From: Streptomyces exfoliatus | Lineage (GTDB): Bacteria; Actinomycetota; Actinomycetes; Streptomycetales; Streptomycetaceae | Direction of reading: 5' to 3' | NCBI RefSeq assembly: GCF_000725545.1 | Contig: NZ_JNZP01000018.1 | Span: 248,001-312,000, forward strand | Length of the DNA stretch: 64,000 bases | The notes under the pieces: generated by a model | Database searches by the model: none | Told to the model about the DNA's origin: nothing | What the model saw: only the letters and a program-made list of their open reading frames with translations | Made by a program: the position numbers and the translations under genes | In this document: piece after piece, positions 1 to 64,000 of the stretch | Layout of the letters: every line of letters begins with the position of its first letter | Position numbering within the stretch: the first letter of the stretch is position 1

Positions 1-521
1 TACGCGACGGCCAGCGCGCGCTGCGGCTCGCTGTACGGGGAGCGGGAGGCGTCCCGGCCGAACATGGAGACCAGTTCGCCCTTGCCCGCCGCGACGAGCA
101 CCAGGTCGTAGCTGCGGGAGAAGTAGTCCAGGTCGCCGACGGCCGCGCCGTGTATGACCAGCTGGCCGCCGCGCTGGGCGAAGGTCTCCATCCAGCCGGC
201 CATCTTGACCCGCTGGTCGACGGACTGGGCGTACCCGTCGAGCTTCCCGACCCAGTCGATCAACCGGCCGGAGTCGGGGCCCGCGACGGAGACGCCGAGG
301 CCCTCGATGCGCGGGGCCTGGGACTCCCAGAAGTCGAGGCCGAGATCACGCTCGTGCTGGAGCGCGGTGTCGAACATGCACTGGGTGGACATGACCCGGC
401 CGGACCGGATCTCGTCCGCCGTCCGGTTCGACATGAGGGTGACCTCGTACCCCCGCGACTGGAGTCCGAGGGCGAGCTGCAGGCCTGACTGGCCCGCGCC
501 GACTATGAGTATCTTCCGCAT
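1..521 (-). CDS. styrene monooxygenase-like FAD flavoprotein (partial, cut by window edge)
   Basis: Reading leftward from an ATG at 521, the protein begins MRKILIVGAGQSGLQLALGL, a Rossmann GxGxxG dinucleotide-binding fingerprint for FAD. It continues with TADEIRSGRVMSTQCMF and a later segment LVLVAAGKGELVSMFGR. This resembles StyA/indole monooxygenase-type single-component flavoproteins, which epoxidise styrene or indole using reduced FAD supplied by a partner reductase. Only about 173 residues lie in the window; the C-terminus is beyond position 1. It lies 47 bp downstream of the conservon GTPase on the same strand, so co-transcription is likely. Function beyond an FAD monooxygenase/oxidoreductase is inference. 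Confidence 0.75.
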   Translation of the reverse strand, partial: MRKILIVGAGQSGLQLALGLQSRGYEVTLMSNRTADEIRSGRVMSTQCMFDTALQHERDLGLDFWESQAPRIEGLGVSVAGPDSGRLIDWVGKLDGYAQSVDQRVKMAGWMETFAQRGGQLVIHGAAVGDLDYFSRSYDLVLVAAGKGELVSMFGRDASRSPYSEPQRALAVA

Positions 522-568
522 GGGTGGTGCTCCTGGCGTGACGGTCGTGTCAGTCGTGACGGGGAGGA

Positions 569-1300
569 CTATTCGGGGGTTGCTTCGAGCGCGTGCGCGA
601 CCATCGCGAGCAGGCTCTCGACGACGCTGTACCGCTTGCGCGCGTCCATGATCACCACGGGTACGTGCGGCGGCACGGTCAAAGCTTCCCTGACGTCCTC
701 CGCCTCGAACACCTCGGTGCCCTCGAAGTGGTTGACGGCCACGATGTACGGAAGTCCACAGCTCTCGAAGTAGTCGAGGGCCGGGAAGCAGTCGGTGAGC
801 CTGCGGGTGTCGGCGAGCACGATCGCGCCGATCGCGCCGCGCACCAGGTCGTCCCACATGAACCAGAAGCGCTGCTGTCCCGGCGTGCCGAAGACGTACA
901 GCACCAGGTCGTTGTCGAGCGTGATCCGGCCGAAGTCCATCGCCACCGTGGTGGTGAGCTTGTCCGGGGTGGCGCTGAGGTCGTCGGTGTCCTCGCTCGC
1001 CCGCGTCATCAGCGCCTCGGTCTGGAGCGGGGTGATCTCCGAGACCGCGCGGACGAAGGTGGTCTTGCCCACGCCGAAGCCGCCCGCGACGACGATCTTC
1101 GTCGCTATCGGGGCGCGGGTGTGGTCGAGCTGCCAGTCCTGGGCCCCGTCGTCGGCGTCCGGGACGGGGGCCGGAACAGGGGTCGGGGTGTGCGAGCCGG
1201 CGGTATCCCGTTCGAACGGATCGGCCTTGGGCTGCGCGGGGATGCCGGCGACCGACGGAGAATCGGAGACGGCGGAGGCGTCAGAGACGACGGAGTCCAC
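569..1300 (-). CDS. conservon small GTPase-like ATP/GTP-binding protein (CvnD type)
   Basis: The protein has 243 residues. After a variable, Pro-rich N-terminus of about 65 residues comes a P-loop GGFGVGKTTF, then MDFGRI and FGTPGQQRF (switch II-like). A degenerate AVNHFEG replaces the usual NKxD guanine motif. These features match the Streptomyces conservon CvnD GTPases, which work with CvnA (sensor), CvnB (roadblock) and CvnC (DUF742) in a membrane-associated signalling complex. The start overlaps the end of the DUF742 gene by 20 bp, so the two are probably translationally coupled. It is the last conservon gene before the flavoprotein. Confidence 0.9.
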   Translation of the reverse strand: MDSVVSDASAVSDSPSVAGIPAQPKADPFERDTAGSHTPTPVPAPVPDADDGAQDWQLDHTRAPIATKIVVAGGFGVGKTTFVRAVSEITPLQTEALMTRASEDTDDLSATPDKLTTTVAMDFGRITLDNDLVLYVFGTPGQQRFWFMWDDLVRGAIGAIVLADTRRLTDCFPALDYFESCGLPYIVAVNHFEGTEVFEAEDVREALTVPPHVPVVIMDARKRYSVVESLLAMVAHALEATPE

Positions 1301-1712
1301 TCAGCACCCTTTCGAGGAGCGCGCGGTCGGGCTGGCCGGTGCCGTGACCGGTCCCGTACACACGGATCTTTCCCTGGTCGGCCAGGTCGCTGAGGAGCAC
1401 CCGGACGACCCCCAACGGCATCTTCAACAGCGCCGAGACCTCCGCGACCGTCCGCATCCGGCGGCAGATCTCGACGATCGCCCGCATCTCCGGCATCAGA
1501 CCGCGGGCGCCGGGCCCGCCGTCCGTCAGGACCTTGCGGGCGGCGGGCGCTTCGAGCGCCGCCACGAAGGTCTCGACGAGCAGGACGTGGCCGAAGCGGG
1601 TACGACCGCCGGTCAGCGAATACGGGCGTACGCGCGCGGGGCGCCGGCCGTCTCCGCGTACCGGCAGCCGGTGGGCGTGGGGCCCCGGGTAGGCCGAAGA
1701 AGCTGAGGTCAC
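1281..1712 (-). CDS. DUF742 family protein (CvnC type)
   Basis: This 143-residue protein begins MTSASSAYPG and carries VRPYSLTGGRTRFGHVLLVE, followed by a winged-helix-like segment with LLKMPLGVVRVLLSDLADQG. That is the DUF742 signature found as the third gene of actinobacterial conservons. The family is thought to be a small, possibly DNA- or protein-binding component of the CvnA-D complex. Its ATG overlaps the stop codon of the roadblock gene by 4 bp, and it overlaps the following GTPase gene, which is the classic compact conservon arrangement. Confidence 0.9.
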   Translation of the reverse strand: MTSASSAYPGPHAHRLPVRGDGRRPARVRPYSLTGGRTRFGHVLLVETFVAALEAPAARKVLTDGGPGARGLMPEMRAIVEICRRMRTVAEVSALLKMPLGVVRVLLSDLADQGKIRVYGTGHGTGQPDRALLERVLSGLRRL

Positions 1713-2200
1713 TGGGGGCTCTCCATCGATTTGCGCAGCTCGCTGCGGACTTCGGGGGTGAGTACGTGACCGGCGCGGCCCACGAAGAGCGCCATGTGGT
1801 ACGCCACGACGCTCATGTCGCAGTCGGGCGTGGCGTGTACGCCGAGCAGCGAACCGTCGCTGATCGACATCACGAAGACGCTGCCCTCCTCCATCGCCAC
1901 CATGGTCTGCTTGACCCCGCCGCCGTCCATCAGGCGGGCGGCGCCGATGGTCAGGCTGCCGATGCCGGAGACGATGGTGGCCAGGTCGGCGCTGGAGCCG
2001 CGCGGCCCGTCAGGACGGCCGGCTTCGGCGGCGGCCGTCGTGCTCTGCTGGGCGGCCGGGTCGGACGAGAGCAGCAGCAGGCCGTCGGAGGAGACGACGG
2101 CGACCGAGCGGACGCCGGGTACCTCCTCCACCAGATTCCCCAGCAGCCATTGCAGGTTGCGGGCTTCCGTGCTCAGTCCGAACGTTCCCGTCGCAGTCAA
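1709..2200 (-). CDS. roadblock/LC7 domain protein (CvnB type), TTG start
   Basis: The start is TTG at 2200, chosen because a strong GAGGAGG lies just upstream and TTGA overlaps the stop of the sensor kinase gene. From there the 163-residue protein begins (M)TATGTFGLSTEARNLQWLL and contains VPGVRSVAVVSSDGLLLLSS, the roadblock/LC7 fold. Bacterial roadblock proteins of conservons regulate the partner GTPase, as MglB does for MglA. A longer reading from an upstream start at 2452 would overlap the kinase C-terminus and has no support. Confidence 0.9.
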   Translation of the reverse strand: MTATGTFGLSTEARNLQWLLGNLVEEVPGVRSVAVVSSDGLLLLSSDPAAQQSTTAAAEAGRPDGPRGSSADLATIVSGIGSLTIGAARLMDGGGVKQTMVAMEEGSVFVMSISDGSLLGVHATPDCDMSVVAYHMALFVGRAGHVLTPEVRSELRKSMESPQ

Positions 2201-5200
2201 CTGCGTGCCTCCTCGACTGTGTCCCCCGTCAACTCCTCTGTACGTGCGGTCCTCGCGGCATCTATCCGCGCCGTGTCGATCTCCGCCTCCACGTCGCGGC
2301 GCCCGGCCTTGGCGCCCTGGTGGAAGCCGCCGAGGCGGCGGCGCAGGGCCTCCGCGTCCACGCCGCCCTGCCGGGGGGCGGTGGCGGCACCGGCCGGGCG
2401 GACCACCTGCGGGGTGCGCTTGGGCAGGCCCTTGTCGGTGATCCGCTCCCACTGGGCGGGGCGCGGGCCGGGAACCTGTTCGTCGGTGACCGGCTCGTCG
2501 GTGACCGGCTGGTCGGTGACCGGCTGGCCGATGAGCGGCTCGGCGGTGGCCGGCTGTTCGGTGAACGGCGGGGCGGTGACCGGCTGGTCAGTGTCCGGCT
2601 CGGCGGTGGCCGGCTGGTCCGTGAACGGCTCGTCGGCGACGCGGCCGTGGGCGTCCGGCTCCGGCGGCGGGTCGGGCAGCCGGACCTGGAGCGTGGTCTC
2701 GGAGACCGACGCGCCCTGGGCGGCCGGCTCGGGCTCCTCGTACGCCGGCTCCGGAGTCGGTTCCGGGTCCTGGTGAGACGCCGGCTCGGGGGCCGGCTCC
2801 CGGGTCTGCTCGGGAGTCGACTCCCGGGGCGTCCCCGCGTCCCTCGCCGCGTCCCCCTCCGCCGCGAGGAACGCCCGCTCCGCCGCCTCCACGAGCGGGT
2901 CGCGGTTCCGGGACGGCAGCGTGTTGGAGTTGGCCTCCGCGGCCGAGCCGGGCAGCTGGATCACGGGCGCCGCGCCCGCCACCCGTACCGGCTCCGTCAC
3001 GGTGGTCGGCGGGGCGGTGGGGAGCAGGGCCCGCGGCAGGACCACGACGGCCGCCGTGCCGCCCGGCTTCTGCTCGCGCAGCTCGACGCGGACGCCGTGG
3101 CGGGCGGCGAGCATGGCGATGACGCGCATGCCGAGGCCCTCGCCGTCGAAGGCGGCCGGATCGGCCTCGGCCAGCCGCCCGTTGAGTTCGGCGAGGCGGG
3201 ACGGGGTCACGCCGATGCCCGCGTCCTGCACGGAGAGCATCACCTCGCCGGACTCCAGGAGCCAGCCGGAGAGCTGGACCTCCGCGTCGGGCGGCGAGAA
3301 GGAGGTGGCGTTCTCCAGGAGTTCCGCGATCAGGTGGCTTAGGTCGTCCGCGGCGAACCCGGCGATCTGGGCGTGCGGCGGCAGCGACTGGATCGTGACC
3401 CGCTCGTACCGCTCGATCTCGCTGACGGCGGCGCGCAGCACGTCGACGAGCGGGACGGGCCCGGCGTGGCCGTGGACGTGCTCGTGCCCGGCGAGGACGA
3501 GCAGGTTCTCGCTGTGGCGGCGCATGACGGTCGCCATGTGGTCGAGCTTGAAGAGGGTCGCGAGGCGGTCCGGGTCCTGCTCGCGCTCCTCCAGCTTCTC
3601 GATGACGCCGAGCTGCCGCTCGACGAGCCCGAGGCTGCGCAGCGAGAGGTTGACGAAGGTGTGGTGGACGGTACTCCTGAGCCGTTCGAGGTCGGCGGTG
3701 AGGAGGGCGACCCGGCCCTGGAGTTCGGCGCGCTGGGTGGCCAGCTCGGCGCCGAGGGCGTCCTTGGCGGAGGTGAGGTCGGCCTGCCCCGCGGTGAGCC
3801 GCTCGGTGTGCGCGGCGAGACCGTGGAGCTTGCCGTGCAGGGTGTTGAGGGAGCGGACGACCTGCGCGAACTCGTCGTTGCGGCCGGTGAAGCGGACCGG
3901 CTCCTCCGTCTGCGGCGCGGGGGCGGCGGCGAGCCTGGCGGCGCCGATGCGGAGGACCGCGAGCGGCCGGGTGAGGGTGCGGGCGACGTAGGTGGAGATG
4001 CCGATCGCGACGAGCAGGCAGCCGCCGAGGAAGGCGATGCGCAGTTCGAGGGCGGTGACGTCGTCGTCGCGGAGCGCGCCGAGCCGTTCGACCCGCTCGG
4101 CGGCGAGGGCGGACTCGACGCCTCGCATCTGCTCGACGCGGGCGGAGAGGGCGGACTCCAGGCCGGCCCGGTCGGTCTCGCGCTCGGTCTCCGTGAGGCG
4201 GGGCTGGTCGGTGAGGGAGGCGAGGAGGCGTTCGGCGCTCTTGACGTCGGGTCCGGCGACGGTGGCGGCGAGGGAGTCGCGGGCGGTGGAGCCGGCGGCC
4301 TGGTCGAAGTCGCCCAGGGCGGCGAGTTCACGGACCCTGGCCTGCTGGGCGGCGGCGGTGAGGGCGTCGCGGGCCCGCTCGGCCTCCGCGGTGCCTTCGG
4401 GGACGTCGGGGACGTAGGTGCCGGTCTCGGGGTCGTAGTGGACGTCCCCGGTGGGCTCGGGCTGTGCCACGGAGAGCGCGGCGAGGAGCAGGCCGCGGGT
4501 GGCGGAGGCCTGTTCGACGGCGCGGCCGAGGGCGGCCGGGGCGCGGGTGGCCTCGGTGAGCGCGGTGTCGGAGGCGCGGGGCGGGGTCTCGTCGGCCAGT
4601 TCGTCGGCGAGGGCCTGGAGCTTGGTGATGACCTCGGAGTACGCCCGGTGGGCCTCCAGGGCCGTGCCCTTGCCGGTGAGGGCGGCGCGGCGGACGGAGG
4701 GGACTCCGGCGAGGTCACGGCGGAGTTCGGCGGATGCGGCGGGCCGGATCTCGTCGATCTGCCGGTCGACCCGGGTGGACCGGACGCTGGTGACCTGGCG
4801 CTTGTCCTTGGCGTCGCCGCTCTGGGCGTCCCGGCCGGCGGCGATGTACGCGACGACCTCGTCGCGCTCGTCGGCGAGGGAGTGGGCCAGGGTGACGGCC
4901 TGCCGGTCGAGTTCGGCGAGGGTGACCAGTCGCTGGGAGTCGGTGAGCTGGGTGGAGGCGGCGAGGACCGCGGGGGCTCCGGCGGCGAGGACGGTGACGC
5001 CGACGAGGGCGACGCCGGCGACCAGCCGGTTGCGGACGCGCTTCGAACGGCCGGTGGGGGCCTGTACGGAGGGCGCGCTGCCGGGGGTGGTGACGCTTCC
5101 GGAAACGGGGTCACCGGAGGGGGCGTTGCCGTGGGGCGCCGTGGCGGCGCTCGCGTCCGGGGTCGGGATCACACCGGGGGTCTGGCTCCGCGCGCCGTTC

Positions 5201-5238
5201 TTGCTCCGAGGCCGCTTCATCTGCACCGGTGCTCGCAT
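2197..5238 (-). CDS. conservon sensor histidine kinase (CvnA type)
   Basis: About 1013 residues from ATG 5238. TTG 5259 and ATG 5220 are alternative starts, and none has a clear Shine-Dalgarno. There is a first membrane helix near residues 72-94 and a long extracytoplasmic nitrate-sensing-like helical domain. A second membrane helix (FLGGCLLVAIGISTYVA) is followed by HAMP, a coiled coil, a dimerisation helix with HMATVMRRHSENLL, and a HATPase domain with LLENATSFSPP, DAGIGV and GEGLGM boxes. The C-terminal 250 residues are disordered and Pro/Glu/Thr-rich with imperfect QPxTxEP repeats (about bp 2484-2640). It heads the conservon and overlaps the roadblock gene by 4 bp. Confidence 0.88.
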   Translation of the reverse strand: MRAPVQMKRPRSKNGARSQTPGVIPTPDASAATAPHGNAPSGDPVSGSVTTPGSAPSVQAPTGRSKRVRNRLVAGVALVGVTVLAAGAPAVLAASTQLTDSQRLVTLAELDRQAVTLAHSLADERDEVVAYIAAGRDAQSGDAKDKRQVTSVRSTRVDRQIDEIRPAASAELRRDLAGVPSVRRAALTGKGTALEAHRAYSEVITKLQALADELADETPPRASDTALTEATRAPAALGRAVEQASATRGLLLAALSVAQPEPTGDVHYDPETGTYVPDVPEGTAEAERARDALTAAAQQARVRELAALGDFDQAAGSTARDSLAATVAGPDVKSAERLLASLTDQPRLTETERETDRAGLESALSARVEQMRGVESALAAERVERLGALRDDDVTALELRIAFLGGCLLVAIGISTYVARTLTRPLAVLRIGAARLAAAPAPQTEEPVRFTGRNDEFAQVVRSLNTLHGKLHGLAAHTERLTAGQADLTSAKDALGAELATQRAELQGRVALLTADLERLRSTVHHTFVNLSLRSLGLVERQLGVIEKLEEREQDPDRLATLFKLDHMATVMRRHSENLLVLAGHEHVHGHAGPVPLVDVLRAAVSEIERYERVTIQSLPPHAQIAGFAADDLSHLIAELLENATSFSPPDAEVQLSGWLLESGEVMLSVQDAGIGVTPSRLAELNGRLAEADPAAFDGEGLGMRVIAMLAARHGVRVELREQKPGGTAAVVVLPRALLPTAPPTTVTEPVRVAGAAPVIQLPGSAAEANSNTLPSRNRDPLVEAAERAFLAAEGDAARDAGTPRESTPEQTREPAPEPASHQDPEPTPEPAYEEPEPAAQGASVSETTLQVRLPDPPPEPDAHGRVADEPFTDQPATAEPDTDQPVTAPPFTEQPATAEPLIGQPVTDQPVTDEPVTDEQVPGPRPAQWERITDKGLPKRTPQVVRPAGAATAPRQGGVDAEALRRRLGGFHQGAKAGRRDVEAEIDTARIDAARTARTEELTGDTVEEARS

Positions 5239-5597
5239 TCTTGACTCGTCCAGCCACAAAGCAGAGGTGACGGCCGGTCACATGGAGCGCCCCCACCCCT
5301 GGTACGGCTTCCGACCATTCCAGCGCTTCTGGGAAGGGGGCGTGCATCGGCCGCTCCGCCACCCGAACGAGTGAACAACACTCATGAGTTGGCGAACAAC
5401 TTCTCCGGGCGGGCGCGAGGGGCCCCGGAGGGCCCCCGGTTGGATCTTCCGCGCGGGCTTTGGCAAGATGCCCGCCCGCAGCTCCACGGAAGTGCCCGTT
5501 CCGCCTCTCGAACCGCCCTCGCCGGGTTGGTACAGGCCATTTACGGTCATTTGCAGGTCTCGTGAAGGAGTGCACCGGGCCGGGCACACTGGTCGCC
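5239..5597. other. divergent intergenic region, promoters only
   Basis: No gene is supported here. The region separates the leftward conservon from the rightward PP2C gene and should hold both promoters. A perfect 10-bp palindrome ACTCATGAGT lies at 5380-5389, flanked by two GCGAAC/GTGAAC-like words. A CACACT hexamer at 5585-5590 ends 7 nt before the PP2C start codon and could be its -10 element. Confidence 0.5.
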
Positions 5598-6389
5598 ATG
5601 CGCAGTGAAGCCGCCTCCCTCCCCGGCAGCCCCGAACGCCCCAACGAGGACTGGGTGGCCACCGCCCTGCCCGCCTCGGGCAGCGGCGGGACCGTCGTCC
5701 TCCTCGACGGCGTCACACCACCGGCGGGTGATGACGGTTGTGTGCACACCGTGCCGTGGTTCACCGCGCGACTGGGCGGGGCTTTGACCGAACTGTCCGC
5801 TTCCCGACCGGACATGCCCCTGCCGGAGATCCTCTCCGTCGCAATCCGGCGCACCGCGGACGCCCACCGGAGCACCTGTGACCTTTCTCACGTACGTACG
5901 CCCCAGGCAACCGTGGTGCTCGTCCGCTGGGACGAGACCCGGGTCGAACACCTCGTCCTGTCCGACTCCGTCCTCCTCCTGGAGTCCCCGGACGGGTCGG
6001 TACGGGCCGTGCTCGACGACCGGCTCGACCGGGTGCCGGTAGAGGTCCTGCGGTCCCTGGCGGCGACGGACCGGCTGCGGAACCGGGAGGGCGGCTTCTT
6101 CACCGCGGCGGCCGATCCGGCGGTCGCGGGGCGGGCGGTGACGGGGACGACCCCGCGCGCGGAGGTACGGTCCCTGGCCGCGCTCACGGACGGGGCGAGC
6201 CGCTGGGTGGACCTGTTCGGCGAGGGCGACTGGACGGACTGCCACCGCGTCCTGCGCAAGGAGGGGCCGCTCGGCCTGCTCCGCCGGGTGCGCGCCCTGG
6301 AGGCGGCGGACGGGGAGGCGGGTGGGGTGCGCCGCTGGAAGCGGCACGACGACGCCACGGCCGCCTACGCGGAACTGCCCGCTCCCTGA
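5598..6389 (+). CDS. PP2C-like serine/threonine phosphatase
   Basis: The protein has 263 residues from ATG 5598 (MRSEAASLPGSPERPNEDWV). The metal-binding aspartates expected of PP2C/PPM phosphatases are visible: NEDW and VVLLDGVTP near the N-terminus, SLAALTDGASRW in the middle and RHDDATAAY at the end. There is no membrane segment or extra sensor domain, so it is probably a soluble cytoplasmic phosphatase countering Ser/Thr kinases; the substrate is unknown. There is no Shine-Dalgarno, and a -10-like CACACT ends 7 nt before the ATG, suggesting a leaderless mRNA. Confidence 0.75.
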   Translation: MRSEAASLPGSPERPNEDWVATALPASGSGGTVVLLDGVTPPAGDDGCVHTVPWFTARLGGALTELSASRPDMPLPEILSVAIRRTADAHRSTCDLSHVRTPQATVVLVRWDETRVEHLVLSDSVLLLESPDGSVRAVLDDRLDRVPVEVLRSLAATDRLRNREGGFFTAAADPAVAGRAVTGTTPRAEVRSLAALTDGASRWVDLFGEGDWTDCHRVLRKEGPLGLLRRVRALEAADGEAGGVRRWKRHDDATAAYAELPAP

Positions 6390-6393
6390 GCGG

Positions 6394-6963
6394 TCACCCC
6401 TCGAACCGGACGTTGAAGTGGTTCAGGAGCCGGGCGAGTTCGGCGACCTCGGCGCGGTCCCAGTCGGTGAGCTTGCGGACGTACCGCTCGCGCCGGGCGT
6501 CACGTACGCGCCGGAACCGCCGGCGGCCCTCCTCGGTGAGCCGGACCAGCGAGGCGCGCCCGTCGGCGGGGTCGGGGTCGCGGGCGACGAGCCCGAGGTC
6601 CTCGAGGGCGCGGAGCTGGCGGCTCATGGTGGCCTTGCCGACGCCGAAGTACCCGGCGAGTTCGGTGGCCCGCTGGGGGCCGGTGTCGTCGAGGCGTACG
6701 AAGAGGCCGTAGGCGGCGGGCTCCAGCTCCGGGTGGACCTCCCTGGCCATCTCGCCGGACTGGGCGCGCGCCCGCCGCAGGAAGACCGCCAGCTCGCGTT
6801 CGAGCGCGAGGAACTCCGGGTCGACGGCACCGGCGGAGGGGGTGCCCGGCCCGGCGGGCGGCTCGACCGCTGCCGCGGGCGGCTCTCCCGCGCGCACGCC
6901 GGCGGGCGGTGCGACCCGGTCTTCGCCTCCCGTACCGCTTCCGTGCACGTCAGCACCTCCCAC
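6394..6963 (-). CDS. MarR family transcriptional regulator
   Basis: The gene encodes 189 residues with a disordered N-terminus of about 45 residues. The MarR core contains a winged helix: ATELAGYFGVGKATMSRQLRAL is the recognition region, followed by the wing RDPDPADGRASLVRLTEEG. MarR dimers usually repress nearby or divergent genes and are released by small ligands. It is convergent with the PP2C gene (4 bp between stops) and divergent from the GH25 lysozyme gene across 229 bp. A later ATG could be the true start, because the N-terminal tail is low complexity. Confidence 0.88.
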   Translation of the reverse strand: MGGADVHGSGTGGEDRVAPPAGVRAGEPPAAAVEPPAGPGTPSAGAVDPEFLALERELAVFLRRARAQSGEMAREVHPELEPAAYGLFVRLDDTGPQRATELAGYFGVGKATMSRQLRALEDLGLVARDPDPADGRASLVRLTEEGRRRFRRVRDARRERYVRKLTDWDRAEVAELARLLNHFNVRFEG

Positions 6964-7192
6964 GCGTTCTCCGGTGACTCCCCGCGGCTTTCCGGCCGCT
7001 GAAAGTTTCTGCCGGCCGAGGCCATCGCCGCAGCTCCTTCAGTATTTCGCAGGAGTAGACCAACGGCGGTATCCGGGCCCCCTTCCGCCGCCCGGGTCTA
7101 CGTGCGTAGCGTCATCTCCGGCCTCGCCGATGACATGTCCACACCAGAGGCTGTCGACCTCGCTCCCCCACCGATCCTTTCGGAGGCACGGA

Positions 7193-8023
7193 ATGCGTGT
7201 GCACAGATCCGGAACGACCCTCGCCGGTGCCGCCCTCGCGGCCCTGGCCCTCCTCCTCCCCCTCGCCGGGCCCGCCGGTGCCGCCCAGGACCCGGGCGCC
7301 CGCCAGGTGCCCGAGCGGGGGTCCGCCAGCATGGGCATGGGCGTCCTCGAACACGACGGGCGCGACGGCGCGCCGGGCGGCATCTCGATCCAGGCCGTCC
7401 AGACGGAAGGCGTGGACGTCTCCAGCCACCAGGGCAACGTCGCCTGGTCCACGCTGTGGAACAGCGGCGTCAAGTGGGCCTACGTCAAGGCGACGGAGGG
7501 CACCTACTACAAGAACACCTACTTCGCGCAGCAGTACAACGGCTCGTACAACGTCGGCATGATCCGCGGCTCGTACCACTTCGCGACCCCGGACACGACG
7601 ACCGGCGCCGCCCAGGCCGACTACTTCGTCAACAACGGCGGCGGCTGGTCGAAGGACGGCAGGACGCTGCCCGGCGTGCTCGACATCGAGTGGAACCCGT
7701 ACGGGGCGACCTGTTACGGCAAGACCCAGGCCGGGATGGTGGCCTGGATCCGCGACTTCGTGAACCGCTACAAGTACCGCACCGGCCGGGACGCCGTGAT
7801 CTACACGGCGACCAGCTGGTGGACGCAGTGCACCGGCAACTACTCCGGCTTCGGGTCGACCAACCCGCTGTGGGTCGCGCGGTACGCCTCCACGGTGGGC
7901 GAACTCCCGGCCGGCTGGCTGTACTACACGATGTGGCAGTACACCTCCTCCGGCCCGACGGTCGGCGACCACAACCACTTCAACGGCGACCTCTCGCGCG
8001 TGCAGGCGCTCGCGAACGGCTGA
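7193..8023 (+). CDS. secreted GH25 lysozyme (N-acetylmuramidase)
   Basis: From ATG 7193, with GGAGG 6 bp upstream, the 276-residue protein starts with an Ala/Leu-rich Sec signal peptide ending near AGAA. A short pro-region containing MGMGVLEHDG follows. The GH25 domain begins GVDVSSHQGNVAW and includes VKATEGTYY, IRGSYHFA and LPGVLDIEWNP, which supplies the Asp/Glu catalytic residues. It ends with MWQYTSSG and DHNHFNGD. It should hydrolyse beta-1,4 MurNAc-GlcNAc bonds in peptidoglycan outside the cell. It is followed by a strong hairpin terminator. Confidence 0.93.
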   Translation: MRVHRSGTTLAGAALAALALLLPLAGPAGAAQDPGARQVPERGSASMGMGVLEHDGRDGAPGGISIQAVQTEGVDVSSHQGNVAWSTLWNSGVKWAYVKATEGTYYKNTYFAQQYNGSYNVGMIRGSYHFATPDTTTGAAQADYFVNNGGGWSKDGRTLPGVLDIEWNPYGATCYGKTQAGMVAWIRDFVNRYKYRTGRDAVIYTATSWWTQCTGNYSGFGSTNPLWVARYASTVGELPAGWLYYTMWQYTSSGPTVGDHNHFNGDLSRVQALANG

Positions 8024-8036
8024 CGCCCCCGCTGCT

Positions 8037-8079
8037 CCGAAGCGGTCCCCGGTGGGCGGCACCCCGGGGGCCGCTTCGG
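8037..8079 (+). terminator. GH25 gene terminator hairpin
   Basis: Near-perfect inverted repeat beginning CCGAAGCGG at 8037 and ending CCGCTTCGG at 8079, with a GC-rich stem of about 16 bp. It lies 13 bp after the lysozyme stop codon. Confidence 0.8.
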
Positions 8080-8103
8080 CTTTCCCGGTCCACCCCCTTG
8101 CCT

Positions 8104-8119
8104 ATTGGTATGGACCAAT
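8104..8119 (+). promoter_or_regulatory. DasR-type (dre-like) operator upstream of LPMO
   Basis: The 16-bp palindrome ATTGGT-ATGG-ACCAAT matches the TGGTNNNNACCA core of the Streptomyces dre/chitinase operator bound by the GntR regulator DasR. It lies about 97 bp before the LPMO start, where chitin-utilisation genes carry such sites. Binding is inferred from the consensus only. Confidence 0.65.
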
Positions 8120-8215
8120 GCGAGGCTCTTCGACGATCGCACGGAGTTCAACTTCCTTGCGGTCAGCGCGCGTTGCTCGTCCCGTCCTCCCCCACGCACG
8201 AGAGAGAGCCCCCGC

Positions 8216-9088
8216 ATGCCGTCCTCCCGCCGTACCGCCACCGGCGTCGCCGCCCTGTCCGCCGCGGCCGCACTCGTCAGCCTCACCCCCACCACCGCGA
8301 GCGCCCACGGGGCCGTCTTCAACCCCGTCAGCCGGGTGGCCGCCTGTTACGCCGAGGGCCCCGAGACGCCCAGGTCCCAGGTCTGCAAGGACCTCGTCGC
8401 CGACTCCGGCACCCAGCCGCTCTACGACTGGAACGAGGTCAACATCGCGAACGCCGCGGGGCAGCACCAGGCCCTCATCCCGGACGGCAAGCTCTGCTCG
8501 GCCAACCGCGAGAAGTACCGCGCCCTGGACTGGGCGCGCACCGACTGGCCCGCGACGGCGGTCACCGCGGGCTCCTTCGACTTCAAGGTCCGGGTGACGG
8601 CCGCCCACTCCGGCACGATGACCGTCTACCTCACCAAGCCCGGCTTCGACCCCACGCAGCCGCTGAAGTGGTCGGACCTCGACGCGACCCCCGTCGCGGT
8701 GTACGCCACCCCCCGCACCGCGACCGACGGCTACTACGCCTTCACGGGCAACCTGCCCGCCCGTACGGGACGGCACATCGTCTACAAGGTGTGGCAGCGC
8801 AACGACAGCCCCGAGGCCTTCTACAGCTGCTCGGACGTCACCTTCGGAACCGGGACGGCCGCGCGGGCCCAGGCCCCGACCGAGGCGAAGATCGCGGCCG
8901 GCGCCGAGCTGTCCACCGTGAGCCACGCGGGCCACGGCGGCGACGAGCAGGCGCCGGCCCTCTCCGCCGGGACGGCCGAGGCCCCCTCCTCGCCGCTTCC
9001 CCTGGCCCTCGCGGGCGCGGGCGCCCTCACCGCCTTCGCGGCGGGCAGCCTGCTGATCGGCCGCCGCCGGAACCCGTCCGCCTCCTAG
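8216..9088 (+). CDS. AA10 lytic polysaccharide monooxygenase with C-terminal membrane anchor
   Basis: 290 residues from ATG 8216, with GAGAGAG upstream. A signal peptide ends TTASA, leaving His31 as the mature N-terminus (HGAVFNPVSR). The second histidine of the copper brace lies in VRVTAAHSGTM, and the axial aromatic is in FYSCSDVTF. AA10 enzymes oxidatively cleave chitin or cellulose. A Ser/Ala/Pro-rich linker is followed by one C-terminal helix (LPLALAGAGALTAFAAGSLL) and GRRRN, so the enzyme is probably tethered to the membrane. There is no carbohydrate-binding module and no LPxTG sortase motif. Confidence 0.92.
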   Translation: MPSSRRTATGVAALSAAAALVSLTPTTASAHGAVFNPVSRVAACYAEGPETPRSQVCKDLVADSGTQPLYDWNEVNIANAAGQHQALIPDGKLCSANREKYRALDWARTDWPATAVTAGSFDFKVRVTAAHSGTMTVYLTKPGFDPTQPLKWSDLDATPVAVYATPRTATDGYYAFTGNLPARTGRHIVYKVWQRNDSPEAFYSCSDVTFGTGTAARAQAPTEAKIAAGAELSTVSHAGHGGDEQAPALSAGTAEAPSSPLPLALAGAGALTAFAAGSLLIGRRRNPSAS

Positions 9089-9105
9089 GGCCTGCGAGAC
9101 AGGCC

Positions 9106-9699
9106 TCAGGAGACGGACGTCCCGAGCGGGAAGAGGGCGGTGAGCCGGGGGATCGCCACCCCCTCCTGACGAGCCCCGCGGAGCTCGTCGTCCTCTTCCC
9201 ACTCCCCCGCGGCCTCGGCCGCCGCCTCCGCCTCCTCCACCGCGTCGAGGAACTCCTCGCCGTCGTCGTCCTCCTGGCCGGTCAGCTCGTCGTACGCGTC
9301 CTGGGCGACGTAGTCGAGCTCCTCCCACTCCGGCCACTCGTCGTCGTGCCAGTCGTCACGGGGCCGCCCCACCAGGAGCCGGATCCCCGGCACGTCGGCC
9401 AGCGCGTCGGGGTCGGCGAGGACCGACTCGTACACCTTGCGGCCCTGCGCCACCAGCCAGAGCGTGAAGTAGTGGAAGCCGTCGTCGGTGCAGGAGCCGC
9501 TCTCGACGCGGTCCGCCGCGGTCCACACCCCCTTGGTGTCGGCGGCCTCGCACGCCCGCTCCAGCCGTACCTGGAACTCCGCGCTCTCGGTGGCGGGCCG
9601 CAGCAGCAGCTGCTCACCCAGCCACTCCAGCCGCTCGTCCCGGTCGCCGGGACGGCGGCTCAACTCGTCGATGAGAGCCCAGAAGGCGTCGTCGTTCAT
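9106..9699 (-). CDS. DUF4240 domain protein
   Basis: From ATG 9699 the 197-residue protein begins MNDDAFWALIDELSRR, the characteristic start of DUF4240. It then has DGFHYFTLWLVAQGRKVYE and a C-terminal acidic stretch rich in Glu/Asp. No catalytic motif is visible and the role is unknown. A -10-like CATGCT (reading leftward, 9712-9707) ends 7 nt before the ATG with no Shine-Dalgarno, which argues against the longer reading from 9765. It converges with the LPMO gene. Confidence 0.8.
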   Translation of the reverse strand: MNDDAFWALIDELSRRPGDRDERLEWLGEQLLLRPATESAEFQVRLERACEAADTKGVWTAADRVESGSCTDDGFHYFTLWLVAQGRKVYESVLADPDALADVPGIRLLVGRPRDDWHDDEWPEWEELDYVAQDAYDELTGQEDDDGEEFLDAVEEAEAAAEAAGEWEEDDELRGARQEGVAIPRLTALFPLGTSVS

Positions 9700-9731
9700 G
9701 CGTACGAGCATGACACTTCGCACCGACAACT

Positions 9732-9782
9732 CGGTACGGCGGAGCGGGGTGCCCGCCAGGGACACCCCGCTCCGCCGTACCG
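9732..9782 (-). terminator. lon terminator, 20-bp perfect stem
   Basis: A perfect 20-bp inverted repeat (9732-9751 and 9763-9782) with an 11-nt loop lies 36 bp beyond the lon stop codon. It would end the leftward lon transcript. It also overlaps the region just upstream of the DUF4240 promoter and so insulates that gene from lon read-through. Confidence 0.85.
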
Positions 9783-9818
9783 AGCCCTTCGAGAAGCCGC
9801 GTGTGGAGCCGTAAGGGG

Positions 9819-12230
9819 TTACGCCGCCACGCCCACCGGCACCGCCGCCGGCGCCAGTGCGATCTCCAGTACCTGCCGGACGTCCGTCACCGGGTGGACC
9901 TCCAGCTTCTCCAGGATCTCGGCCGGGACGTCGTCCAGGTCGGCCTCGTTCCGCTTGGGGATCACGACCGTCGTGATGCCCGCCCGGTGCGCGGCGAGCA
10001 GCTTCTGCTTCACCCCGCCGATCGGCAGGACCCGGCCGGTGAGGGAGACCTCGCCGGTCATGGCCACGTCCGTGCGGACCTGTCGGCCGCTCAGGAGCGA
10101 GGCGAGTGCGGTCGTCATGGTGACGCCCGCGCTCGGCCCGTCCTTGGGGACCGCGCCCGCCGGGAAGTGGATGTGCACGCCCCGGTCCTTCAGGCCGGTG
10201 ACGGGCAGCTCCAGTTCCGCGCCGTGCGAACGGAGGAAGGAGAGCGCGATCTGCGCCGACTCCTTCATCACGTCGCCCAGCTGGCCGGTGAGGGTGAGGC
10301 CGGCGGCGCCGGTCTCCGGGTCGGCGAGGGACGCCTCGACGAAGAGGACGTCACCGCCCGCGCCCGTCACGGCGAGCCCGGTGGCGACACCCGGCACCGC
10401 GGTGCGGCGCTCCGCCGGGTCCTGCGCGGACTCCGGCACGTGGTGCGGCCGCCCGATGAGTTCCCGCAGGTTGTCCGGTGCGACCGTGAAGGGCAGTTCG
10501 CGGTCGCCCAGTTCGTGCTGGGCGGCGACCTTGCGGAGCAGCCGGGAGATGGACCGCTCCAGGGTGCGGACGCCCGCCTCACGGGTGTACTCGCCGGCCA
10601 GCTTGCGCAGGCTCGCGTCCGTCAGGACGACCTCGCCGGGCTCCAGGCCCGCCCGCTCCAGCTGCCGGGGCAGCAGGTGGTCGCGGGCGATGACGACCTT
10701 CTCGTCCTCGGTGTAGCCGTCGAGCCTGACCAGTTCCATGCGGTCGAGAAGGGCCTCGGGGATGGCTTCGAGGACGTTGGCGGTGGCGAGGAAGACGACG
10801 TCGGAGAGGTCGAGTTCGACCTCCAGGTAGTGGTCGCGGAAGGTGTGGTTCTGCGCCGGGTCGAGGACTTCGAGGAGGGCCGCCGCGGGGTCGCCGCGGA
10901 AGTCGGAGCCGACCTTGTCGATCTCGTCGAGGAGGACGACCGGGTTCATGGAGCCGGCCTCCTTGATGGCGCGTACGATCCGGCCGGGCAGCGCGCCGAC
11001 GTACGTGCGCCGGTGGCCGCGGATCTCCGCCTCGTCCCGTACGCCGCCGAGGGCGACCCGGACGAACTCGCGTCCCATCGCGTGCGCGACGGACTCGCCG
11101 AGGGAGGTCTTGCCGACGCCGGGCGGGCCGACGAGGGCGAGTACGGCTCCGCCGCGGCGACCGCCGACGACGCCGAGGCCCCGCTCGGAGCGGCGCTTGC
11201 GCACGGCCAGGTACTCGGTGATCCGTTCCTTCACGTCGTCCAGGCCCGCGTGCTCGGCGTCGAGGACGGCGCGGGCGCCGCGGATGTCGTACCGGTCCTC
11301 CGTGCGCGCGTTCCAGGGCAGTTCGAGGACGGTGTCGAGCCAGGTGCGGATCCAGGAGCCCTCGGGGGACTGGTCGCTGGACCGCTCCAGCTTCTCGACC
11401 TCCTTGAGGGCGGCCTCCCTGACCTTCTCGGGCAGGTCGGCGGCCTCCACGCGGGCGCGGTAGTCGTCGGACTCGTCGCCCTCGGCCTCGCCGTTGAGGT
11501 CGCGGAGTTCCTTGCGGACGGCTTCGAGCTGGCGGCGGAGCAGGAACTCGCGCTGCTGCTTGTCGACGCCTTCCTGGACGTCCTTGGCGATGGTCTCGGC
11601 GACGTCCTGCTCGGCGAGGTGCTCGCGGAGCTGGGCGGTGGCGAGCTTGAGGCGGGCGACCGGGTCGGCGGTCTCCAGGAGCGCGACCTTCTGCTCGACG
11701 GTGAGGAAGGGCGAGTAGCCGGCGTTGTCGGCGAGGGCGCCGACGCCGTCGATCTGCTGGACGCGGTCGACGACCTGCCAGGCGCCGCGCTTCTTGAGCC
11801 AGCTGGTGGCGAGTGCCTTGTACTCCTTGACCAGGTCGGTGACCTGGCCGGGCAGCGGGTCGGGCAGGGTCTCCTCGACGGTGCTGCCCTCGACCCACAG
11901 GGCCGCGCCGGGCCCGGTCGTACCGGCGCCGATGCGCACCCGTCCGAGGGCGCGGATGAGCGCGCCGGGGTCGCCGTCGGAGAGGCGGCCGACCTGCTCG
12001 ACGGTGCCGAGGACGCCGGTGGCGGCGTAGGTCCCGTCGACGCGGGGCACGAGCAGCACCCGGGGCTTTCCGGTGCCGGAGCGGGCGGCGGCCTGGGCGG
12101 CTTCGACGGCGGCGCGTACGTCGTTGTCGGAGAGGTCCAGGGGTACCACCATCCCGGGCAGCACGACCTCGTCGTCGAGCGGCAGTACGGGCAGTGTGAG
12201 CAGCACGGACGGCTTGGACTCAGAAGCCAT
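9819..12230 (-). CDS. lon: ATP-dependent protease La (Lon)
   Basis: The protein has 803 residues from ATG 12230, preceded by AAGGGGAG; the upstream in-frame ATG at 12251 lacks a ribosome-binding site and lies inside the operator. It has the N-terminal substrate-binding LAN domain and coiled coil, then the AAA module with GPPGVGKTSLGESVA (Walker A) and VVLLDEIDKV (Walker B). The protease domain carries the catalytic KDGPSAGVTMTTAL serine and, downstream, the lysine region in PIGGVKQKLLAAHRAG. Lon degrades misfolded and regulatory proteins in the cytoplasm. The upstream HAIR and ClgR-like sites suggest heat-shock and proteolysis-stress control. Confidence 0.97.
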   Translation of the reverse strand: MASESKPSVLLTLPVLPLDDEVVLPGMVVPLDLSDNDVRAAVEAAQAAARSGTGKPRVLLVPRVDGTYAATGVLGTVEQVGRLSDGDPGALIRALGRVRIGAGTTGPGAALWVEGSTVEETLPDPLPGQVTDLVKEYKALATSWLKKRGAWQVVDRVQQIDGVGALADNAGYSPFLTVEQKVALLETADPVARLKLATAQLREHLAEQDVAETIAKDVQEGVDKQQREFLLRRQLEAVRKELRDLNGEAEGDESDDYRARVEAADLPEKVREAALKEVEKLERSSDQSPEGSWIRTWLDTVLELPWNARTEDRYDIRGARAVLDAEHAGLDDVKERITEYLAVRKRRSERGLGVVGGRRGGAVLALVGPPGVGKTSLGESVAHAMGREFVRVALGGVRDEAEIRGHRRTYVGALPGRIVRAIKEAGSMNPVVLLDEIDKVGSDFRGDPAAALLEVLDPAQNHTFRDHYLEVELDLSDVVFLATANVLEAIPEALLDRMELVRLDGYTEDEKVVIARDHLLPRQLERAGLEPGEVVLTDASLRKLAGEYTREAGVRTLERSISRLLRKVAAQHELGDRELPFTVAPDNLRELIGRPHHVPESAQDPAERRTAVPGVATGLAVTGAGGDVLFVEASLADPETGAAGLTLTGQLGDVMKESAQIALSFLRSHGAELELPVTGLKDRGVHIHFPAGAVPKDGPSAGVTMTTALASLLSGRQVRTDVAMTGEVSLTGRVLPIGGVKQKLLAAHRAGITTVVIPKRNEADLDDVPAEILEKLEVHPVTDVRQVLEIALAPAAVPVGVAA

Positions 12231-12252
12231 GATCTCCCCTTCGGCAGTCAAG

Positions 12253-12271
12253 TTGAGCTATGTGGACTCAA
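12253..12271 (-). promoter_or_regulatory. HAIR-type HspR operator at lon promoter
   Basis: TTGAGC-N7-ACTCAA closely matches the HAIR consensus CTTGAGT-N7-ACTCAAG bound by the heat-shock repressor HspR. It ends about 22 bp upstream of the lon ATG, a position suited to repression. Control of lon by HspR is established in Streptomyces; occupancy here is inferred. Confidence 0.75.
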
Positions 12272-12304
12272 TGCACCTGAGCCGATGAATGTTCCCGGAC
12301 GCGC

Positions 12305-12318
12305 GTTCGCTCTGAGCG
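12305..12318. promoter_or_regulatory. ClgR-like operator upstream of lon
   Basis: GTTCGC-TCTGA-GCG fits the ClgR consensus GTTCGC-N5-GCG as I recall it. On the opposite strand CGCTCAGAGCG fits CGCYNANRGCG. ClgR activates clp and lon genes in actinobacteria. The site is about 75-90 bp upstream of the lon start. Confidence 0.55.
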
Positions 12319-12360
12319 ATCACTTCCCCACCAGGCGCGTTCAGGGCCTGTAATGCCTCT

Positions 12361-13002
12361 ATGGATATGGCATCTATTACATCGGCGTGGGTGGCGGGCT
12401 GGACGGTGTCCCGGGGCACCCCGGCCGCCGTCCCCGAGCCCTGGGGCTACCGGATCGACGTGGGCCTCGCCCGGCACGTCGTACGGCACGTCCTGCCCGC
12501 CCCCGACGCGGCCTCCGTCGGCGCGCTCTGCGCCCGGCTCACCGCCCCGTACAGCTGGCTCAAGATCATGGCGGGCCCCGAGGAGGCGGCCTCGTGGATC
12601 ACCGAGGGATGGACGGTCCCCGACGACCCGGGCTTCATGATGGTCAAGCCGCTCGACCCCGGCGCCCGGCCCGCGCCGCCGGAGGGGTACGCACGGACCA
12701 CCGAGGTCAGGGACGGCGTCATCCGGGTCCGCGTCCTCGCCCCCGACGGCACCCTCGCCGCGCGCGGCCAGATCGCCCCGACGGGCTCCACCGCCGTCGC
12801 CGACCAGATCGAGACCGACCCCGCGCACCGGCGGCGCGGCCTCGGCGCCAACGTCATGCGCACCCTGGAGGCCGCCGCCGCCCAGGCGGGCGCCGAGACC
12901 GGGGTGCTCTCCGCGACCACGGACGGCCTCGCGCTGTACGACTCGCTGGACTGGCGCTACCGGGGCCCGCTCACGGGCATCGTCCGGGCGGAGGAGATCT
13001 GA
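12361..13002 (+). CDS. GNAT family N-acetyltransferase
   Basis: This 213-residue protein starts at ATG 12361; ATG 12367 is also possible. The acetyl-CoA binding motif of GNAT enzymes is visible in the C-terminal half as DQIETDPAHRRRGLGANVMRTL (R/QxxGxG/A type), followed by AAAQAGAETGVLSATTDGLALY. The N-terminal half is unlike simple GNATs and may shape substrate binding. The substrate is unknown. It is divergent from lon and shares that intergenic region, so its promoter lies close to the ClgR-like site. No Shine-Dalgarno is visible. Confidence 0.85.
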   Translation: MDMASITSAWVAGWTVSRGTPAAVPEPWGYRIDVGLARHVVRHVLPAPDAASVGALCARLTAPYSWLKIMAGPEEAASWITEGWTVPDDPGFMMVKPLDPGARPAPPEGYARTTEVRDGVIRVRVLAPDGTLAARGQIAPTGSTAVADQIETDPAHRRRGLGANVMRTLEAAAAQAGAETGVLSATTDGLALYDSLDWRYRGPLTGIVRAEEI

Positions 13003-13066
13003 CCGCCCGGACGCGGACTCCTCCCCTCCGGCTGCGCGGGGGCGTTCGCCCGTGCATGCTCGGTCC

Positions 13067-13642
13067 ATGACACGAGCTGGACGAGCCGTACGAGCCCTGC
13101 CTCCCGTACGGGCGAGGCGGCGCGGCGCCCTGCTCCTCGTGGCGGCCCTCGTCCTCGGCGGCGCCGCCGGCGCGAGCGGCTGCGGTCCCGGGACCCCGCC
13201 CGCGCCCGGCGGACCCGCGTCGGGCGTCAGCACGCCGCCCGCGCCGACCACCCCGGCCGGGACGGTCGCGCCTCCCGATGGACCGGAGGAGCCACAGGGG
13301 CAGGAGGTCCTCGTCGAGGTGGTCGTCAACGGCGGCCTCGCCGGTGTCCGCAACCAGCTGGTCGTCCACCACGACGGCACCTGGACCAGCCGGTCCGGCA
13401 CGAAGCCACCCCGCACCGGCCGCATGACCCCCGCCGAGGCCGCGGAACTGCGGGCCGCGCTCGAAGACCCCGCCTACGCGCGCGTACCGGGCCGGCCGAC
13501 CGGCGCCCCGCTCCCGGACGGCTTCCAGTACTTCATCACCTACCGCCACCGCCTCGTCGTCGCGGACGACGGCGAACGCCCGCCCGCCCTCCAGCGCGTC
13601 TTCGACGCCCTCCCCGAGGGCGGGCCGCCCACCGGCCCGTGA
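13067..13642 (+). CDS. small secreted lipoprotein, possibly emfourin-like protease inhibitor
   Basis: The 191-residue protein begins MTRAGRAVRALPP. A hydrophobic stretch ends in a lipobox-like GASGC, giving a lipidated cysteine near residue 39. A Pro-rich linker is followed by VVVNGGLAGVRNQLVVHHDG and PAEAAELRAALEDPAY, which resembles emfourin/protealysin-inhibitor-type domains; this assignment is tentative. It should sit on the outer face of the membrane. A -10-like CATGCT (13055-13060) ends 6 nt before the ATG, suggesting a leaderless transcript. The ECF sigma gene begins 33 bp downstream. Confidence 0.65.
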   Translation: MTRAGRAVRALPPVRARRRGALLLVAALVLGGAAGASGCGPGTPPAPGGPASGVSTPPAPTTPAGTVAPPDGPEEPQGQEVLVEVVVNGGLAGVRNQLVVHHDGTWTSRSGTKPPRTGRMTPAEAAELRAALEDPAYARVPGRPTGAPLPDGFQYFITYRHRLVVADDGERPPALQRVFDALPEGGPPTGP

Positions 13643-13675
13643 ACCGTTCGGGGTCCGCCCGGCGATAGAGAGGGC

Positions 13676-14371
13676 GTGAGACTGTCGCGCCCCACAGGGG
13701 GAGGCCCCTCAGGGGGCGACGAAGACGAGGCCGACGCGGCCGACGACGCGGCGCTGCTGCGCGCGGTCGCCCGGGGGGACACCGAGGCGCTCGCCGTCCT
13801 CTACGACCGGCACGCCGGCTGGCTGCACGCGCGCCTGGCCCGCCGCTGCCCCGACGAGGAGACCGTGAGGGAGGTCCTGCAGGACACCTTCGTCACCGTC
13901 TGGCGCTCGGCCGGCGGCCACCGCGGCCGGGGCGAGGCCGGCGGCTGGCTGTGGGTGATCGCCGCCCGGCGCCTGGTGGACGCCCAGCGGGCCCGGGCCC
14001 GCGCCGAACGGGCCGCCGCACACGCCGCCACCCACGCCGCCGCACACGTCACCGCTCAGGCCGGTGCACACGCCTCCGCGCACGCCGCGTTCCCCGCGCC
14101 GCCGGTCGTCGCGCCCTCCGCCGAGGAGCGGGTCCTCGCGGGCCTGGAGTACGCGGAGGTCGGCGCCGCCCTCGACCGGATCTCGCCCGAACTCGCCGAG
14201 GTCCTCCGGGCCACCGTCGTCGACGGCCTGACGACGCGCGAGACGGCCCGTCTCCTCGGCATACCCGAGGGCACCGTCAAGACCCGCGCCCTGCGCGCCC
14301 GCCGCGAGCTGCGCGCCGCCCTCGCCGCCGGGCACCCCGGGGGCCCGCACGCCCTGGGAGGCACCGCATGA
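13676..14371 (+). CDS. ECF RNA polymerase sigma factor with His/Ala-rich linker
   Basis: 231 residues from GTG 13676. Region 2 is LLRAVARGDTEALAVLYDRH through VREVLQDTFVTVWRSAG and WLWVIAARRLVDAQRAR; region 4 is LTTRETARLLGIPEGTVKTRALRARREL. Between them, residues 113-139 form an Ala-rich linker with a histidine every 3-7 residues, which is unusual for this family. The stop overlaps the ATG of the zinc-finger membrane protein (ATGA), so sigma and probable anti-sigma are co-translated. The operon continues into an ABC transporter, which may be the regulated output. Confidence 0.92.
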   Translation: MRLSRPTGGGPSGGDEDEADAADDAALLRAVARGDTEALAVLYDRHAGWLHARLARRCPDEETVREVLQDTFVTVWRSAGGHRGRGEAGGWLWVIAARRLVDAQRARARAERAAAHAATHAAAHVTAQAGAHASAHAAFPAPPVVAPSAEERVLAGLEYAEVGAALDRISPELAEVLRATVVDGLTTRETARLLGIPEGTVKTRALRARRELRAALAAGHPGGPHALGGTA

Positions 14372-15363
14372 CGACACCGCGACCCGAAGCCCGTGCCACG
14401 CCCGGGCCCGGACCCCGACCCGAACCCGGCCCCGTACCTTCACGCGACGCCGGCTCCCCTCGACCCCCCTGGCACGTCACCGACGCCCTGGCGCTGCGGT
14501 ACGCGGAGGGCAGCGCCCCCGAGACGGACGCCTGGTCCCTGGAGAAGCACGTCGAGTCCTGCACGCCCTGCGCGGCCCGTGTGTCGGCCGCCGTCCGCGC
14601 GAGCGCCGCCGGCCCCGTACTCGCGGCCGTCCGCGCCGAGCTCCTGACCTCGCTGGGCCACCGGCCCGCCCCCGTGCCCGTTTCCGCGTCCGTCTCCGCG
14701 TCCACCCCCGTGCCCGTGTCCGCCGGAAGAAGCCCCCTCGGAAGGTGGGCGCGGCTGTGGTGGGCCGTCGGGCCCGCCCTCCGGGGGTCCTGGGTGGTGG
14801 CCGTGGTCCTCGTCGTCGGCGGGGCCTTCGGTCTCGCCCACGGAGCCGGGTTCCAGGGAGCGGGCAGCCTGCTCCTCGCGGTCTCCCCGATCCTTCCGCT
14901 CGCCGGTGTCGCCGTCTCGTACGGACGGCACGCCGACCCGCTGTACGAGATCACCGCCGCCACGCCCTCGGGCGGACTGCGGCTGCTGCTCACCCGTACC
15001 GCCGCCGTGCTCGCCGTGTGCGTACCGCTGCTGACGGCGGGCGCGGCGCTGCTGCCGCGGGTGGCCGGGTTCCCGGGGGCGGCGGCCTGGCTGCTTCCCG
15101 GCCTGGCGCTGACCCTGGCCGCCCTCGCGCTCGGCTCCTTCGTCGGCTGCCGGGCGGCGGCCGCGACGCTCGGCGGCGGCTGGCTGCTCGCCGTGACGGG
15201 CCCCCTCCTCGCGGGGCCGGACGCGGCCGACGCGGGAGCCGCGGTGCTCGCCTCGTATTTGTCCGGCTCCGCCGCGCAAGGGGGGTGGGCCGCCGCCGCG
15301 CTCGCCTGTGCGGCCCTCCTCGTGCTGCGGCGCCGTTCCTTCGACCACCTGGAGCCCCGATGA
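14368..15363 (+). CDS. zinc-finger (ZAS-like) anti-sigma fused to a membrane domain
   Basis: 331 residues from ATG 14368, coupled to the sigma gene. An N-terminal Pro-rich tail is followed by LALRYAEGSAPETDAWSLEKH and H61-x3-C65-x2-C68, the HxxxCxxC signature of zinc-binding anti-sigma domains. From about residue 130 there are about six hydrophobic helices (for example SWVVAVVLVVGGAFGLAHG and LLLAVSPILPLAGVAVSYG) arranged like an ABC-2-type permease, not the single helix of a normal anti-sigma. It probably holds the ECF factor at the membrane and may also be a transporter subunit, since the next gene is the ATPase. Confidence 0.82.
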   Translation: MTTPRPEARATPGPGPRPEPGPVPSRDAGSPRPPWHVTDALALRYAEGSAPETDAWSLEKHVESCTPCAARVSAAVRASAAGPVLAAVRAELLTSLGHRPAPVPVSASVSASTPVPVSAGRSPLGRWARLWWAVGPALRGSWVVAVVLVVGGAFGLAHGAGFQGAGSLLLAVSPILPLAGVAVSYGRHADPLYEITAATPSGGLRLLLTRTAAVLAVCVPLLTAGAALLPRVAGFPGAAAWLLPGLALTLAALALGSFVGCRAAAATLGGGWLLAVTGPLLAGPDAADAGAAVLASYLSGSAAQGGWAAAALACAALLVLRRRSFDHLEPR

Positions 15364-16175
15364 ACCCCTCGCCCGCCGTCGCGGTGACCGGACTGACCGT
15401 CCGCCACCGCCGTACCGTCGCACTCGACCGGCTCGATCTGTCCCTGGGGCCCGGCGTGCACGGACTGCTCGGCCCGAACGGAGCCGGGAAGACCTCCCTC
15501 ATCCGGGTCCTCGCGACCGTCGCCGCGCCTTCCTCCGGCCGGGTGGAGCTGCTCGGCGGAGATGTCGCGAGCCACCGCGACCGGACCGGTATCCGGCGCA
15601 GGCTCGGCTATCTGCCGCAGGAGTTCGGCTACTACCCGTCCTTCACGGTGCGCGAGTTCGTCGCGTACGTGGCCTGGCTCAAGGAGCTGCCGGCCGACCG
15701 GGTCCCGGCGGCGGTGGAGCGCGCGGTGCGGCGGGTCGGCCTCGCCGACCGGATCGACGCGAGGATGAAGACGCTGTCCGGCGGCATGGTCCGGCGTGCC
15801 GGGATCGCCCAGGCCATCGTGAACGATCCCGACCTCCTGCTGCTCGACGAGCCGACCGCCGGCCTCGACCCGGAGCAGCGGGTCGACTTCCGTGAGCTGC
15901 TGCGCGAGTTGGGCCGGGAGACGACGGTGGTGGTCTCCACGCACCTGGTGGAGGACGTGGCCGCCGCCTGCACCGATGTCGCCCTCATCGAGGCGGGGCG
16001 GCTCGCCTTCCAGGGCACCACGGCCGAACTGACCTCACTCGGCGGGGAGTCCGGCGCGCCGGACGACTCCACGACCCACGCCGTCGAACGCGGCTACACG
16101 GCGGCCCTGCGCGTCCACCGGGCGTCCGGCGTCCACCGGGCGTCCGGCACCCACCCGAAGGAGGCGCTCCGGTGA
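15360..16175 (+). CDS. ABC transporter ATP-binding protein
   Basis: The ATPase has 271 residues from an ATG overlapping the previous stop (ATGA). Walker A is GLLGPNGAGKTSL, the Q-loop region is RLGYLPQEFGYYPSF, the signature is KTLSGGMVRRAGIAQAI, and Walker B is LLLLDEPTAGLDPEQR followed by VVVSTHLVEDV. It is the DrrA/multidrug-export type that partners with separate membrane subunits. The C-terminus carries a duplicated VHRASG hexapeptide encoded by two exact 18-bp repeats (16113-16148). It is coupled to the upstream anti-sigma/membrane gene and the downstream permease gene (GTGA overlap). Confidence 0.93.
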   Translation: MNPSPAVAVTGLTVRHRRTVALDRLDLSLGPGVHGLLGPNGAGKTSLIRVLATVAAPSSGRVELLGGDVASHRDRTGIRRRLGYLPQEFGYYPSFTVREFVAYVAWLKELPADRVPAAVERAVRRVGLADRIDARMKTLSGGMVRRAGIAQAIVNDPDLLLLDEPTAGLDPEQRVDFRELLRELGRETTVVVSTHLVEDVAAACTDVALIEAGRLAFQGTTAELTSLGGESGAPDDSTTHAVERGYTAALRVHRASGVHRASGTHPKEALR

Positions 16176-17500
16176 CCACCACCCTCGTCCCCCCGCCCCG
16201 CACCGACGGAGCCACGCCCACACGGGCCGCCTCCCCGCTCCGCACCGAGCTGCGGCGCGGGCTCGGCCCCTGGACCGGGGCCGCCGTCGCCGTCACCGTC
16301 CTCGTCACGATGTACGGCAAGGCTCCCGACTGGCAGGGCCGCTGGGCCGACGCCACGAACATGCTGCACGTCGTCGCAGGGCTGCTCGCCGGGCCGCTCG
16401 CGCTCGCGGCGGGCGGCTGGCAGGGCGGCCGGGACCGGCGGCGCGGGACGACGGACCTGTGGGAGTCCGTGCCCCGCTCGCCCCTGCGCCGCCTGTTCGT
16501 CGCGGTCGCGCCGTCCGCGCTCTGGCCGGCCGCCGGGCTGCTGCTCGCCGACGCCGTCTGTCTCCTCATGACCTGGCCGTACGTCTCCGCGGGCCGCCCG
16601 TACCTGGAGCTCGTCGCCGCCGACGTGGTCGCCGTCGCCGCCCTCGGGGCGCTCGGCCATGTCGTCGGGCGGGTCGTCCGCCGGCGCCTCACGGCCCCGC
16701 TCCTGGGGATCGTCGGGTACCTCGGCCTGGCCGTGAGCGCCTACCGGGAGGGCCCGGTGCGCTGGCTCGGTCCCGCCGGCGAGCACCAGTTCTTCTGGGA
16801 CCGGCCGGTGTGGTGGTTCGGGCCGGTGTCGATGGCGTGGACGGCGGGGATCGCCCTCGCCGTGCTCCTCGCGTACGGGCTGCGCGGGACCCGGCTGCTC
16901 CCGGTCGCCCTCGTGCCGCTGGCCGTGGCGGTCGCCGCCGCCGGCCTGATCCTGCGCCTGCCGGGGGACGAGGGGCCGTGGCGCCATGACCCGGCCCTGG
17001 CCCGGTGGGTGTGCGACGACGGCGCCCCGCAGGTGTGCCTGACGGCCGTGGACGAGAGCCTGCTGCCGGACGTGTCGGCGGCCCTCTCCCCGTTGAACGC
17101 CCGCGTCAAGGGGCTGCCCGGCGCCCCGGTCCGCTGGGTGAGCGGCCCGGGCGGTCCCGCCCGGGCGGGTGACGTCGCCCTGCCCAGCACGGAGAGGGAG
17201 GCGGTGCGCGGCCGGCTCGTGCGCGCCGATCTGTATCTGAACTCGGCCGTGAACTGGCTGTTCTCGGACACCTGCCAACCCGGCGACGGCACGGGCCCGA
17301 ACGCCGAGCGGGCGAGCGCCATCCACCTCGCCGTCAGCGAGTGGCTGGCGCCCACCCCTGACGACTACGGCCCCGATCCCACCGCCGCCCGGCCGTACAT
17401 CGACCGGCTCACCGCCAAGTCCCCCGCCGAGCAGCGCGACTACCTCGCCCGCTACCTGGCTGCGGACAGCTGCCACCCGGACGAGGTGCCGGTCCCGTGA
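16172..17500 (+). CDS. ABC-type transporter membrane protein with large extracytoplasmic domain
   Basis: 442 residues from GTG 16172, coupled to the ATPase. Hydrophobic helices include GPWTGAAVAVTVLVTMYG, LHVVAGLLAGPLALAAGG, LVAADVVAVAALGALGHVVG and LLPVALVPLAVAVAAAGLIL. After about residue 270 the protein is soluble, with WVCDDGAPQVCLTAVDESLL and a further Cys pair (SDTCQPGDGT and DSCHPDEV), suggesting disulfides outside the membrane. It is probably the permease for the upstream ATPase; the substrate is not evident. Confidence 0.75.
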   Translation: MTTTLVPPPRTDGATPTRAASPLRTELRRGLGPWTGAAVAVTVLVTMYGKAPDWQGRWADATNMLHVVAGLLAGPLALAAGGWQGGRDRRRGTTDLWESVPRSPLRRLFVAVAPSALWPAAGLLLADAVCLLMTWPYVSAGRPYLELVAADVVAVAALGALGHVVGRVVRRRLTAPLLGIVGYLGLAVSAYREGPVRWLGPAGEHQFFWDRPVWWFGPVSMAWTAGIALAVLLAYGLRGTRLLPVALVPLAVAVAAAGLILRLPGDEGPWRHDPALARWVCDDGAPQVCLTAVDESLLPDVSAALSPLNARVKGLPGAPVRWVSGPGGPARAGDVALPSTEREAVRGRLVRADLYLNSAVNWLFSDTCQPGDGTGPNAERASAIHLAVSEWLAPTPDDYGPDPTAARPYIDRLTAKSPAEQRDYLARYLAADSCHPDEVPVP

Positions 17501-18096
17501 GGCTCTATCTGCGCTCCCGTGCGCTGCCCGGCACGCTCGCCGCTCTCGCCGGCGCAGCGGCGGTCGCCGCCTGGGCGGCCCGGTGGCTGGTCTCCCTGCC
17601 CGGCTTCGACCACACGGCCCGCCTCCCGGTCGTCGTCTTCGGCCCGCTGTTCGCCGCGGCGGCGGTCGGGGCGAGCCTGCACGCGCCGAGCGACGAGCTG
17701 GACCGTACGGCGGTCCGCGCGTGGTGGCCCCGCCGCCTCGCCCACGCGCTGGCCCCGACCGTGCTCGCCGTCGCCCTGTTCGCCCTCGCGCTGCCGGGGC
17801 ACGCGGAGGCGTACGGGGCGCCCGCCGCGGTACGGAACACGCTCGGGCTCGTGGGGCTGACGGCGGGCGCCGCCGTGGTCGTCGGCGCCCGGCTGAGCTG
17901 GCTGCCGCCGACCTTCCTCGTCGGCGCGGTCTACCTCGCGGCCCCCTCGGAGCCGGGCGGTGCGGCGCAGTGGTGGGCGTGGGTGATGCAGCCGGGTTCG
18001 CAGGGCGGCGCGTGGACGGTGGCGGTTGCCGTCTTCGTGGCGGGTACGTGTGCGTACGGGTGGCGGGGTGCGCGGTACGTGACCGGCGGATCCTGA
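17497..18096 (+). CDS. integral membrane protein, last gene of the ABC operon
   Basis: The GTG start at 17497 overlaps the previous stop. This 199-residue protein has about six short hydrophobic helices, including LPGTLAALAGAAAVAAWAA, LPVVVFGPLFAAAAVGASL and LAPTVLAVALFALALPG. No conserved motif is recognised. Its place in the coupled operon suggests a second small membrane subunit for the ABC system controlled with the ECF factor. Confidence 0.7.
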   Translation: MRLYLRSRALPGTLAALAGAAAVAAWAARWLVSLPGFDHTARLPVVVFGPLFAAAAVGASLHAPSDELDRTAVRAWWPRRLAHALAPTVLAVALFALALPGHAEAYGAPAAVRNTLGLVGLTAGAAVVVGARLSWLPPTFLVGAVYLAAPSEPGGAAQWWAWVMQPGSQGGAWTVAVAVFVAGTCAYGWRGARYVTGGS

Positions 18097-18180
18097 GGAA
18101 ATCCAGGATCCGTGACCCCGCGGCTTCGTAACGTGTGGTGGACGACCACGACACGACAAGAACGGACGGAGTGACGAACG

Positions 18181-18852
18181 ATGTCGGAAACCGTGACCCT
18201 CGACCGCCGGGAAGGGCCGTACGGAGAAGTGGTGCTGCGCCGCCGCGACGAGCACTACGAGATCATCGCCAACGGCACCTTCCTGATGGACACCTCCGAC
18301 GGGCGCTCCGAGCGGCTTCTGATCGACGCGGCCCTGGCCGCACTGCCCGAGCAGACGCGCGCCGGCGCCTCCGTCCTGGTCGGCGGCCTCGGCGTGGGCT
18401 TCTCGCTCGCGCATGCCGCCGCCGAGCCCCGCTGGGGCCGGATCGCCGTCGCCGAGCGTGAGGGGGCGATCATCGACTGGCACCGGCAGGGGCCGCTCGC
18501 CTCGATCTCCGGGAGGGCGCTCGCCGATCCGAGGACGGTGATCCTGCACACGGACCTCGTGGAGTACCTCCGTACCTCGTCGGACACCTATGACGCTCTC
18601 TGTCTGGACATCGACAACGGCCCGGACTGGACGGTGACCGAGGACAACGAATCCCTGTACTCCGCCGAGGGGTTGGCCACCTGTGCGGCCCGTCTGAATC
18701 CGGGCGGAGTGCTCGCCGTGTGGTCCGCCCAGCCGTCCGGCGATTTCGAAGAGTCGTTGCGGAATGCCGGATTCAGCGCGGTACGGACCGAAGAGATCCC
18801 CGTTGCCCGGGGCGTCCCCGACGTGGTGCACCTCGCCGTCCGTCCCGGATAG
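18181..18852 (+). CDS. spermidine synthase-like methyltransferase-fold protein
   Basis: 223 residues from ATG 18181. An N-terminal small beta domain (RREGPYGEVVLRRRDEHYEI) precedes a Rossmann domain with VLVGGLGVGFSLAHAAAEPRW and IAVAEREGAIIDWHR, then DTYDALCLDIDNGPDW. This is the arrangement of spermine/spermidine synthase-family proteins, but the length and the missing gate-keeping motifs make true aminopropyl transfer uncertain. The protein is probably cytoplasmic. It stands alone between the ABC operon and the two-component system. Confidence 0.78.
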   Translation: MSETVTLDRREGPYGEVVLRRRDEHYEIIANGTFLMDTSDGRSERLLIDAALAALPEQTRAGASVLVGGLGVGFSLAHAAAEPRWGRIAVAEREGAIIDWHRQGPLASISGRALADPRTVILHTDLVEYLRTSSDTYDALCLDIDNGPDWTVTEDNESLYSAEGLATCAARLNPGGVLAVWSAQPSGDFEESLRNAGFSAVRTEEIPVARGVPDVVHLAVRPG

Positions 18853-18934
18853 CCGCTGAACAGCTCCTGGATAGCCGGGACGCCGCCGGTACCTCTAGGC
18901 TGCTGAGCCGACATCGGCGACGCGAGGCGGGGCA

Positions 18935-19672
18935 ATGGAGCAGACACACACCACTCACCACGGTGCGGCGGCCACTCCGGGGGCTCAGCGACGTGTCCTG
19001 GTGGTCGAGGACGACGCGACGATCGTGGAGGCGATCTCCGCGCGGCTGCGCGCCGAGGGCTTCCTCGTGCAGACCGCGACCGACGGCCCCGCCGCCGTGG
19101 ACGCGGCCGAGGCCTGGCAGCCGGACCTGATGGTCCTGGACGTGATGCTGCCCGGTTTCGACGGCCTGGAGGTGTGCCGCCGGGTCCAGGCCCAGCGCCC
19201 CGTCCCGGTCCTCATGCTGACCGCCCGCGACGACGAGACCGACATGCTGGTCGGCCTCGGCGTCGGGGCGGACGACTACATGACCAAGCCGTTCTCGATG
19301 CGCGAGCTGGCCGCCCGGGTGCACGTCCTGCTCCGCCGGGTGGAGCGGGCCGCGCTCGCGGCGGTCACCCCGCGCAGCGGCATCCTGCGGCTGGGCGAGC
19401 TGGAGATCGACCACGCGCAGCGCCGGGTCCGGGTGCGTTCCGAGGACGTGCACCTGACCCCGACGGAGTTCGACCTGCTCGTCTGCCTGGCGAGCACGCC
19501 CCGGGCGGTGCTCTCCCGTGAGCAGCTCCTCGCCGAGGTGTGGGACTGGGCGGACGCCTCGGGGACCCGGACGGTGGACAGCCACATCAAGGCGCTGCGC
19601 CGGAAGATCGGGGCCGAGCGGATCCGTACGGTCCACGGTGTCGGTTACGCCCTGGAGACCCCGGCGCTGTGA
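18935..19672 (+). CDS. OmpR/PhoB-family response regulator
   Basis: 245 residues. The receiver domain has VLVVEDDATIVE (acidic pocket), phosphoacceptor Asp69 in DLMVLDVMLPGFDG, and DYMTKPFSMRELAARV carrying the conserved Lys. The C-terminal winged helix includes LTPTEFDLLVCLASTPRAVL and DSHIKALRRKIG. It is translationally coupled (GTGA) to the kinase that follows, so it forms a two-component system with it. In S. coelicolor an equivalent pair sits next to the 2-oxoglutarate dehydrogenase gene; its stimulus is not known to me. Confidence 0.95.
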   Translation: MEQTHTTHHGAAATPGAQRRVLVVEDDATIVEAISARLRAEGFLVQTATDGPAAVDAAEAWQPDLMVLDVMLPGFDGLEVCRRVQAQRPVPVLMLTARDDETDMLVGLGVGADDYMTKPFSMRELAARVHVLLRRVERAALAAVTPRSGILRLGELEIDHAQRRVRVRSEDVHLTPTEFDLLVCLASTPRAVLSREQLLAEVWDWADASGTRTVDSHIKALRRKIGAERIRTVHGVGYALETPAL

Positions 19673-20802
19673 GCCGGCGGGGGCCCAGGGGGCCGCGGGG
19701 ACGGCGAGGACCGCGAGGAGCGGGCGGCGGGGCCCCCGGGCCGCGCCGGATCGTGATCTCGATCAAGACCAAGCTCGGCGCGCTGGTCGTCGGGGCGGTC
19801 CTGCTGACCTCGTGCCTGGCCCTGGTGGCGATCCGCACGTCGACGGAGTTCCGGTACATCACGATCTTCGCGATGATCGCGACCCTGCTGATCACCCAGT
19901 TCGTGGCCCAGTCCCTGACGGCTCCCCTCGACGAGATGACGACGGTGGCCGGGACGATCTCGCGCGGCGACTTCAGCCGCCGGGTGCGGGGCGCGGACCG
20001 GCGGGACGAGCTGGGCGACCTGGCCTCGACGATCAACCGGATGGCGGACGACCTGGAGGCCGTCGACCGGCACCGCAAGGAGCTGGTCGCCAATGTGTCG
20101 CACGAGCTGCGCACGCCGATCGCCGCGCTCAGGGCCGTACTGGAGAACGTCGTGGACGGGGTGTCCGAGGCGGATCCGGAGACCATGCGGTCGGCGCTCA
20201 AGCAGACCGAACGCCTCGGCCGGCTGGTGGAGACACTGCTCGACCTGTCACGTCTCGACAACGGTGTCGTCGCACTGAGGGCGAGCCGTTTCGAGGTGTG
20301 GCCGTATCTGTCGGGGGTGCTGCGGGAGGCGAACCTGGCCGCGTCGCAGCGCGGTCTCTCGTCCACCTCGGGTCTGCACAACCGTACGGACGTGCATCTG
20401 CACCTGGACGTGTCGCCGCCCGAGCTGGTCGCGGTCGCGGACGCGGAGCGGCTGCACCAGGTGATGGCGAACCTGATCGACAACGCGGTGAAGCACTCGC
20501 CGCCGCACGGCCGGGTCACGGTCAGGGCGCGGCGCGGCCCGTATCCGGACTCGCTGGAGCTGGAGGTCGAGGACGAGGGCCCCGGCATCCCGGAGTCGGA
20601 GCGGCACAAGGTCTTCGAGCGCTTCAACCGGGGCACGGTGCCGCTGCGGCAGGGGCCGGGCAGCGACGGCGGCACGGGGCTCGGGCTCGCGATCGCCCGC
20701 TGGGCGGTGGATCTGCACGGCGGCGGGATCGGTGTGGCCGAATCCTCACGTGGGTGCCGCATCAGGGTCACCCTTCCGGGCAGCCTTCCTCCGAGAGATT
20801 GA
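19669..20802 (+). CDS. sensor histidine kinase with minimal extracytoplasmic loop
   Basis: The GTG start at 19669 overlaps the regulator stop and gives 377 residues. After a basic Arg/Gly-rich N-terminus there are two membrane helices (about 33-56 and 61-81) separated by only about five residues. HAMP (RGDFSRRVRGADRRDELG) follows, then the H-box with His145 in VANVSHELRTPIAALRA, and the HATPase boxes NLIDNAVKHSPP, DEGPGIPESE and GGTGLGLAIARWAV. With almost no outside loop, it probably senses membrane state or receives a signal from a partner. Confidence 0.94.
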   Translation: MSRRGPRGPRGRRGPRGAGGGAPGPRRIVISIKTKLGALVVGAVLLTSCLALVAIRTSTEFRYITIFAMIATLLITQFVAQSLTAPLDEMTTVAGTISRGDFSRRVRGADRRDELGDLASTINRMADDLEAVDRHRKELVANVSHELRTPIAALRAVLENVVDGVSEADPETMRSALKQTERLGRLVETLLDLSRLDNGVVALRASRFEVWPYLSGVLREANLAASQRGLSSTSGLHNRTDVHLHLDVSPPELVAVADAERLHQVMANLIDNAVKHSPPHGRVTVRARRGPYPDSLELEVEDEGPGIPESERHKVFERFNRGTVPLRQGPGSDGGTGLGLAIARWAVDLHGGGIGVAESSRGCRIRVTLPGSLPPRD

Positions 20803-20830
20803 CGTAGGGTTCGAACCGGAAGAGCGCGTT

Positions 20831-20872
20831 CTGCGTGTACGTGAGCGGGACCTGCGTGCACGTGAGCGGGAC
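20831..20872 (+). repeat. two tandem 21-bp repeats upstream of kgd
   Basis: Two adjacent 21-bp units (20831-20851 and 20852-20872) differ at one position. Each contains ACGTGAGCGGGAC. They lie between the kinase gene and kgd, about 220-260 bp upstream of the kgd start, and could be a paired regulator site or a slippage product. Confidence 0.7.
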
Positions 20873-21092
20873 GCGATCAGGGGTGCGGCCGAAGAGGGCC
20901 GTGCCTGCGCTTTTCCGTACCCTCACAGCAGCGGAACCACGCTTGTTTCCCGCCATTCACGGCTCCGAAACACCTCGTCAAGTGTGACTTGCGCGACGTT
21001 GGAGCGCCCGGCCTGCACCTCTCGGCCGGACAGGCGTAGCCTTTATTTCCGCTGTCCATCACCTTGTGAAGCGGAAGAGGGCGGTTGCCGCC

Positions 21093-24000
21093 GTGTCGTC
21101 TCAGTCCCCCAGTACCCCGAGCTCCCCGACCGACCAAGACGGGCAGGGCCAGAACCCTGCGACCGCCTTCGGTGCCAATGAGTGGCTCGTCGACGAGATC
21201 TACCAGCAGTACCTCCAGGACCCGAATTCGGTCGATCGTGCCTGGTGGGACTTCTTCGCCGACTACAAGCCCGGAGCGTCGGACACCCCGGCCGCCCCGG
21301 CACCCACCACGCAGAGCACCGGCCAGGCCGTGCCCGCCGCGACGCAGACGGGCCCCGCACAGGCCGCGCCTGCCGCTCCGGTAGCCGCCCCGGCCACCGT
21401 GCCCGCTCCGGCCGCTCCGGCCCCGGTCGCCCCGAAGCCCGCCGCGGCTCCGGTCGCCCCGGCCGCCGCGAAGCCCGCCGCCGCTCCGGCCCCGGCCAAG
21501 CCCGCTGCCGCCGCTCCGGCGACCGAGGCCCCCGCCGGCCCCGAGCTGGTCACGCTGCGCGGTCCCGCCGCCGCGGTCGCGAAGAACATGAACGCCTCCC
21601 TGGAGGTGCCGACGGCCACGTCCGTCCGCGCCGTCCCGGTGAAGCTGCTCTTCGACAACCGGATCGTGATCAACAACCACCTGAAGCGCGCCCGGGGCGG
21701 GAAGATCTCCTTCACGCACCTCATCGGCTACGCGATGGTGCAGGCGATCAAGGCCATGCCGTCGATGAACTACTCCTTCGCGGAGAAGGACGGCAAGCCG
21801 ACCCTGGTCAAGCCGGAGCACGTGAACTTCGGCCTCGCGATCGACCTGGTGAAGCCCAACGGCGACCGCCAGCTCGTCGTCGCGGGCATCAAGAAGGCGG
21901 AGACGCTCAACTTCTTCGAGTTCTGGCAGGCGTACGAGGACATCGTCAAGCGGGCCCGCGTGGGCAAGCTGACGATGGAGGACTTCACCGGCGTCACGGT
22001 CTCCCTGACCAACCCCGGCGGCCTCGGCACCGTCCACTCCGTGCCGCGTCTGATGCCCGGGCAGTCGGTCATCATGGGCGTCGGCTCGATGGACTACCCG
22101 GCCGAGTTCCAGGGCACCTCCCAGGACACCCTGAACAAGCTGGGCATCTCGAAGGTCATGACCCTGACCTCGACGTACGACCACCGGGTCATCCAGGGTG
22201 CCGCCTCCGGCGAGTTCCTGCGCGTCGTCGCGAACTACCTCCTCGGCGAGCAGGGCTTCTACGACGACATCTTCAAGGCCCTGCGCATCCCCTACGAGCC
22301 GGTCCGCTGGCTCAAGGACATCGACGCGTCGCACGACGACGACGTCACCAAGGCCGCGCGGGTCTTCGAGCTCATCCACTCCTACCGGGTCCGCGGCCAC
22401 GTCATGGCCGACACCGACCCGCTGGAGTACAAGCAGCGCAAGCACCCCGACCTGGACATCACCGAGCACGGCCTCACCCTGTGGGACCTGGAGCGGGAGT
22501 TCGCGGTCGGCGGCTTCGCCGGCAAGTCGATGATGAAGCTCCGCGACATCCTCGGCGTGCTCCGCGACTCGTACTGCCGCACCACCGGCGTCGAGTTCAT
22601 GCACATCCAGGACCCGAAGCAGCGCAAGTGGATCCAGGACCGCGTCGAGCGCCCGCACTCCCGTGTGGAGCGCGAGGAGCAGCTGCGGATCCTGCGCCGG
22701 CTGAACGCGGCGGAGGCCTTCGAGACCTTCCTGCAGACCAAGTACGTCGGCCAGAAGCGCTTCTCCCTGGAGGGCGGCGAGTCCGTCATCCCGCTGCTCG
22801 ACGCGGTCATCGACTCGGCCGCCGAGTCGCGCCTCGACGAGGTCGTCATCGGCATGGCCCACCGCGGCCGCCTGAACGTCCTCGCGAACATCGTGGGCAA
22901 GTCGTACGCGCAGATCTTCCGCGAGTTCGAGGGCAACCTCGACCCGAAGTCGATGCACGGCTCCGGCGACGTCAAGTACCACCTGGGCGCCGAGGGCATC
23001 TTCACCGGTCTCGACGGCGAGGAGATCACGGTCTCCCTGGCCGCCAACCCCTCGCACCTGGAGGCGGTCGACCCGGTCCTGGAGGGCATCGTCCGCGCCA
23101 AGCAGGACGTCATCAACAAGGGCGGCACGGACTTCACCGTCCTGCCCGTCGCCCTGCACGGTGACGCGGCCTTCGCCGGCCAGGGTGTCGTCGCCGAGAC
23201 GCTCAACATGTCGCAGCTGCGCGGCTACCGCACCGGCGGCACGGTCCACATCGTCATCAACAACCAGGTCGGCTTCACCGCCGCCCCGGAGTCCTCGCGT
23301 TCCTCGATGTACGCGACCGACGTGGCCCGCATGATCGAGGCGCCGATCTTCCACGTGAACGGCGACGACCCGGAGGCCGTGGTCCGCGTCGCGCGGCTCG
23401 CCTTCGAGTTCCGCCAGACGTTCAACAAGGACGTCGTGATCGACCTCATCTGCTACCGCCGCCGCGGTCACAACGAGGGCGACAACCCCTCGTTCACCAA
23501 CCCGCAGATGTACAACCTGATCGACAAGAAGCGTTCGGTGCGCAAGCTGTACACCGAGTCGCTCATCGGTCGCGGCGACATCACCCTCGAAGAGGCGGAG
23601 CAGTCGCTCCAGGACTTCCAGGGCCAGCTGGAGAAGGTGTTCGCGGAGGTCCGCGAGGCCACCACCGCCCCCGCCGCGGCGACCGTGCCGGACGCCAAGG
23701 CCGCCTTCCCGGTCGGCGTCACCACCGCGGTCTCCCAGGAGGTCGTGAAGCGGATCGCCGAGTCGCAGGTCAGCGTCCCGGAGCGGATCACGGTCCACCC
23801 GCGCCTGCTGCCGCAGATGCAGCGCCGCGCCGCGTCCATCGACGACGGCACCATCGACTGGGGCTTCGGCGAGACCCTCGCCATCGGCTCCCTGCTCATG
23901 GAGGGCACCCCGGTCCGCCTCTCGGGCCAGGACTCCCGCCGCGGCACCTTCGGCCAGCGTCACGCGGTCCTGGTCGACCAGGAGACCGGCGAGGACTACA

Positions 24001-24902
24001 CCCCGCTGCTCTACCTGACCGAGGACCAGGCCCACTACAACGTCTACGACTCGCTGCTCAGCGAGTACGCGGCGATGGGCTTCGAGTACGGCTACTCGCT
24101 GGCCCGCCCGGACTCCCTGGTCATCTGGGAGGCCCAGTTCGGTGACTTCGTCAACGGCGCGCAGACCGTCGTCGACGAGTTCATCTCCTCGGCCGAGCAG
24201 AAGTGGGGCCAGACCTCCGGCGTCACGCTCCTCCTGCCGCACGGCTACGAGGGCCAGGGCCCGGACCACTCGTCCGCGCGCCCGGAGCGCTTCCTCCAGA
24301 TGTGCGCCCAGGACAACATGACGGTCGCCATGCCGACGCTGCCGTCGAACTACTTCCACCTGCTGCGCTGGCAGGTCCACAACCCGCACCACAAGCCGCT
24401 GATCGTCTTCACCCCGAAGTCGATGCTGCGTCTGAAGGCCGCGGCGTCCAAGGTGGAGGAGTTCACCACCGGCGGCTTCCGCCCGGTGATCGGCGACACG
24501 ACGGTGCAGGCCGCCGACGTCCGCAAGGTCGTCTTCTGCGCCGGCAAGGTCTACTACGACCTGGAGGCCGAGCGTCAGAAGCGCGGCGACACGGAGACCG
24601 CGATCATCCGTCTGGAGCGTCTGTACCCGCTGCCGGGTGCCGAGCTGCAGGCCGAGATCGCCAAGTACCCGAACGCGGCGAAGTACATCTGGGCGCAGGA
24701 GGAGCCGGCGAACCAGGGTGCCTGGCCGTTCATCGCGCTCAACCTGATCGACCACCTGGACCTGGCGGTCGGCGCGGACATCCCGGCGGGCGAGCGCCTG
24801 CGCCGGATCTCGCGTCCGCACTCCTCCTCCCCGGCGGTCGGCTCGGCCAAGCGCCACCAGGCGGAGCAGCAGCAGCTGGTCAACGAGGTCTTCGACGCCT
24901 GA
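21093..24902 (+). CDS. kgd: multifunctional 2-oxoglutarate decarboxylase/dehydrogenase E1-E2 fusion
   Basis: 1269 residues from GTG 21093 ([10 protein letters not shown]), chosen because this matches the length of actinobacterial homologues; GTG 21066 is an in-frame alternative. An N-terminal E1 segment has [16 protein letters not shown]. An Ala/Pro-rich linker (about residues 65-150) leads into an acyltransferase-like catalytic domain ([32 protein letters not shown]), with no lipoyl domain. The large thiamin-diphosphate E1 domain carries [27 protein letters not shown] and [11 protein letters not shown]. It converts 2-oxoglutarate in the TCA cycle and in Mycobacterium is controlled by the FHA protein GarA. 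Confidence 0.96.
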
Positions 24903-24927
24903 CCTGTCGCTTCGTACACGTACGGAA

Positions 24928-24963
24928 GGAGGCCCGGCACCCCGAGTGGGGTGCCGGGCCTCC
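24928..24963. terminator. bidirectional terminator between kgd and FxsT-like gene
   Basis: A perfect 16-bp stem (24928-24943 and 24948-24963) has a 4-nt loop GAGT. It sits between two convergent stop codons and can serve both strands. Confidence 0.88.
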
Positions 24964-24980
24964 GGCGTTTCCCCCGACGG

Positions 24981-27900
24981 TCAGAGGTTGGCCTCGAAGT
25001 CCCAGTAGGGGCGGTTGCGCTGACGGGCCGAGAGGGTGTGCGGATGCTGGGCGCCGAGGGTCCTGGTGAGGGTGAGCAGCGCGTCCTCCTCCAGCTTCCC
25101 CGCCTCCTCGGTCTCGCGCAGGCCGCGCAGGTCGGTGGCGAGCGCGACCTGACAGGAGAGGGTCAGCGGGTGCTCGTTGCCGAGGACGTGCCGGGCCCTG
25201 CGGAGGGTGTCGCGGCTGAGTTCGGCGGCCTCGACGACCCTGCCGTTGAAGTTGCGGGCGGCGGTGGCGTTGAGGGCGCAGCCGAAGACCCACGGGTGGT
25301 CGGAGCCGAGGGTGGCGGTGAGTCCGGCGAGCGCGGACTCCAGCATGGTCAGGGCCGAGGCCCGTTCGCCGGAGGCCTGCATGACGAGGGCGGTGTTGGC
25401 GAGGACTCCGGTGGAGACGGGGTGGGCGGGGCCGAGGAGGGCGCGGTAGCCGGCCTCGGCCTCCGTGATGAGTTCCCTCGCCAGGTCGAGGTCGCCGTGT
25501 TCGCGGAGGAAGTTGGCGTAGTTGGTGACGGCCGACAGCGTCACGTAGTGGTCGCGGCCGTAGGCCTGTTCCAGGTGGTCGAGTACGGAGGCCATCATCG
25601 TGCCGATGTCCTCCTTGAAGCCGCCTTCGCGGCGGCGGCAGAGGGCCAGCTGGCTGCGCGCGTACAGGGTGTGGAGGTGCTGGGGGCCGAGGATCTTCAC
25701 GTGCAGCTTGACGTTGGCCTCCTGGCGGCCGAGCGCCTCGCGGTAGCGGCCGAGCAGCCTGAGGTCCTGGGCGACGGCGTTGTTGGAGTTGAGCGTGGAG
25801 GCGTGGTGGGGGCGCAGGACCGTCTCGCAGGTGGCGAGGGTGTCGGTGTCCTGCTCGTACGCCTCCTGGTAGCGGCCCAGCATCCGCAGCACCACGCCGA
25901 GGTTGTGGCGGGCGACGAGGGTGAGGAACTGCGTGTCGCCGAGGAGGCTCCTGGCCTCGGCGAGGGCTTCCCGCTGGAGCTGCTCGGATTCCTGGTACTG
26001 GCCGAGGAAGCGCAGGTCGCGGGCGATGGAGATCTTGCTCTGGAGCGTGCCGAGCCGGTCGCTGTTGCCCGCGGCGGCGAGGCGCTCGCGCTGGGCGAGG
26101 TCGAGGTCGTACGCCTCCCGGAACCGGCCGTAGCGGCGGAGGATGTCCCCTTCGAGGGTGGTGAGTTCCTGCATGTGCGGGGCCAGCGGGTCCATGAAGG
26201 ACGTCCACTCGTCCCGGATGCGCCCGGCGAGCCGGATGCCCGCCTTGTACTCGCCGCTGCGGTCGCAGAACCGCAGGCAGTTGAGGACGGCGACCTGGAT
26301 GCGCGGGTCGGTGCTGCGCAGGGCGCCGGACGGCTCCAGGTGGGGCAGGAGTTCGGAGTAGCGGGGCCAGTGCCTGCTGTCGGTGGGGTTGCCGGGGTCG
26401 GCCTCGGCGAGCAGGGTGCGGACGGCCTTGCGGTGGGCGTCGCGGTGATCGCCGTCGGTGAGCCGGGCGACGATGTCGTGGACCAGGCGGTGCATGTGGA
26501 TCGACTCCTGGTGGGGGCCGATCTCGTCGGTGGTCATGGGGCCGCGGGTCTCGCGGGTGAGCACCGAGTAGTTGACGAGGGTGTCGAGCGCGCGGGTCCA
26601 GGCGGGCAGGTCGGTGGCCATCCAGCGCAGGTCCTCGGGCAGTTGCGCCTGGGGGTAGGCGCGGACGATGCCGAGCGGGATGCGGCCGGGGGCGAAGGAG
26701 GCGCACAGGCTGAGGATGTCGATGGCCTGCGGCTGGGCGCGGCGGAGTCGGTTGATCAGTATCGACCAGGAGGTGAGCGAGGCGTTGGGCATGCCGTCGC
26801 CCGCCGTGGGGTCGTCGACGGTGGAGAGCCGTCCGTCGCGGACCATGCGCAGGTATTCGGGGGCGTCCATGCCGGACTCGCCGAGCCAGGCGGCTGCCTG
26901 GACGAGCGGCAGGGGTACGTCTCCGAACTCGGCGGCGACCTCGTCGGCCTCGGCCGCGTTGATCTGGGGGGCGCGGCGCATCAGGTAGCCGGTGGACTCC
27001 GCCCGGTCGAAGCTGGGGATCTCCAGGAAGTCGGTGTGCTCCCGCCAGCCGCGGTTGCGGGAGGTGATGAGGACGTGGCCGGGGCCCTGCGGCAGCATGA
27101 CGTCGATGCCGTCGGTGTCGTCCCAGCCGTCGAAGACGACGAGCCAGCGGGCGTGCGGGTCGCCGCGGCGGAGGGCTTCGCGGACGGCGCGGATGCGTTC
27201 GCCGGGCTCGCTGCCGGTGGGCAGGGCGAGTTTGACGGCGAGTTCGCCGAGGCGGTCGCGCTGGACGTTGCGGTCGTCGGAGTTGACCCACCAGATGACG
27301 TCGTAGTCGGGGCTGAAGCGGTGGGCGTACTCGGCGGCGATCTGGGTCTTGCCGATGCCGGACATGCCGAGCAGGGTGCAGGCGGCGCTGCCGCGCTCGG
27401 CGTCCATGAGCCGTTCCTGCAGCTCGGTGAGGAGGTCGTCGCGGCCGGTGAAGCGGGGGTTTCGGCGGGGGATGTCGCCCCAGATCTCCGGCGGGGTGTC
27501 CGGGTAGCGGGCGAGGGCGCTCGCCGGGAGGCGTCGGCCCGCGTTCCTGCGGGGCTCGATGGCGAGCCTGCTGAGGAGCCGGACCTCGGCCTCCTCCTCG
27601 CCGACGCCCCAGAGGCTGACGGGTTCGAGGACCGCCGTGGACGGCAGCAGGGTGCGGTTGGTGAGGTTGACGGCGGCGAAGCGCTCGGCGTGGGCGGCGA
27701 CGAAGCCGCGCAGGACGTCGTTCCACTCGCCGGCGGGCCGGGGGCCGAGTTCGAAGAACCAGTCGTTGAGGACGAGGAGGACCTGGCCGCGGGCGAGCAG
27801 CAGGTCGCCGAGGGAGTCCTCCAGGGGGACTTCGCGGGGCGGGTCCCAGCGCTGGAGGGTGGCGCGTACGCCGTGGGCTTCGAGGCGCTGGTTGATCCAG

Positions 27901-28004
27901 GCCGCCCAGGGCCGGTGGTATCCGGGGAAGACCACCAGGACGTGTTCGGGCGCGGCCCTGCCCCCGTGGCTCTCCGCGCCTCCGCCCGACCGCTGTTCCG
28001 CCAT
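24981..28004 (-). CDS. fxsT: TIR-like/NB-ARC/TPR protein of the FxSxx-COOH system (FxsT type)
   Basis: 1007 residues from ATG 28004 (MAEQRSGGGAESHG), with GGGAG 8 bp upstream; an ATG at 28100 would overlap the previous gene and has no such site. Residues 20-110 form a TIR-like domain (HVLVVFPGYHRPWAAWINQR). Then comes an NTPase with P-loop GMSGIGKT (213-220), WLVVFDGWDDTDG and HVLITSRNRGW. From about residue 600 there are about ten kinesin-light-chain-like TPR repeats with LGxxHPxTL motifs. This is the STAND-type architecture of FxsT. It is the last gene of the locus, 58 bp after the HExxH gene. Confidence 0.85.
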   Translation of the reverse strand: MAEQRSGGGAESHGGRAAPEHVLVVFPGYHRPWAAWINQRLEAHGVRATLQRWDPPREVPLEDSLGDLLLARGQVLLVLNDWFFELGPRPAGEWNDVLRGFVAAHAERFAAVNLTNRTLLPSTAVLEPVSLWGVGEEEAEVRLLSRLAIEPRRNAGRRLPASALARYPDTPPEIWGDIPRRNPRFTGRDDLLTELQERLMDAERGSAACTLLGMSGIGKTQIAAEYAHRFSPDYDVIWWVNSDDRNVQRDRLGELAVKLALPTGSEPGERIRAVREALRRGDPHARWLVVFDGWDDTDGIDVMLPQGPGHVLITSRNRGWREHTDFLEIPSFDRAESTGYLMRRAPQINAAEADEVAAEFGDVPLPLVQAAAWLGESGMDAPEYLRMVRDGRLSTVDDPTAGDGMPNASLTSWSILINRLRRAQPQAIDILSLCASFAPGRIPLGIVRAYPQAQLPEDLRWMATDLPAWTRALDTLVNYSVLTRETRGPMTTDEIGPHQESIHMHRLVHDIVARLTDGDHRDAHRKAVRTLLAEADPGNPTDSRHWPRYSELLPHLEPSGALRSTDPRIQVAVLNCLRFCDRSGEYKAGIRLAGRIRDEWTSFMDPLAPHMQELTTLEGDILRRYGRFREAYDLDLAQRERLAAAGNSDRLGTLQSKISIARDLRFLGQYQESEQLQREALAEARSLLGDTQFLTLVARHNLGVVLRMLGRYQEAYEQDTDTLATCETVLRPHHASTLNSNNAVAQDLRLLGRYREALGRQEANVKLHVKILGPQHLHTLYARSQLALCRRREGGFKEDIGTMMASVLDHLEQAYGRDHYVTLSAVTNYANFLREHGDLDLARELITEAEAGYRALLGPAHPVSTGVLANTALVMQASGERASALTMLESALAGLTATLGSDHPWVFGCALNATAARNFNGRVVEAAELSRDTLRRARHVLGNEHPLTLSCQVALATDLRGLRETEEAGKLEEDALLTLTRTLGAQHPHTLSARQRNRPYWDFEANL

Positions 28005-28062
28005 CTGTACGTCTCCCGTCCCGCTCACGCGCAACGCAGTGTCATGTGCCGTGGGCACAGTG

Positions 28063-29400
28063 TTACCCACGGGCCCTGGGGCTCGCGCCGAGGCTCGCAT
28101 GGAGCTGCCTCATTTGCCGTGCGAACTCCCGCCCCTCATTGGTCAGTTCATCGGATTCAAGCAGCATCGCGAGCGCTTCGCCCACCTGATCGTGGACATG
28201 GTCGAACTGCTGCACGGCCCGTACGCTCCACGGTCCCGGCACCCCGGGGGCGGCCATCGCCCGCCGCCACAGATCGGCCAACGCCAGGTGGGCGTAGGCC
28301 CCTTGGAAGACCCCGGCGACCGGGCGAGCGTCGGTGCGCCAGCCGACCCGGTACAGCGCGGCACGGCCGGGGCGGTAGAGCGGGACGAGCTCGTGGAGCG
28401 TGGAGAGCTTGCTGTGGTGCAGCTCGTGGACGAGCGTCTCCGCCATGTCGAAGGCGCCGGCCGACGGTGTCATCAGGACGGCCCCGGGGGCGACGCTCAG
28501 GGTGGCGCCGACGGAGCGCGGCCCGTGCGGGAGCAGCGGCACGAGCGCGCCGACCGTCCGCCCGACCTCCGTCGCCCGCTCCCGGTCGGTCCGCCGCAGC
28601 AGCTCCCCTGCGGCCCGCCAGTGCGCGGACCAGGCGGCGTGGTCGATGTCGGGCCGCTCGGCCGCGACCCTGGCGGGCGTTCCGACCCCGCCGGGCGGCA
28701 CCCGGTACGGATCCAGGTCCTCCAGGCGGGCGGCCCCGCCGGTGAGGCCGCGCAGACCGCGCCAGCCGGGGCCGCTGCCGGTGACGGCGCCGGTGCGGGC
28801 GTCGACGAGCCGGAGGAGCGCCGCGGGGGCCCCTCGGGCGTCGTCGGAGCGGACCCTCACCGCCTGGGCGCGGGAGGTCAGCCGGACCGGGCCCGGGGCC
28901 ACCAGGACGCTGCCGACGCCCGGGAGCGAGAGCACGCCGCCGGGTGCCTGGACGACGAGGTCGAGCGGCCGGCCCGCCCGCAGGGCGGCGGTGGCGGCGA
29001 CCAGTTCGAGGCGGGTCAGGTGCCGGTCGAGGGCGGGGCCCGCGGGCTCGGTGAGGGCGGCGGCGAGCCAGGCGCCGGTGGTCGGGTAGTCGAGGACCGC
29101 GCGGACCACTCCGGGGGCGGCGCGCTCGGTCCTTTCGAGGAGGCGCCAGGCGGCCTCGAAGCCGCGCAGGGTCTCGGGGGCGACCTCGTCGCGGTGGCGC
29201 CGCACCCGGACGAGCAGGGCCTTGAGCAGCAGCAGGCGGCGGGCGTGCACCCCGGACCGCAGGAAGGCGGCGCCCGCCGGGGCGGGCCGGGTGGCGGCCA
29301 GGGCGGCGAAGGCCGCGGGGCGCGGGGGCGTGGCGATCACTCCCGGCTCCTGGAGCGGATCGGCCTCGGCGAGCGCGTGTCCGCCCGGTACGTGCCGCAT
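28063..29400 (-). CDS. HExxH-type putative 2-oxoglutarate-dependent peptide beta-hydroxylase
   Basis: 445 residues. The central motif is ETLVHELHHSKLSTLHELV, with the HExxH metal site at His325-Glu326 and His329. It is followed by WRTDARPVAGVFQGAYAHLALADLW, typical of the HEXXH-motif proteins encoded with FxSxx-COOH peptides. Members of this family have been recognised as 2-oxoglutarate- and iron-dependent peptide beta-hydroxylases, not proteases. There is no signal peptide, so the enzyme is cytoplasmic. It stands alone and is not fused to a radical SAM domain. Its likely substrate is the 65-residue peptide encoded about 105 bp upstream. Confidence 0.82.
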   Translation of the reverse strand: MRHVPGGHALAEADPLQEPGVIATPPRPAAFAALAATRPAPAGAAFLRSGVHARRLLLLKALLVRVRRHRDEVAPETLRGFEAAWRLLERTERAAPGVVRAVLDYPTTGAWLAAALTEPAGPALDRHLTRLELVAATAALRAGRPLDLVVQAPGGVLSLPGVGSVLVAPGPVRLTSRAQAVRVRSDDARGAPAALLRLVDARTGAVTGSGPGWRGLRGLTGGAARLEDLDPYRVPPGGVGTPARVAAERPDIDHAAWSAHWRAAGELLRRTDRERATEVGRTVGALVPLLPHGPRSVGATLSVAPGAVLMTPSAGAFDMAETLVHELHHSKLSTLHELVPLYRPGRAALYRVGWRTDARPVAGVFQGAYAHLALADLWRRAMAAPGVPGPWSVRAVQQFDHVHDQVGEALAMLLESDELTNEGREFARQMRQLHASLGASPRARG

Positions 29401-29505
29401 CCGGCGCCACCGATGGACGCGGGGGGCTTGCCGGATACGGCCGGAATCGAGTGGTCGGGGCGGATGCGGGGCGGCCAGGACCGAACGGCTCGGGCCGCTC
29501 GTTCG

Positions 29506-29703
29506 TCAGTCGACGAGGGCGTCCTCCGGCCAGGAGACGACCAGGTCCGAGGGGTGGCGCAGCACTCTCTCGACCGCCGCGCCGACGACGGCGTCGTCCG
29601 TGACGCGCAAGGTCCGCAGATCAACGGCCGCGAGATCGGGCAGACGCGGGGACCGGCCGGCACTCCGGCCGACACCGGTCGCCCACTCCGTACGCTCGAA
29701 CAC
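29506..29703 (-). CDS. small FxsA-like precursor peptide (65 aa) lacking the FxSxx C-terminus
   Basis: The start is GTG 29703, preceded by GAGGAGGA at 8 bp spacing, giving MFERTEWATGVGRSAG. The conserved-looking core is RLPDLAAVDLRTLRVTDDAV, then VGAAVERVLRHPSDL, and the chain ends VVSWPEDALVD. The LPDL...VDLRxLR...DDxV...RVL pattern is what I recall of FxSxx-COOH (FxsA) precursors, but the final Phe-x-Ser-x-x is absent. The unusual tail holds Trp and Asp residues that could be modified. It is encoded directly upstream of the HExxH enzyme on the same strand. A longer reading from 29796 has no ribosome-binding site. Confidence 0.68.
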   Translation of the reverse strand: MFERTEWATGVGRSAGRSPRLPDLAAVDLRTLRVTDDAVVGAAVERVLRHPSDLVVSWPEDALVD

Positions 29704-29841
29704 TCTCGGCTCCTCCTCACCGACGCTGTCCCCCACGGTCGTAGCGGCGCAGCGGTTCTTCCCGACCCCGGGAGACCGGAAACCCTTTCGATTCAACTGC
29801 GCCCATTCACGCCCCCGTTATTCAGCCGTCCCATGACAAGC

Positions 29842-32800
29842 TCATCCGGTGGTGCCGCTCCACGCCCACCAGGGCGGTGCGATCCTGCGCCAGTCCTCGG
29901 CGGAGACCCTCACCCGGCCCCCTCCCGCCGCGCTCTCGACCTCCCCCAGCAGGGCTCTGGTCCGCTCCACGTCCGCCCAGTCCACCTCCACGAGCCGCCC
30001 GGTGAGCCGCCGCCACCGCTCGGTCGCGGCGAGCAGCGCGGTGCCGGCCCGGGCCGGGCGGCCCATCAGCCACAGGACGGCTCCCTGGGCGTGGAGCGCG
30101 CGGGCGCCGGTGACCGTGCCCGGGTCGTCTCCGTGGGCGGTACGGGAGTCCTCGTCCGCGTTGCGGTACGCGGTGAGCGCGTCGCCGATCAGCCCGTCCC
30201 GCGCCGTTTCGGCCAACTCCAGCCTCACCCGCCCGAGTTGCAGCCACACCTCGGCACGCTCCCCCGGGTCGTCGGTGCCCCGGAGCGCCTGTTCGAGCAG
30301 GTGACGGCTCTCGAAGAGGTCCGGAAGGAATCCGGCGCGGTGGAAGCGGAGCGCGAGGACACTACCGATCAGGGTCCTCGCCCTCGCCCGCTCCGGCGCC
30401 CCCGCGGGCAGCCGGGTGAGAGCCTCGCGCAGGACGCCCTCGGCCCGGTCCACGGGCGCGGTGCCGGTACCGGCCGCCGCGCGCCGAAGGAGCGATCCGC
30501 CCCAGGTGAGCAGGAGCGGCCCGCGCTGTTCGCTGTCGGCGGGGGCCAGCAGGGTCGCCTCCTCGTACGCCGCGTCGGCGGCGGCTCCGTCGCCCTCGGA
30601 GTCGTACAGCCGCGCGCGTGCCGTGGTGAAGCGCAGCCGCAGGGCACGGCCGTGACTGATGAGGGGTTCGGCCCGGTCGAGCACGAGGTGGATGCGGCCG
30701 GGCTCGGCCCCGGCGAGACGCAGGGCGTCGGCGAGGTCGAGGAGGACGGCGGCGCTCTCGTGGAGGGTGAGGGCGGCGGTGAGTTCGCCGACCGCGGCCT
30801 CGCCGTCGCCCCGCGCGAGGAGCAGGCGGCCGCGGCGCAGGTGAAGGGTGTGGCGGGCGGTCCCGGGCCAACGGTCGGCTTCCTCGGCGAGGGCGGCGAG
30901 GGCCGCGTCGAGATGGCCGGTTTCGTCGGTGTCGCGCCACAGGGCGTGGTGGACGACGGCGAGTTCGAGCCGGGCGTCGGCCCATGCCTCCTCGCCGGGC
31001 GGGGCGAGCTCCCCGGCCTGTACGAGGGTGTCGGCGGCCTGGCCGAGGAGCTCCGGGCGGCGGCCGGTGCGCCGGGCCGCGGCGGTGCCCGCTTCGGCGT
31101 ACAGGGCGCCCGCGAGGACGATCCGGGCCTCGACCGGCTCGGCGGGGAGCGCGGCCTCGGCGCGTTCGCGGGCGCCGGCGAGGAGCGCCGGGTCGGACTG
31201 TGCCCGGCCCTGGGCCAGGAGCCGGCGGGCCTCGGTGAGCGGGTCGGGGGTGACCAGGTCGGGGTGGTAGAAGCGGAGGACGCGCGCGGGGATGCGGGCG
31301 AAGAGCTCGGTCTCGGCGCCGTTCGGCCCGATGGGTTCGTCGGTCGCGTCGGTCTCGTGGGCCCGGTCGGTCCGGTCGGTCGCGTGGGTCGCGTGGTACT
31401 CGCGAGGGAGGCCGGTGTCCCGGTCGGTGCCGGTCCCTGCTTCCGCTGCCGCTTCCGTTGCCGCTCCCGGCTCCGCTCCCGCGAGACGGGCGGCGGCGAG
31501 CGCAGGGAAGTTGCGCATGCCCTGGCCGAAATTGCGCTCCACATAGGCGGAGCAGTGTTTGAGGACGAGGGCGGCGGCGCTGGGGTCGAGCGAGCCGAGG
31601 AGGTGCTGCTGGATGCCGGGCGGATAGCTGTAGCAGGGGTACGGGGTGGGGCCGGGCAGCCGTCGTAAGAGCCCGCTGAGCAGGACCTCCGCCAGCTCCA
31701 TGGGGCCGGTGTCGGGCAGCATGGCGCGCTGGACGAGCTGCATGACCGGCAGGGTCAGCGGGGCAGCCGCGAGGTGGACGGCGAGCAGGAGCGCACCGGG
31801 CGAGGCGGCGGCCCGGAAGGCGCGGAGGAGTTCGTCGTCGCTCCGCCGGGCGCGGGGTGTCCTGGGCGCGGGCGGCTCCGCCGGTCCTGGGGTGAGCCAG
31901 GCGGCCCAGCCGCGTACGGCGTCGCCGCCGTGCCCGGTGTGGAGCCGGGTCCAGGAGGCGAAGGCCTCGGGGGTCGGGGTGAGCACGGGCACGGCCCGGC
32001 GGCCGGGGTCCCGCGGTCCCCAGGGCTCGTCGTCGGAGCGGAAGACGGTGTGGCCGCCGGGGGTCGCGGAGCGCTGGAAGGTGCCGGGTTCGGCGGGGAG
32101 CGCGGTCCGGGACCAGAGGCGGGGCGGCAGGGGTTGGACGAGGGCGAGCGGGGAGTGGCGGGGCCACCGGCGCAGGAAGCGCTGGGCGGCGCCGGACTGC
32201 CACAGGGGGCCGACGCAGTCGCTGACGACGAGGGTGAGGCGGCGGCCGGTGGGGTCGTGGAGCTGGTCGACGGGGCGCAGCCGCGGCCGGCCGTCGGCGC
32301 CCGAGGTGGTGGTGACGAGCGGGGGTCCTTCGCCGGTGTCGTACAGGCGGTGCACCTGCACGTCCCGGAAGGCGCCGGACTGCTGGCAGGCCTGGCGGAG
32401 TTCCTCGACCATCCGGTCCCAGACGACCATGGCGGGGCCGGTGTCCATGAGGAGCTGGATGTCGGGGCGGAGGCCGGTGGCGGGGCGCAGGACGGGGATG
32501 AGGAAGCCGGCGGCGGCGCTGCGTTCGGCGGTGGCCTCCTCGTCGAGGGTGCCCTCGCCGGGGCGGTGCGGCGCGAGGGCGTAGCCGCGCAGGGGGCGGA
32601 GGGCCTTCTGGAGACCGAGGAGTCCGGGCAGGGCGTTGGCGCCGGGGGCGCGTACCGGCAGCGTCGCGCCCCGCTCCGTACGCCCGACTCGGCCGTCGGC
32701 ACCGGCGGCACCCACGGCTCCGGTGGCTCCGGTGGTTCCGGTGGTGGTGGTCATGTGGAGGGAGACGGACTCGTGGGCGGCGCCGCCGTCCGGCGGTCGG

Positions 32801-33072
32801 TCGGTCACGCCTGCCGTGCCCCCGCCGTCGCGCGCATCATCGCTCTCGCCCTGCTCCTGGTGCCCGGCGGACCGGCGCCGACGGTCGGAGGTGCCGTCCG
32901 CCGTCTCCGCGGACGGTCCGGCCGCCGACCCGTCCGCCAGGCCCGGATCCCGCGCGGAGGGGCCGGGGAGCCACTGGGACAGCCAGAGGGCGTCCGCGAG
33001 GTCCTCGGCGGTGGGGTCCTGGCCGCCGGCCCGCAGTCTGCGGGTGATCTCTTCCAGATGCATCCGGTGCAT
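29842..33072 (-). CDS. SAV_2336-type protein: degenerate vWA-like domain plus TPR-like C-terminus
   Basis: 1076 residues from ATG 33072, with GAGGTGA just upstream inside the end of the MoxR gene. The N-terminus (TAEDLADALWLSQWLP) matches the SAV_2336 N-terminal family. After a disordered Thr/Gly/Ala segment, residues 190-310 resemble a von Willebrand A fold: LRPDIQLLMDTGPAMVVWDR (a MIDAS-like D-x-G-x-A) and RLTLVVSDCVGPLW. A helical middle domain (YPCYSYPPGIQQHLLGSLD) and a roughly 450-residue TPR-like tail follow. Next to MoxR it fits the vWA role of vWA-MoxR pairs. Confidence 0.75.
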   Translation of the reverse strand: MHRMHLEEITRRLRAGGQDPTAEDLADALWLSQWLPGPSARDPGLADGSAAGPSAETADGTSDRRRRSAGHQEQGESDDARDGGGTAGVTDRPPDGGAAHESVSLHMTTTTGTTGATGAVGAAGADGRVGRTERGATLPVRAPGANALPGLLGLQKALRPLRGYALAPHRPGEGTLDEEATAERSAAAGFLIPVLRPATGLRPDIQLLMDTGPAMVVWDRMVEELRQACQQSGAFRDVQVHRLYDTGEGPPLVTTTSGADGRPRLRPVDQLHDPTGRRLTLVVSDCVGPLWQSGAAQRFLRRWPRHSPLALVQPLPPRLWSRTALPAEPGTFQRSATPGGHTVFRSDDEPWGPRDPGRRAVPVLTPTPEAFASWTRLHTGHGGDAVRGWAAWLTPGPAEPPAPRTPRARRSDDELLRAFRAAASPGALLLAVHLAAAPLTLPVMQLVQRAMLPDTGPMELAEVLLSGLLRRLPGPTPYPCYSYPPGIQQHLLGSLDPSAAALVLKHCSAYVERNFGQGMRNFPALAAARLAGAEPGAATEAAAEAGTGTDRDTGLPREYHATHATDRTDRAHETDATDEPIGPNGAETELFARIPARVLRFYHPDLVTPDPLTEARRLLAQGRAQSDPALLAGARERAEAALPAEPVEARIVLAGALYAEAGTAAARRTGRRPELLGQAADTLVQAGELAPPGEEAWADARLELAVVHHALWRDTDETGHLDAALAALAEEADRWPGTARHTLHLRRGRLLLARGDGEAAVGELTAALTLHESAAVLLDLADALRLAGAEPGRIHLVLDRAEPLISHGRALRLRFTTARARLYDSEGDGAAADAAYEEATLLAPADSEQRGPLLLTWGGSLLRRAAAGTGTAPVDRAEGVLREALTRLPAGAPERARARTLIGSVLALRFHRAGFLPDLFESRHLLEQALRGTDDPGERAEVWLQLGRVRLELAETARDGLIGDALTAYRNADEDSRTAHGDDPGTVTGARALHAQGAVLWLMGRPARAGTALLAATERWRRLTGRLVEVDWADVERTRALLGEVESAAGGGRVRVSAEDWRRIAPPWWAWSGTTG

Positions 33073-33079
33073 CCGACCG

Positions 33080-34096
33080 TCACCTCGGCTGATCGAGCGG
33101 TTGCATGAGCATGTCGGCGATGCGTTCCCTGGTGACCCGTTCGGCGCGGGAGGCGTGCTGGGTCAGGTAGAGCGCGTTCAGGAGCTGGTCGGTGGCGATC
33201 ACCTCGCCCGGTTCGCGGTTGAGGAAGCGCTGGACGAGACCCTGCTCCCCTTCGCCCGCGGCGGCCTCGGTCCCGAGGTGGGCCTCGATCATGGCGCGGA
33301 GCTGCTCCTCACCGGGCGGTTCGAGCTCGAGCCGGATGCAGCGGCGCAACAGGGCGGCGGGGAAGTCCCGTTCGCCGTTGGAGGTGAGCACGATGAAGGG
33401 GAAGGTGGTGCAGCGGACCCGGCCGCCGAACACCCGCACCTTGCGGCCGTCGTCGCTGAGCACCTCCACGACGGGCTCCCGGTCCGCGAGCCGCTCCAGC
33501 TCGGGAATGGCGAACTCGCCCTCCTCCAGGGCGTTCAGGAGGTCGTTCGGCAGGTCGAGGTCGCTCTTGTCCAGCTCGTCGATGAGCAGCACCCGCGGCT
33601 GCTCGGAGGGAAGCAGCGCGGTGCCGAGCGGTCCGAGCCGGATGTACGAGCCGATGCCGGCCGGAGCCGCGGCGGCGGAGCCGGGAGATCCGGCCTGGGC
33701 GCGCTCCAGCTGCACGTCCTGGAGGCGGCCGATGGCGTCGTACCGGTAGAGACCGTCCTGGAGGGTGGTGCGGCTGACGATCGGCCAGCGCAGCACCCGG
33801 CCGAGGCCCAGCTCGTGGGCGACGGCGTGCGCGAGGGTGGACTTGCCGGTGCCGGGGTTGCCGGTGACCAGCAGCGGACGCCGGAGGTAGAGGGCGGCGT
33901 TGACGGCGTCGGTCTCGGCGGGCCGGGGGTGGTGGTTCTGGACGAGTCTGCGCTTGACGCCGAGCCGCCGGTCGGAACCGGCGAGCGTGTCGTCGGCGCT
34001 GCCCGTCGAGAAGTCGCGCCAGGGCGGCGGGGCGGGCAGCCGCTGTATCTCGTCGTGCGGAAGACCGGCACCACGGTAGATCCGCCAATCGTTCAC
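33080..34096 (-). CDS. MoxR-family AAA+ ATPase
   Basis: 338 residues from GTG 34096, with GGAGGAG 6-7 bp upstream. Walker A is LLVTGNPGTGKSTLA, Walker B is RVLLIDELDKSDLDLPNDLL, and sensor 1 with the arginine finger region is FIVLTSNGERDFPAALLRRC. MoxR ATPases remodel or assemble partner complexes together with vWA-domain proteins. The N-terminal 60 residues (MNDWRIYRGAGLPHDEIQRL) are characteristic of the subgroup found beside trypsin/VMAP proteins. The stop codon lies 7 bp before the SAV_2336-type gene, and the trypsin-like gene is 121 bp upstream. Confidence 0.9.
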   Translation of the reverse strand: MNDWRIYRGAGLPHDEIQRLPAPPPWRDFSTGSADDTLAGSDRRLGVKRRLVQNHHPRPAETDAVNAALYLRRPLLVTGNPGTGKSTLAHAVAHELGLGRVLRWPIVSRTTLQDGLYRYDAIGRLQDVQLERAQAGSPGSAAAAPAGIGSYIRLGPLGTALLPSEQPRVLLIDELDKSDLDLPNDLLNALEEGEFAIPELERLADREPVVEVLSDDGRKVRVFGGRVRCTTFPFIVLTSNGERDFPAALLRRCIRLELEPPGEEQLRAMIEAHLGTEAAAGEGEQGLVQRFLNREPGEVIATDQLLNALYLTQHASRAERVTRERIADMLMQPLDQPR

Positions 34097-34217
34097 GATG
34101 GACTCCTCCTGGCTGTGGTGTCGATGCCGGGTCCGTCGAAGGTACCGCCCGGGGGCGGGGCCTGCCGATGCCGTAACCGGCCGGATCGAGAGCCGGTCGC
34201 CCCGGTGGCCGCTCGGG

Positions 34218-36266
34218 TCACTGCTCCCCCTCCCCGAGCAGCGGCGGCGGCTCCAGGGGCCCGCCGTACGGCGGGCGGTCGGGCGGGTCGAACAGGACCG
34301 CGATGCTCCGGGCCCAGGCGTACCGGGCGCGGGCCTCGGGCCCGGCCGCCGGGTCGGCCGCGCGCGTGCGCAGGGAGCGGACGGGCCCGGGCACCCCCCA
34401 TGCGGCGGATCCGGTGGCGAGCAGCAGATCGGCCTGCTCGTGGAACTCCGCGCAGTCGGTGTGGTCGTGGGCGCCGGTCCGCCAGAGGGCGAGCGGGTGG
34501 CCGGCGGCGAGGGCCGCGTTCATCGCCATCAGCCCGTCGCCGCTGCCCACGTGACCGCAGTAGACCGGGACGGCCGCGCCGTTGGCCTCCCGGAGCCGGT
34601 CGTACGTCTCCGCCCAGGTCTCCCTGCGTACGCGCGCGGTGTGGGCGTCCGGGCCGGCGCCGGGCACCTCGCCGCGCAGCGGGACGGCACGGAGCGGTCC
34701 GCGCTCCTCCGCCTCCCAGCGCTCCCGCCATTCGGGCGCCGGTTCCCTGCCGTGGCGGTGGGCGTCGCGGATGACCACGATCCTGCGCTGGCCGAGGGTG
34801 GTCGCCCAGGCGTCGTCGGGGCCCTGCGGGGGGTCGATCCGCCAGGTGTCCAGGGGCTCGTCGAAGAGCTCGCGCGGCAGCACCGCCTGCACGGCGGCCA
34901 GGTGGGGTCCGCTGTCGCCGCGCCGCAGGGCGTCCGCGAGCGGTTCGCGGAGGGCCTCGCCGAGGCGGGCCCGCTCGACGCCCCGGTCGTCGAAGTGGAG
35001 CGGGCTGACGGTGTGGCCGTCGAGGAGGAGCTTGACCCGCCACGGGTACCGGCGGTCGTAGAGGGGGAGGCCGATCTCCAGGAGGACGTCGGCACGCGCG
35101 CGGGGTTCGCGTACGGAGAGGGGCGCGGGCCTGCCGGGGGTGACGAGCCGGTCGATCTCGCGCCGGAGGTGCCGGTCGGCGTCTCCCGACTGGTTGACGA
35201 TCCAACCGGTGAGGGCGGCGGTGTCGGCCCGCTCGCCGTACCGCCCGCCGACGTGCCGGACGACATGGGCCGCGTACAGGAGCACCGCGTCCAGGTCGAG
35301 GTCGCGGACGCCGTCCCTGCCGGGCGCCCGCAGGCCGCGAAGGAGCCCGGCTCCCTCGCTCCAGGTGCGCGGGTCGTCCTCCAGGGCGTCCGGCAGGTCG
35401 TCGTCCCTGATCCAGGCCTTGACCTGGTCGATCAGATCCAGGATCTCGCCGGGCGCGGTGGCCGCGGGCAGCTCGGCGAAGTGCCCGTACAGCCGGGTGC
35501 GCAGGCCGGGGCTCACGCCGCCCTGGGTGCCCGTCAGCTTCCCCTGTACGCGGGTCCAGTCGGGCCGGTCGTCGAGGGACCGGTAGCTGGCCAGGTGGTA
35601 GCGGTCGTGGGCGCGCAACGCCTCGCCCATGGCCTCGCCGCCGGGAAGGTCGTGCAGCCGGCGCAGGGCGGTGACGGGGACGACCGCGCCGCCGTCGCGC
35701 CCACGGCCTTTGTTGAGGCCGATGACGGCGCCCTGCCGGTGGTCGACGACGGGCCCGCCGGAGCAGCCTTCGACGGGCATCACCCAGTCGGTGATGAGGG
35801 CCTTGCCGTCGCTGCCGATCAGGGTGCCGTGGACGTGCCGGATGCCGAGCTCGCCCGTCTCCCGGGACCAGCCGTGCAGTCCGACGGCGGTCGGCGGGAC
35901 GGGCGGGCGCTCGCTGAGGCGCACGCAGGACGCCTGGTGCGCGCCGGGCACCCGCACGAGCGCGAGGTCGGGGAAGGCCCACCGGTCCGGCGGGTCGTCG
36001 GGCCTCTCGGGGCGCGGCATGGCGAGCACGACGGTGCCGGTGGTCTCCCGGGTGGTCTTGCCGTCCTCCCAGGTGACGCCGACGGCCGGCTCGCTCCTCC
36101 ACACCGCGCTTCCCCCCTCGGCCACGACATGGGCGCAGGTCAGCACCCAGCCGGGGGCGATGAAGAAGCCGGTGCCCCAGTACCGGTCGCCGTGCGGGTC
36201 ATACCCGCAGCCGGGAGCCGCGATGCGTACGAGTGCGGGGCGCACGAGAGCGTCGAAGGCGCTCAT
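34218..36266 (-). CDS. trypsin-like serine protease with VMAP-type C-terminal region
   Basis: 682 residues from ATG 36266, which overlaps the stop of the small upstream gene (ATGA). Residues 1-190 form a trypsin-like domain with an intact triad: His46 in GWVLTCAHVV, Asp100 in FPDLALVRV and Ser169 in VEGCSGGPVV. No signal peptide is present, so it acts inside the cell. A helical middle region precedes a C-terminal domain (RRIVVIRDAHRHG, GHPLALWRTGAHDHTDCAEF) like the vWA-MoxR-associated VMAP-C domain. These proteins are the central effector/adaptor of ternary NTPase conflict systems described in bacteria. Confidence 0.82.
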   Translation of the reverse strand: MSAFDALVRPALVRIAAPGCGYDPHGDRYWGTGFFIAPGWVLTCAHVVAEGGSAVWRSEPAVGVTWEDGKTTRETTGTVVLAMPRPERPDDPPDRWAFPDLALVRVPGAHQASCVRLSERPPVPPTAVGLHGWSRETGELGIRHVHGTLIGSDGKALITDWVMPVEGCSGGPVVDHRQGAVIGLNKGRGRDGGAVVPVTALRRLHDLPGGEAMGEALRAHDRYHLASYRSLDDRPDWTRVQGKLTGTQGGVSPGLRTRLYGHFAELPAATAPGEILDLIDQVKAWIRDDDLPDALEDDPRTWSEGAGLLRGLRAPGRDGVRDLDLDAVLLYAAHVVRHVGGRYGERADTAALTGWIVNQSGDADRHLRREIDRLVTPGRPAPLSVREPRARADVLLEIGLPLYDRRYPWRVKLLLDGHTVSPLHFDDRGVERARLGEALREPLADALRRGDSGPHLAAVQAVLPRELFDEPLDTWRIDPPQGPDDAWATTLGQRRIVVIRDAHRHGREPAPEWRERWEAEERGPLRAVPLRGEVPGAGPDAHTARVRRETWAETYDRLREANGAAVPVYCGHVGSGDGLMAMNAALAAGHPLALWRTGAHDHTDCAEFHEQADLLLATGSAAWGVPGPVRSLRTRAADPAAGPEARARYAWARSIAVLFDPPDRPPYGGPLEPPPLLGEGEQ

Positions 36267-36757
36267 GCGGGCTCGTCGGCCGCCGGGTGTGTCCGAGGGG
36301 CTCTGTCGGGCGCGTCCTGGCCGTGGGCGGGGGCCGGGATCGGGCGGGCGGGGCCGGTCGCGGGCGCCGCGCCGCACGCCGCCTCCGCCGCGGGCGCCGG
36401 GGCCGGTTCGGGGTCCGTCGCGGGGGACCTGCCGGGTTCGGTCCAGGTGAGGGAGACGCTCACGGAGGCCTTGCCCGAGCCGTCCGCGAGGACCCCGATG
36501 ACCTTGCCGGACTGCGCCGACAGCTCGATGCCGAAGCTGACGGCGACCTCCACGGGACCCTGCGGGTCGAGTCCGGCGCGCAGCGAGCCGACCACCCCGC
36601 GGACCACGTCCGTGAGCCCGCCGGTCATCGAGACGACCCGGTCCCTGACACCGGTGTCCTGGAACCCGCCGCCCCTGCCCAGTTCCTGCACGTCACTGAC
36701 CCGTGCCCACACCGGCGTACCGTCGTCCAGCCGAATTCGAGCGATCCCGTGAGTCAC
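36263..36757 (-). CDS. CU044_2847/trypsin-co-occurring domain protein
   Basis: 164 residues from GTG 36757, with GGGGAG upstream. The N-terminal 100 residues (ARIRLDDGTPVWARVSDVQE through VEVAVSFGIELSAQSGKVIG and KASVSVSLTW) form a compact beta-rich domain of the type that accompanies trypsin-like proteins in these loci. The remaining 60 residues are Pro/Ala-rich and disordered. It is translationally coupled to the protease gene, so it is probably the protease's regulator, substrate or inhibitor; no direct evidence separates these. It is the first gene of the locus. Confidence 0.75.
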   Translation of the reverse strand: MTHGIARIRLDDGTPVWARVSDVQELGRGGGFQDTGVRDRVVSMTGGLTDVVRGVVGSLRAGLDPQGPVEVAVSFGIELSAQSGKVIGVLADGSGKASVSVSLTWTEPGRSPATDPEPAPAPAAEAACGAAPATGPARPIPAPAHGQDAPDRAPRTHPAADEPA

Positions 36758-36851
36758 AGCGCCCCCGCTCCCCGAAACGATGATGAGGAAGGCTAGTCGG
36801 TGGGACTGACGGGCGACAGGGGACGGGAGAGGTACGGCCTATCCTGATCGC

Positions 36852-37037
36852 ATGTACTTCACCGACCGTGGCATCGAGGAACTGGAGAAGCGGCGAGGCG
36901 AGGAGGAGGTCACCTTCGAGTGGCTCGCCGAGCAGCTGCGGACGTTCGTCGACCTCAACCCCGACTTCGAGGTGCCCGTCGAGCGCCTCGCGACCTGGCT
37001 GGCCCGTCTGGACGACGACGAGGACGACGAGGAGTAG
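36852..37037 (+). CDS. DUF6104 small acidic protein
   Basis: This 61-residue protein begins MYFTDRGIEELEKRRGEEEV and ends in an uninterrupted Asp/Glu tail. It matches a short protein conserved across Streptomyces and annotated only as DUF6104. The middle (FEWLAEQLRTFVDLNPDFEV) looks helical; the function is unknown. A -10-like TATCCT (36840-36845) ends 6 nt before the ATG with no Shine-Dalgarno, a clear leaderless arrangement. Confidence 0.85.
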   Translation: MYFTDRGIEELEKRRGEEEVTFEWLAEQLRTFVDLNPDFEVPVERLATWLARLDDDEDDEE

Positions 37038-37039
37038 GG

Positions 37040-37120
37040 GCACGCGCGCGCGGATGACCACCTGCGTCGCACGCGCGCGTAGCGGGGTCTTCGAGGGGTC
37101 TGCCGTCGCACGCGCGCGTG
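37040..37120. repeat. three copies of a GCACGCGCGCG-containing word
   Basis: Downstream of the DUF6104 gene, GCACGCGCGCG occurs at about 37040, 37069 and 37107; the last two share the extended form GTCGCACGCGCGCGT. Spacings are about 29 and 38 bp. No hairpin explains them and no gene covers them. Confidence 0.55.
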
Positions 37121-37142
37121 GAGAATCCTGCCGCGCCCCGGG

Positions 37143-37958
37143 TCATCCCTCCCGCAGCCGGTCGTAGGCGAGTCCGAGCGCGCCGTGCGCGACGAGCAGG
37201 GCCCCGGCCGCCGCCCAGCCGCCGCTGCGCCGGCCGACGCCCCAGAGCAGGAGCGGCACCCCCGCCGCGAGCTGCGCCGCACCCAGGACGCGCGCCCTGG
37301 GGCCGCGCAGGTACGGCCCGAGGGGACTGCCTTCCACCGCGTCGAGTTCCGCGCGCACCGCGTCCCTCCAGCCGGACCATTCGAGCTGTTCCGCGCCCTG
37401 GGCCAGGGCGACGGAGCGGAGCCGGTCGGGGTTCTCGCCGGGCAGGAGCCCGGTCGGCAGGGCGAGGCCGGTGCGGGTGAGGACGGCGACGACGCCGACG
37501 AGCCGGCTGTGGGCGTCGGCCTCCGGGTCGGGCACGGTGAGCGGTTCCAGGGCCTGCACGTCCAGGACCGGGTCGAGGGCGAGCCGCGCGGCGAAGGTGC
37601 GCATGGCCTCGTCCTCGCCGACGGGCGTGCCGTCCGCGAGCCAGGTGTAGCCGACCGTACGGCGGAAGCCGGCGGCGAGCGTGAGTCCTGCCCTGTCGCG
37701 GTCCCACCAGAGCGCGACGACGGGCCAGGTGGCGGCGGAGACGGCGAGGGCCGTGGCCCAGCCGGTGACGACCTGTTCGACGGGTTCCCCGCCGTGGAGC
37801 CACGGTTTCCCCTCCGGGACGAGCACGCTCCAGTCGTCGCCCGCCGGGGCGAGGAGCAGCTGTTCCCTGAGCAGCTGAGCGGGCGGCCGGACCGCCGAGG
37901 GGTCGGCACGGCAGAGCAGCAGTGCGCCGACGGGGCGCGGTCCGGATGTCGCGTTCAT
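37143..37958 (-). CDS. hypothetical protein with two C-terminal membrane helices
   Basis: 271 residues. The first 215 are soluble with no recognised motif (for example LRFVxx-type sequences are absent), including WPVVALWWDRDRAGLTLAAG and GTPVGEDEAMRTFAARL. Residues 225-262 form two hydrophobic helices, AQLAAGVPLLLWGVG and GGWAAAGALLVAHGALGLAY. I do not recognise the family. A -10-like TAGCGT (37971-37966 on the minus strand) ends 7 nt before the ATG, suggesting a leaderless transcript. Confidence 0.7.
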   Translation of the reverse strand: MNATSGPRPVGALLLCRADPSAVRPPAQLLREQLLLAPAGDDWSVLVPEGKPWLHGGEPVEQVVTGWATALAVSAATWPVVALWWDRDRAGLTLAAGFRRTVGYTWLADGTPVGEDEAMRTFAARLALDPVLDVQALEPLTVPDPEADAHSRLVGVVAVLTRTGLALPTGLLPGENPDRLRSVALAQGAEQLEWSGWRDAVRAELDAVEGSPLGPYLRGPRARVLGAAQLAAGVPLLLWGVGRRSGGWAAAGALLVAHGALGLAYDRLREG

Positions 37959-38042
37959 GGGCCCTACGCTAGGGCAGTTTGTCCGTGTACGACGGGGATG
38001 GTCATCCCTGTCAGGGAAGAGTCAGGGTTGACTTCCTTTCAC

Positions 38043-38078
38043 CGCGATATAGCGTGTCTCTCGAAAGACGCGATATGT
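38043..38078 (+). promoter_or_regulatory. probable PadR operator with repeated CGCGATAT
   Basis: CGCGATAT occurs twice (38043-38050 and 38069-38076). Between the copies, GTCT and AGAC make an inverted pair around CTCGAA. The AT-rich words stand out in this GC-rich sequence. The site lies about 30 bp before the DUF4097 gene, whose operon encodes a PadR regulator, so autoregulation is likely. Confidence 0.55.
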
Positions 38079-38105
38079 TGCGTTGCCGAACGGGAGGTCA
38101 GCACC

Positions 38106-38981
38106 ATGACAGAGTGGTCCGTCACCGAGCCGACGAAGCTGGCACCGGCCGACCCCGTGACCCGTCTGCAGGTCCGCATCGTCAACGGCACGGTGAACGT
38201 GGTGGGGACGGAGGAGAGTTCCGCCCGCGTGGAGATCTCGGAGATCGAGGGCCCACCGCTCATCGTGTCGCAGGACGGCTCCACCCTGACGGTGAGCTAC
38301 GAGGACCTGCAGTGGAAGAGCATCCTCAAGTGGCTCGACCGCAAGGAGTACCGGCGCCGGGCCGTCGTCTCCGTCGCCGTTCCCGCGGGCGTCGACGTCG
38401 AGGTGGGGGTGGTCGGCGCCGAGGCCGTCGTCACCGGCATCAGAGGGCGTACGGAGGTGCGGGGCGTCACCGGCGACACCACCCTCCTCGGCCTCTCGGG
38501 ACCGGTCCGCGCCGAGAGCGTCTCGGGCAATCTGGAGGCCCAGTCGGTCACCGGCGCCCTCCGGATCAACACCGTGACCGGCGACGTGACGGTCATCGAG
38601 GGCGCGGGCGCCTCCGTGAAGGCGGAGACGGTCAGCGGTGACATGGTCATCGACCTCGACCCGGCCGACCTGGACGGGCCGCCCGCCGACATCCGGCTCG
38701 CCAGCGTCTCCGGCGAGGTCGCCATCCGGCTCCCGCACCCGGCGGACGCGCGGGTCGAGGCGAGCACCACGAGCGGTTCCGTGGCGAACGCCTTCGAGGA
38801 CCTGCGCGTGGACGGTCAGTGGGGCACCAAGTCCGTCACGGGCACCCTCGGTGCGGGCCGGGGCACTCTCAAGGCGACCACCGTCTCCGGCTCCATCGCC
38901 CTGCTGCGGCGCCCCGAGGCCGACGGGGACACCGGCTCCACCTCCTCCCCCACCACCTCCGCGACCGGAAAGGTGCTCTGA
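38106..38981 (+). CDS. DUF4097 beta-repeat protein
   Basis: 291 residues from ATG 38106, with GGGAGG upstream. After VTRLQVRIVNGTVNVVGTEE the chain is a run of short beta repeats of the V-x-G-x-V type (RGVTGDTTLLGLSGPVRAE, ESVSGNLEAQSVTGALRINT, ETVSGDMVIDL), the right-handed beta-helix expected of DUF4097/adhesin-like proteins. There is no signal peptide or membrane helix. The function is unknown. The PadR gene starts 1 bp after its stop codon, so the two form an operon. Confidence 0.88.
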   Translation: MTEWSVTEPTKLAPADPVTRLQVRIVNGTVNVVGTEESSARVEISEIEGPPLIVSQDGSTLTVSYEDLQWKSILKWLDRKEYRRRAVVSVAVPAGVDVEVGVVGAEAVVTGIRGRTEVRGVTGDTTLLGLSGPVRAESVSGNLEAQSVTGALRINTVTGDVTVIEGAGASVKAETVSGDMVIDLDPADLDGPPADIRLASVSGEVAIRLPHPADARVEASTTSGSVANAFEDLRVDGQWGTKSVTGTLGAGRGTLKATTVSGSIALLRRPEADGDTGSTSSPTTSATGKVL

Positions 38982-38982
38982 C

Positions 38983-39882
38983 ATGCCGCCCGTCTTCGCG
39001 CACGGCCGCCTCCGCCTCTACCTGCTCAAGCTGCTCGACGAGGCCCCGCGCCACGGCTACGAGGTGATCCGCCTCCTGGAGGAGCGCTTCCAGGGGCTCT
39101 ACGCCCCCTCGGCGGGCACGGTCTACCCGCGGCTCGCCAAACTGGAGGCCGAAGGCCTCGTCACCCATGCCAGCGAGGGCGGCCGGAAGGTCTACTCGAT
39201 CACCGACGCGGGACGTGCCGAGCTGGCCGGGCGCGGCGCCGAACTGGACGACCTGGAGCGGGAGATCCGCGAGTCGGTGTCGGAACTCGCTGCGGAGATG
39301 CGGGACGACGTGCGCGGCGCGGCCGGCCGGGTGCGCAGCGAGATGCGCGCGGCGGCGGGCCGGACCCGCACGGCGGAGCCCTCCTCGTTCGCCGACGCCA
39401 GGGAGGAGCTGCGCCGGGTCGGGCAGGAGTGGAAGGAGCAGGCCCGCCAGGCCCGCGCCGAGGCGAAGTCCGCCCGCCACCAAGCGAAGGAGTTCCAGCG
39501 GATCGCCCAGCAGGTGCAGGAGGAGGTCCAGGACCGCTTCTCGCGGGGCGACTGGCCGAAGGGGGTCTGGGAGGGCCTCTCGGACATCACGGCCCAGCTC
39601 GGCGGCCTGGTGGCGGGTACGACCCACCCGAAGGCGGCCGCCCAGGAGCCGTCGTTCATGACGGCCCCGGTCGACGAGGTGCCGGAGTGGGCGCGGGACA
39701 CGGAGGGCTCGGGCGACCCGGCCCGTGACCTCGACCGGCTCCTCGACCGTTTCCGCGACGAGATCCGCGACGCGGCCCGTGACCACGGCGTGAGCCAGGA
39801 CCAACTGGCCGAGGCCCGCGACCAGCTGTCGGCGGCGGCGATCCGGATCACGGGCATGCTGCGGTCCCGCCCCACGCCGTAG
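38983..39882 (+). CDS. PadR family transcriptional regulator with long coiled-coil C-terminus
   Basis: 299 residues. The N-terminal PadR winged helix is FAHGRLRLYLLKLLDEAPRH, GYEVIRLLEERF and YAPSAGTVYPRLAKLEAEGL with the wing VYSITDAGRAEL. The remaining 200 residues are charged and helical (EWKEQARQARAEAKSARHQA and similar), far longer than usual PadR dimerisation arms, ending in a C-terminal helix with DLDRLLDRFRDEIRDAARDH. It probably represses its own operon through the CGCGATAT site upstream of DUF4097. Confidence 0.92.
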   Translation: MPPVFAHGRLRLYLLKLLDEAPRHGYEVIRLLEERFQGLYAPSAGTVYPRLAKLEAEGLVTHASEGGRKVYSITDAGRAELAGRGAELDDLEREIRESVSELAAEMRDDVRGAAGRVRSEMRAAAGRTRTAEPSSFADAREELRRVGQEWKEQARQARAEAKSARHQAKEFQRIAQQVQEEVQDRFSRGDWPKGVWEGLSDITAQLGGLVAGTTHPKAAAQEPSFMTAPVDEVPEWARDTEGSGDPARDLDRLLDRFRDEIRDAARDHGVSQDQLAEARDQLSAAAIRITGMLRSRPTP

Positions 39883-39943
39883 CCGGACGGGGCGGGAGCC
39901 AGGGCCGGGGCCGGGCCGGGATCGGGCCCGGCGGCCCCGCCCG

Positions 39944-40029
39944 GTCCGGCCGACAGCGAGCCTCAGCCCCGGTCGGCGTCACCGCCCCGTCCGGCCGACA
40001 GCGGGCCTCAGCCCCGGTCGGCGGTCACC
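39944..40029. repeat. direct duplication of the GH5 gene 3' end
   Basis: Two copies of about 40 bp (39944-39983 and 39989-40029, each starting GTCCGGCCGACAGCG) differ at two positions. The second copy contains the last codons and stop of the GH5 gene; the first is a non-coding duplicate just beyond it. CCGGACGGGGCGG at 39883-39895 and its reverse complement at 39982-39994 could also pair. Confidence 0.75.
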
Positions 40030-41375
40030 GTCACCCGGGTGCCCGGGGCCGCGAGGATCCAGGCCCTGCCCGGCGACGTGCGGAGCACCATCGCCCCTCC
40101 GCCGGCCGTCACCCGCCAGGTGCCGGGCGGCAGGGAGAGTTCGGTGACCCGGGGGCCGCGCCGGGCGGAGTCGTACGAGAGGCGGTAGACGCCTGCCGCG
40201 CCGTCGTAGGCGGCGGAGCGGACCGTGCCCGCGACCGCCTCCGCGTACGGCTCGGCGGTGAGCTCCTTGTTCGTACGGAAGGTCCCGGCGCCGTCCACCG
40301 CGCAGTAGCCGCCGCCGTAGCACCAGACGTAGCCGGCCCAGCCGGAGCCGTAGCGGCCCAGGGAGGCCATCGCCTCTCGGTAGAAGCGGTTCATGTTCGG
40401 AAGGGAGTTGTTGAGCGGACCCCATTCGCCCACCACGACGGGCACCTTGTACTCCTCGGGGTACCGGGTGACGGCCCGCTCGTAGTTCTCGATCCAGCCG
40501 GCGGCCGGGTCGTAGTCGGCACCCGCCTCCATGGCGGTGTTGTAGAAGTGGGGGGCGTAGACGACCTTCGGGTCGTCGATCCGCCCGAGCCCGGTGGGCA
40601 CCCCCTCGCCGACGATCGGGGTCGGCTCGACGAAGACCCAGGTGGAGGGGTCGACCGAACGGACGGCGTCCGCGAGGCGGTTGTACATCGGGGTGAGGTG
40701 GTCCCGTTCGACGCGGCGGGCCGCCGTCGCCAGGTCCTCGCCCTCCCGTATCTCGCCCATCGGCTCGTTGATCAGGTCGTAGCCGAGGACGGCCGGGTGG
40801 TCCTCGAAGCGGTCCGCGAGCACCCGCCACATGCGGGCCTGGGCGCGCCGCAGGTCCTCGTCCTGGTAGAGGTGGGTGAAGGCACGCTGGACGGCGGGTT
40901 CGAAGTACTCGGAGAACCAGTCGTCCGGATGCGGGGTGAAGGGCAGCCCGTCGGTCCTGGTCGCCCACGCGGGCACGCCCCGGTGGCCGAACGCGGGGCC
41001 GAACACGTCCTGGTGGGCGTCGATGAGGACCTTGACGTCATGTTTCCTGGCCCAGTCCAGGATCCGTTCGATCTTCCGCAGGTAGTCCTGGCTGTACTCG
41101 CCCGGCCGGGGTTCCAGGTCGTCCCAGAAGACCAGGAGGCGGGCGAAGTTGAAGCCCTTGGCCCGCATGTCGCGGAAGTGCCGTTCGGTGATCGCGGAGA
41201 GGGCGGCGGCGCCACGGTTCGCCTTGTCCTCGACGTTCCAGCCGCGCAGGGTGAGGGTGCGGCCGTGTTCGTCGGTGAGTGCGGGGATGCCGGCCGGGAC
41301 CGGTTCCGCGTGGGCGGCGGTCGGGGCGAGCAGTGCGGCGACGACGGCACCGGCCGTCAGGATGGTGCGCAGCAA
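40008..41375 (-). CDS. secreted GH5 glycosidase (endoglycoceramidase/cellulase-like)
   Basis: 455 residues with a signal peptide (ILTAGAVVAALLAPTAAHA). The GH5 barrel begins LTLRGWNVEDKANRGAAA and includes FARLLVFWDDLEPRPGEY and VLIDAHQDVFG. The acid/base Glu is in VLGYDLINEP and the nucleophile Glu in VPVVVGEWGPLNN. A C-terminal beta domain (VYRLSYDSARRGPRVTELSL) follows. HQDVFG and the overall pattern are closest to endoglycosylceramidases of GH5; the substrate is uncertain. It converges with the PadR gene. Confidence 0.88.
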   Translation of the reverse strand: MLRTILTAGAVVAALLAPTAAHAEPVPAGIPALTDEHGRTLTLRGWNVEDKANRGAAALSAITERHFRDMRAKGFNFARLLVFWDDLEPRPGEYSQDYLRKIERILDWARKHDVKVLIDAHQDVFGPAFGHRGVPAWATRTDGLPFTPHPDDWFSEYFEPAVQRAFTHLYQDEDLRRAQARMWRVLADRFEDHPAVLGYDLINEPMGEIREGEDLATAARRVERDHLTPMYNRLADAVRSVDPSTWVFVEPTPIVGEGVPTGLGRIDDPKVVYAPHFYNTAMEAGADYDPAAGWIENYERAVTRYPEEYKVPVVVGEWGPLNNSLPNMNRFYREAMASLGRYGSGWAGYVWCYGGGYCAVDGAGTFRTNKELTAEPYAEAVAGTVRSAAYDGAAGVYRLSYDSARRGPRVTELSLPPGTWRVTAGGGAMVLRTSPGRAWILAAPGTRVTVTADRG

Positions 41376-41496
41376 GGGAGACCTCCGGCACGACGAGGTG
41401 AGGATTGTTCATGTTTCGCGTGCCGGAGATACCATCAGCAGTCCTGACGAGTCATCAAGAGGTCGTCAGGAGGTATTCACGAAGTCGCCCGGGGAT

Positions 41497-42462
41497 TCAC
41501 GAGGTCGTGAGGACGATCTTGCCGAAGAGTTCGCCGGAGGCGATCTTCTCGAAGCCCTCCCGCGCCCGGTCCAGCGGCAGGACCTCGTCGATCACCGGAC
41601 GGACGCCCGTGGCCGCGCAGAAGGACAGCAGGTCCTCCAGTTCGTCCTTGGAACCCATCGTCGAGCCGACGACCTTCAGCTCCAGGAAGAAGATCCGGGT
41701 CAGCTCGGCGTGTGCGGGCCGGTCGCCGCTCGTGGCGCCCGAGATGACGAGCGTGCCGCCCGGCCGCAGCGACTTGACCGAGTGGGACCAGGTGGCGGCG
41801 CCGACGGTCTCGATGACCGCGTCCACCCGCTGCGGGAGCCGGGCGCCCGGCTCGAAGGCCTCGACGGCACCCAGCTCCACGGCCCGCTTGCGCTTGGCCT
41901 CGTCGCGGCTGGTGGCGAAGACCCGGAGGCCGGCCGCCTTGCCGAGAGCGATGGCGGCGGTGGCGACACCGCCGCCCGCGCCCTGCACGAGCACCGAGTC
42001 CCCGGGCCGTACCCCGGCGTTGGTGAAGAGCATCCGGTAGGCGGTCAGCCAGGCGGTGGGCAGGCAGGCGGCCTCCTCGAAGGAGAGTTCCTTCGGCTTG
42101 GGCAGCACGTTCCAGCGGGGCACGCTGACCCGCTCGGCGAAGGTGCCCTGGTAGCGCTCGGTGAGGATGGACCGGGGCTCGTCGGGCCCGACACCGTGCC
42201 CCGTCTGGCCGATCACGGAGTGCAGGACGACCTCGTTGCCGTCCTCGTCGATGCCGGCGGCGTCGCAGCCGAGGATCATCGGCAGCTTCTCCTCGGGCAG
42301 CCCGACCCCGCGCAGCGACCACAGGTCGTGGTGGTTGAGCGAGGCGGCCTTGACGGTGACGGTGGTCCAGCCGGGCCGCTCCACCGGCTCGGGGCGTTCA
42401 CCCAATTCGAGGCCGTTCAGGGGCTGGTCGCGGTCGATTCGGGCAGCGTAGGCAGCGAACAT
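41497..42462 (-). CDS. quinone oxidoreductase-like zinc-independent alcohol dehydrogenase (MDR)
   Basis: 321 residues from ATG 42462 (MFAAYAARIDRDQPLNGLEL). The GroES-like domain has VKAASLNHHDLWSLRGVG and ILGCDAAGIDEDGNEV. The NADPH-binding domain has VLVQGAGGGVATAAIALGKA, and the C-terminal part is VVGSTMGSKDELEDLLSF. The catalytic zinc ligands of true alcohol dehydrogenases are missing. A -10-like TAGGGT (minus strand, 42475-42470) ends 7 nt before the ATG, so the mRNA is probably leaderless and the longer upstream reading is wrong. Confidence 0.9.
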   Translation of the reverse strand: MFAAYAARIDRDQPLNGLELGERPEPVERPGWTTVTVKAASLNHHDLWSLRGVGLPEEKLPMILGCDAAGIDEDGNEVVLHSVIGQTGHGVGPDEPRSILTERYQGTFAERVSVPRWNVLPKPKELSFEEAACLPTAWLTAYRMLFTNAGVRPGDSVLVQGAGGGVATAAIALGKAAGLRVFATSRDEAKRKRAVELGAVEAFEPGARLPQRVDAVIETVGAATWSHSVKSLRPGGTLVISGATSGDRPAHAELTRIFFLELKVVGSTMGSKDELEDLLSFCAATGVRPVIDEVLPLDRAREGFEKIASGELFGKIVLTTS

Positions 42463-42532
42463 GGCCCCGACCCTAGGCCGCCGCGGACGGCGAGGGGAAC
42501 CACGCCCCGGTGTGACCCGTGTCGCCCACACG

Positions 42533-42569
42533 GAAGGGCCCCGTCCCGGCGTACGGAACGGGGCCCTTC
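42533..42569 (-). terminator. malic enzyme terminator
   Basis: A perfect 12-bp stem (GAAGGGCCCCGT at 42533-42544 with its complement at 42558-42569) and a 13-nt loop lie 34 bp beyond the malic enzyme stop. It also insulates the downstream oxidoreductase promoter. Confidence 0.82.
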
Positions 42570-42602
42570 GCGTACCCGTGGGCACGACGCCAGGTGCGCG
42601 CG

Positions 42603-43814
42603 TCAGCGGCGGGCGACGCCCTCGGCGCGGGCGGCGGCGGCGACCGCGGCCGCGACGGCCGGGGCGACCCGCTCGTCGAACGGCGACGGGATGACGCAGT
42701 CGGCGGCGAGCTCGTCCTTCACCACGTCCGCGATCGCGTTGGCCGCGGCGATCTTCATGCCCTCGGTGATCCGGGAGGCCCGGACCTGGAGCGCGCCGGC
42801 GAAGATGCCGGGGAACGCGAGCACGTTGTTGATCTGGTTCGGGTAGTCCGAACGGCCGGTCGCCACGACGGCCGCGTACTTGTGCGCGACGTCGGGGTGG
42901 ACCTCGGGGTTCGGGTTGGCCATGGCGAACACGAAGGCGTTCGGAGCCATGGCCGCGACGGCGGCCTCGGGGACCGTACCGCCGGAGACGCCGATGAAGA
43001 CGTCCGCGCCGGCCAGGGCGCTCTCCAGGGAGCCGGAGAGACCGGCCTTGTTGGTGAGCTCGGCGATCTCGCGCTTGACGTCCGTGAGGTCCTCGCGGTC
43101 GCGGCTGACGATGCCCTTGCGGTCGGCGACGGCGACGTCTCCGAGGCCCGCCTCCAGGAGGAACTTCGCGATGGCGACGCCGGCGGCACCCGCGCCGGAG
43201 ATGACCGCGCGCAGCTCGCCGAGGGTCCGGCCGGTCAGCTTCGCCGCGTTACGGAGGGCGGCGAGGGTGACGATCGCGGTGCCGTGCTGGTCGTCGTGGA
43301 AGACGGGGATGTCGAGGCGCTCCTGGAGCTTGCGCTCGATCTCGAAGCACCGCGGCGCCGAGATGTCCTCCAGGTTCACGCCGCCGAAGGACGGGGCGAG
43401 CCGGACGACGGTCTCGACGATCTCGTCGGTGTCGGTGGTGGCGAGGGCGATCGGGACCGCGTCCACGCCGCCGAACTGCTTGAAGAGGATGGCCTTCCCC
43501 TCCATGACCGGGAGGGAGGCCTCCGGGCCGATGTCGCCGAGGCCGAGCACTGCCGTACCGTCGGTCACGACCGCGACGACCTGGGACTTCCAGGTGTAGT
43601 CGTTGACCAGCTCGGGCTGCTCGGCGATCGCGGTGCACACCTTGGCGACGCCGGGCGTGTACGCGAGGGACAGGTCGTCCTTGTCCCGCAGGGGGACGGT
43701 GGCCTGCACGGCCATCTTGCCGCCCCTGTGGAGGGCGAAGACAGGATCGAAGAGCTCCTCCGGAGCTCCTTCCGTACCGCTGTCATTGCGAGGATTGACG
43801 ATCTCCGCTGCCAT
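42603..43814 (-). CDS. malic enzyme (NADP-type likely)
   Basis: 403 residues. The N-terminal malic domain has LSLAYTPGVAKVCTAIAEQP and VVAVVTDGTAVLGLGDIGPE, with MEGKAILFKQFGGVDAVPIAL. The metal and substrate region is GGVNLEDISAPRCFEIERKL and VFHDDQHGTAIV. The Rossmann domain contains VISGAGAAGVAIAKFLLEAG. It decarboxylates malate to pyruvate with NAD(P)H formation. By gene order it matches S. coelicolor SCO5261, reported as the NADP-dependent enzyme; coenzyme choice cannot be read from the sequence alone. Confidence 0.95.
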   Translation of the reverse strand: MAAEIVNPRNDSGTEGAPEELFDPVFALHRGGKMAVQATVPLRDKDDLSLAYTPGVAKVCTAIAEQPELVNDYTWKSQVVAVVTDGTAVLGLGDIGPEASLPVMEGKAILFKQFGGVDAVPIALATTDTDEIVETVVRLAPSFGGVNLEDISAPRCFEIERKLQERLDIPVFHDDQHGTAIVTLAALRNAAKLTGRTLGELRAVISGAGAAGVAIAKFLLEAGLGDVAVADRKGIVSRDREDLTDVKREIAELTNKAGLSGSLESALAGADVFIGVSGGTVPEAAVAAMAPNAFVFAMANPNPEVHPDVAHKYAAVVATGRSDYPNQINNVLAFPGIFAGALQVRASRITEGMKIAAANAIADVVKDELAADCVIPSPFDERVAPAVAAAVAAAARAEGVARR

Positions 43815-44352
43815 TGGGTTGACCCCTTAAGTCTTCTTCATTTGAGGGTGGTCCACTCCCGGTTGAGGAGGGGTGGGGAGGCACCGCGCCCGCCGTGTCT
43901 GGCAGCCGCGCGGGCGCGCCGCACAACGCGCCCTGAGCCCCGGATGAGGGGTGTAAGGATCCTTCTTACCGGACGGACGGCACCGCAGACGAGTCCATAA
44001 CCCCTCGGTGACGCGACTCATACCGAGTGCATCCGGACATGGACGGAGAGCGACACGTCACCCCATGTCCCGATAGATCTCGCCCCCACCCGATTGGCCG
44101 CGTTCCGCTCGTCCGAATGGCGAGATCAACAGGAGATTTTCCGGCAGCGGGGAAGAGATTCAGAAGATGATCCGGCCCGGATGTACCGGCCTGTCGGCAT
44201 TCGGCCGTCACCCGTTACCCGATTTTGACATCCGTGGCCGTCGGTTTGAGGCGGTCCGAATGGCAAGATGCCGTAATCACACGAGGTCGCGACACTCGAA
44301 GAGATGTACGTGGCCGCCTGGCAACTCCCTCACACGCCGGAGGAACCCGATC
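43815..44352. other. 538-bp divergent intergenic region
   Basis: No gene is supported. It holds the promoters of the leftward malic enzyme and the rightward amino-acid transporter. Visible elements are a TTGACA at 44225-44230, a TCCGAATGGC(G/A)AGAT word repeated at 44112-44126 and 44255-44269, and a comparatively AT-rich stretch near 44200-44280. The long untranslated space before the binding-protein gene could hold leader RNA control, but I see no recognisable riboswitch. Confidence 0.5.
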
Positions 44353-45321
44353 ATGACCGCACGCACCACGCGCTGTACGACCGCCAAGACCCGCACCTCC
44401 CGTCTTGCCGCGGTCGCCGCCATCGCGGTCGCCGGCTCCGTGCTGCTGACCGCCTGCGGTGACCAGACCGAAGGCGGCTCCGCGACGCCGACGAAGGAAG
44501 GCGGCTCGCCGTCGACCAACGCCGCGCCGCTCTTCTCGAAGCTCCCCGCCGACATCCAGAAGGCCGGTGTCATCAAGGTCGGCACCGACGCCTCGTACGC
44601 TCCGATGGAGTTCACCGAGGGCGGCAAGATCGTCGGCGTCGACCCCGACATCGCCGCGGCCCTGAGCAAGCAGCTCGGCGTCGAGTTCAAGTTCACGTCC
44701 GGCACCTTCGACGGTCTGATCACCTCGATCTACACCGGCCGCCAGGATCTGATCATGTCCTCGATGACGGACAACAAGAAGCGCCAGGAGGGCCTGGACG
44801 ACAGCGGGAAGAAGATCGGCAAGGGCATCGACTTCGTCGACTACTTCAGCTCCGGCGTCTCCCTCCTGGTCAAGAAGGGCAACCCGCAGGGCATCAACTC
44901 CCTCGACGACCTGTGCGGCAAGACCGTGGCCGTCCAGCGCGGCACGATCTACGAGGACACCTTCAAGGCCCAGGCCACGAAGTGCGGCGCCAACAAGCTG
45001 ACGATCCAGGCCTTCGACAGCGACGCCGAGGCGCAGACCCGCGTCAAGGCCGGCGGCGCCGTGGCCGACCTGAACGACTACCCGGTGGCCGCGTACATCG
45101 CGAAGACCTCGGGCGGCGGCAACGACTTCGAGGTCGTCGGCAGCCAGAGCGACGTCGGCCTCTTCGGCATCGGTGTCTCGAAGGAGAACACCCAGCTGCG
45201 CGACGCCGTCAAGGAAGCGCTCGACGCGATCATCAAGGACGGCACCTACGCCGAGGCTCTGAAGAAGTGGAACGTCGAGGGCAGCGCCGTCAAGTCGGCC
45301 ACCATCAACGCCGGCAAGTGA
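44353..45321 (+). CDS. amino-acid (glutamate-type) ABC transporter binding lipoprotein
   Basis: 322 residues from ATG 44353. A signal sequence (AAVAAIAVAGSVLLTAC) ends in the lipobox LTAC. The mature protein has VIKVGTDASYAPMEFTEGGK and IVGVDPDIAAALSKQLGVEF, FTSGTFDGLITSIYTGRQDL and LDDLCGKTVAVQRGTIYED, the fold and ligand pocket of cluster 3 polar amino-acid binding proteins. It delivers its ligand to the permease and ATPase encoded next. Glutamate is the likely ligand by genus context, but arginine or another polar amino acid is not excluded. Confidence 0.92.
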   Translation: MTARTTRCTTAKTRTSRLAAVAAIAVAGSVLLTACGDQTEGGSATPTKEGGSPSTNAAPLFSKLPADIQKAGVIKVGTDASYAPMEFTEGGKIVGVDPDIAAALSKQLGVEFKFTSGTFDGLITSIYTGRQDLIMSSMTDNKKRQEGLDDSGKKIGKGIDFVDYFSSGVSLLVKKGNPQGINSLDDLCGKTVAVQRGTIYEDTFKAQATKCGANKLTIQAFDSDAEAQTRVKAGGAVADLNDYPVAAYIAKTSGGGNDFEVVGSQSDVGLFGIGVSKENTQLRDAVKEALDAIIKDGTYAEALKKWNVEGSAVKSATINAGK

Positions 45322-45370
45322 CCTCCCCGACGCCGGCAGAACCTCCCCGCTCCACTGAAGGGCAGTCGTC

Positions 45371-46321
45371 GTGACTGACAAGATCAGCAAGGACCCGGCC
45401 GCCGCTCCGGCCGGGTCCGGCGCCTCGGGCAATCCGTACGAGGCGATCAAGGCCATCCCCGTGCGGCACTACGGGCGCTGGATCAGCGCCGTCGTGGTCG
45501 TCGCGCTGCTCGGCTGGCTCGTCTACGCCTTCTCCCAGGGCAACATCCTCTGGGACACGGTGTGGGACAAGGTGTTCGACCCCTCGGTCATCAGCGGCCT
45601 GTGGAACACGATCCTCATCAGCGTCGCCTCGATGGCCCTGGGCCTGGTCCTGGGCATCGTCTTCGCGGTGATGCGCCTGTCCAAGAACCCGGTGACAGGC
45701 GCGGTCGCCTGGCTCTACATCTGGTTCTTCCGCGGCACCCCGGTCTACGTCCAGCTCCTCGTCTGGTTCAACCTGTCGCTGATCTTCCAGTACATCGACC
45801 TCGGGCCGATCTACAAGAACGAGACCGTGGACGTCATGACGCCGTTCATGGTGGCGCTGCTCGGCCTCGGCCTCAACGAGGGCGCCTACATGGCGGAGAT
45901 CGTCCGCGCGGGCATCCAGTCCGTCGACGAGGGCCAGACCGAGGCGGCGCACGCGCTCGGCATGTCCCAGACGAAGACCATGGGTCGCATCGTTCTTCCC
46001 CAGGCCATGCGGGTGATCGTGCCGCCGACGGGCAACGAGTTCATCAACATGCTGAAGACCTCGTCGCTGGTCTCGGCGGTGCAGTACACCGAGTTGCTGC
46101 GGGCCTCCTCGAACATCGGCAACACGGCCGGCGCCGTGATGGAGATGCTCTTCGTCGCCTCCATCTGGTACCTCGCGCTGACCAGCGTCTTCAGCGTCGG
46201 CCAGTACTACCTGGAGCGCCGTTTCGCCCGCGGTTCGACCCGTAACCTGCCGCCCACCCCCCTGCAGCGGGTCAAGGCGAACCTCACCACGTTCAAGCGT
46301 TCCCCGGAGGCATCGGCATGA
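45371..46321 (+). CDS. amino-acid ABC transporter permease
   Basis: 316 residues from GTG 45371, with GAAGGGC upstream. Helices include [39 protein letters not shown] and [19 protein letters not shown]. The EAA-type loop is [29 protein letters not shown], here split across [11 protein letters not shown] and RIVLPQA. The [10 protein letters not shown] motif is typical of polar amino-acid permeases. Only one permease is encoded, so the transporter probably uses a homodimer. ATGA couples it to the ATPase gene. Confidence 0.94.
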
Positions 46322-47085
46322 CCGGTCAGCCCATGGTCAAGGCGGAGGGCGTCCACAAGTCGTACGGCGCCGCCCACATCCTCCGCGGCATCGACCTGGA
46401 GGTGCAGAACGGCGAGGTCTTCTGCCTCGTCGGCCCCTCCGGCTCCGGCAAGTCGACCTTCCTCCGCTGCATCAACCACCTGGAGCGGATCGACGGCGGC
46501 CGGCTGTCGGTCGACGGCCACCTGGTCGGCTACCGGCAGAAGGGCGACAAGCTCTACGAGCTGAAGGACAGCGAGGTCGCGGTCCAGCGCCGTGACATCG
46601 GCATGGTCTTCCAGCGCTTCAACCTCTTCCCGCACATGACGGCCCTGGGCAACGTCATGGAGGCCCCGATCCAGGTGAAGGGCGAGTCCAAGGCGGTGGC
46701 GCGCGAGCGCGCCGAGCGTCTGCTCGACCGGGTCGGCCTGCGGGACAAGATGGGCAACTACCCGTCGCAGCTCTCCGGCGGCCAGCAGCAGCGCGTCGCC
46801 ATCGCCCGCGCGCTGGCGATGGAGCCGAAGCTGATGCTCTTCGACGAGCCGACCTCGGCGCTCGACCCGGAGCTGGTCGGTGACGTCCTCGACGTCATGC
46901 GGGACCTCGCCGAGTCGGGCATGACGATGATCGTCGTCACCCACGAGATGGGCTTCGCCCGCGAGGTCGGCGATTCGCTGGTCTTCATGGACGGCGGCGT
47001 GGTGGTCGAGTCGGGCAACCCGCGGGACGTCCTGGGCAACCCGCAGCACGACCGGACGAAGGCGTTCCTGTCGAAGGTGCTGTAA
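46318..47085 (+). CDS. amino-acid ABC transporter ATPase (GlnQ-like)
   Basis: 255 residues from an ATG overlapping the permease stop. Walker A is [17 protein letters not shown], the signature is [19 protein letters not shown], Walker B is [16 protein letters not shown], and the H-loop is [16 protein letters not shown]. The start of the protein, [20 protein letters not shown], is typical of polar amino-acid importers. It energises uptake through the single permease. A strong hairpin terminator follows 15 bp after the stop. Confidence 0.95.
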
Positions 47086-47100
47086 GGCGCGGAACGGAGG

Positions 47101-47133
47101 AAGGGGCGGTACGGGTGACCCGTACCGCCCCTT
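47101..47133. terminator. bidirectional terminator after the ABC operon
   Basis: A perfect 15-bp stem (47101-47115 and 47119-47133, AAGGGGCGGTACGGG with its complement) has a 3-nt loop. It lies between convergent genes and is followed by TTCCCTGT on the plus strand. Confidence 0.88.
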
Positions 47134-47145
47134 TCCCTGTCCTGG

Positions 47146-47895
47146 CTACTTCACGGCGAGGAGGAGTGTGTCGGAGGGCGAGGCCCAGACGGCCCTGGCC
47201 TCGCCGAAGCCGGCGGCACGGAGGGTGTCGGCGTGCCAGGCCGGGGACGGCATGTCGCCGTCGGCGTGCTCGCCGTAGATCTCGAAGCGGCGGGCGGTGG
47301 GTTCGGCGAGGACGGGGTCCTTGGCGGCGAGCGCCCACCAGTCCGCCCAGTCGAGGACCCCGGCGGCCTTCTCCAGGTCCATGCGTGCGTGCCGCTGGGC
47401 GCGCTCGGCGGCGTTGATACGGGGAGTGGTCCCGTCGATCATGTGGTCGGCGTTCATGAAGACGCCGCCGTCCCGGACGAGACCGGCGAGCTGACCGTAG
47501 AGGGCGGTCAGGGGCTCGCTGTGGAGCCAGTGGAGGGCGGTGGCGGTGAGGACGGCGTCGTACGGGCCGTGGGGCAGCCGCGCGGTCCAGGCGGGGTCCT
47601 TGAGGTCGGCGGTCACGAAGGTGACGCGCTCGTCGCCGGCGAAGTACCCCTCGGCGATGGCGAGCAGGGCGGGGTCGAGGTCGACGCCGACGCTTGTCGC
47701 CTCGGGGAACCTCTTGAGGACGCGATCCGTGATACTTCCCGTACCGCACGCGAGGTCGAGGATGCGGGGCTTCGGTCCCACCAAGGCCTCGACCATGTCG
47801 AGCATCACCCGGAACCGCTCCTCACGGTCCGGCATGTACCACTCCTGCTGACGGTCCCAGCTCTGCTGCCAGCCCGCCCAGTCGGTCCCGGTCAT
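47146..47895 (-). CDS. class I SAM-dependent methyltransferase
   Basis: 249 residues from ATG 47895, preceded by GGGAGG at a good distance. The SAM motifs are RILDLACGTGSITDRVLKRF (motif I), SVGVDLDPALLAIAEGYF and GPYDAVLTATALHWLHS, followed by AGLVRDGGVFMNADHM. It resembles the Methyltransf_25/trans-aconitate-type group acting on small molecules; the substrate is unknown. It converges with the ABC operon and is divergent from the CGNR gene. Confidence 0.9.
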   Translation of the reverse strand: MTGTDWAGWQQSWDRQQEWYMPDREERFRVMLDMVEALVGPKPRILDLACGTGSITDRVLKRFPEATSVGVDLDPALLAIAEGYFAGDERVTFVTADLKDPAWTARLPHGPYDAVLTATALHWLHSEPLTALYGQLAGLVRDGGVFMNADHMIDGTTPRINAAERAQRHARMDLEKAAGVLDWADWWALAAKDPVLAEPTARRFEIYGEHADGDMPSPAWHADTLRAAGFGEARAVWASPSDTLLLAVK

Positions 47896-47988
47896 CGCCG
47901 ATCCTCCCGCTCGCGTAATACCCTGACAGGGGAAACACTCGTTACCCCTTCCGACCAAGACACTAGACCGCCAGAGTAAGGACTACAA

Positions 47989-48618
47989 GTGGAACTGGCC
48001 TATTACTCGGATTACGCCGTGCGTCTGGTCAACACCGAGGAGCCGGTCCGCAACAAGGACGCCCTCACCTCCGTCGAGGTCATCCGCGAACTCTTCGGGC
48101 CCGCCACCCAGATGGCCCGCCGGGCCACCGACTCCGACGTGACCCGCTTCCGCGCGGTCCGCGCCCGGCTGCGGGCGGTCTTCACCGCGGCCGACGAGGG
48201 CGACCACACGGGTGCGGTGGACCTGCTGAACTCCCTGCTCCTGGAGTTCCCGGTCAGCCCCCAGATCTCCGGCCACGACACCCTCGACGAGGACGGCCGG
48301 CCGCGGTGGCACATGCACCTCGCCGACCACCCGTCGAACGCGACCGCGGGTTACGCGGCCATCGCGGCGATGGGCCTCGCCTTCCACCTGACGGAGTTCG
48401 GCGCCGACCGGCTCGGCCTGTGCCAGGCCCCGCCCTGCCGCAACGCCTACCTGGACACCTCCACCAACCGCTCCCGCCGCTACTGCTCGGACCGCTGCGC
48501 GACCCGCGCCAACGTCGCCGCCTACCGGGCCCGCAAACGCCTGGAGGCCGACCGGCCGGACGACACGGGCCTGACCGCAGAGAACAGCCAGGAGAGCACC
48601 ACACCGGCCGACCACTGA
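47989..48618 (+). CDS. CGNR zinc-finger transcription regulator
   Basis: 209 residues from GTG 47989 (MELAYYSDYAVRLVNTEEPV). The N-terminal ABATE-type ligand-binding domain has LRAVFTAADEGDHTGAVDLL. The C-terminal CGNR zinc finger is LGLCQAPPCRNAYLDTSTNR followed by RRYCSDRCATRANVAAYRAR, with four cysteines that bind zinc. It is expected to be a DNA-binding, stress-related regulator. Its last 97 bp overlap the convergent sodX gene tail to tail. Confidence 0.9.
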   Translation: MELAYYSDYAVRLVNTEEPVRNKDALTSVEVIRELFGPATQMARRATDSDVTRFRAVRARLRAVFTAADEGDHTGAVDLLNSLLLEFPVSPQISGHDTLDEDGRPRWHMHLADHPSNATAGYAAIAAMGLAFHLTEFGADRLGLCQAPPCRNAYLDTSTNRSRRYCSDRCATRANVAAYRARKRLEADRPDDTGLTAENSQESTTPADH

Positions 48619-48956
48619 CGCCCCGGCGTCACCGGCCGGTAGCGCGCCCGCACCCGCCCGAGAACCAGCTCGGGCGGTACGGCCCCGAAGACCCGGCTGT
48701 CACCCTCGGCGTCGGGGTTGTCCCCCAGCACCCACCAGCCGCCGTCGCGTCGCTCGATCAGCCGCTTCACGATGAGCAGATCCTGCTGGAGCGGATGCCG
48801 CAGCACGGCCACACAACCGGCCCGCAGCCGCGCCCCGTAGTGCACCAGCAGCTGATCGCCGTGCAACAGCGTGGGCACCATCGACACCCCCGTCACCTCG
48901 GCGATCCCGAACGGAGCCCCGGCCTCCGCCACCCGCTCCGACCCCGATCCCCTCAT
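48522..48956 (-). CDS. sodX: nickel superoxide dismutase maturation protease (S26 family)
   Basis: 144 residues. The signal-peptidase-like catalytic Ser25 is in VTGVSMVPTLLHGDQLLV and the Lys64 in LLIVKRLIERRDGGWWVLGDNP, with DSRVFG and VPPELVLGRVRARYRP boxes. The family removes the N-terminal propeptide of NiSOD to expose the nickel-binding histidine. It is divergent from sodN across 173 bp, as in other streptomycetes. No transmembrane anchor is seen, in keeping with cytoplasmic NiSOD maturation. The C-terminus overlaps the convergent CGNR gene. Confidence 0.92.
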   Translation of the reverse strand: MRGSGSERVAEAGAPFGIAEVTGVSMVPTLLHGDQLLVHYGARLRAGCVAVLRHPLQQDLLIVKRLIERRDGGWWVLGDNPDAEGDSRVFGAVPPELVLGRVRARYRPVTPGRQWSAGVVLSWLFSAVRPVSSGRSASRRLRAR

Positions 48957-49129
48957 CCGGCACCTCCCGATCCGCTCCCGGTCCGCTCGCGCGTCCGCTC
49001 GTCCACTCGTACACGAGTCCCATGGTGACCCTGGACTTTTGACCTAAGCCCCAGGGGGCGCCCGCGAAATCGCCCTTCTCACCGAGTAATGTCCCACCTG
49101 AGAAGACGATCACGAGGAAGGACGGCACA

Positions 49130-49525
49130 ATGCTCTCCCGCCTGTTTGCCCCCAAGGTGAAGGTCAGCGCCCACTGCGACCTCCCGTGCGGCGTGTACGA
49201 CCCCGCCCAGGCCCGCATCGAGGCCGAGTCGGTCAAGGCTGTCCAGGAGAAGTACCTGGCGAACGAGGACGCGCACTTCCGCGCCCGCGCCACGGTCATC
49301 AAGGAGCAGCGCGCGGAGCTCGCCAAGCACCACGTGTCGGTGCTCTGGAGCGACTACTTCAAGGCCCCGCACTTCGAGAAGTACCCCGAGCTCAACCAGC
49401 TGGTCAACGACACCCTGAAGGCCCTCTCGGCCGCGAAGGCGTCGACTGACCCGAAGACGGGCGAGAAGGCGCTGGAACTCATCGCCGAGATCGACCGCAT
49501 CTTCTGGGAGACCAAGAAGGCCTGA
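49130..49525 (+). CDS. sodN: nickel-dependent superoxide dismutase
   Basis: 131 residues from ATG 49130, with GAGGAAGGA upstream. A 14-residue propeptide (MLSRLFAPKVKVSA) precedes the nickel hook H15-C16-D-L-P-C20-G-V-Y-D-P, the strict NiSOD signature, and the four-helix bundle follows. It dismutes superoxide in the cytoplasm as a hexamer. Maturation needs cleavage before His15, presumably by the adjacent SodX. In Streptomyces nickel supply controls sodN through Nur and SodF regulation; I did not identify a clear Nur box here. Confidence 0.98.
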   Translation: MLSRLFAPKVKVSAHCDLPCGVYDPAQARIEAESVKAVQEKYLANEDAHFRARATVIKEQRAELAKHHVSVLWSDYFKAPHFEKYPELNQLVNDTLKALSAAKASTDPKTGEKALELIAEIDRIFWETKKA

Positions 49526-49926
49526 TCTCCCTCCGGGTGACGTGATCCGCACTCTCGCAGGTCACTCCGCCCACCAGTCCGCACCCGGTCCGCGGGCCGC
49601 CGAACACGGCGTCCATGACGGCCCGGGTGCGTTCTGCTTTCGGCGGGGCCACAGGCCGCAGGCCGTGGGGGCGCCGCCGACGAACTCGGCCCGGCACAGG
49701 ACCTTCCGGCCGACACCACCCACCTGCACCGGCGGTGACCTGATCACGTACGAAGGGTGGGGCGCTCTGGCCCGACCGCAGACGCTCAGGCCGCTGGTCG
49801 ACAAGACCGAGGCCTACAACGACCGGGCGGCGACCCGACGCGGCGACCGGAAGCCCTTGGCGGACTCGATCGTCACGGAGGCAGGACGTCTGCTCGCCGG
49901 GCCCTGGCCGCCGCTCGGCTGATCTC
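49526..49926. other. 401-bp gap with two weak overlapping reading frames
   Basis: No gene is firmly supported. A minus-strand frame 49562-49804 (80 aa, ending ARGPGADWWAE) and a plus-strand frame 49542-49922 (126 aa, with LVDKTEAYNDRAATRRGDRK near its end) both show streptomycete codon use. Neither has a good ribosome-binding site and I recognise neither. Both may be remnants of lost genes. Two adjacent minus-strand frames read sensibly in different parts, as a frameshifted remnant would. Confidence 0.35.
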
Positions 49927-50745
49927 TCACCGGCGGCAGACGAGGACGCCCGCCCGGGAGGTGATCTCGAAGGCGCCGTGGCGGGCGATGTGGTCGGCGA
50001 CGCGTGTGCGGGCCCGGTCGATGGTCGCGTCGAAGGGGACGTCCTGCTGGTCCGCCCAGGCGCGGTACGAGGCCATGTGGGCGATGACGGGTTCGGGGTC
50101 GCGGACCGTGACGGTCGCGGGCAGTTCGACGACCTCCACGCGGCCGAACTCCTCGCCGAGGAGGGCCGGAGCCCCCTCCAGGGTGAAGCGGGAACCGAGC
50201 GAGATCCGGGCCGGGCCACGACCGACGCCGAGGACGTCGCCGGCGGCCAGCCGCCACAGCTCGTCGAGCTCGGCCTTGTCGCGGTCGCTGTTGGTGGAGG
50301 CCACGACCACCCCGTCCCGGGTCACGACCCGCGCCAGTTCCCTGACCGCCTGGGGGATGTCGGGCACGTGGTAGAGCATGTGGAGTGCGAGAGCGCCGTC
50401 GACGCTCCCCGCCGCCAGCGGCAGGCTCGTGGCGTCCGCCACGGCGACCGGCCCGGGGACATGGGCGAGGATGCCGGGAGCGATGTCGAGGCCGAGCAGG
50501 GACAGGTCCGGACGGTCCTGGCGGAGCCGCTGGATGAACGTGCCGTTGCCGCAGCCGATGTCGACGACCCGGCCGCGTACATCGCCCAGCCGCTCGGCGA
50601 CGAGGCCGGGGAGGTCGTACCGGGGCGTCTGCCACCGGTAGAGCGACTGCCGGGCCGCGAGGTCCCGCTCTCCGTTGTACGCGCTCCCCGCCAGGCGGGC
50701 CCGGTCGGTGGCGGCGGCGTCGTGGGCGGCGGACAGGTCGGTCAT
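49927..50745 (-). CDS. class I SAM-dependent methyltransferase
   Basis: 272 residues from ATG 50745, with CCGGAG upstream. SAM motifs are GRVVDIGCGNGTFIQRLRQD, LLGLDIAPGILAHVPG and VDGALALHMLYHVPDIPQAV, then LARVVTRDGVVVASTNSDR. It belongs to the Methyltransf_11 group of small-molecule methyltransferases; the substrate is unknown. The 5' region (RQSLYRWQTPRYDLPGLVAE) resembles enzymes found beside antibiotic or tRNA-modification genes, but the neighbours give no pathway here. Confidence 0.9.
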   Translation of the reverse strand: MTDLSAAHDAAATDRARLAGSAYNGERDLAARQSLYRWQTPRYDLPGLVAERLGDVRGRVVDIGCGNGTFIQRLRQDRPDLSLLGLDIAPGILAHVPGPVAVADATSLPLAAGSVDGALALHMLYHVPDIPQAVRELARVVTRDGVVVASTNSDRDKAELDELWRLAAGDVLGVGRGPARISLGSRFTLEGAPALLGEEFGRVEVVELPATVTVRDPEPVIAHMASYRAWADQQDVPFDATIDRARTRVADHIARHGAFEITSRAGVLVCRR

Positions 50746-50879
50746 GTCGGCAACTCCGGAGGGTCGGCAGCGGGCGGGGACGCACGGACGGCCTTGTACG
50801 GGAGTCGTTCACGCGGACGCACCGCCCGCGCGGACCCACCGTACTGCGGGCACCCCGTCCACGACGGCCCGTCACACGA

Positions 50880-51413
50880 TCAGGGGCCGGTGGCCGGATC
50901 CACGGGGAGGGTGTAGCGGCGCTTCGCCTTGGAGGTGGCACCGAGGCGGTCGTAGAAGCGGATCGCGTTCTCGTTCCACGCCGGCGTCTGCCACTGGATC
51001 TCGGAGAGGCCCAGGGCGCGGGCCTCGGCCGCGACCTCGGCCATCAGGAGGGGACCCAGGCCGTGGCCGCGGGAGGTTTCCGTGAGGTAGAGGCAGTCCA
51101 TGTGGAGGTACTCCGTGCCGTCCCAGGTGGAGAGTTCCGGGGCGCAGGTGGCGTAGCCCGCCAGGATGCCGTCGGGAAGGGCCGCGACGAGGCAGCGGAG
51201 GCGGGGCTGCCCGGGGCCGAAGAGGAGGCGGCTCAGACGGTCCGCGAGGCCCGGGGCCGGGGGTGACGCCTTCTCGTACGCCGCGTGCTCGGCGATGAGT
51301 TCGACGATCCGGGTCATGTCCTCGGGGCGCGCGTGACGTACCACCGCCTGGCCGGCGCCCCTCGGCCCGCCCCCTGCCCTGGTCCGGACTGTGCCGACCT
51401 CGCGTTCGTTCAT
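50880..51413 (-). CDS. GNAT family N-acetyltransferase
   Basis: 177 residues from ATG 51413, overlapping the LysR stop (ATGA). The GNAT fold is visible as ARPEDMTRIVELIAEHAAYE at the start, YLHMDCLYLTETSRGHGLGP for acetyl-CoA binding, and WNENAIRFYDRLGATSKAKR at the end. This resembles diamine/spermidine acetyltransferase-like proteins. It is probably co-expressed with the LysR regulator rather than with snapalysin. Confidence 0.9.
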   Translation of the reverse strand: MNEREVGTVRTRAGGGPRGAGQAVVRHARPEDMTRIVELIAEHAAYEKASPPAPGLADRLSRLLFGPGQPRLRCLVAALPDGILAGYATCAPELSTWDGTEYLHMDCLYLTETSRGHGLGPLLMAEVAAEARALGLSEIQWQTPAWNENAIRFYDRLGATSKAKRRYTLPVDPATGP

Positions 51414-52378
51414 GCCGTCATCATGCACGGCCCCACCGACAGCGCCGCCGCCGTCCCCTGGCGGTGGAGCCACTCCCGGTACGGGGCCGCCCGTAGGGCC
51501 ACCTCCCGGTACGCCGTGGCGAGTTCCGCGTACAGGGTGTCCAGGGGCGCCCCGGGCCGCGCGTACAGGAGGAGCCGGACCGCCAGGGGGTCGCCGCGCA
51601 GGGGGCGGACGGCCATGTCCTCGCGCGGGACCGAGGTGGGCTGGCAGGGCGCCACGGCCTCGCCGAGGACGATGAGCGAGGCGGCCGTGTGGTAGTCGCC
51701 GTGCAGCAGGGGCGGGTCGATGCCGGCGGCGGCCAGGACGCGGCGGAGGCCGTCCCATTCGCCGTCCACGGTCGGGTCGACCATCCAGTGGTCATCGGCC
51801 AGGTCGGCGAGGTCGACCACGGGCCTGCCGGCCGCCGGGTGGTCGCGGGCCATCGAGACGAACTGCGGTTCCCTGGCGACCAGGACCCGCCGCTCCAGGC
51901 CTTCGGGGACCCGTAAGGGGCAGCCCTCCACCTCGTGCACGAAGGCCACGTCGAGCCGGCCCGCTGCGACGGTGCGCAGCAGTGCGTTCGCGGAGACGTC
52001 CATCCGGAGGGCGATGTCGGTGCCGGGCAGGCGCTCGCGGAGCCGGCGGAGCCAGCCGGGGAGGGCCCGGCTCGCGGTGGAGCCGACGCGGAGCCCCGGC
52101 CCTTCGGTGCGGGCGGCCGCGGCGCGGGTCTCGGTGACGAGTGCGGCCATGTCGGCGACGAGCGGGCGGGCCCGGCTGAGCAGCGAGCGGCCGAGCGGGG
52201 TGGGGCGGCAGCCGGTGCGGCCGCGGGAGAAGAGCTCCGCGCCCAGGGAGTTCTCTATGCGCCGCAGCTGGGTGGTCAGCGAGGGCTGGCTCATGCCCAG
52301 TTGGCGCGCCGCCTTGTGCAGGCTGCCCGTGTCCGCGATGGCGCAGAGCACGCGCAGGTGTCTGACCTCCAGCTCCAT
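51410..52378 (-). CDS. LysR-type regulator divergent from snapalysin
   Basis: 322 residues from ATG 52378 (MELEVRHLRVLCAIADTGSL). The helix-turn-helix is HKAARQLGMSQPSLTTQLRR, and the C-terminal effector-binding domain has LDVAFVHEVEGCPLRVPEGL. In Streptomyces a LysR activator is encoded divergently from the small neutral protease gene, and this arrangement matches. A TACCCT hexamer ending 6 nt before the ATG and no Shine-Dalgarno indicate a leaderless transcript. It is coupled to the GNAT gene. Confidence 0.93.
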   Translation of the reverse strand: MELEVRHLRVLCAIADTGSLHKAARQLGMSQPSLTTQLRRIENSLGAELFSRGRTGCRPTPLGRSLLSRARPLVADMAALVTETRAAAARTEGPGLRVGSTASRALPGWLRRLRERLPGTDIALRMDVSANALLRTVAAGRLDVAFVHEVEGCPLRVPEGLERRVLVAREPQFVSMARDHPAAGRPVVDLADLADDHWMVDPTVDGEWDGLRRVLAAAGIDPPLLHGDYHTAASLIVLGEAVAPCQPTSVPREDMAVRPLRGDPLAVRLLLYARPGAPLDTLYAELATAYREVALRAAPYREWLHRQGTAAALSVGPCMMTA

Positions 52379-52463
52379 GCCCCGAGGGTAGGGCGGCTCC
52401 CCGGGTCGCACCAGATGCCGTGAGCACGTCAATCGCCTTTGATCGCAAGGCAGTTGGGCCAGG

Positions 52464-52475
52464 TCACCGCGGTGA
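52464..52475. promoter_or_regulatory. 12-bp palindrome in the LysR/snapalysin promoter region
   Basis: TCACCGCGGTGA is a perfect palindrome 90 bp upstream of the snapalysin start. A second imperfect element, CCTTTGATCGCAAGG, lies at about 52436-52450. Either could be the LysR binding site. Confidence 0.4.
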
Positions 52476-52564
52476 TGTCGTGGGGTTATCGGCGGTTGAC
52501 ATCATCCCCGCGCGCCCCGCCTCCCCCGAGACTCTCTCCAGTCCCCTAGAGGAGGAGCCCCCCC

Positions 52565-53209
52565 ATGCGTCACCCCAAGGTCCTCACCTCCGTCCTGACC
52601 GCCACCCTCGGTCTCGGTCTCGCCGTCTCGCTCGGTACGGCGCCTGCGGCGGCCGTGAGCACCGACCGCCAGGTCGACGCCGCTGTGGCGTACGCCGGTT
52701 CGGCCGAGGAGGCCAAGGCCAATCAGGCCTTCTTCGAGGCCGTCGTGAAGTCGGTCGCGAAGAAGCGGGCCGCCAACCCCGGCGCGCTGGCCGTCACCGT
52801 CGTCTACAGCACCGCCAACGCGCCGACCTTCCGCACCCAGATCGCCCGCTCCACCCAGATATGGAACAGCTCGGTGGTGAACGTCCGGCTCGTCGAGGGC
52901 AGCAACCCCGACTTCCGGTACTACGAGGGCAACGACTCCCGTGGCTCGTACGCGAGCACCGACGGTCACGGCAGCGGTTACATCTTCCTCGACTACCGGC
53001 AGAACCAGCAGTACAACTCCACCCGGGTGACCGCCCACGAGACCGGGCACGTCCTGGGGCTCCCGGACCACTACAGCGGTCCGTGCAGCGAGCTGATGTC
53101 GGGCGGCGGACCCGGTACGTCCTGCCAGAACGCCCAGCCGAACAGCCAGGAGCGTTCCCGCGTCGACCAGCTGTGGCGCTACGGTCTCGCGTCCGCCTTC
53201 AAGAGCTGA
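52565..53209 (+). CDS. snpA: snapalysin-family secreted zinc metalloprotease
   Basis: 214 residues from ATG 52565, with AGAGGAGGAG upstream. A signal peptide ([20 protein letters not shown]) is followed by a short pro-region of about 40 residues. The mature protease has [20 protein letters not shown] and the zinc site [11 protein letters not shown] (His158, Glu159, His162, Asp168 as third ligand), then [14 protein letters not shown] with the Met-turn region and a disulfide. These fit snapalysin (M7), a small extracellular neutral protease. The divergent LysR regulator probably activates it. Confidence 0.95.
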
Positions 53210-53248
53210 CGAGCGGCCGGAGCCGAGCGGCCCGCCCGGGAAACACGG

Positions 53249-53276
53249 CGGCGGCGCCCCCTTGGGGGCGCCGCCG
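53249..53276 (+). terminator. snapalysin terminator
   Basis: A perfect 13-bp GC stem (CGGCGGCGCCCCC at 53249-53261 with its complement at 53264-53276) has a 2-nt TT loop, starting 40 bp after the stop. A shorter partial copy of CCGCCGTCCTCGTTC appears again at about 53306. Confidence 0.8.
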
Positions 53277-53317
53277 TCCTCGTTCCCGGAAGCCGACAGC
53301 GGCCGCCGTCCTCGTTC

Positions 53318-53737
53318 TCAGGCCGTCTGGAGCAGGCGGCGGGCGAAGTCCGCCCCCGGCGGGAGCTGCCGCCGGACCCGCTCCAGAGCCCCGTCGAAGT
53401 CACCTCCGGCGACGCACGATTCGAAGGCCGCGCCCCCGTAGTGCAGCGTCAGGCTGAGGTCCGCGCGCTCGCCGAGCGTCAGCAGGCAGCCCAGGGTGGC
53501 CGGCTGGGTGGCGCCGTCCACGACGACCGGGAGCGGCAGGTCCCACTCCAGGACGCAGCCGGTGAGGGCCTGCCCGCCCTCGTCGGCCGCGCTGAGCGCG
53601 GCGAAGCTCTCGCCCGTGTACTCGATCCCCCTGATCCGGGTGGCGACGTGCCGCCCGTCGGCCGTGATGACGATCGCTTCCGCGCCGCTGCGGTCCCGGT
53701 ACCAGCCGGTCCAGACTTCTGTCGACTCCGATGACAT
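53318..53737 (-). CDS. DUF6304-like small protein
   Basis: 139 residues from ATG 53737 (MSSESTEVWTGWYRDRSGAE). Alternating strands include TRIRGIEYTGESFAALSAAD and TLGCLLTLGERADLSLTLHY, and the chain ends FDGALERVRRQLPPGADF. It matches a Streptomyces family annotated as DUF6304, from memory; the function is unknown. TACAGT ends 6 nt before the ATG and no Shine-Dalgarno is present, suggesting a leaderless mRNA. Confidence 0.65.
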   Translation of the reverse strand: MSSESTEVWTGWYRDRSGAEAIVITADGRHVATRIRGIEYTGESFAALSAADEGGQALTGCVLEWDLPLPVVVDGATQPATLGCLLTLGERADLSLTLHYGGAAFESCVAGGDFDGALERVRRQLPPGADFARRLLQTA

Positions 53738-53779
53738 GCGCGGACTGTAGCGGTATGACCGGCTCCGGCGCGCGTCCGG

Positions 53780-54019
53780 TCACCCAGAGGCCGGACTTCT
53801 CCCGATCTCGTCGTTCTTGCCGGTCACGTGCGTGCTCGGGGCTTCCGCGCTCTCGTAGAGCGGGCACGCGCGGTTGCGGCAGGGCTGCACTTCCCACTCC
53901 GGCACCCAGGCCCCGAGGACCTTGTGCCGGGTGGCCAGCGTGGCAAGCGGACGCCCGCAGGCCGGGCACTTGTGCTCGCCCAGGGGGTCCCGCGTCGTGT
54001 GATGCGCCTCGTCACCCAT
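53780..54019 (-). CDS. small zinc-ribbon protein
   Basis: 79 residues from ATG 54019 (MGDEAHHTTRDPLGEHKCPA). Two Cys pairs, HKCPACGRPLATLA and VQPCRNRACPLYES, make a zinc ribbon. A C-terminal polar tail follows. No family is recognised. A TACCCT hexamer ends 6 nt before the ATG with no Shine-Dalgarno, supporting this start rather than longer readings. Confidence 0.65.
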   Translation of the reverse strand: MGDEAHHTTRDPLGEHKCPACGRPLATLATRHKVLGAWVPEWEVQPCRNRACPLYESAEAPSTHVTGKNDEIGRSPASG

Positions 54020-54098
54020 ACGTCCAGGGTAGGACGCCCCGCACGGGAGCGCTTCCCGCCACGGGCGCCGCCCCGCCCCCCGTCCCACCGGCGTACGA

Positions 54099-54680
54099 CT
54101 ACCGCTTCCGGGTGTACGTACGGACGAGCACGCCGTTGTCGAAGGTGCGCACCGCGCCGAGCTCGAAGTCGCGGGGCTCGAAGCCGGCGCCGAACATCGG
54201 CATGCCGGAGCCATAGACCTGCGGATACGTCTTGATGATCAGCTCGTCGATCTCCTCGATGAGCTCACCCGCGATGGTGGAGCCGCCGCAGAGCCAGACG
54301 CCCAGAGGGCTGTCCTCGGCCTTGAGCTCGCGGATGCGGCCGACGAGGTCGTCGGCGATCAGCTCGACGTTCGGGTGGGGCGACTCGGTGAGCGAGCGCG
54401 TGGCGACGAACTCGCGCAGGTGGTTGTACGGGCTGGTGATGCCGATGTCCAGAGCCAGCCGGTACGAGGCCACTCCCTGGACGACCGTGTCGAAGTGCCT
54501 GTTCTCGCCGTCGACCCCGAGGATCTCCCGGGCGTGCGTCGGGAAGGTCTCGGGGTACTCGGCGGCCATGGTCGCCGCGTACGAGCCCTCCGTGTACTTG
54601 AACATGGAGCTGGCATCGCCGTCGGGGTCACCGATGAATCCGTCGATGGTGCAGGCGATGTAGTACGTGAGCTTGCGCAA
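54099..54680 (-). CDS. dihydrofolate reductase-like (RibD C-terminal) family protein, TTG start
   Basis: 193 residues. TTG 54680 is chosen because GGAAGAGGA lies upstream and the protein then begins (M)RKLTYYIACTIDGFIGDPDG, as homologues do. Further motifs are DTVVQGVASYRLALDIG, WLCGGSTIAGELIEEIDELI and YPQVYGSGMPMFGAGFEP. These proteins share the DHFR/RibD reductase fold and probably reduce a small molecule with NADPH; true folate reduction is unlikely. It is divergent from the TetR gene, which probably regulates it. Confidence 0.85.
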   Translation of the reverse strand: MRKLTYYIACTIDGFIGDPDGDASSMFKYTEGSYAATMAAEYPETFPTHAREILGVDGENRHFDTVVQGVASYRLALDIGITSPYNHLREFVATRSLTESPHPNVELIADDLVGRIRELKAEDSPLGVWLCGGSTIAGELIEEIDELIIKTYPQVYGSGMPMFGAGFEPRDFELGAVRTFDNGVLVRTYTRKR

Positions 54681-54739
54681 GCCGGTCCTCTTCCACTGGG
54701 TACGTGGCCGCTGCCGCAACCACGACGGCTATAGTGCTT

Positions 54740-54750
54740 CACTTGTAGTG
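54740..54750. promoter_or_regulatory. probable TetR operator
   Basis: CACT-TGT-AGTG is an interrupted palindrome beside TATAGT (54730-54735), within the 102-bp region between the divergent reductase and TetR genes. The position suits autoregulation and repression of the reductase. Confidence 0.5.
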
Positions 54751-54782
54751 GTTACGCAAGCCCTCTTCCGAAAGGGATCGAC

Positions 54783-55358
54783 ATGGCGAGAAATCCGGAG
54801 CGGCGTACGGCACTGCTCGACGCCGCGATCGAGGTCCTGGCGGACGAAGGCGCCCGTGGGCTGACCTTCCGGGCGGTCGACGCCCGGGCGGGGGTCCCCA
54901 CGGGCACCTCGTCCAACTACTTCCGCGACCGGGACCAGGTGCTCTCGCAGGTCGCCGACCGGATCTTCGTACGCCTCACCCCGGAGCCCGGCGTCATCGA
55001 CACCGCCCTGCTGCCACCGCCGAGCCGCTCCCTGGTCGTCGAGCTGATGAAGCAGCTCGCCCAGCGGCTCGCGGCCGAACGCACCTGCTACCTCGGCCTC
55101 TTCGAGCTGCGGCTGGAGGCCGCACGCCGCCCGGAGCTGCGGACCCAGCTCACCAAGGTGCTCCGCGCCGACCTGGACGAGAACGTCCGGTTGCACCTCG
55201 ACTCCGGGATGCCTGGGGACGCGGACACGGTCCGGCTGCTCTACTTCGCCCTCACCGGGCTGCTGTTCGACCACTTCACCGTCCCCGGTCTGCACGGCGA
55301 CCGGGATCTGGACGAGCTGATCGAGACGGTGGTCAACCGCATCGTGCCCGAGCGGTGA
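54783..55358 (+). CDS. TetR family regulator
   Basis: 191 residues from ATG 54783. The N-terminal DNA-binding domain is RTALLDAAIEVLADEGARGL and FRAVDARAGVPTGTSSNYFR with DRDQVLSQVADR, the usual TetR helix-turn-helix. The C-terminal ligand-binding domain ends VVNRIVPER. It is divergent from the reductase-like gene and probably represses it through the CACTTGTAGTG site. It ends in a hairpin shared with the convergent polyprenyl synthase gene. Confidence 0.94.
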   Translation: MARNPERRTALLDAAIEVLADEGARGLTFRAVDARAGVPTGTSSNYFRDRDQVLSQVADRIFVRLTPEPGVIDTALLPPPSRSLVVELMKQLAQRLAAERTCYLGLFELRLEAARRPELRTQLTKVLRADLDENVRLHLDSGMPGDADTVRLLYFALTGLLFDHFTVPGLHGDRDLDELIETVVNRIVPER

Positions 55359-55404
55359 GACCCGGGGCCGTCGGCACGGACGCCGGGTGACGGCCTCGGT
55401 CTCA
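55356..55404. terminator. bidirectional terminator, TetR/polyprenyl synthase
   Basis: A near-perfect 16-17-bp inverted repeat (TGAGACC...GCCGTC at 55356-55372 and its complement at 55388-55404) includes the stop codons of both convergent genes. Confidence 0.75.
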
Positions 55405-56457
55405 GCGCGAGCGCCGCGTGACGAACTCCGCGAGGGCGAGCAGGTCGCCCGCCGCCGCCAGGTCGGGAACCGCCTGTGCCAGGTGCTCGACGGCGCGCCC
55501 CATGCGCTCGGCCGCCTGGGCCTGGGCCCAGTCGCGCCCGCCGGCCCGCTCGACCGCGTCCGCCGCCGCCCGTACCGCCGCCGCGTCGAGCGCCGGAAGC
55601 GCGTACAACTCGGCCAGCTCCTCGCCCGCGGGGGTGCCCGAGGCGAGCGCCGCCACGACCGGGAGCGACTTCTTGTGGGCGACGAGATCAGCTCCGGCCG
55701 GCTTGCCCGTACGGTCGGGGTCACCCCAGATCCCGATGAGGTCGTCGATCAGCTGGAAGGCGAGGCCGGCCTCCCGGCCGAACGCGTCCAGCGCCGCGAC
55801 CTCCTCCTCCCCCGCGCCCGCGTAGAGCGCGCCGAGGGCGCAGGAACACCCCAGCAGGGCGCCGGTCTTGGCGGTGGCCATGGCCACGCACTCGTCGAGG
55901 GAGACGTCCCGGGGGCCGCGCCCCTCGAAGGCGCAGTCCGCCTGCTGCCCGGCGCACAGCTCGATGATGCAGGCCGCCAGGCGCGCGGAGGCCGCCGCCG
56001 AGACGGGATGCGGGTCCTCGGCGAGCATCCGCAGGGCGAGCGCGCACATCGCGTCCCCGGCGATCAGCGCGTCCGGGATTCCGAAGACGGTCCAGGCGGT
56101 GGGCCGGTGCCTGCGGGTCACGTCCTCGTCGACGATGTCGTCGTGGAGCAGGGTGAAGTTGTGCGCCAGCTCCACCGCCGCCGCGGCCTTCACGGCCCCC
56201 GCCTCCTCGGCGCCCAGAGCACGGGCCGCCGCGAGGACGAGGGCGGGCCGGATCGCCTTGCCCGCCTGCTCGGCGGCCGGGCTGCCGTCGGCGTGCTCCC
56301 AGCCGAAGTGGTACATCGCGACCCGCCGCATGGAACCGGGCAGGGTCTCGACGGTCGAGCGCAGTTGTGGGTCGACAGCGGTGCGCGTCCGCTCCAGGAG
56401 CATCACGGCCCCCTGGCCGTCGGCGACGGCATCCGCGCTGGCTATGGTCACGGTCAC
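55402..56457 (-). CDS. polyprenyl diphosphate synthase, probable encapsulin cargo
   Basis: 351 residues from GTG 56457, with GAAGGA upstream. The first aspartate-rich motif is ELAHNFTLLHDDIVDED, and KAIRPALVLAAARAL supplies the diphosphate-binding Arg. The second motif is FQLIDDLIGIWGDPDRTGK, where the last Asp of DDxxD is Gly. It should condense isopentenyl and allylic diphosphates, probably to a short product such as geranyl diphosphate. Such synthases are known cargo of family 2B encapsulins, and the shell gene lies 103 bp upstream. The N-terminus is short for a cargo tail. Confidence 0.9.
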   Translation of the reverse strand: MTVTIASADAVADGQGAVMLLERTRTAVDPQLRSTVETLPGSMRRVAMYHFGWEHADGSPAAEQAGKAIRPALVLAAARALGAEEAGAVKAAAAVELAHNFTLLHDDIVDEDVTRRHRPTAWTVFGIPDALIAGDAMCALALRMLAEDPHPVSAAASARLAACIIELCAGQQADCAFEGRGPRDVSLDECVAMATAKTGALLGCSCALGALYAGAGEEEVAALDAFGREAGLAFQLIDDLIGIWGDPDRTGKPAGADLVAHKKSLPVVAALASGTPAGEELAELYALPALDAAAVRAAADAVERAGGRDWAQAQAAERMGRAVEHLAQAVPDLAAAGDLLALAEFVTRRSR

Positions 56458-56560
56458 TTCCTTCGTATCCTCCGTGGCAGTCGTGTCCGGGCTGCGGCGG
56501 CGAGCCGGGAACGCCCGGGGGCGGGAGGGTTCGGTTCCCGCACCCGGGCGCGCCGTCGGC

Positions 56561-57976
56561 TCAGCGCCAGCGGCTGACCTCGACGTTCTCCAGGACGCCG
56601 AGCGCGTCCGGGACGAGGATCGCCGCCGAGTAGTAGGCCGTGACGAGGTACGAGATGATCGCCTGCTCGTCGATGCCCATGAAGCGGACGGAGAGGCTGG
56701 GCTCGATCTCGTCGGGGATCCCGGTCTGGTGCAGACCGATGACGCCCTGGTCGGCCTCGCCGGTACGCATGCAGATGATGGACGTGGTGCGGGCGTCCGA
56801 GACCGGGATCTTGTTGCACGGGTAGATCGGGACGCCGCGCCAGGTCGGGATGCGGTTGCCGTTGACGTCGATCGTCTCGGGCACGAGGCCGCGCTTGTTG
56901 AGCTCGCGGCCGAAGGCGGCGATGGCCCGCGGGTGGGCGAGGAACAGCTTGGAGCCCCGGCGGCGTGAGAGCAGCTCGTCCATGTCGTCGGGGCTGGGAG
57001 CGCCGTCGTGGGGCTGGAGCCGCTGCCCGTAGTCGCAGTTGGAGAGGAGGCCGAACTCCTTGTTGTTGACGAGCTCGTACTCCTGGCGCTCGCGGAGCGC
57101 CTCGACCGTGAGCCGCAACTGCTGCTCGGTCTGGTTCATCGGCTGGTTGTAGAGGTCGGCGACCCGGCTGTGCACCTTCAGCACGGTCTGGGCGACGCTC
57201 AGCTCGTACTCTCGGGGCGAGGCGTCGTAGTCGACGTACGTGTGCGGGACGACGGCCTCGCCGACGTGACCGGCGGAGAGGTCGATCTCGGCCTCGCCGT
57301 ACTTGTTGGTCCGCTGGTGGGGCAGCGCCGCCACGCTCGCGAGGTGGGCGGCGAGCGAACCGGCCCGCTCCGCGAGGTTGCGCACGTCGTCCCGGGTGAG
57401 TTCGAGGACCGTACAGGCGGTGGCGGCGCGGGCGCTCCACTCCCAGGTGGCCTCCGGGTCGACGAGGGCGACGTCGCCGAAGTGGGCGCCGTCGGCGAGG
57501 ACGCCGAGGACGGCCTCGTCGCCGTACGGTCCCTCACCGACCTGCTCGATCCTGCCGTGTGCGAGGAGGTGGACCCGGTCGGTCGGCTCGCCAGCGACGG
57601 CGATCACCTCGCCGGCCGCGTACTCCCGCTGGCGGCAGCGGGACGCCAGCTCGGCCAGGGCCTCCTCGTCCTCGTAGCCGCGCAGGACGGAGAGTTCGCC
57701 GAGTTCGGCGGGGATGACCGCGACGCGCTCTCCGGTCTGGACGAAGGTGACCTTGCCGTCACCGACGGAGTAGCTGAGCCTCCGGTTCACCCGGTACGTA
57801 CCGCCCTGCACCTGGACCCACGGCAGCGCCCGCAGCAGCCACCGTGAGGTGATCTCCTGCATCTGCGGTGCCGACTTGGTGGTCGTGGCGAGGTTCCGCG
57901 CGGCGGCGGTGCCGAGACTCTGCTGCGGCGCCTGCTGCTCCGCGCGTACGTCGTCGCCAACCGAACCAACGGACAT
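56561..57976 (-). CDS. EshA-like family 2B encapsulin shell protein with cyclic-nucleotide-binding domain
   Basis: 471 residues from ATG 57976, with GAGGGAG upstream; upstream ATGs lack a site. An N-terminal arm ([20 protein letters not shown]) is followed by a cNMP-binding domain of about 110 residues inserted near residues 100-215 ([40 protein letters not shown]). The HK97-like shell domain follows, with [20 protein letters not shown] and [20 protein letters not shown]. This is EshA, named in S. griseus for a development and ppGpp phenotype, now recognised as a nanocompartment shell. The neighbouring polyprenyl synthase is the likely cargo. Confidence 0.93.
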
Positions 57977-58230
57977 GGAACTCCCTCTCGTATGACTGAC
58001 TTGCGACACCAAGCCTTTCAGCACGGAGCGTGTCGACGCCATTACACATTCGAGTGGGACTGTTCGACGATCTTCGGGGCATGTCACGTGATTTCCATCC
58101 GAACAGCGGAGCCCCACCCGTCCCGGCGGCCCCTGTCCGGATCGACTCGCACACGGTTCGAGGGGATGGCGGCGGAGTAGCGGACTCCGGTACTCCGGAA
58201 GCTCACCCCGTCCCCCGAAGGGAGTCGGTC

Positions 58231-58821
58231 ATGTCCACACCCATGTCGGCGAGCAGGTTCCTCGACGCGCTGCGCGACGAGGGCCTCACGGTGGTCCAGG
58301 TCGGCGACTGGTCCACCCACAACCGCAACCACAAGGGCCCCTGGGGCCCGGTGCACGGCGTGATGGTCCACCACACCGTGACCCGCGGCACCGCGAACAC
58401 CGTCCGGATCTGCCGGGACGGCTACCAGGGCCTGCCGGGGCCGCTCTGTCACGGCGTCATCGCCAAGGACGGCACGGTCCACCTCGTCGGCTACGGGCGC
58501 GCGAACCACGCCGGGCTCGGCGACGACGAGGTGCTCCGGGCGGTCATCGCCGAGCGGGGCCTGCCGCCGGACGACGAGGCCACCACGGACGGCAACCGGC
58601 ACTTCTACGGCTTCGAGTGCGAGAACCTCGGGGACGGCGTGGACCCGTGGCCCAAGGTCCAGCTGGACGCCATCGCGAAGGCGGCGGCCGCGCTGTGCCG
58701 CGTGCACGGCTGGACCCACCGCTCGGTCATCGGGCACCGGGAGTGGCAGCCCGGGAAGGTCGACCCGCGCGGCTTCACGATGGCCTCGATGCGGGACCGG
58801 GTGGCCGACCTGCTGCGCTGA
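58231..58821 (+). CDS. N-acetylmuramoyl-L-alanine amidase (Amidase_2), no signal peptide
   Basis: 196 residues from ATG 58231, with GAAGGGAG upstream (MSTPMSASRFLDALRDEGLT). The amidase_2 fold has the zinc histidine in VHGVMVHHTVTRG (His47/48), LCHGVIAKDGTVHLVGYG, and VIGHREWQPGKVDPRGFTM (His169, Lys176). It cleaves the MurNAc-L-Ala bond. No signal peptide or membrane helix is present at this start, as in phage endolysins, but no phage genes surround it. It may act in the cytoplasm during recycling or be exported by another route. Confidence 0.9.
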   Translation: MSTPMSASRFLDALRDEGLTVVQVGDWSTHNRNHKGPWGPVHGVMVHHTVTRGTANTVRICRDGYQGLPGPLCHGVIAKDGTVHLVGYGRANHAGLGDDEVLRAVIAERGLPPDDEATTDGNRHFYGFECENLGDGVDPWPKVQLDAIAKAAAALCRVHGWTHRSVIGHREWQPGKVDPRGFTMASMRDRVADLLR

Positions 58822-58879
58822 CCGCCGACGGCGCCGGACCGGCCGCGCCACGCGCGCGCGTGGCCGGGACAATGGCCGG

Positions 58880-59779
58880 GTGAACGCGTTCGACCTCTCC
58901 CACCTGCGGCCCCGGCTCCCCTCGCCCCTGGAACCGGTGGAGGACGAGCGCTTCGCCCGGCGCGGGCTCACGCTGCTGCTCAAGCGCGAGGACCTCATCC
59001 ACCCCGACCTGCCGGGCAACAAGTGGCGCAAGCTCGCCCTCAACCTGGCGGCGGCGGAAGGGCGTCCCGTGCTCACCTTCGGCGGCGCGTACTCCAACCA
59101 CCTGCGGGCCACGGCGGCCGCCGGGCGGCTGCTCGGCTTCCCCACGGTCGGCGTCGTCCGCGGCGACGAGCTGGCCGGGCGCCCGCTCAACCCCTCCCTC
59201 GCGCGGTGCGCGGCGGACGGCATGCGTCTGGAGTTCGTGGACCGGGCCACGTACCGCGCGAAGAACGACCCGGCGGTCCTCGCGGCGCTCCTGGAACGGG
59301 CCCCCGCGGGCGCGTACGTGGTCCCTGAGGGCGGCAGCAACACACTCGCCGTCCGGGGGTGCGTGGAGCTGGGCCGCGAGCTCGCCGGTGCGGCGGACAC
59401 GGTGGCCGTCGCCTGCGGCACGGGTGGCACCCTCGCGGGCCTCGCGGCCGGTCTCTCCCCCGGGCAGCGCGCGCTCGGCGTCCCGGTCCTCAAGGGCGGT
59501 TTCCTGGGCGGGGACGTCCACGCCCTCCAGGAGGCGGCGTTCGGCGGGCCGCGGGGCGACTGGACGCTGGACGAGCGTTTTCACCTCGGGGGGTACGCGC
59601 GCGTGTCCCCCGTTCTGGAGGCGTTCGCACGCGACTTCGAGGAACGGCACGGACTCGCCATCGAGCGACTGTATGTGGCCAAAATGCTCCTCGGCCTCAC
59701 GACCCTGGCGGAGGAGGGCGCGTTCCCGGCGGGCACCCGGCTCGTGGCGGTGGTGACGGGCGCTCCCGCCGGACCGTGA
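58880..59779 (+). CDS. PLP-dependent ACC deaminase/D-cysteine desulfhydrase-like enzyme
   Basis: 299 residues from GTG 58880. The PLP lysine is Lys51 in HPDLPGNKWRKLALNLAAAE, with LTFGGAYSNHLRATAAAGRL and VAVACGTGGTLAGLAAGL as the phosphate-binding glycine loop. This is the ACC deaminase/DcyD family (fold type II). Either 1-aminocyclopropane-1-carboxylate or D-cysteine may be the substrate; the short length favours D-cysteine desulfhydrase. GACAAT ends 6 nt before the GTG with no Shine-Dalgarno, so a leaderless mRNA is likely. Confidence 0.88.
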   Translation: MNAFDLSHLRPRLPSPLEPVEDERFARRGLTLLLKREDLIHPDLPGNKWRKLALNLAAAEGRPVLTFGGAYSNHLRATAAAGRLLGFPTVGVVRGDELAGRPLNPSLARCAADGMRLEFVDRATYRAKNDPAVLAALLERAPAGAYVVPEGGSNTLAVRGCVELGRELAGAADTVAVACGTGGTLAGLAAGLSPGQRALGVPVLKGGFLGGDVHALQEAAFGGPRGDWTLDERFHLGGYARVSPVLEAFARDFEERHGLAIERLYVAKMLLGLTTLAEEGAFPAGTRLVAVVTGAPAGP

Positions 59780-59815
59780 CGTCCCGGGAGACGACCCGGC
59801 GGAGGCCGCGGCCGC

Positions 59816-61414
59816 TCAGCCGTCCGCCTCCTCGCGGAAGGCGGCGGCCTCCTCCAGGTCGAGCCGGCGGAGCAGGGTCCGCATCATCTCGTCGTCGATC
59901 CGGCGGGCGTCGCGCAGTCGCACGAAGACCTCCCGCTCGGCCTCGATCAACTCGCGGGAGAGACGCCGATAGGTGTCGTCGGCGTTCTCCCCCGTGGCCT
60001 CGTTGACGGCCCCGAGCCGCTCCCAGACCGCGTTGCGCCGCCGTTCCAGGACCGTGCGCAGCCGGTCGGCGAGGGGCTGCGGCAGCGCGTTGCGGTCGTC
60101 GGCGAGGAGGGCGTCGAGGCGTTCCTCGGCGGCCCGTGAGGCCTCGCTCTGTGCCTGCGCCTCGGCCAGGGTCTCGGCGTACCTGTCCCGCCCGGGGAGC
60201 TTCAGGAACCGGATGAGGGGCGGCAGGGTGAGGCCCTGGACCACCAGGGTGCCGATGACCGTGGTGAAGGTGAGGAACAGGACGAGGTTGCGGGCGGGGA
60301 ACTCCTCGCCGTCGGTGACGACGGGGATGGAGAAGGCGATGGCGAGGGAGACCACACCGCGCATGCCGGCCCAGCCGACGACGAGCGGCGCCTTCCAGTC
60401 GACTCCGGGCTCCCGTTCCCTGACGCCGGCGGAGAGCCACCGTGGCAGGAAGGTCGCCGGATAGACCCAGACGAACCGGACGACGACCACGGCGACGAAC
60501 ACCCCGACCGCGTACCAGATCGCCTCGCCGACGCCGTACCGCCCGAGGCCCTGGACGACGTACGGCAGCTGAAGACCGATCAGGGCGAAGACGGCGGATT
60601 CCAGGATGAAGGCGACCATCTTCCAGACGGCCTCCTCCTGGAGCCTGGTCGCGAAGTCGACCTGCCAGGCCCGGTGCCCGAGGAAGAGGCCGACCACGAC
60701 GACGGCGAGGACTCCTGAGGCATGGACCTCCTCGGCCGCCGCGTAGGCGACGAAGGGGATCAGGAGGGAGAGCGTGTTCTGGAGGAGGGAGTCGCCGAGG
60801 CACCGGCGCAGCCAGTGGATGGGAACCATGAGGACCAGGCCGACGCCGATGCCGCCGAGCGCCGCGAGCGCGAACTCCCCGATGCCGCCGGCCCAGCTCA
60901 CGCCCTCGCCGACGGCCGCGGCGAGGGCCACCTTGTAGGCGGTGATGGCGGTGGCGTCGTTCACGAGGGACTCGCCCTGGAGGATCGTGGTGATCCGGTG
61001 GGGCAGGCCGAGCTTGCGGGCGATGGCGGTGGCGGCGACCGCGTCCGGCGGGGCGACGACCGCGCCGAGCACGAGCGCCGCGGTCAGCGGGAGGTCGGGC
61101 ACGAGGACGTACGCGAGCCAGCCCACGGCCACGGTGGCGAAGAGGACGTAGCCGACGGAGAGCAGGGCCACGGGCCGGATGTTGGCCCGCAGATCGAGGT
61201 ACGAGGAGTCGACCGCCGCCGTGTAGAGGAGCGGCGGCAGGATCAGCGGCAGCACGATGTGCGGGTCGAGGGTGTAGTCGGGCACCCCGGGGACGTACGA
61301 GGCGACGAGGCCCACGGCGACCAGGAGCAGCGGAGCGGGCACCGGGGTCCTGCGGGCGAGTCCCGCGATGGCGGCGCTCGCCGCCACCAGTGCCACCAGC
61401 TGCAGTGCGTTCAT
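59816..61414 (-). CDS. Na+/H+ antiporter (CPA1/NhaP family)
   Basis: 532 residues from ATG 61414 (MNALQLVALVAASAAIAG). Twelve or more helices carry the CPA1 signatures VVAPPDAVAATAIARKLGLP and GESLVNDATAITAYK (the ND motif of electroneutral exchangers), and VGWAGMRGVVSLAIAFSIP near the end of the membrane part. The C-terminal roughly 130 residues are cytoplasmic and charged (ERRRNAVWERLGAVNEATGE). It exports Na+ (or K+) for H+. It is divergent from the UBP zinc-finger gene with only 39 bp between the starts. Confidence 0.95.
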   Translation of the reverse strand: MNALQLVALVAASAAIAGLARRTPVPAPLLLVAVGLVASYVPGVPDYTLDPHIVLPLILPPLLYTAAVDSSYLDLRANIRPVALLSVGYVLFATVAVGWLAYVLVPDLPLTAALVLGAVVAPPDAVAATAIARKLGLPHRITTILQGESLVNDATAITAYKVALAAAVGEGVSWAGGIGEFALAALGGIGVGLVLMVPIHWLRRCLGDSLLQNTLSLLIPFVAYAAAEEVHASGVLAVVVVGLFLGHRAWQVDFATRLQEEAVWKMVAFILESAVFALIGLQLPYVVQGLGRYGVGEAIWYAVGVFVAVVVVRFVWVYPATFLPRWLSAGVREREPGVDWKAPLVVGWAGMRGVVSLAIAFSIPVVTDGEEFPARNLVLFLTFTTVIGTLVVQGLTLPPLIRFLKLPGRDRYAETLAEAQAQSEASRAAEERLDALLADDRNALPQPLADRLRTVLERRRNAVWERLGAVNEATGENADDTYRRLSRELIEAEREVFVRLRDARRIDDEMMRTLLRRLDLEEAAAFREEADG

Positions 61415-61453
61415 GCCCGTCCCTGTCCTGATCCGCAACGTAACCTGGCCATC

Positions 61454-61714
61454 ATGAGTGAGTGCCCGCACGTTGCCGAAATGCCGCGCCCCGAACCGGC
61501 GCCGGCGGCCGACACCTGCCCCGAGTGCCTGGCGGACGGCACGCACCCCGTCCAGCTGCGCCTGTGCCTGACGTGTGGCCACGTCGGCTGCTGCGACTCC
61601 TCGGCGGGGCGGCACGCGACGGGGCACTTCACCTCGACCGGGCACCCGGTGATGCGGACGTTCGAGCCGGGCGAGGCCTGGCGCTGGTGCTTCGTGGACG
61701 GCTCGATCGTCTGA
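61454..61714 (+). CDS. UBP-type zinc finger protein
   Basis: 86 residues from ATG 61454 (MSECPHVAEMPRPEP). Cys/His ligands are in DTCPECLADGTHPVQLRLC, LTCGHVGCCDSSAGRHATGH and FTSTGHPVMRTF, the ubiquitin-hydrolase-type zinc-finger pattern. Such stand-alone domains occur in actinobacteria, often beside Na+/H+ antiporters, and their ligand is unknown. TAACCT (61441-61446) ends 7 nt before the ATG with no Shine-Dalgarno, so the mRNA is probably leaderless. Confidence 0.9.
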   Translation: MSECPHVAEMPRPEPAPAADTCPECLADGTHPVQLRLCLTCGHVGCCDSSAGRHATGHFTSTGHPVMRTFEPGEAWRWCFVDGSIV

Positions 61715-62138
61715 GCTCCGGAGGCTGGGCCGGAGGCTGGGCCGGAGGCTGGGCCGGGGGCTGGGCCGGGGGCTGGGCCAGGGGCGACCGAAAAGCCCCC
61801 CTTCACCCCCTTTGCGGGACCGGTTCGATCCTCCGACCGTACGACCGTCCGGCGATTCGGCCGTCCGGTGATTCGCCCGCTCTCCGGTTGGGTACGTCAC
61901 CCCTCCGCCGGTCGCGCGCTTCCGGCCCCCGCAGACCCCTGACCACCGTCCGCGTCCATGGCCCTACCATGGGTGATGATCAGTGGCCGGGGGGTCGACA
62001 GGGGCGGGGAACTCGCGGCGACACGGCGGGACGGATCGCGATAGCGTCACGGCGGACCGCGCAGCCCCCTGCGCACCGCCCGGTTCGGGGTCTCTCCCCC
62101 CGAACCCCGAATGAGCTTGTGCCACCTTGGAGGTGAGG
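61715..62138. other. 424-bp region upstream of the anti-sigma/SigH operon
   Basis: No gene is supported. It contains five 12-bp tandem repeats (61720-61779), a repeated CCGTCCGG(C/T)GATTCG word at about 61846-61876, and a GGGTAC (61890-61895) that could be the -10 of a SigB/SigH-type promoter. Two CCATGG palindromes lie 11 bp apart (61956 and 61967). Developmentally controlled sigH promoters, including autoregulation, are known in Streptomyces, so this is a likely multi-promoter region. Confidence 0.45.
61720..61779 (+). repeat. five tandem 12-bp repeats (GGAGGCTGGGCC type)
   Basis: Five consecutive units at 61720, 61732, 61744, 61756 and 61768. The first three read GGAGGCTGGGCC and the last two GGGGGCTGGGCC. 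They begin 6 bp after the UBP stop codon. In another frame they encode GWA/GGW repeats, but no gene uses that frame. Confidence 0.9.
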
Positions 62139-62552
62139 GTGTCCCAGATCGCAGGCGAGCCCGGGACCCAGGACTTCGTGGAAGTCCGGCTGCCCGCTGC
62201 GGGTGCCTATCTGTCCGTGCTGCGTACGGCCACGGCCGGCCTCGCGGCGCGCTTGGACTTCACCCTCGACGAGATCGAGGACTTGCGGATCGCGGTCGAC
62301 GAGGCCTGCGCCATCCTGCTCCAGCAGGCCGTGCCCGGATCCGTCCTCAGCTGCGTGTTCCGGCTGGTCGACGACTCCCTCGACGTGACCGTCTCCGCCC
62401 CGACGACCGACGGCCGGGCGCCCGAGCGGGACACCTTCGCCTGGACGGTGCTGTCGGCACTGGCCGGGAAGGTGGAATCGTCGGTGGCCGACGACCGTAC
62501 GGTCTCGATCAGCCTGTACAAACAGCGCGGCGCGGGGCCAGGCCCGGCGTGA
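62139..62552 (+). CDS. ushX: RsbW-type anti-sigma factor (ATP-binding kinase fold)
   Basis: 137 residues from GTG 62139, with TTGGAGG 6 bp upstream (MSQIAGEPGTQDFVEVRLPA). The HATPase_c fold of RsbW/SpoIIAB proteins has LDEIEDLRIAVDEACAILLQ as the N-box-like region and VADDRTVSISLYKQRG at the end. It is coupled to the sigma gene (GTGA). By gene order and sequence type it corresponds to UshX/PrsH, the anti-sigma of SigH in S. coelicolor; release would be by an anti-anti-sigma such as BldG. Confidence 0.85.
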   Translation: MSQIAGEPGTQDFVEVRLPAAGAYLSVLRTATAGLAARLDFTLDEIEDLRIAVDEACAILLQQAVPGSVLSCVFRLVDDSLDVTVSAPTTDGRAPERDTFAWTVLSALAGKVESSVADDRTVSISLYKQRGAGPGPA

Positions 62553-63559
62553 GGAGCGGGGACGCGACGGCCGGCATCCCTGAGCAGCAGGCGCGGCCGC
62601 ACGAGGTCGAGGTCGCTACGGAGCAGGCGGACCAGATGAGCGAGCACGAGCAGCACCACGATGTTCCGGGGACACCAGGGGTCTCCGAGGCGGCGCAGGA
62701 GCCCGAGCCCGAGGCGGAGGCCTCAGCGGTCAAGGCCGAGGACGGTGACCGCGACGGCGAAGGAGCCGACGAGGCTCCGGACGTCGCCCCCACCGTTCCG
62801 GATCCGCACGACCGGAGCGCCGCCCGCGCTCTCTTCGTCACGCTGCGCGAGCTGCCCGAGGGCTCCCCGGAAAAGGCGGAGCTGCGCAACCGGCTGGTGC
62901 GGATGCACCTGCCGCTGGTGGAGCACCTGGCCCGGCGCTTCCGCAATCGCGGCGAGCCGCTGGACGACCTGACCCAGGTGGCGACGATCGGCCTGATCAA
63001 GTCGGTGGACCGGTTCGACCCGGAGCGCGGTGTCGAGTTCTCGACGTACGCGACCCCGACGGTGGTCGGCGAGATCAAGCGCCACTTCCGTGACAAGGGG
63101 TGGGCGGTACGGGTTCCGCGCCGGCTCCAGGAGCTGCGGCTCTCGCTGACCACGGCGACGGCGGAGCTGTCCCAGCAGCACGGCCGTTCACCGACGGTGC
63201 ACGAGCTGGCCGAGCGGCTCGGGATCTCGGAGGAGGAGGTCCTGGAGGGTCTGGAGTCGGCGAACGCCTACTCGACGCTCTCCCTCGACGTCCCGGACAC
63301 GGACGACGAGTCTCCCGCGGTGGCGGACACGCTGGGCGCGGAGGACGAGGCCCTGGAGGGGGTCGAGTACCGCGAGTCGCTCAAACCGCTCCTGGAGGAC
63401 CTGCCGCCCCGGGAGAAGCGGATTCTGCTGCTTCGCTTCTTCGGGAACATGACCCAGTCGCAGATCGCGCAGGAGGTGGGCATCTCGCAGATGCACGTCT
63501 CCCGACTGCTCGCCCGGACGCTCGCGCAGCTGCGGGAGAAGCTCCTGGTGGAGGAGTAG
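62549..63559 (+). CDS. sigH: SigB/SigF-type RNA polymerase sigma factor (SigH-like)
   Basis: 336 residues from GTG 62549, coupled to the anti-sigma gene; ATG 62636 (residue 30) is an internal start. The first 85 residues are acidic and disordered. Region 2 is LVEHLARRFRNRGEPLDDLT and ATIGLIKSVDRFDPERGVEF, STYATPTVVGEIKRHFRDKG, with VRVPRRLQELRLSL and region 3. Region 4 is LPPREKRILLLRFFGNMTQS and IAQEVGISQMHVSRLLARTL. In S. coelicolor SigH has several N-terminal forms and acts in osmotic stress and aerial development; the N-terminal extension and second start fit that. Confidence 0.9.
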   Translation: MRSGDATAGIPEQQARPHEVEVATEQADQMSEHEQHHDVPGTPGVSEAAQEPEPEAEASAVKAEDGDRDGEGADEAPDVAPTVPDPHDRSAARALFVTLRELPEGSPEKAELRNRLVRMHLPLVEHLARRFRNRGEPLDDLTQVATIGLIKSVDRFDPERGVEFSTYATPTVVGEIKRHFRDKGWAVRVPRRLQELRLSLTTATAELSQQHGRSPTVHELAERLGISEEEVLEGLESANAYSTLSLDVPDTDDESPAVADTLGAEDEALEGVEYRESLKPLLEDLPPREKRILLLRFFGNMTQSQIAQEVGISQMHVSRLLARTLAQLREKLLVEE

Positions 63560-63565
63560 GACCGG

Positions 63566-63985
63566 TTACGCGGTGTCCTGACCGGGGCGCCGGATGCCGA
63601 GCGCCTCGGTCGTGGCCGGGTTCACCAGCAGGACGAGCCCGGTGACGGCCAGGACGCCGAGGACGACACCGGCCGGGATCATCACGCTGTTCGCCTGGAG
63701 CATCTGCCAGGCGACCGGCAGGGCCAGGATCTGGGTGATCACCGCCGGGCCGCGGCTCCAGGAGCGGCGCAGCCACAGGCCCCGGGCGGCGGCGAGCGGA
63801 ATCAGACCGAGTGCGACGAGCGTCACGGCGCCGGTCACGGCACCGGTGAGATCGCCGGACTTTCCGGTCAGGGCGTCCACCAGCATGTAGACGCCCCCGG
63901 CGACGAGCCCGAGGGCCTCGATACCGGCCACGGCCGCGGCGGCGGCGAGGCGGGCGGGGCGGGGGGTCTGCTCCGTACTGCTCAT
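63566..63985 (-). CDS. small integral membrane protein
   Basis: 139 residues with four hydrophobic helices: LAAAAAVAGIEALGLVAGGV, GAVTLVALGLIPLAAARGLW, TQILALPVAWQMLQANSVMI and AGVVLGVLAVTGLVLLVNPA. No family with a known function is recognised. It converges with sigH (6 bp between stops). TACCCT (minus strand, 63998-63993) ends 7 nt before the ATG with no Shine-Dalgarno, indicating a leaderless mRNA. Confidence 0.8.
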   Translation of the reverse strand: MSSTEQTPRPARLAAAAAVAGIEALGLVAGGVYMLVDALTGKSGDLTGAVTGAVTLVALGLIPLAAARGLWLRRSWSRGPAVITQILALPVAWQMLQANSVMIPAGVVLGVLAVTGLVLLVNPATTEALGIRRPGQDTA

Positions 63986-64000
63986 ACAAGGCAGGGTATC

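Follow-up and report, generated by a model that had tools for sequence, protein, structure and literature searches.

Seven genes on the minus strand of the window (the whole 64,000-nucleotide stretch of Streptomyces exfoliatus DNA that was analysed) are best read, with a probability of about 0.48, as a VMAP-type conflict or regulatory device with a MoxR-vWA ternary core, in which a small peptide is hydroxylated by an alpha-ketoglutarate/Fe(II) enzyme without being crosslinked and in turn gates an NLR-like TIR protein. This reading is preferred because of the gene families present, the conservation of the unit, the absence of the radical SAM gene FxsB, the contrast between the peptides of two sister groups, the branch occupied by the window's group in gene trees, the conserved active-site columns, a fold match, and a published coupling. 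The combination itself, for which a first-pass annotation of this DNA knew of no established function, was already described by Kaur et al. (2020; eLife, PMC7159879), who report VMAP-MoxR-vWA systems accompanied by a peptide cassette and by a TIR/AP-ATPase/TPR protein and propose functional coupling between them. The general combination has been known since 2020, and what differs here is a version lacking the radical SAM gene and carrying a peptide without FxSxx.

Gene content and conservation of the locus

The anatomy of the locus (24981..36757, all seven genes on the minus strand) was observed directly from the open reading frame list and family profile searches, and the profile matches bear out the gene identities and order of the first-pass annotation. 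The first gene encodes a trypsin-co-occurring protein of the Trypco1/CU044_2847 family (36263..36757; PF19493, 59.8 bits, cut-off 24.6; NF041216, 55.1 bits), a frequent companion in VMAP ternary systems, and adjoins that of a trypsin-like protease with a VMAP-C domain of about 682 aa (34218..36266; Trypsin_2, 53.2 bits; VMAP-C PF20028, 114 bits, cut-off 27), whose ATG, as read from the sequence, overlaps the Trypco1 stop (ATGA). Another open reading frame, 34093-36102, was rejected as the protease, as it overlaps 34218-36266 in another frame and has no domain match. The genes that follow encode a MoxR-type AAA+ ATPase of 338 aa (33080..34096; AAA_5, 36.8 bits, cut-off 22) and, in the vWA position, a SAV_2336 N-terminal family protein of 1076 aa (29842..33072; NF041121, 428.5 bits, cut-off 200), which gives the VMAP, MoxR and vWA-position gene order of VMAP ternary systems. 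Downstream lie the genes for an FxsA-like precursor peptide (29506..29703), an HExxH-type peptide beta-hydroxylase, likely of 425 aa from a GTG (28063..29340, open reading frame to 29400; TIGR04267, 136 bits, cut-off 40), and a separate FxsT-like TIR/NB-ARC/TPR protein (24981..28004, open reading frame to 28100, likely start 28004; NF040586, 753 bits, cut-off 300; TIR_2, NB-ARC and TPR_12). Outside the cassette, a convergent kgd-type 2-oxoglutarate dehydrogenase gene on the plus strand (21066..24902; Pfam E1_dh, 2-oxoacid_dh and OxoGdeHyase_C) marks the chromosomal site.

Relatives were compared in 101 classified loci, comprising the window and 100 stretches taken in score order among the matches listed in a genus search; repeat rows of a gene already included (G143, G185), G119:C254, G182:C56 and the listed rows below G172:C1:4243394 were left out. 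The window's group (class A, n = 26) was assigned by hand as having no radical SAM open reading frame and then checked with an FxsB profile, and the remaining classes were assigned using profiles derived from these loci: the FxsB-bearing sister group (class B, n = 38), loci with the AP-ATPase fused to the vWA protein (class C, n = 21), and class E (13), which mixes standalone loci with loci of a weak sole FxsB match or a cut stretch.

This neighbourhood comparison supports the proposal of the first-pass annotation that the two halves of the locus form one device: as far as the cassette is concerned, they are not usually found apart. VMAP, MoxR, vWA-position, HExxH and FxsT genes were all present in 22 of the 26 loci of the window's group, the remaining four (L058, L067, L069, L075) being cut by contig ends, and both halves occur together in 34 of the 38 FxsB-bearing loci, of which two others are cut by contig ends, one (L080) lacks VMAP and MoxR and one (L087) lacks VMAP in the fetched stretch. 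In a second collection, all six large genes stand in order in 16 of 17 loci, including one (L042) with the VMAP match split over two open reading frames; the exception, L048, is a possible deletion allele. Two independent operons adjacent by chance would agree with three junctions having gaps of about 120-165 nt, but not with these counts, and chance adjacency was rejected as highly improbable. The promoter and terminator scan found no sigma-70-type promoter in the locus, a result that says little, since just 0.1 sites are expected by chance in such GC-rich DNA and the scan is limited to this one type of promoter. The reverse dependence need not hold: at the level of whole genomes, VMAP-C was found in 167 of 199 genomes of the genus, often in several copies, and any HExxH match in 133 of 199.

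The chromosomal site is common to the window's version and many FxsB-bearing relatives, with kgd adjoining FxsT in 24 of 26 loci of the window's group and in at least 20 of 38 FxsB-bearing loci. Such a site is equally compatible with a resident regulator and with a defence gene. The whole locus could be a resident regulator of development or metabolic stress rather than an anti-phage system, with the hydroxylase as a reader of O2, Fe and alpha-ketoglutarate, and hyphal growth or cell death under the control of the TIR/NB-ARC/TPR protein. Besides the shared site, this explanation is favoured by the lack of phage-specific matches in PHROGs among six of the seven proteins, and by the link between VMAP systems and a multicellular habit drawn by Kaur et al. 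(2020; PMC7159879). The same source, however, reports that the VMAP and vWA parts evolve unusually fast, which is in line with conflict, as are alternative versions at one site, and we regard such a resident role as possible but rather unlikely.

The missing radical SAM gene and the precursor peptide

The first-pass annotation had described the downstream half of the locus as an FxsA/HExxH/FxsT cassette; its HExxH and FxsT members hold, but it overlooked the absence of a radical SAM gene, and its peptide lacks FxSxx. With neither a radical SAM gene nor FxSxx, the locus is not a standard FxsA/FxsB system. No FxsB was found above the cut-off in the window's own genome (best match 47 bits, cut-off 370), and none of the 26 locus stretches of the group matches the FxsB profile, although L067 and L075 are truncated upstream, and for these two the absence is based on the lack of any FxsB match in their genomes. 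At E<=1e-60, 20 of the 26 genomes have no FxsB match, and six carry FxsB elsewhere (G004, G025, G033, G041, G085, G143); in G004, G025, G041 and G143 it adjoins no VMAP, MoxR or vWA gene in the fetched stretch. FxsB acting from elsewhere was rejected as a general rule, given the 20 genomes with no match and the four copies examined.

The 26 of 101 classified loci without FxsB group together in two gene trees, on one side of a single branch in the FxsT tree (65 rows; SH-aLRT 100) and in the HExxH tree (71 rows, with 25 of the 26 class A rows; SH-aLRT 99), both of which were built on subsets. Loss of FxsB in this lineage is preferred over gain, without being proven, because FxsB-bearing standalone loci branch outside the group in both trees; when these are rooted on class C, two gains cost as many steps as a loss, and the outer branches are long. 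The change is one event and not replicated evidence.

The precursor peptide of the window (65 aa) scores 13.4 bits against the FxSxx-COOH model (cut-off 28), and a ribosome-binding-like site, GAGGAGGAG, precedes its GTG start. It ends in SWPEDALVD. A Phe/Tyr-x-Ser/Asn motif near the C-terminus was found in none of the 24 peptides recovered from the window's group, whereas 33 of 38 peptides of the FxsB-bearing sister group have it, a figure that refers to the wider pattern [FY]x[SN] within the last eight residues (exceptions L083, L085, L088, L108 and L113); the strict FxSxx ending is found in 8 of 38 and 0 of 24, respectively. Further inside the peptide, [FY]x[SN] occurs in two of the 24 (L065, L068), and with Trp counted as an aromatic residue the pattern appears after residue 38 in nine. 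A leader-like segment (LPDLxxVDLRTLR) is conserved, and each of the 24 has one Trp at a fixed distance from it. At this Trp, eight of 24 peptides, the window's not among them, have Trp-x-Ser, where another enzyme could form a crosslink. In three of 24, the nine positions after the Trp contain no acidic residue, and no peptide of the group has an RxD ending or a run of four acidic residues. Past the Trp, the tails are poorly conserved and range widely in length and sequence.

Such variable tails would be expected if this were a decaying FxSxx system, in which the radical SAM gene has been lost, the peptide and hydroxylase are relics, and function is retained by the VMAP core and the TIR protein alone. 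The possible deletion allele L048 and an in-frame TGA within the hydroxylase match of one genome of the group (G119) point the same way. Nevertheless, the Trp at its fixed position in all 24 peptides and the hydroxylase residues H, E, H, Trp354, Arg355, Asp357 and Arg359, invariant in 26 of 26 members, argue against decay, which we consider improbable. Equally little credence is given to an ordinary exported RiPP pathway yielding an antibiotic or signal, with the protease and AAA ATPase as maturation factors. It would account for a precursor, a modifying enzyme and a protease in one unit, but no transporter or immunity gene is found among the seven, the peptide tail is poorly conserved, and to our knowledge TIR/NB-ARC and MoxR/vWA proteins have no role in RiPP export, which also counts against it.

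Active-site conservation and proposed mechanism

The HExxH protein is predicted from its sequence to be an alpha-ketoglutarate/Fe(II) peptide hydroxylase: its TIGR04267 domain carries HExxH, and the fold matches two solved aKG-HExxH enzymes, ChlH and SjiH (40 proteins went into the hydroxylase model, out of 120 listed among 269 found). A hydroxylase with 90 percent identity is also listed for S. venezuelae. In the FxsT-like protein, the NB-ARC Walker A Gly-Lys-Thr is invariant in 26 of 26 members of the group, and a TIR Glu, which we take to be catalytic for NADase activity, is conserved in 92 percent of them. The case for a putative NADase activity depends on this residue, a point counting against the preferred reading.

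Conservation extends to the ternary core. The His, Asp and Ser of the protease triad motifs are invariant in the 22 members having the gene, and a sequence search found no solved relative of the protease. The Walker A Gly-Lys-Ser, Walker B Asp-Glu and N-terminal DWRIYRG and PPWR motifs of MoxR are likewise invariant (22 of 22), and the window's WRIYRG and PPWRDF, conserved in the group, correspond to the WxhapG and PsWRxa motifs of VMAP systems. The SAV_2336-type protein has two invariant Asp residues (210 and 285) and a weak C-terminal TPR_8 signal below the cut-off (E=0.0083); it has no Pfam match to a vWA domain, its structure prediction (pLDDT 44) did not confirm a vWA fold, and a profile search against solved structures found no relative. 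The PADLOC matches were all weak, the strongest being IetA to the MoxR protein at 22.5 bits, with 19 bits for the protease; in PHROGs there were only weak AAA matches.

From this anatomy we infer the peptide chemistry, the gating and the biological role. The hydroxylase would bind the LPDLxxVDLRTLR segment and, with alpha-ketoglutarate, Fe(II) and O2, hydroxylate the uncrosslinked peptide close to the conserved Trp, most likely at the Asp or Glu just after it. The modified tail may then serve as a ligand for the TPR end of the TIR/NB-ARC protein, which it would hold off or license. MoxR and the vWA-position protein could form an ATP-driven threshold switch; upon a trigger, the trypsin-VMAP protease would cleave the peptide or some other partner and release the TIR domain, so that NAD+ would be consumed and growth would stop. 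Against this reading counts that no anti-phage or growth-arrest assay of any member was found in the literature, as do the weak PADLOC and PHROGs matches, the FxsB copies elsewhere in six of the 26 genomes, and the peptides with Trp-x-Ser or without an acidic residue after the Trp.

A more specific and rather doubtful version would make the locus a fourth VMAP-linked peptide type beyond the three of the 2020 survey, with no cyclophane synthase and without its usual crosslink motif, in which the hydroxylated, uncrosslinked, Trp-anchored peptide is an on/off ligand of an NLR-like TIR NADase, and crosslinked and uncrosslinked versions are alternative alleles at a single site beside kgd. Such a ligand would tie immune readiness to the supply of oxygen and alpha-ketoglutarate. 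The existence of cassette versions that have or lack the crosslinking enzyme, often at the same site within a genus, amounts to a natural experiment, suggesting that the Phe/Tyr-x-Ser/Asn end belongs to the cyclophane synthase and that the leader segment and fixed Trp are retained to serve the hydroxylase or the TIR protein. Hydroxylation is testable in a two-gene system without the oxygen-sensitive radical SAM enzyme, and gating of the TIR protein by the peptide, if real, would mean that a hydroxylated ribosomal peptide controls a bacterial NLR-like receptor.

Relation to described systems

The closest described arrangement is the VMAP-ternary cassette of FxSxx type, which, as described in the survey (PMC7159879), shares with the window Trypco1, trypsin-VMAP, MoxR, a vWA protein with TPR, an HExxH protein, a small peptide and a separate downstream TIR-AP-ATPase-TPR gene. 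There, this separate layout goes with an FxSxx peptide and the radical SAM gene FxsB, whereas the window has neither an FxSxx peptide nor a radical SAM/SPASM gene. The RxD- and acidic-type systems of the same source also have an HExxH protein, and no radical SAM gene is mentioned for them, but their AP-ATPase is fused to the vWA protein (as in 21 of 21 class C loci), unlike the separate open reading frames of the window. The survey names the HExxH protein a peptidase, whereas the entry title of its solved relative ChlH is alpha-ketoglutarate-dependent oxygenase.

Among the enzymes, ChlH (ChlBH; PDB 8s5f) is part of a radical SAM fusion protein, unlike the hydroxylase of the window, whose locus has no radical SAM gene; it is reported to need a preinstalled cyclophane (PMC12636437), which counts against the preferred reading. 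The other fold match, SjiH, is represented by PDB 22nu/22ob, and a literature search did not find its pathway or substrate. The aKG-HExxH enzymes PflC and PosC, as presented in PMC12636437, belong to Pseudomonas RiPP clusters with an MNIO-nitroreductase fusion and, in pfl, transporters, with no mention of a VMAP module; they nevertheless resemble the hydroxylase predicted here in HExxH hydroxylation of a RiPP precursor, and the pfl cluster, as given, likewise has no radical SAM gene.

A conserved seven-gene locus and its published relatives

The window lies at positions 248001-312000 of contig C18 in a 7.87 Mb genome assembled in 128 contigs, whose nearest named relatives are Streptomyces. Gene calls on the minus strand confirmed the identities and order of the seven genes proposed in the first-pass annotation, running in transcription order from 36757 to 24981: Trypco1, trypsin-VMAP, MoxR-type AAA+ ATPase, SAV_2336-family protein (vWA position), 65-aa peptide, aKG-HExxH hydroxylase, and TIR/NB-ARC/TPR protein (FxsT). 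The Trypco1 stop and the protease start overlap in ATGA, 7 nt separate MoxR from the vWA-position gene, and the remaining intergenic gaps range from 58 to 165 nt, given the preferred start codons.

The same annotation had regarded the joining of a conflict module and a peptide-modification cassette as a combination without established function, but this central idea was already published (Kaur et al., 2020; PMC7159879). According to that study, an AP-ATPase with TPRs accompanies the peptide cassette in every case, FxSxx-type peptides are accompanied by a radical SAM/SPASM gene and by a TIR-AP-ATPase encoded as a separate downstream gene, and the peptide is proposed to act as a toxin or as a signal amplifying the core system. 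The window resembles the FxSxx type in its separate TIR-AP-ATPase and in the weak TPR signal of its vWA-position protein, but differs in lacking both the FxSxx ending and the radical SAM gene. The FxSxx-COOH model scored 13.4 bits against the window peptide (cut-off 28), and no FxsB (the radical SAM/SPASM enzyme of these systems) was found above the cut-off of 370 bits in the window genome, where the best matches reached 47 and 30 bits. The locus is real, conserved and of a kind already described; as far as could be checked, the version with a matching peptide and no radical SAM enzyme is a new variant. No published report of it was found in the open-licence literature searched, and such loci may be among the data underlying the Kaur et al. 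study.

A lineage without FxsB at a shared chromosomal site

The HExxH search gave a match in 133 of 199 genus genomes. The window and 100 stretches, taken in score order among the matches listed from this search, were classified. Class A, without FxsB and with a separate FxsT, comprises 26 of these 101 loci, window included, and class B, with FxsB and VMAP-module genes, 38. In class C (21 loci) the vWA protein is fused to the AP-ATPase and FxsB is absent; class E (13 loci, of mixed quality) has an FxsB match and no VMAP or vWA match, and three loci hold the HExxH protein alone. In quick LG+G4 trees of FxsT (65 rows) and HExxH (71 rows), both computed without bootstraps and with a program warning on long branches, a single branch separated class A from all other rows (SH-aLRT 100 and 99, respectively). 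Judged from these sequences, the version without FxsB is a lineage. Its sister group consists of class B and some class E loci, joined in the HExxH tree by one class F row. When class C is taken as the root, some FxsB-bearing standalone loci fall outside A and B, a placement that favours, without proving, an FxsB loss in class A.

A kgd-type 2-oxoglutarate dehydrogenase gene (21066-24902), convergent with the cassette, marks the site in many relatives. Such a gene converges on FxsT in 24 of the 26 class-A loci, in none of the 21 class-C loci, in at least 20 of 38 class-B loci (less than 2 kb beyond FxsT was available in the other 18) and in one of the seven class-E loci whose stretch extends 700 nt or more past FxsT. 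On the far side, relatives of the LiaG/DUF4097-like gene (37185-38981) or of an unnamed ORF (37143-37958) were found in 19 of 26 class-A and 15 of 38 class-B stretches. Thus, the versions with and without FxsB share a chromosomal position in many strains. An alpha-ketoglutarate-consuming enzyme may adjoin an alpha-ketoglutarate-dependent hydroxylase by coincidence; common descent at a single site accounts for the adjacency with no need for a functional tie. The far flank in the window (37185-39882, plus strand) encodes the LiaG/DUF4097-like protein and a PadR-type regulator, and relatives of the LiaG-like gene adjoin many related cassettes.

The peptide and the missing enzyme

Peptides were recovered from 24 of 26 class-A and all 38 class-B loci. 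Phe/Tyr-x-Ser/Asn occurs within the last eight residues of 33 class-B peptides (typical ends are LWGFNNAF, LWGFNSAF and AFDSGVA), whereas it is found in none from class A; the strict FxSxx ending was detected in eight and none, respectively. We take IPR026335 to be the FxsB family. Three-residue-cyclophane radical SAM enzymes crosslink residues i and i+2 (PMC11002830); the bond runs from Phe C4 to Ser C-beta for MscB (IPR026335) and from Trp to Asn, Asp or Arg for others. In class A, the usual substrate motif of FxsB is therefore absent along with the enzyme.

All 24 class-A peptides keep an LPDLxxVDLRTLR segment and one Trp at a constant distance from it. An acidic residue follows this Trp within nine positions in 21 of them; the other three (from loci L068, L073 and L074) lack one and contain Gln, L068 also His. 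As a counterpoint, eight class-A peptides read Trp-x-Ser at the fixed Trp and two Trp-x-Asp, which could possibly be crosslinked by some other enzyme; the window peptide reads Trp-Pro-Glu. Small ORFs upstream of the HExxH gene in loci L139 and L156, near class-C hydroxylases, contain DLSGVSLQALRSLDGPDF segments and end in ...GGFNDSRLDDSTR and ...NFNGSRFDGSTG. These tails differ from the RxD ends (...GARAD) of L143 and L144, and the ORFs may represent another peptide subtype.

Putative mechanism and deviant loci

MoxR and vWA pairs carry out ATP-driven remodelling of partner proteins, STAND ATPases with TPRs are receptors switched on by ligand binding or leaving, and TIR domains of STAND-type receptors frequently consume NAD+. 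Beyond the anatomy, we infer every step: in the simplest assembly, the TIR/NB-ARC/TPR protein would take the hydroxylated peptide as its ligand, while setting the threshold and cutting would fall to the VMAP module. In the main rival reading, the locus would be no anti-phage device but a resident factor controlling growth or development.

Several related loci deviate from the common layout. In L048 (7064-7400; Streptomyces sp. adm13(2018)), Trypco1 residues 1-111 are followed by 3 bases and then by residue 349 of the vWA-position protein, with no VMAP or MoxR match, which suggests either an allele carrying a deletion or a misassembly. No VMAP match was found in the fetched stretches of the FxsB-bearing loci L080 and L087, neither cut by contig ends, nor a MoxR match in that of L080. 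On a short contig of a class-A genome (G119:C178:6680-7132), an in-frame TGA lies within the hydroxylase match. Elsewhere in the window, the stretch 57429-57937 matches Rfam RF02735 (Sernc350, Saccharopolyspora sRNA 350) at full length, with 102.9 bits (cut-off 50).
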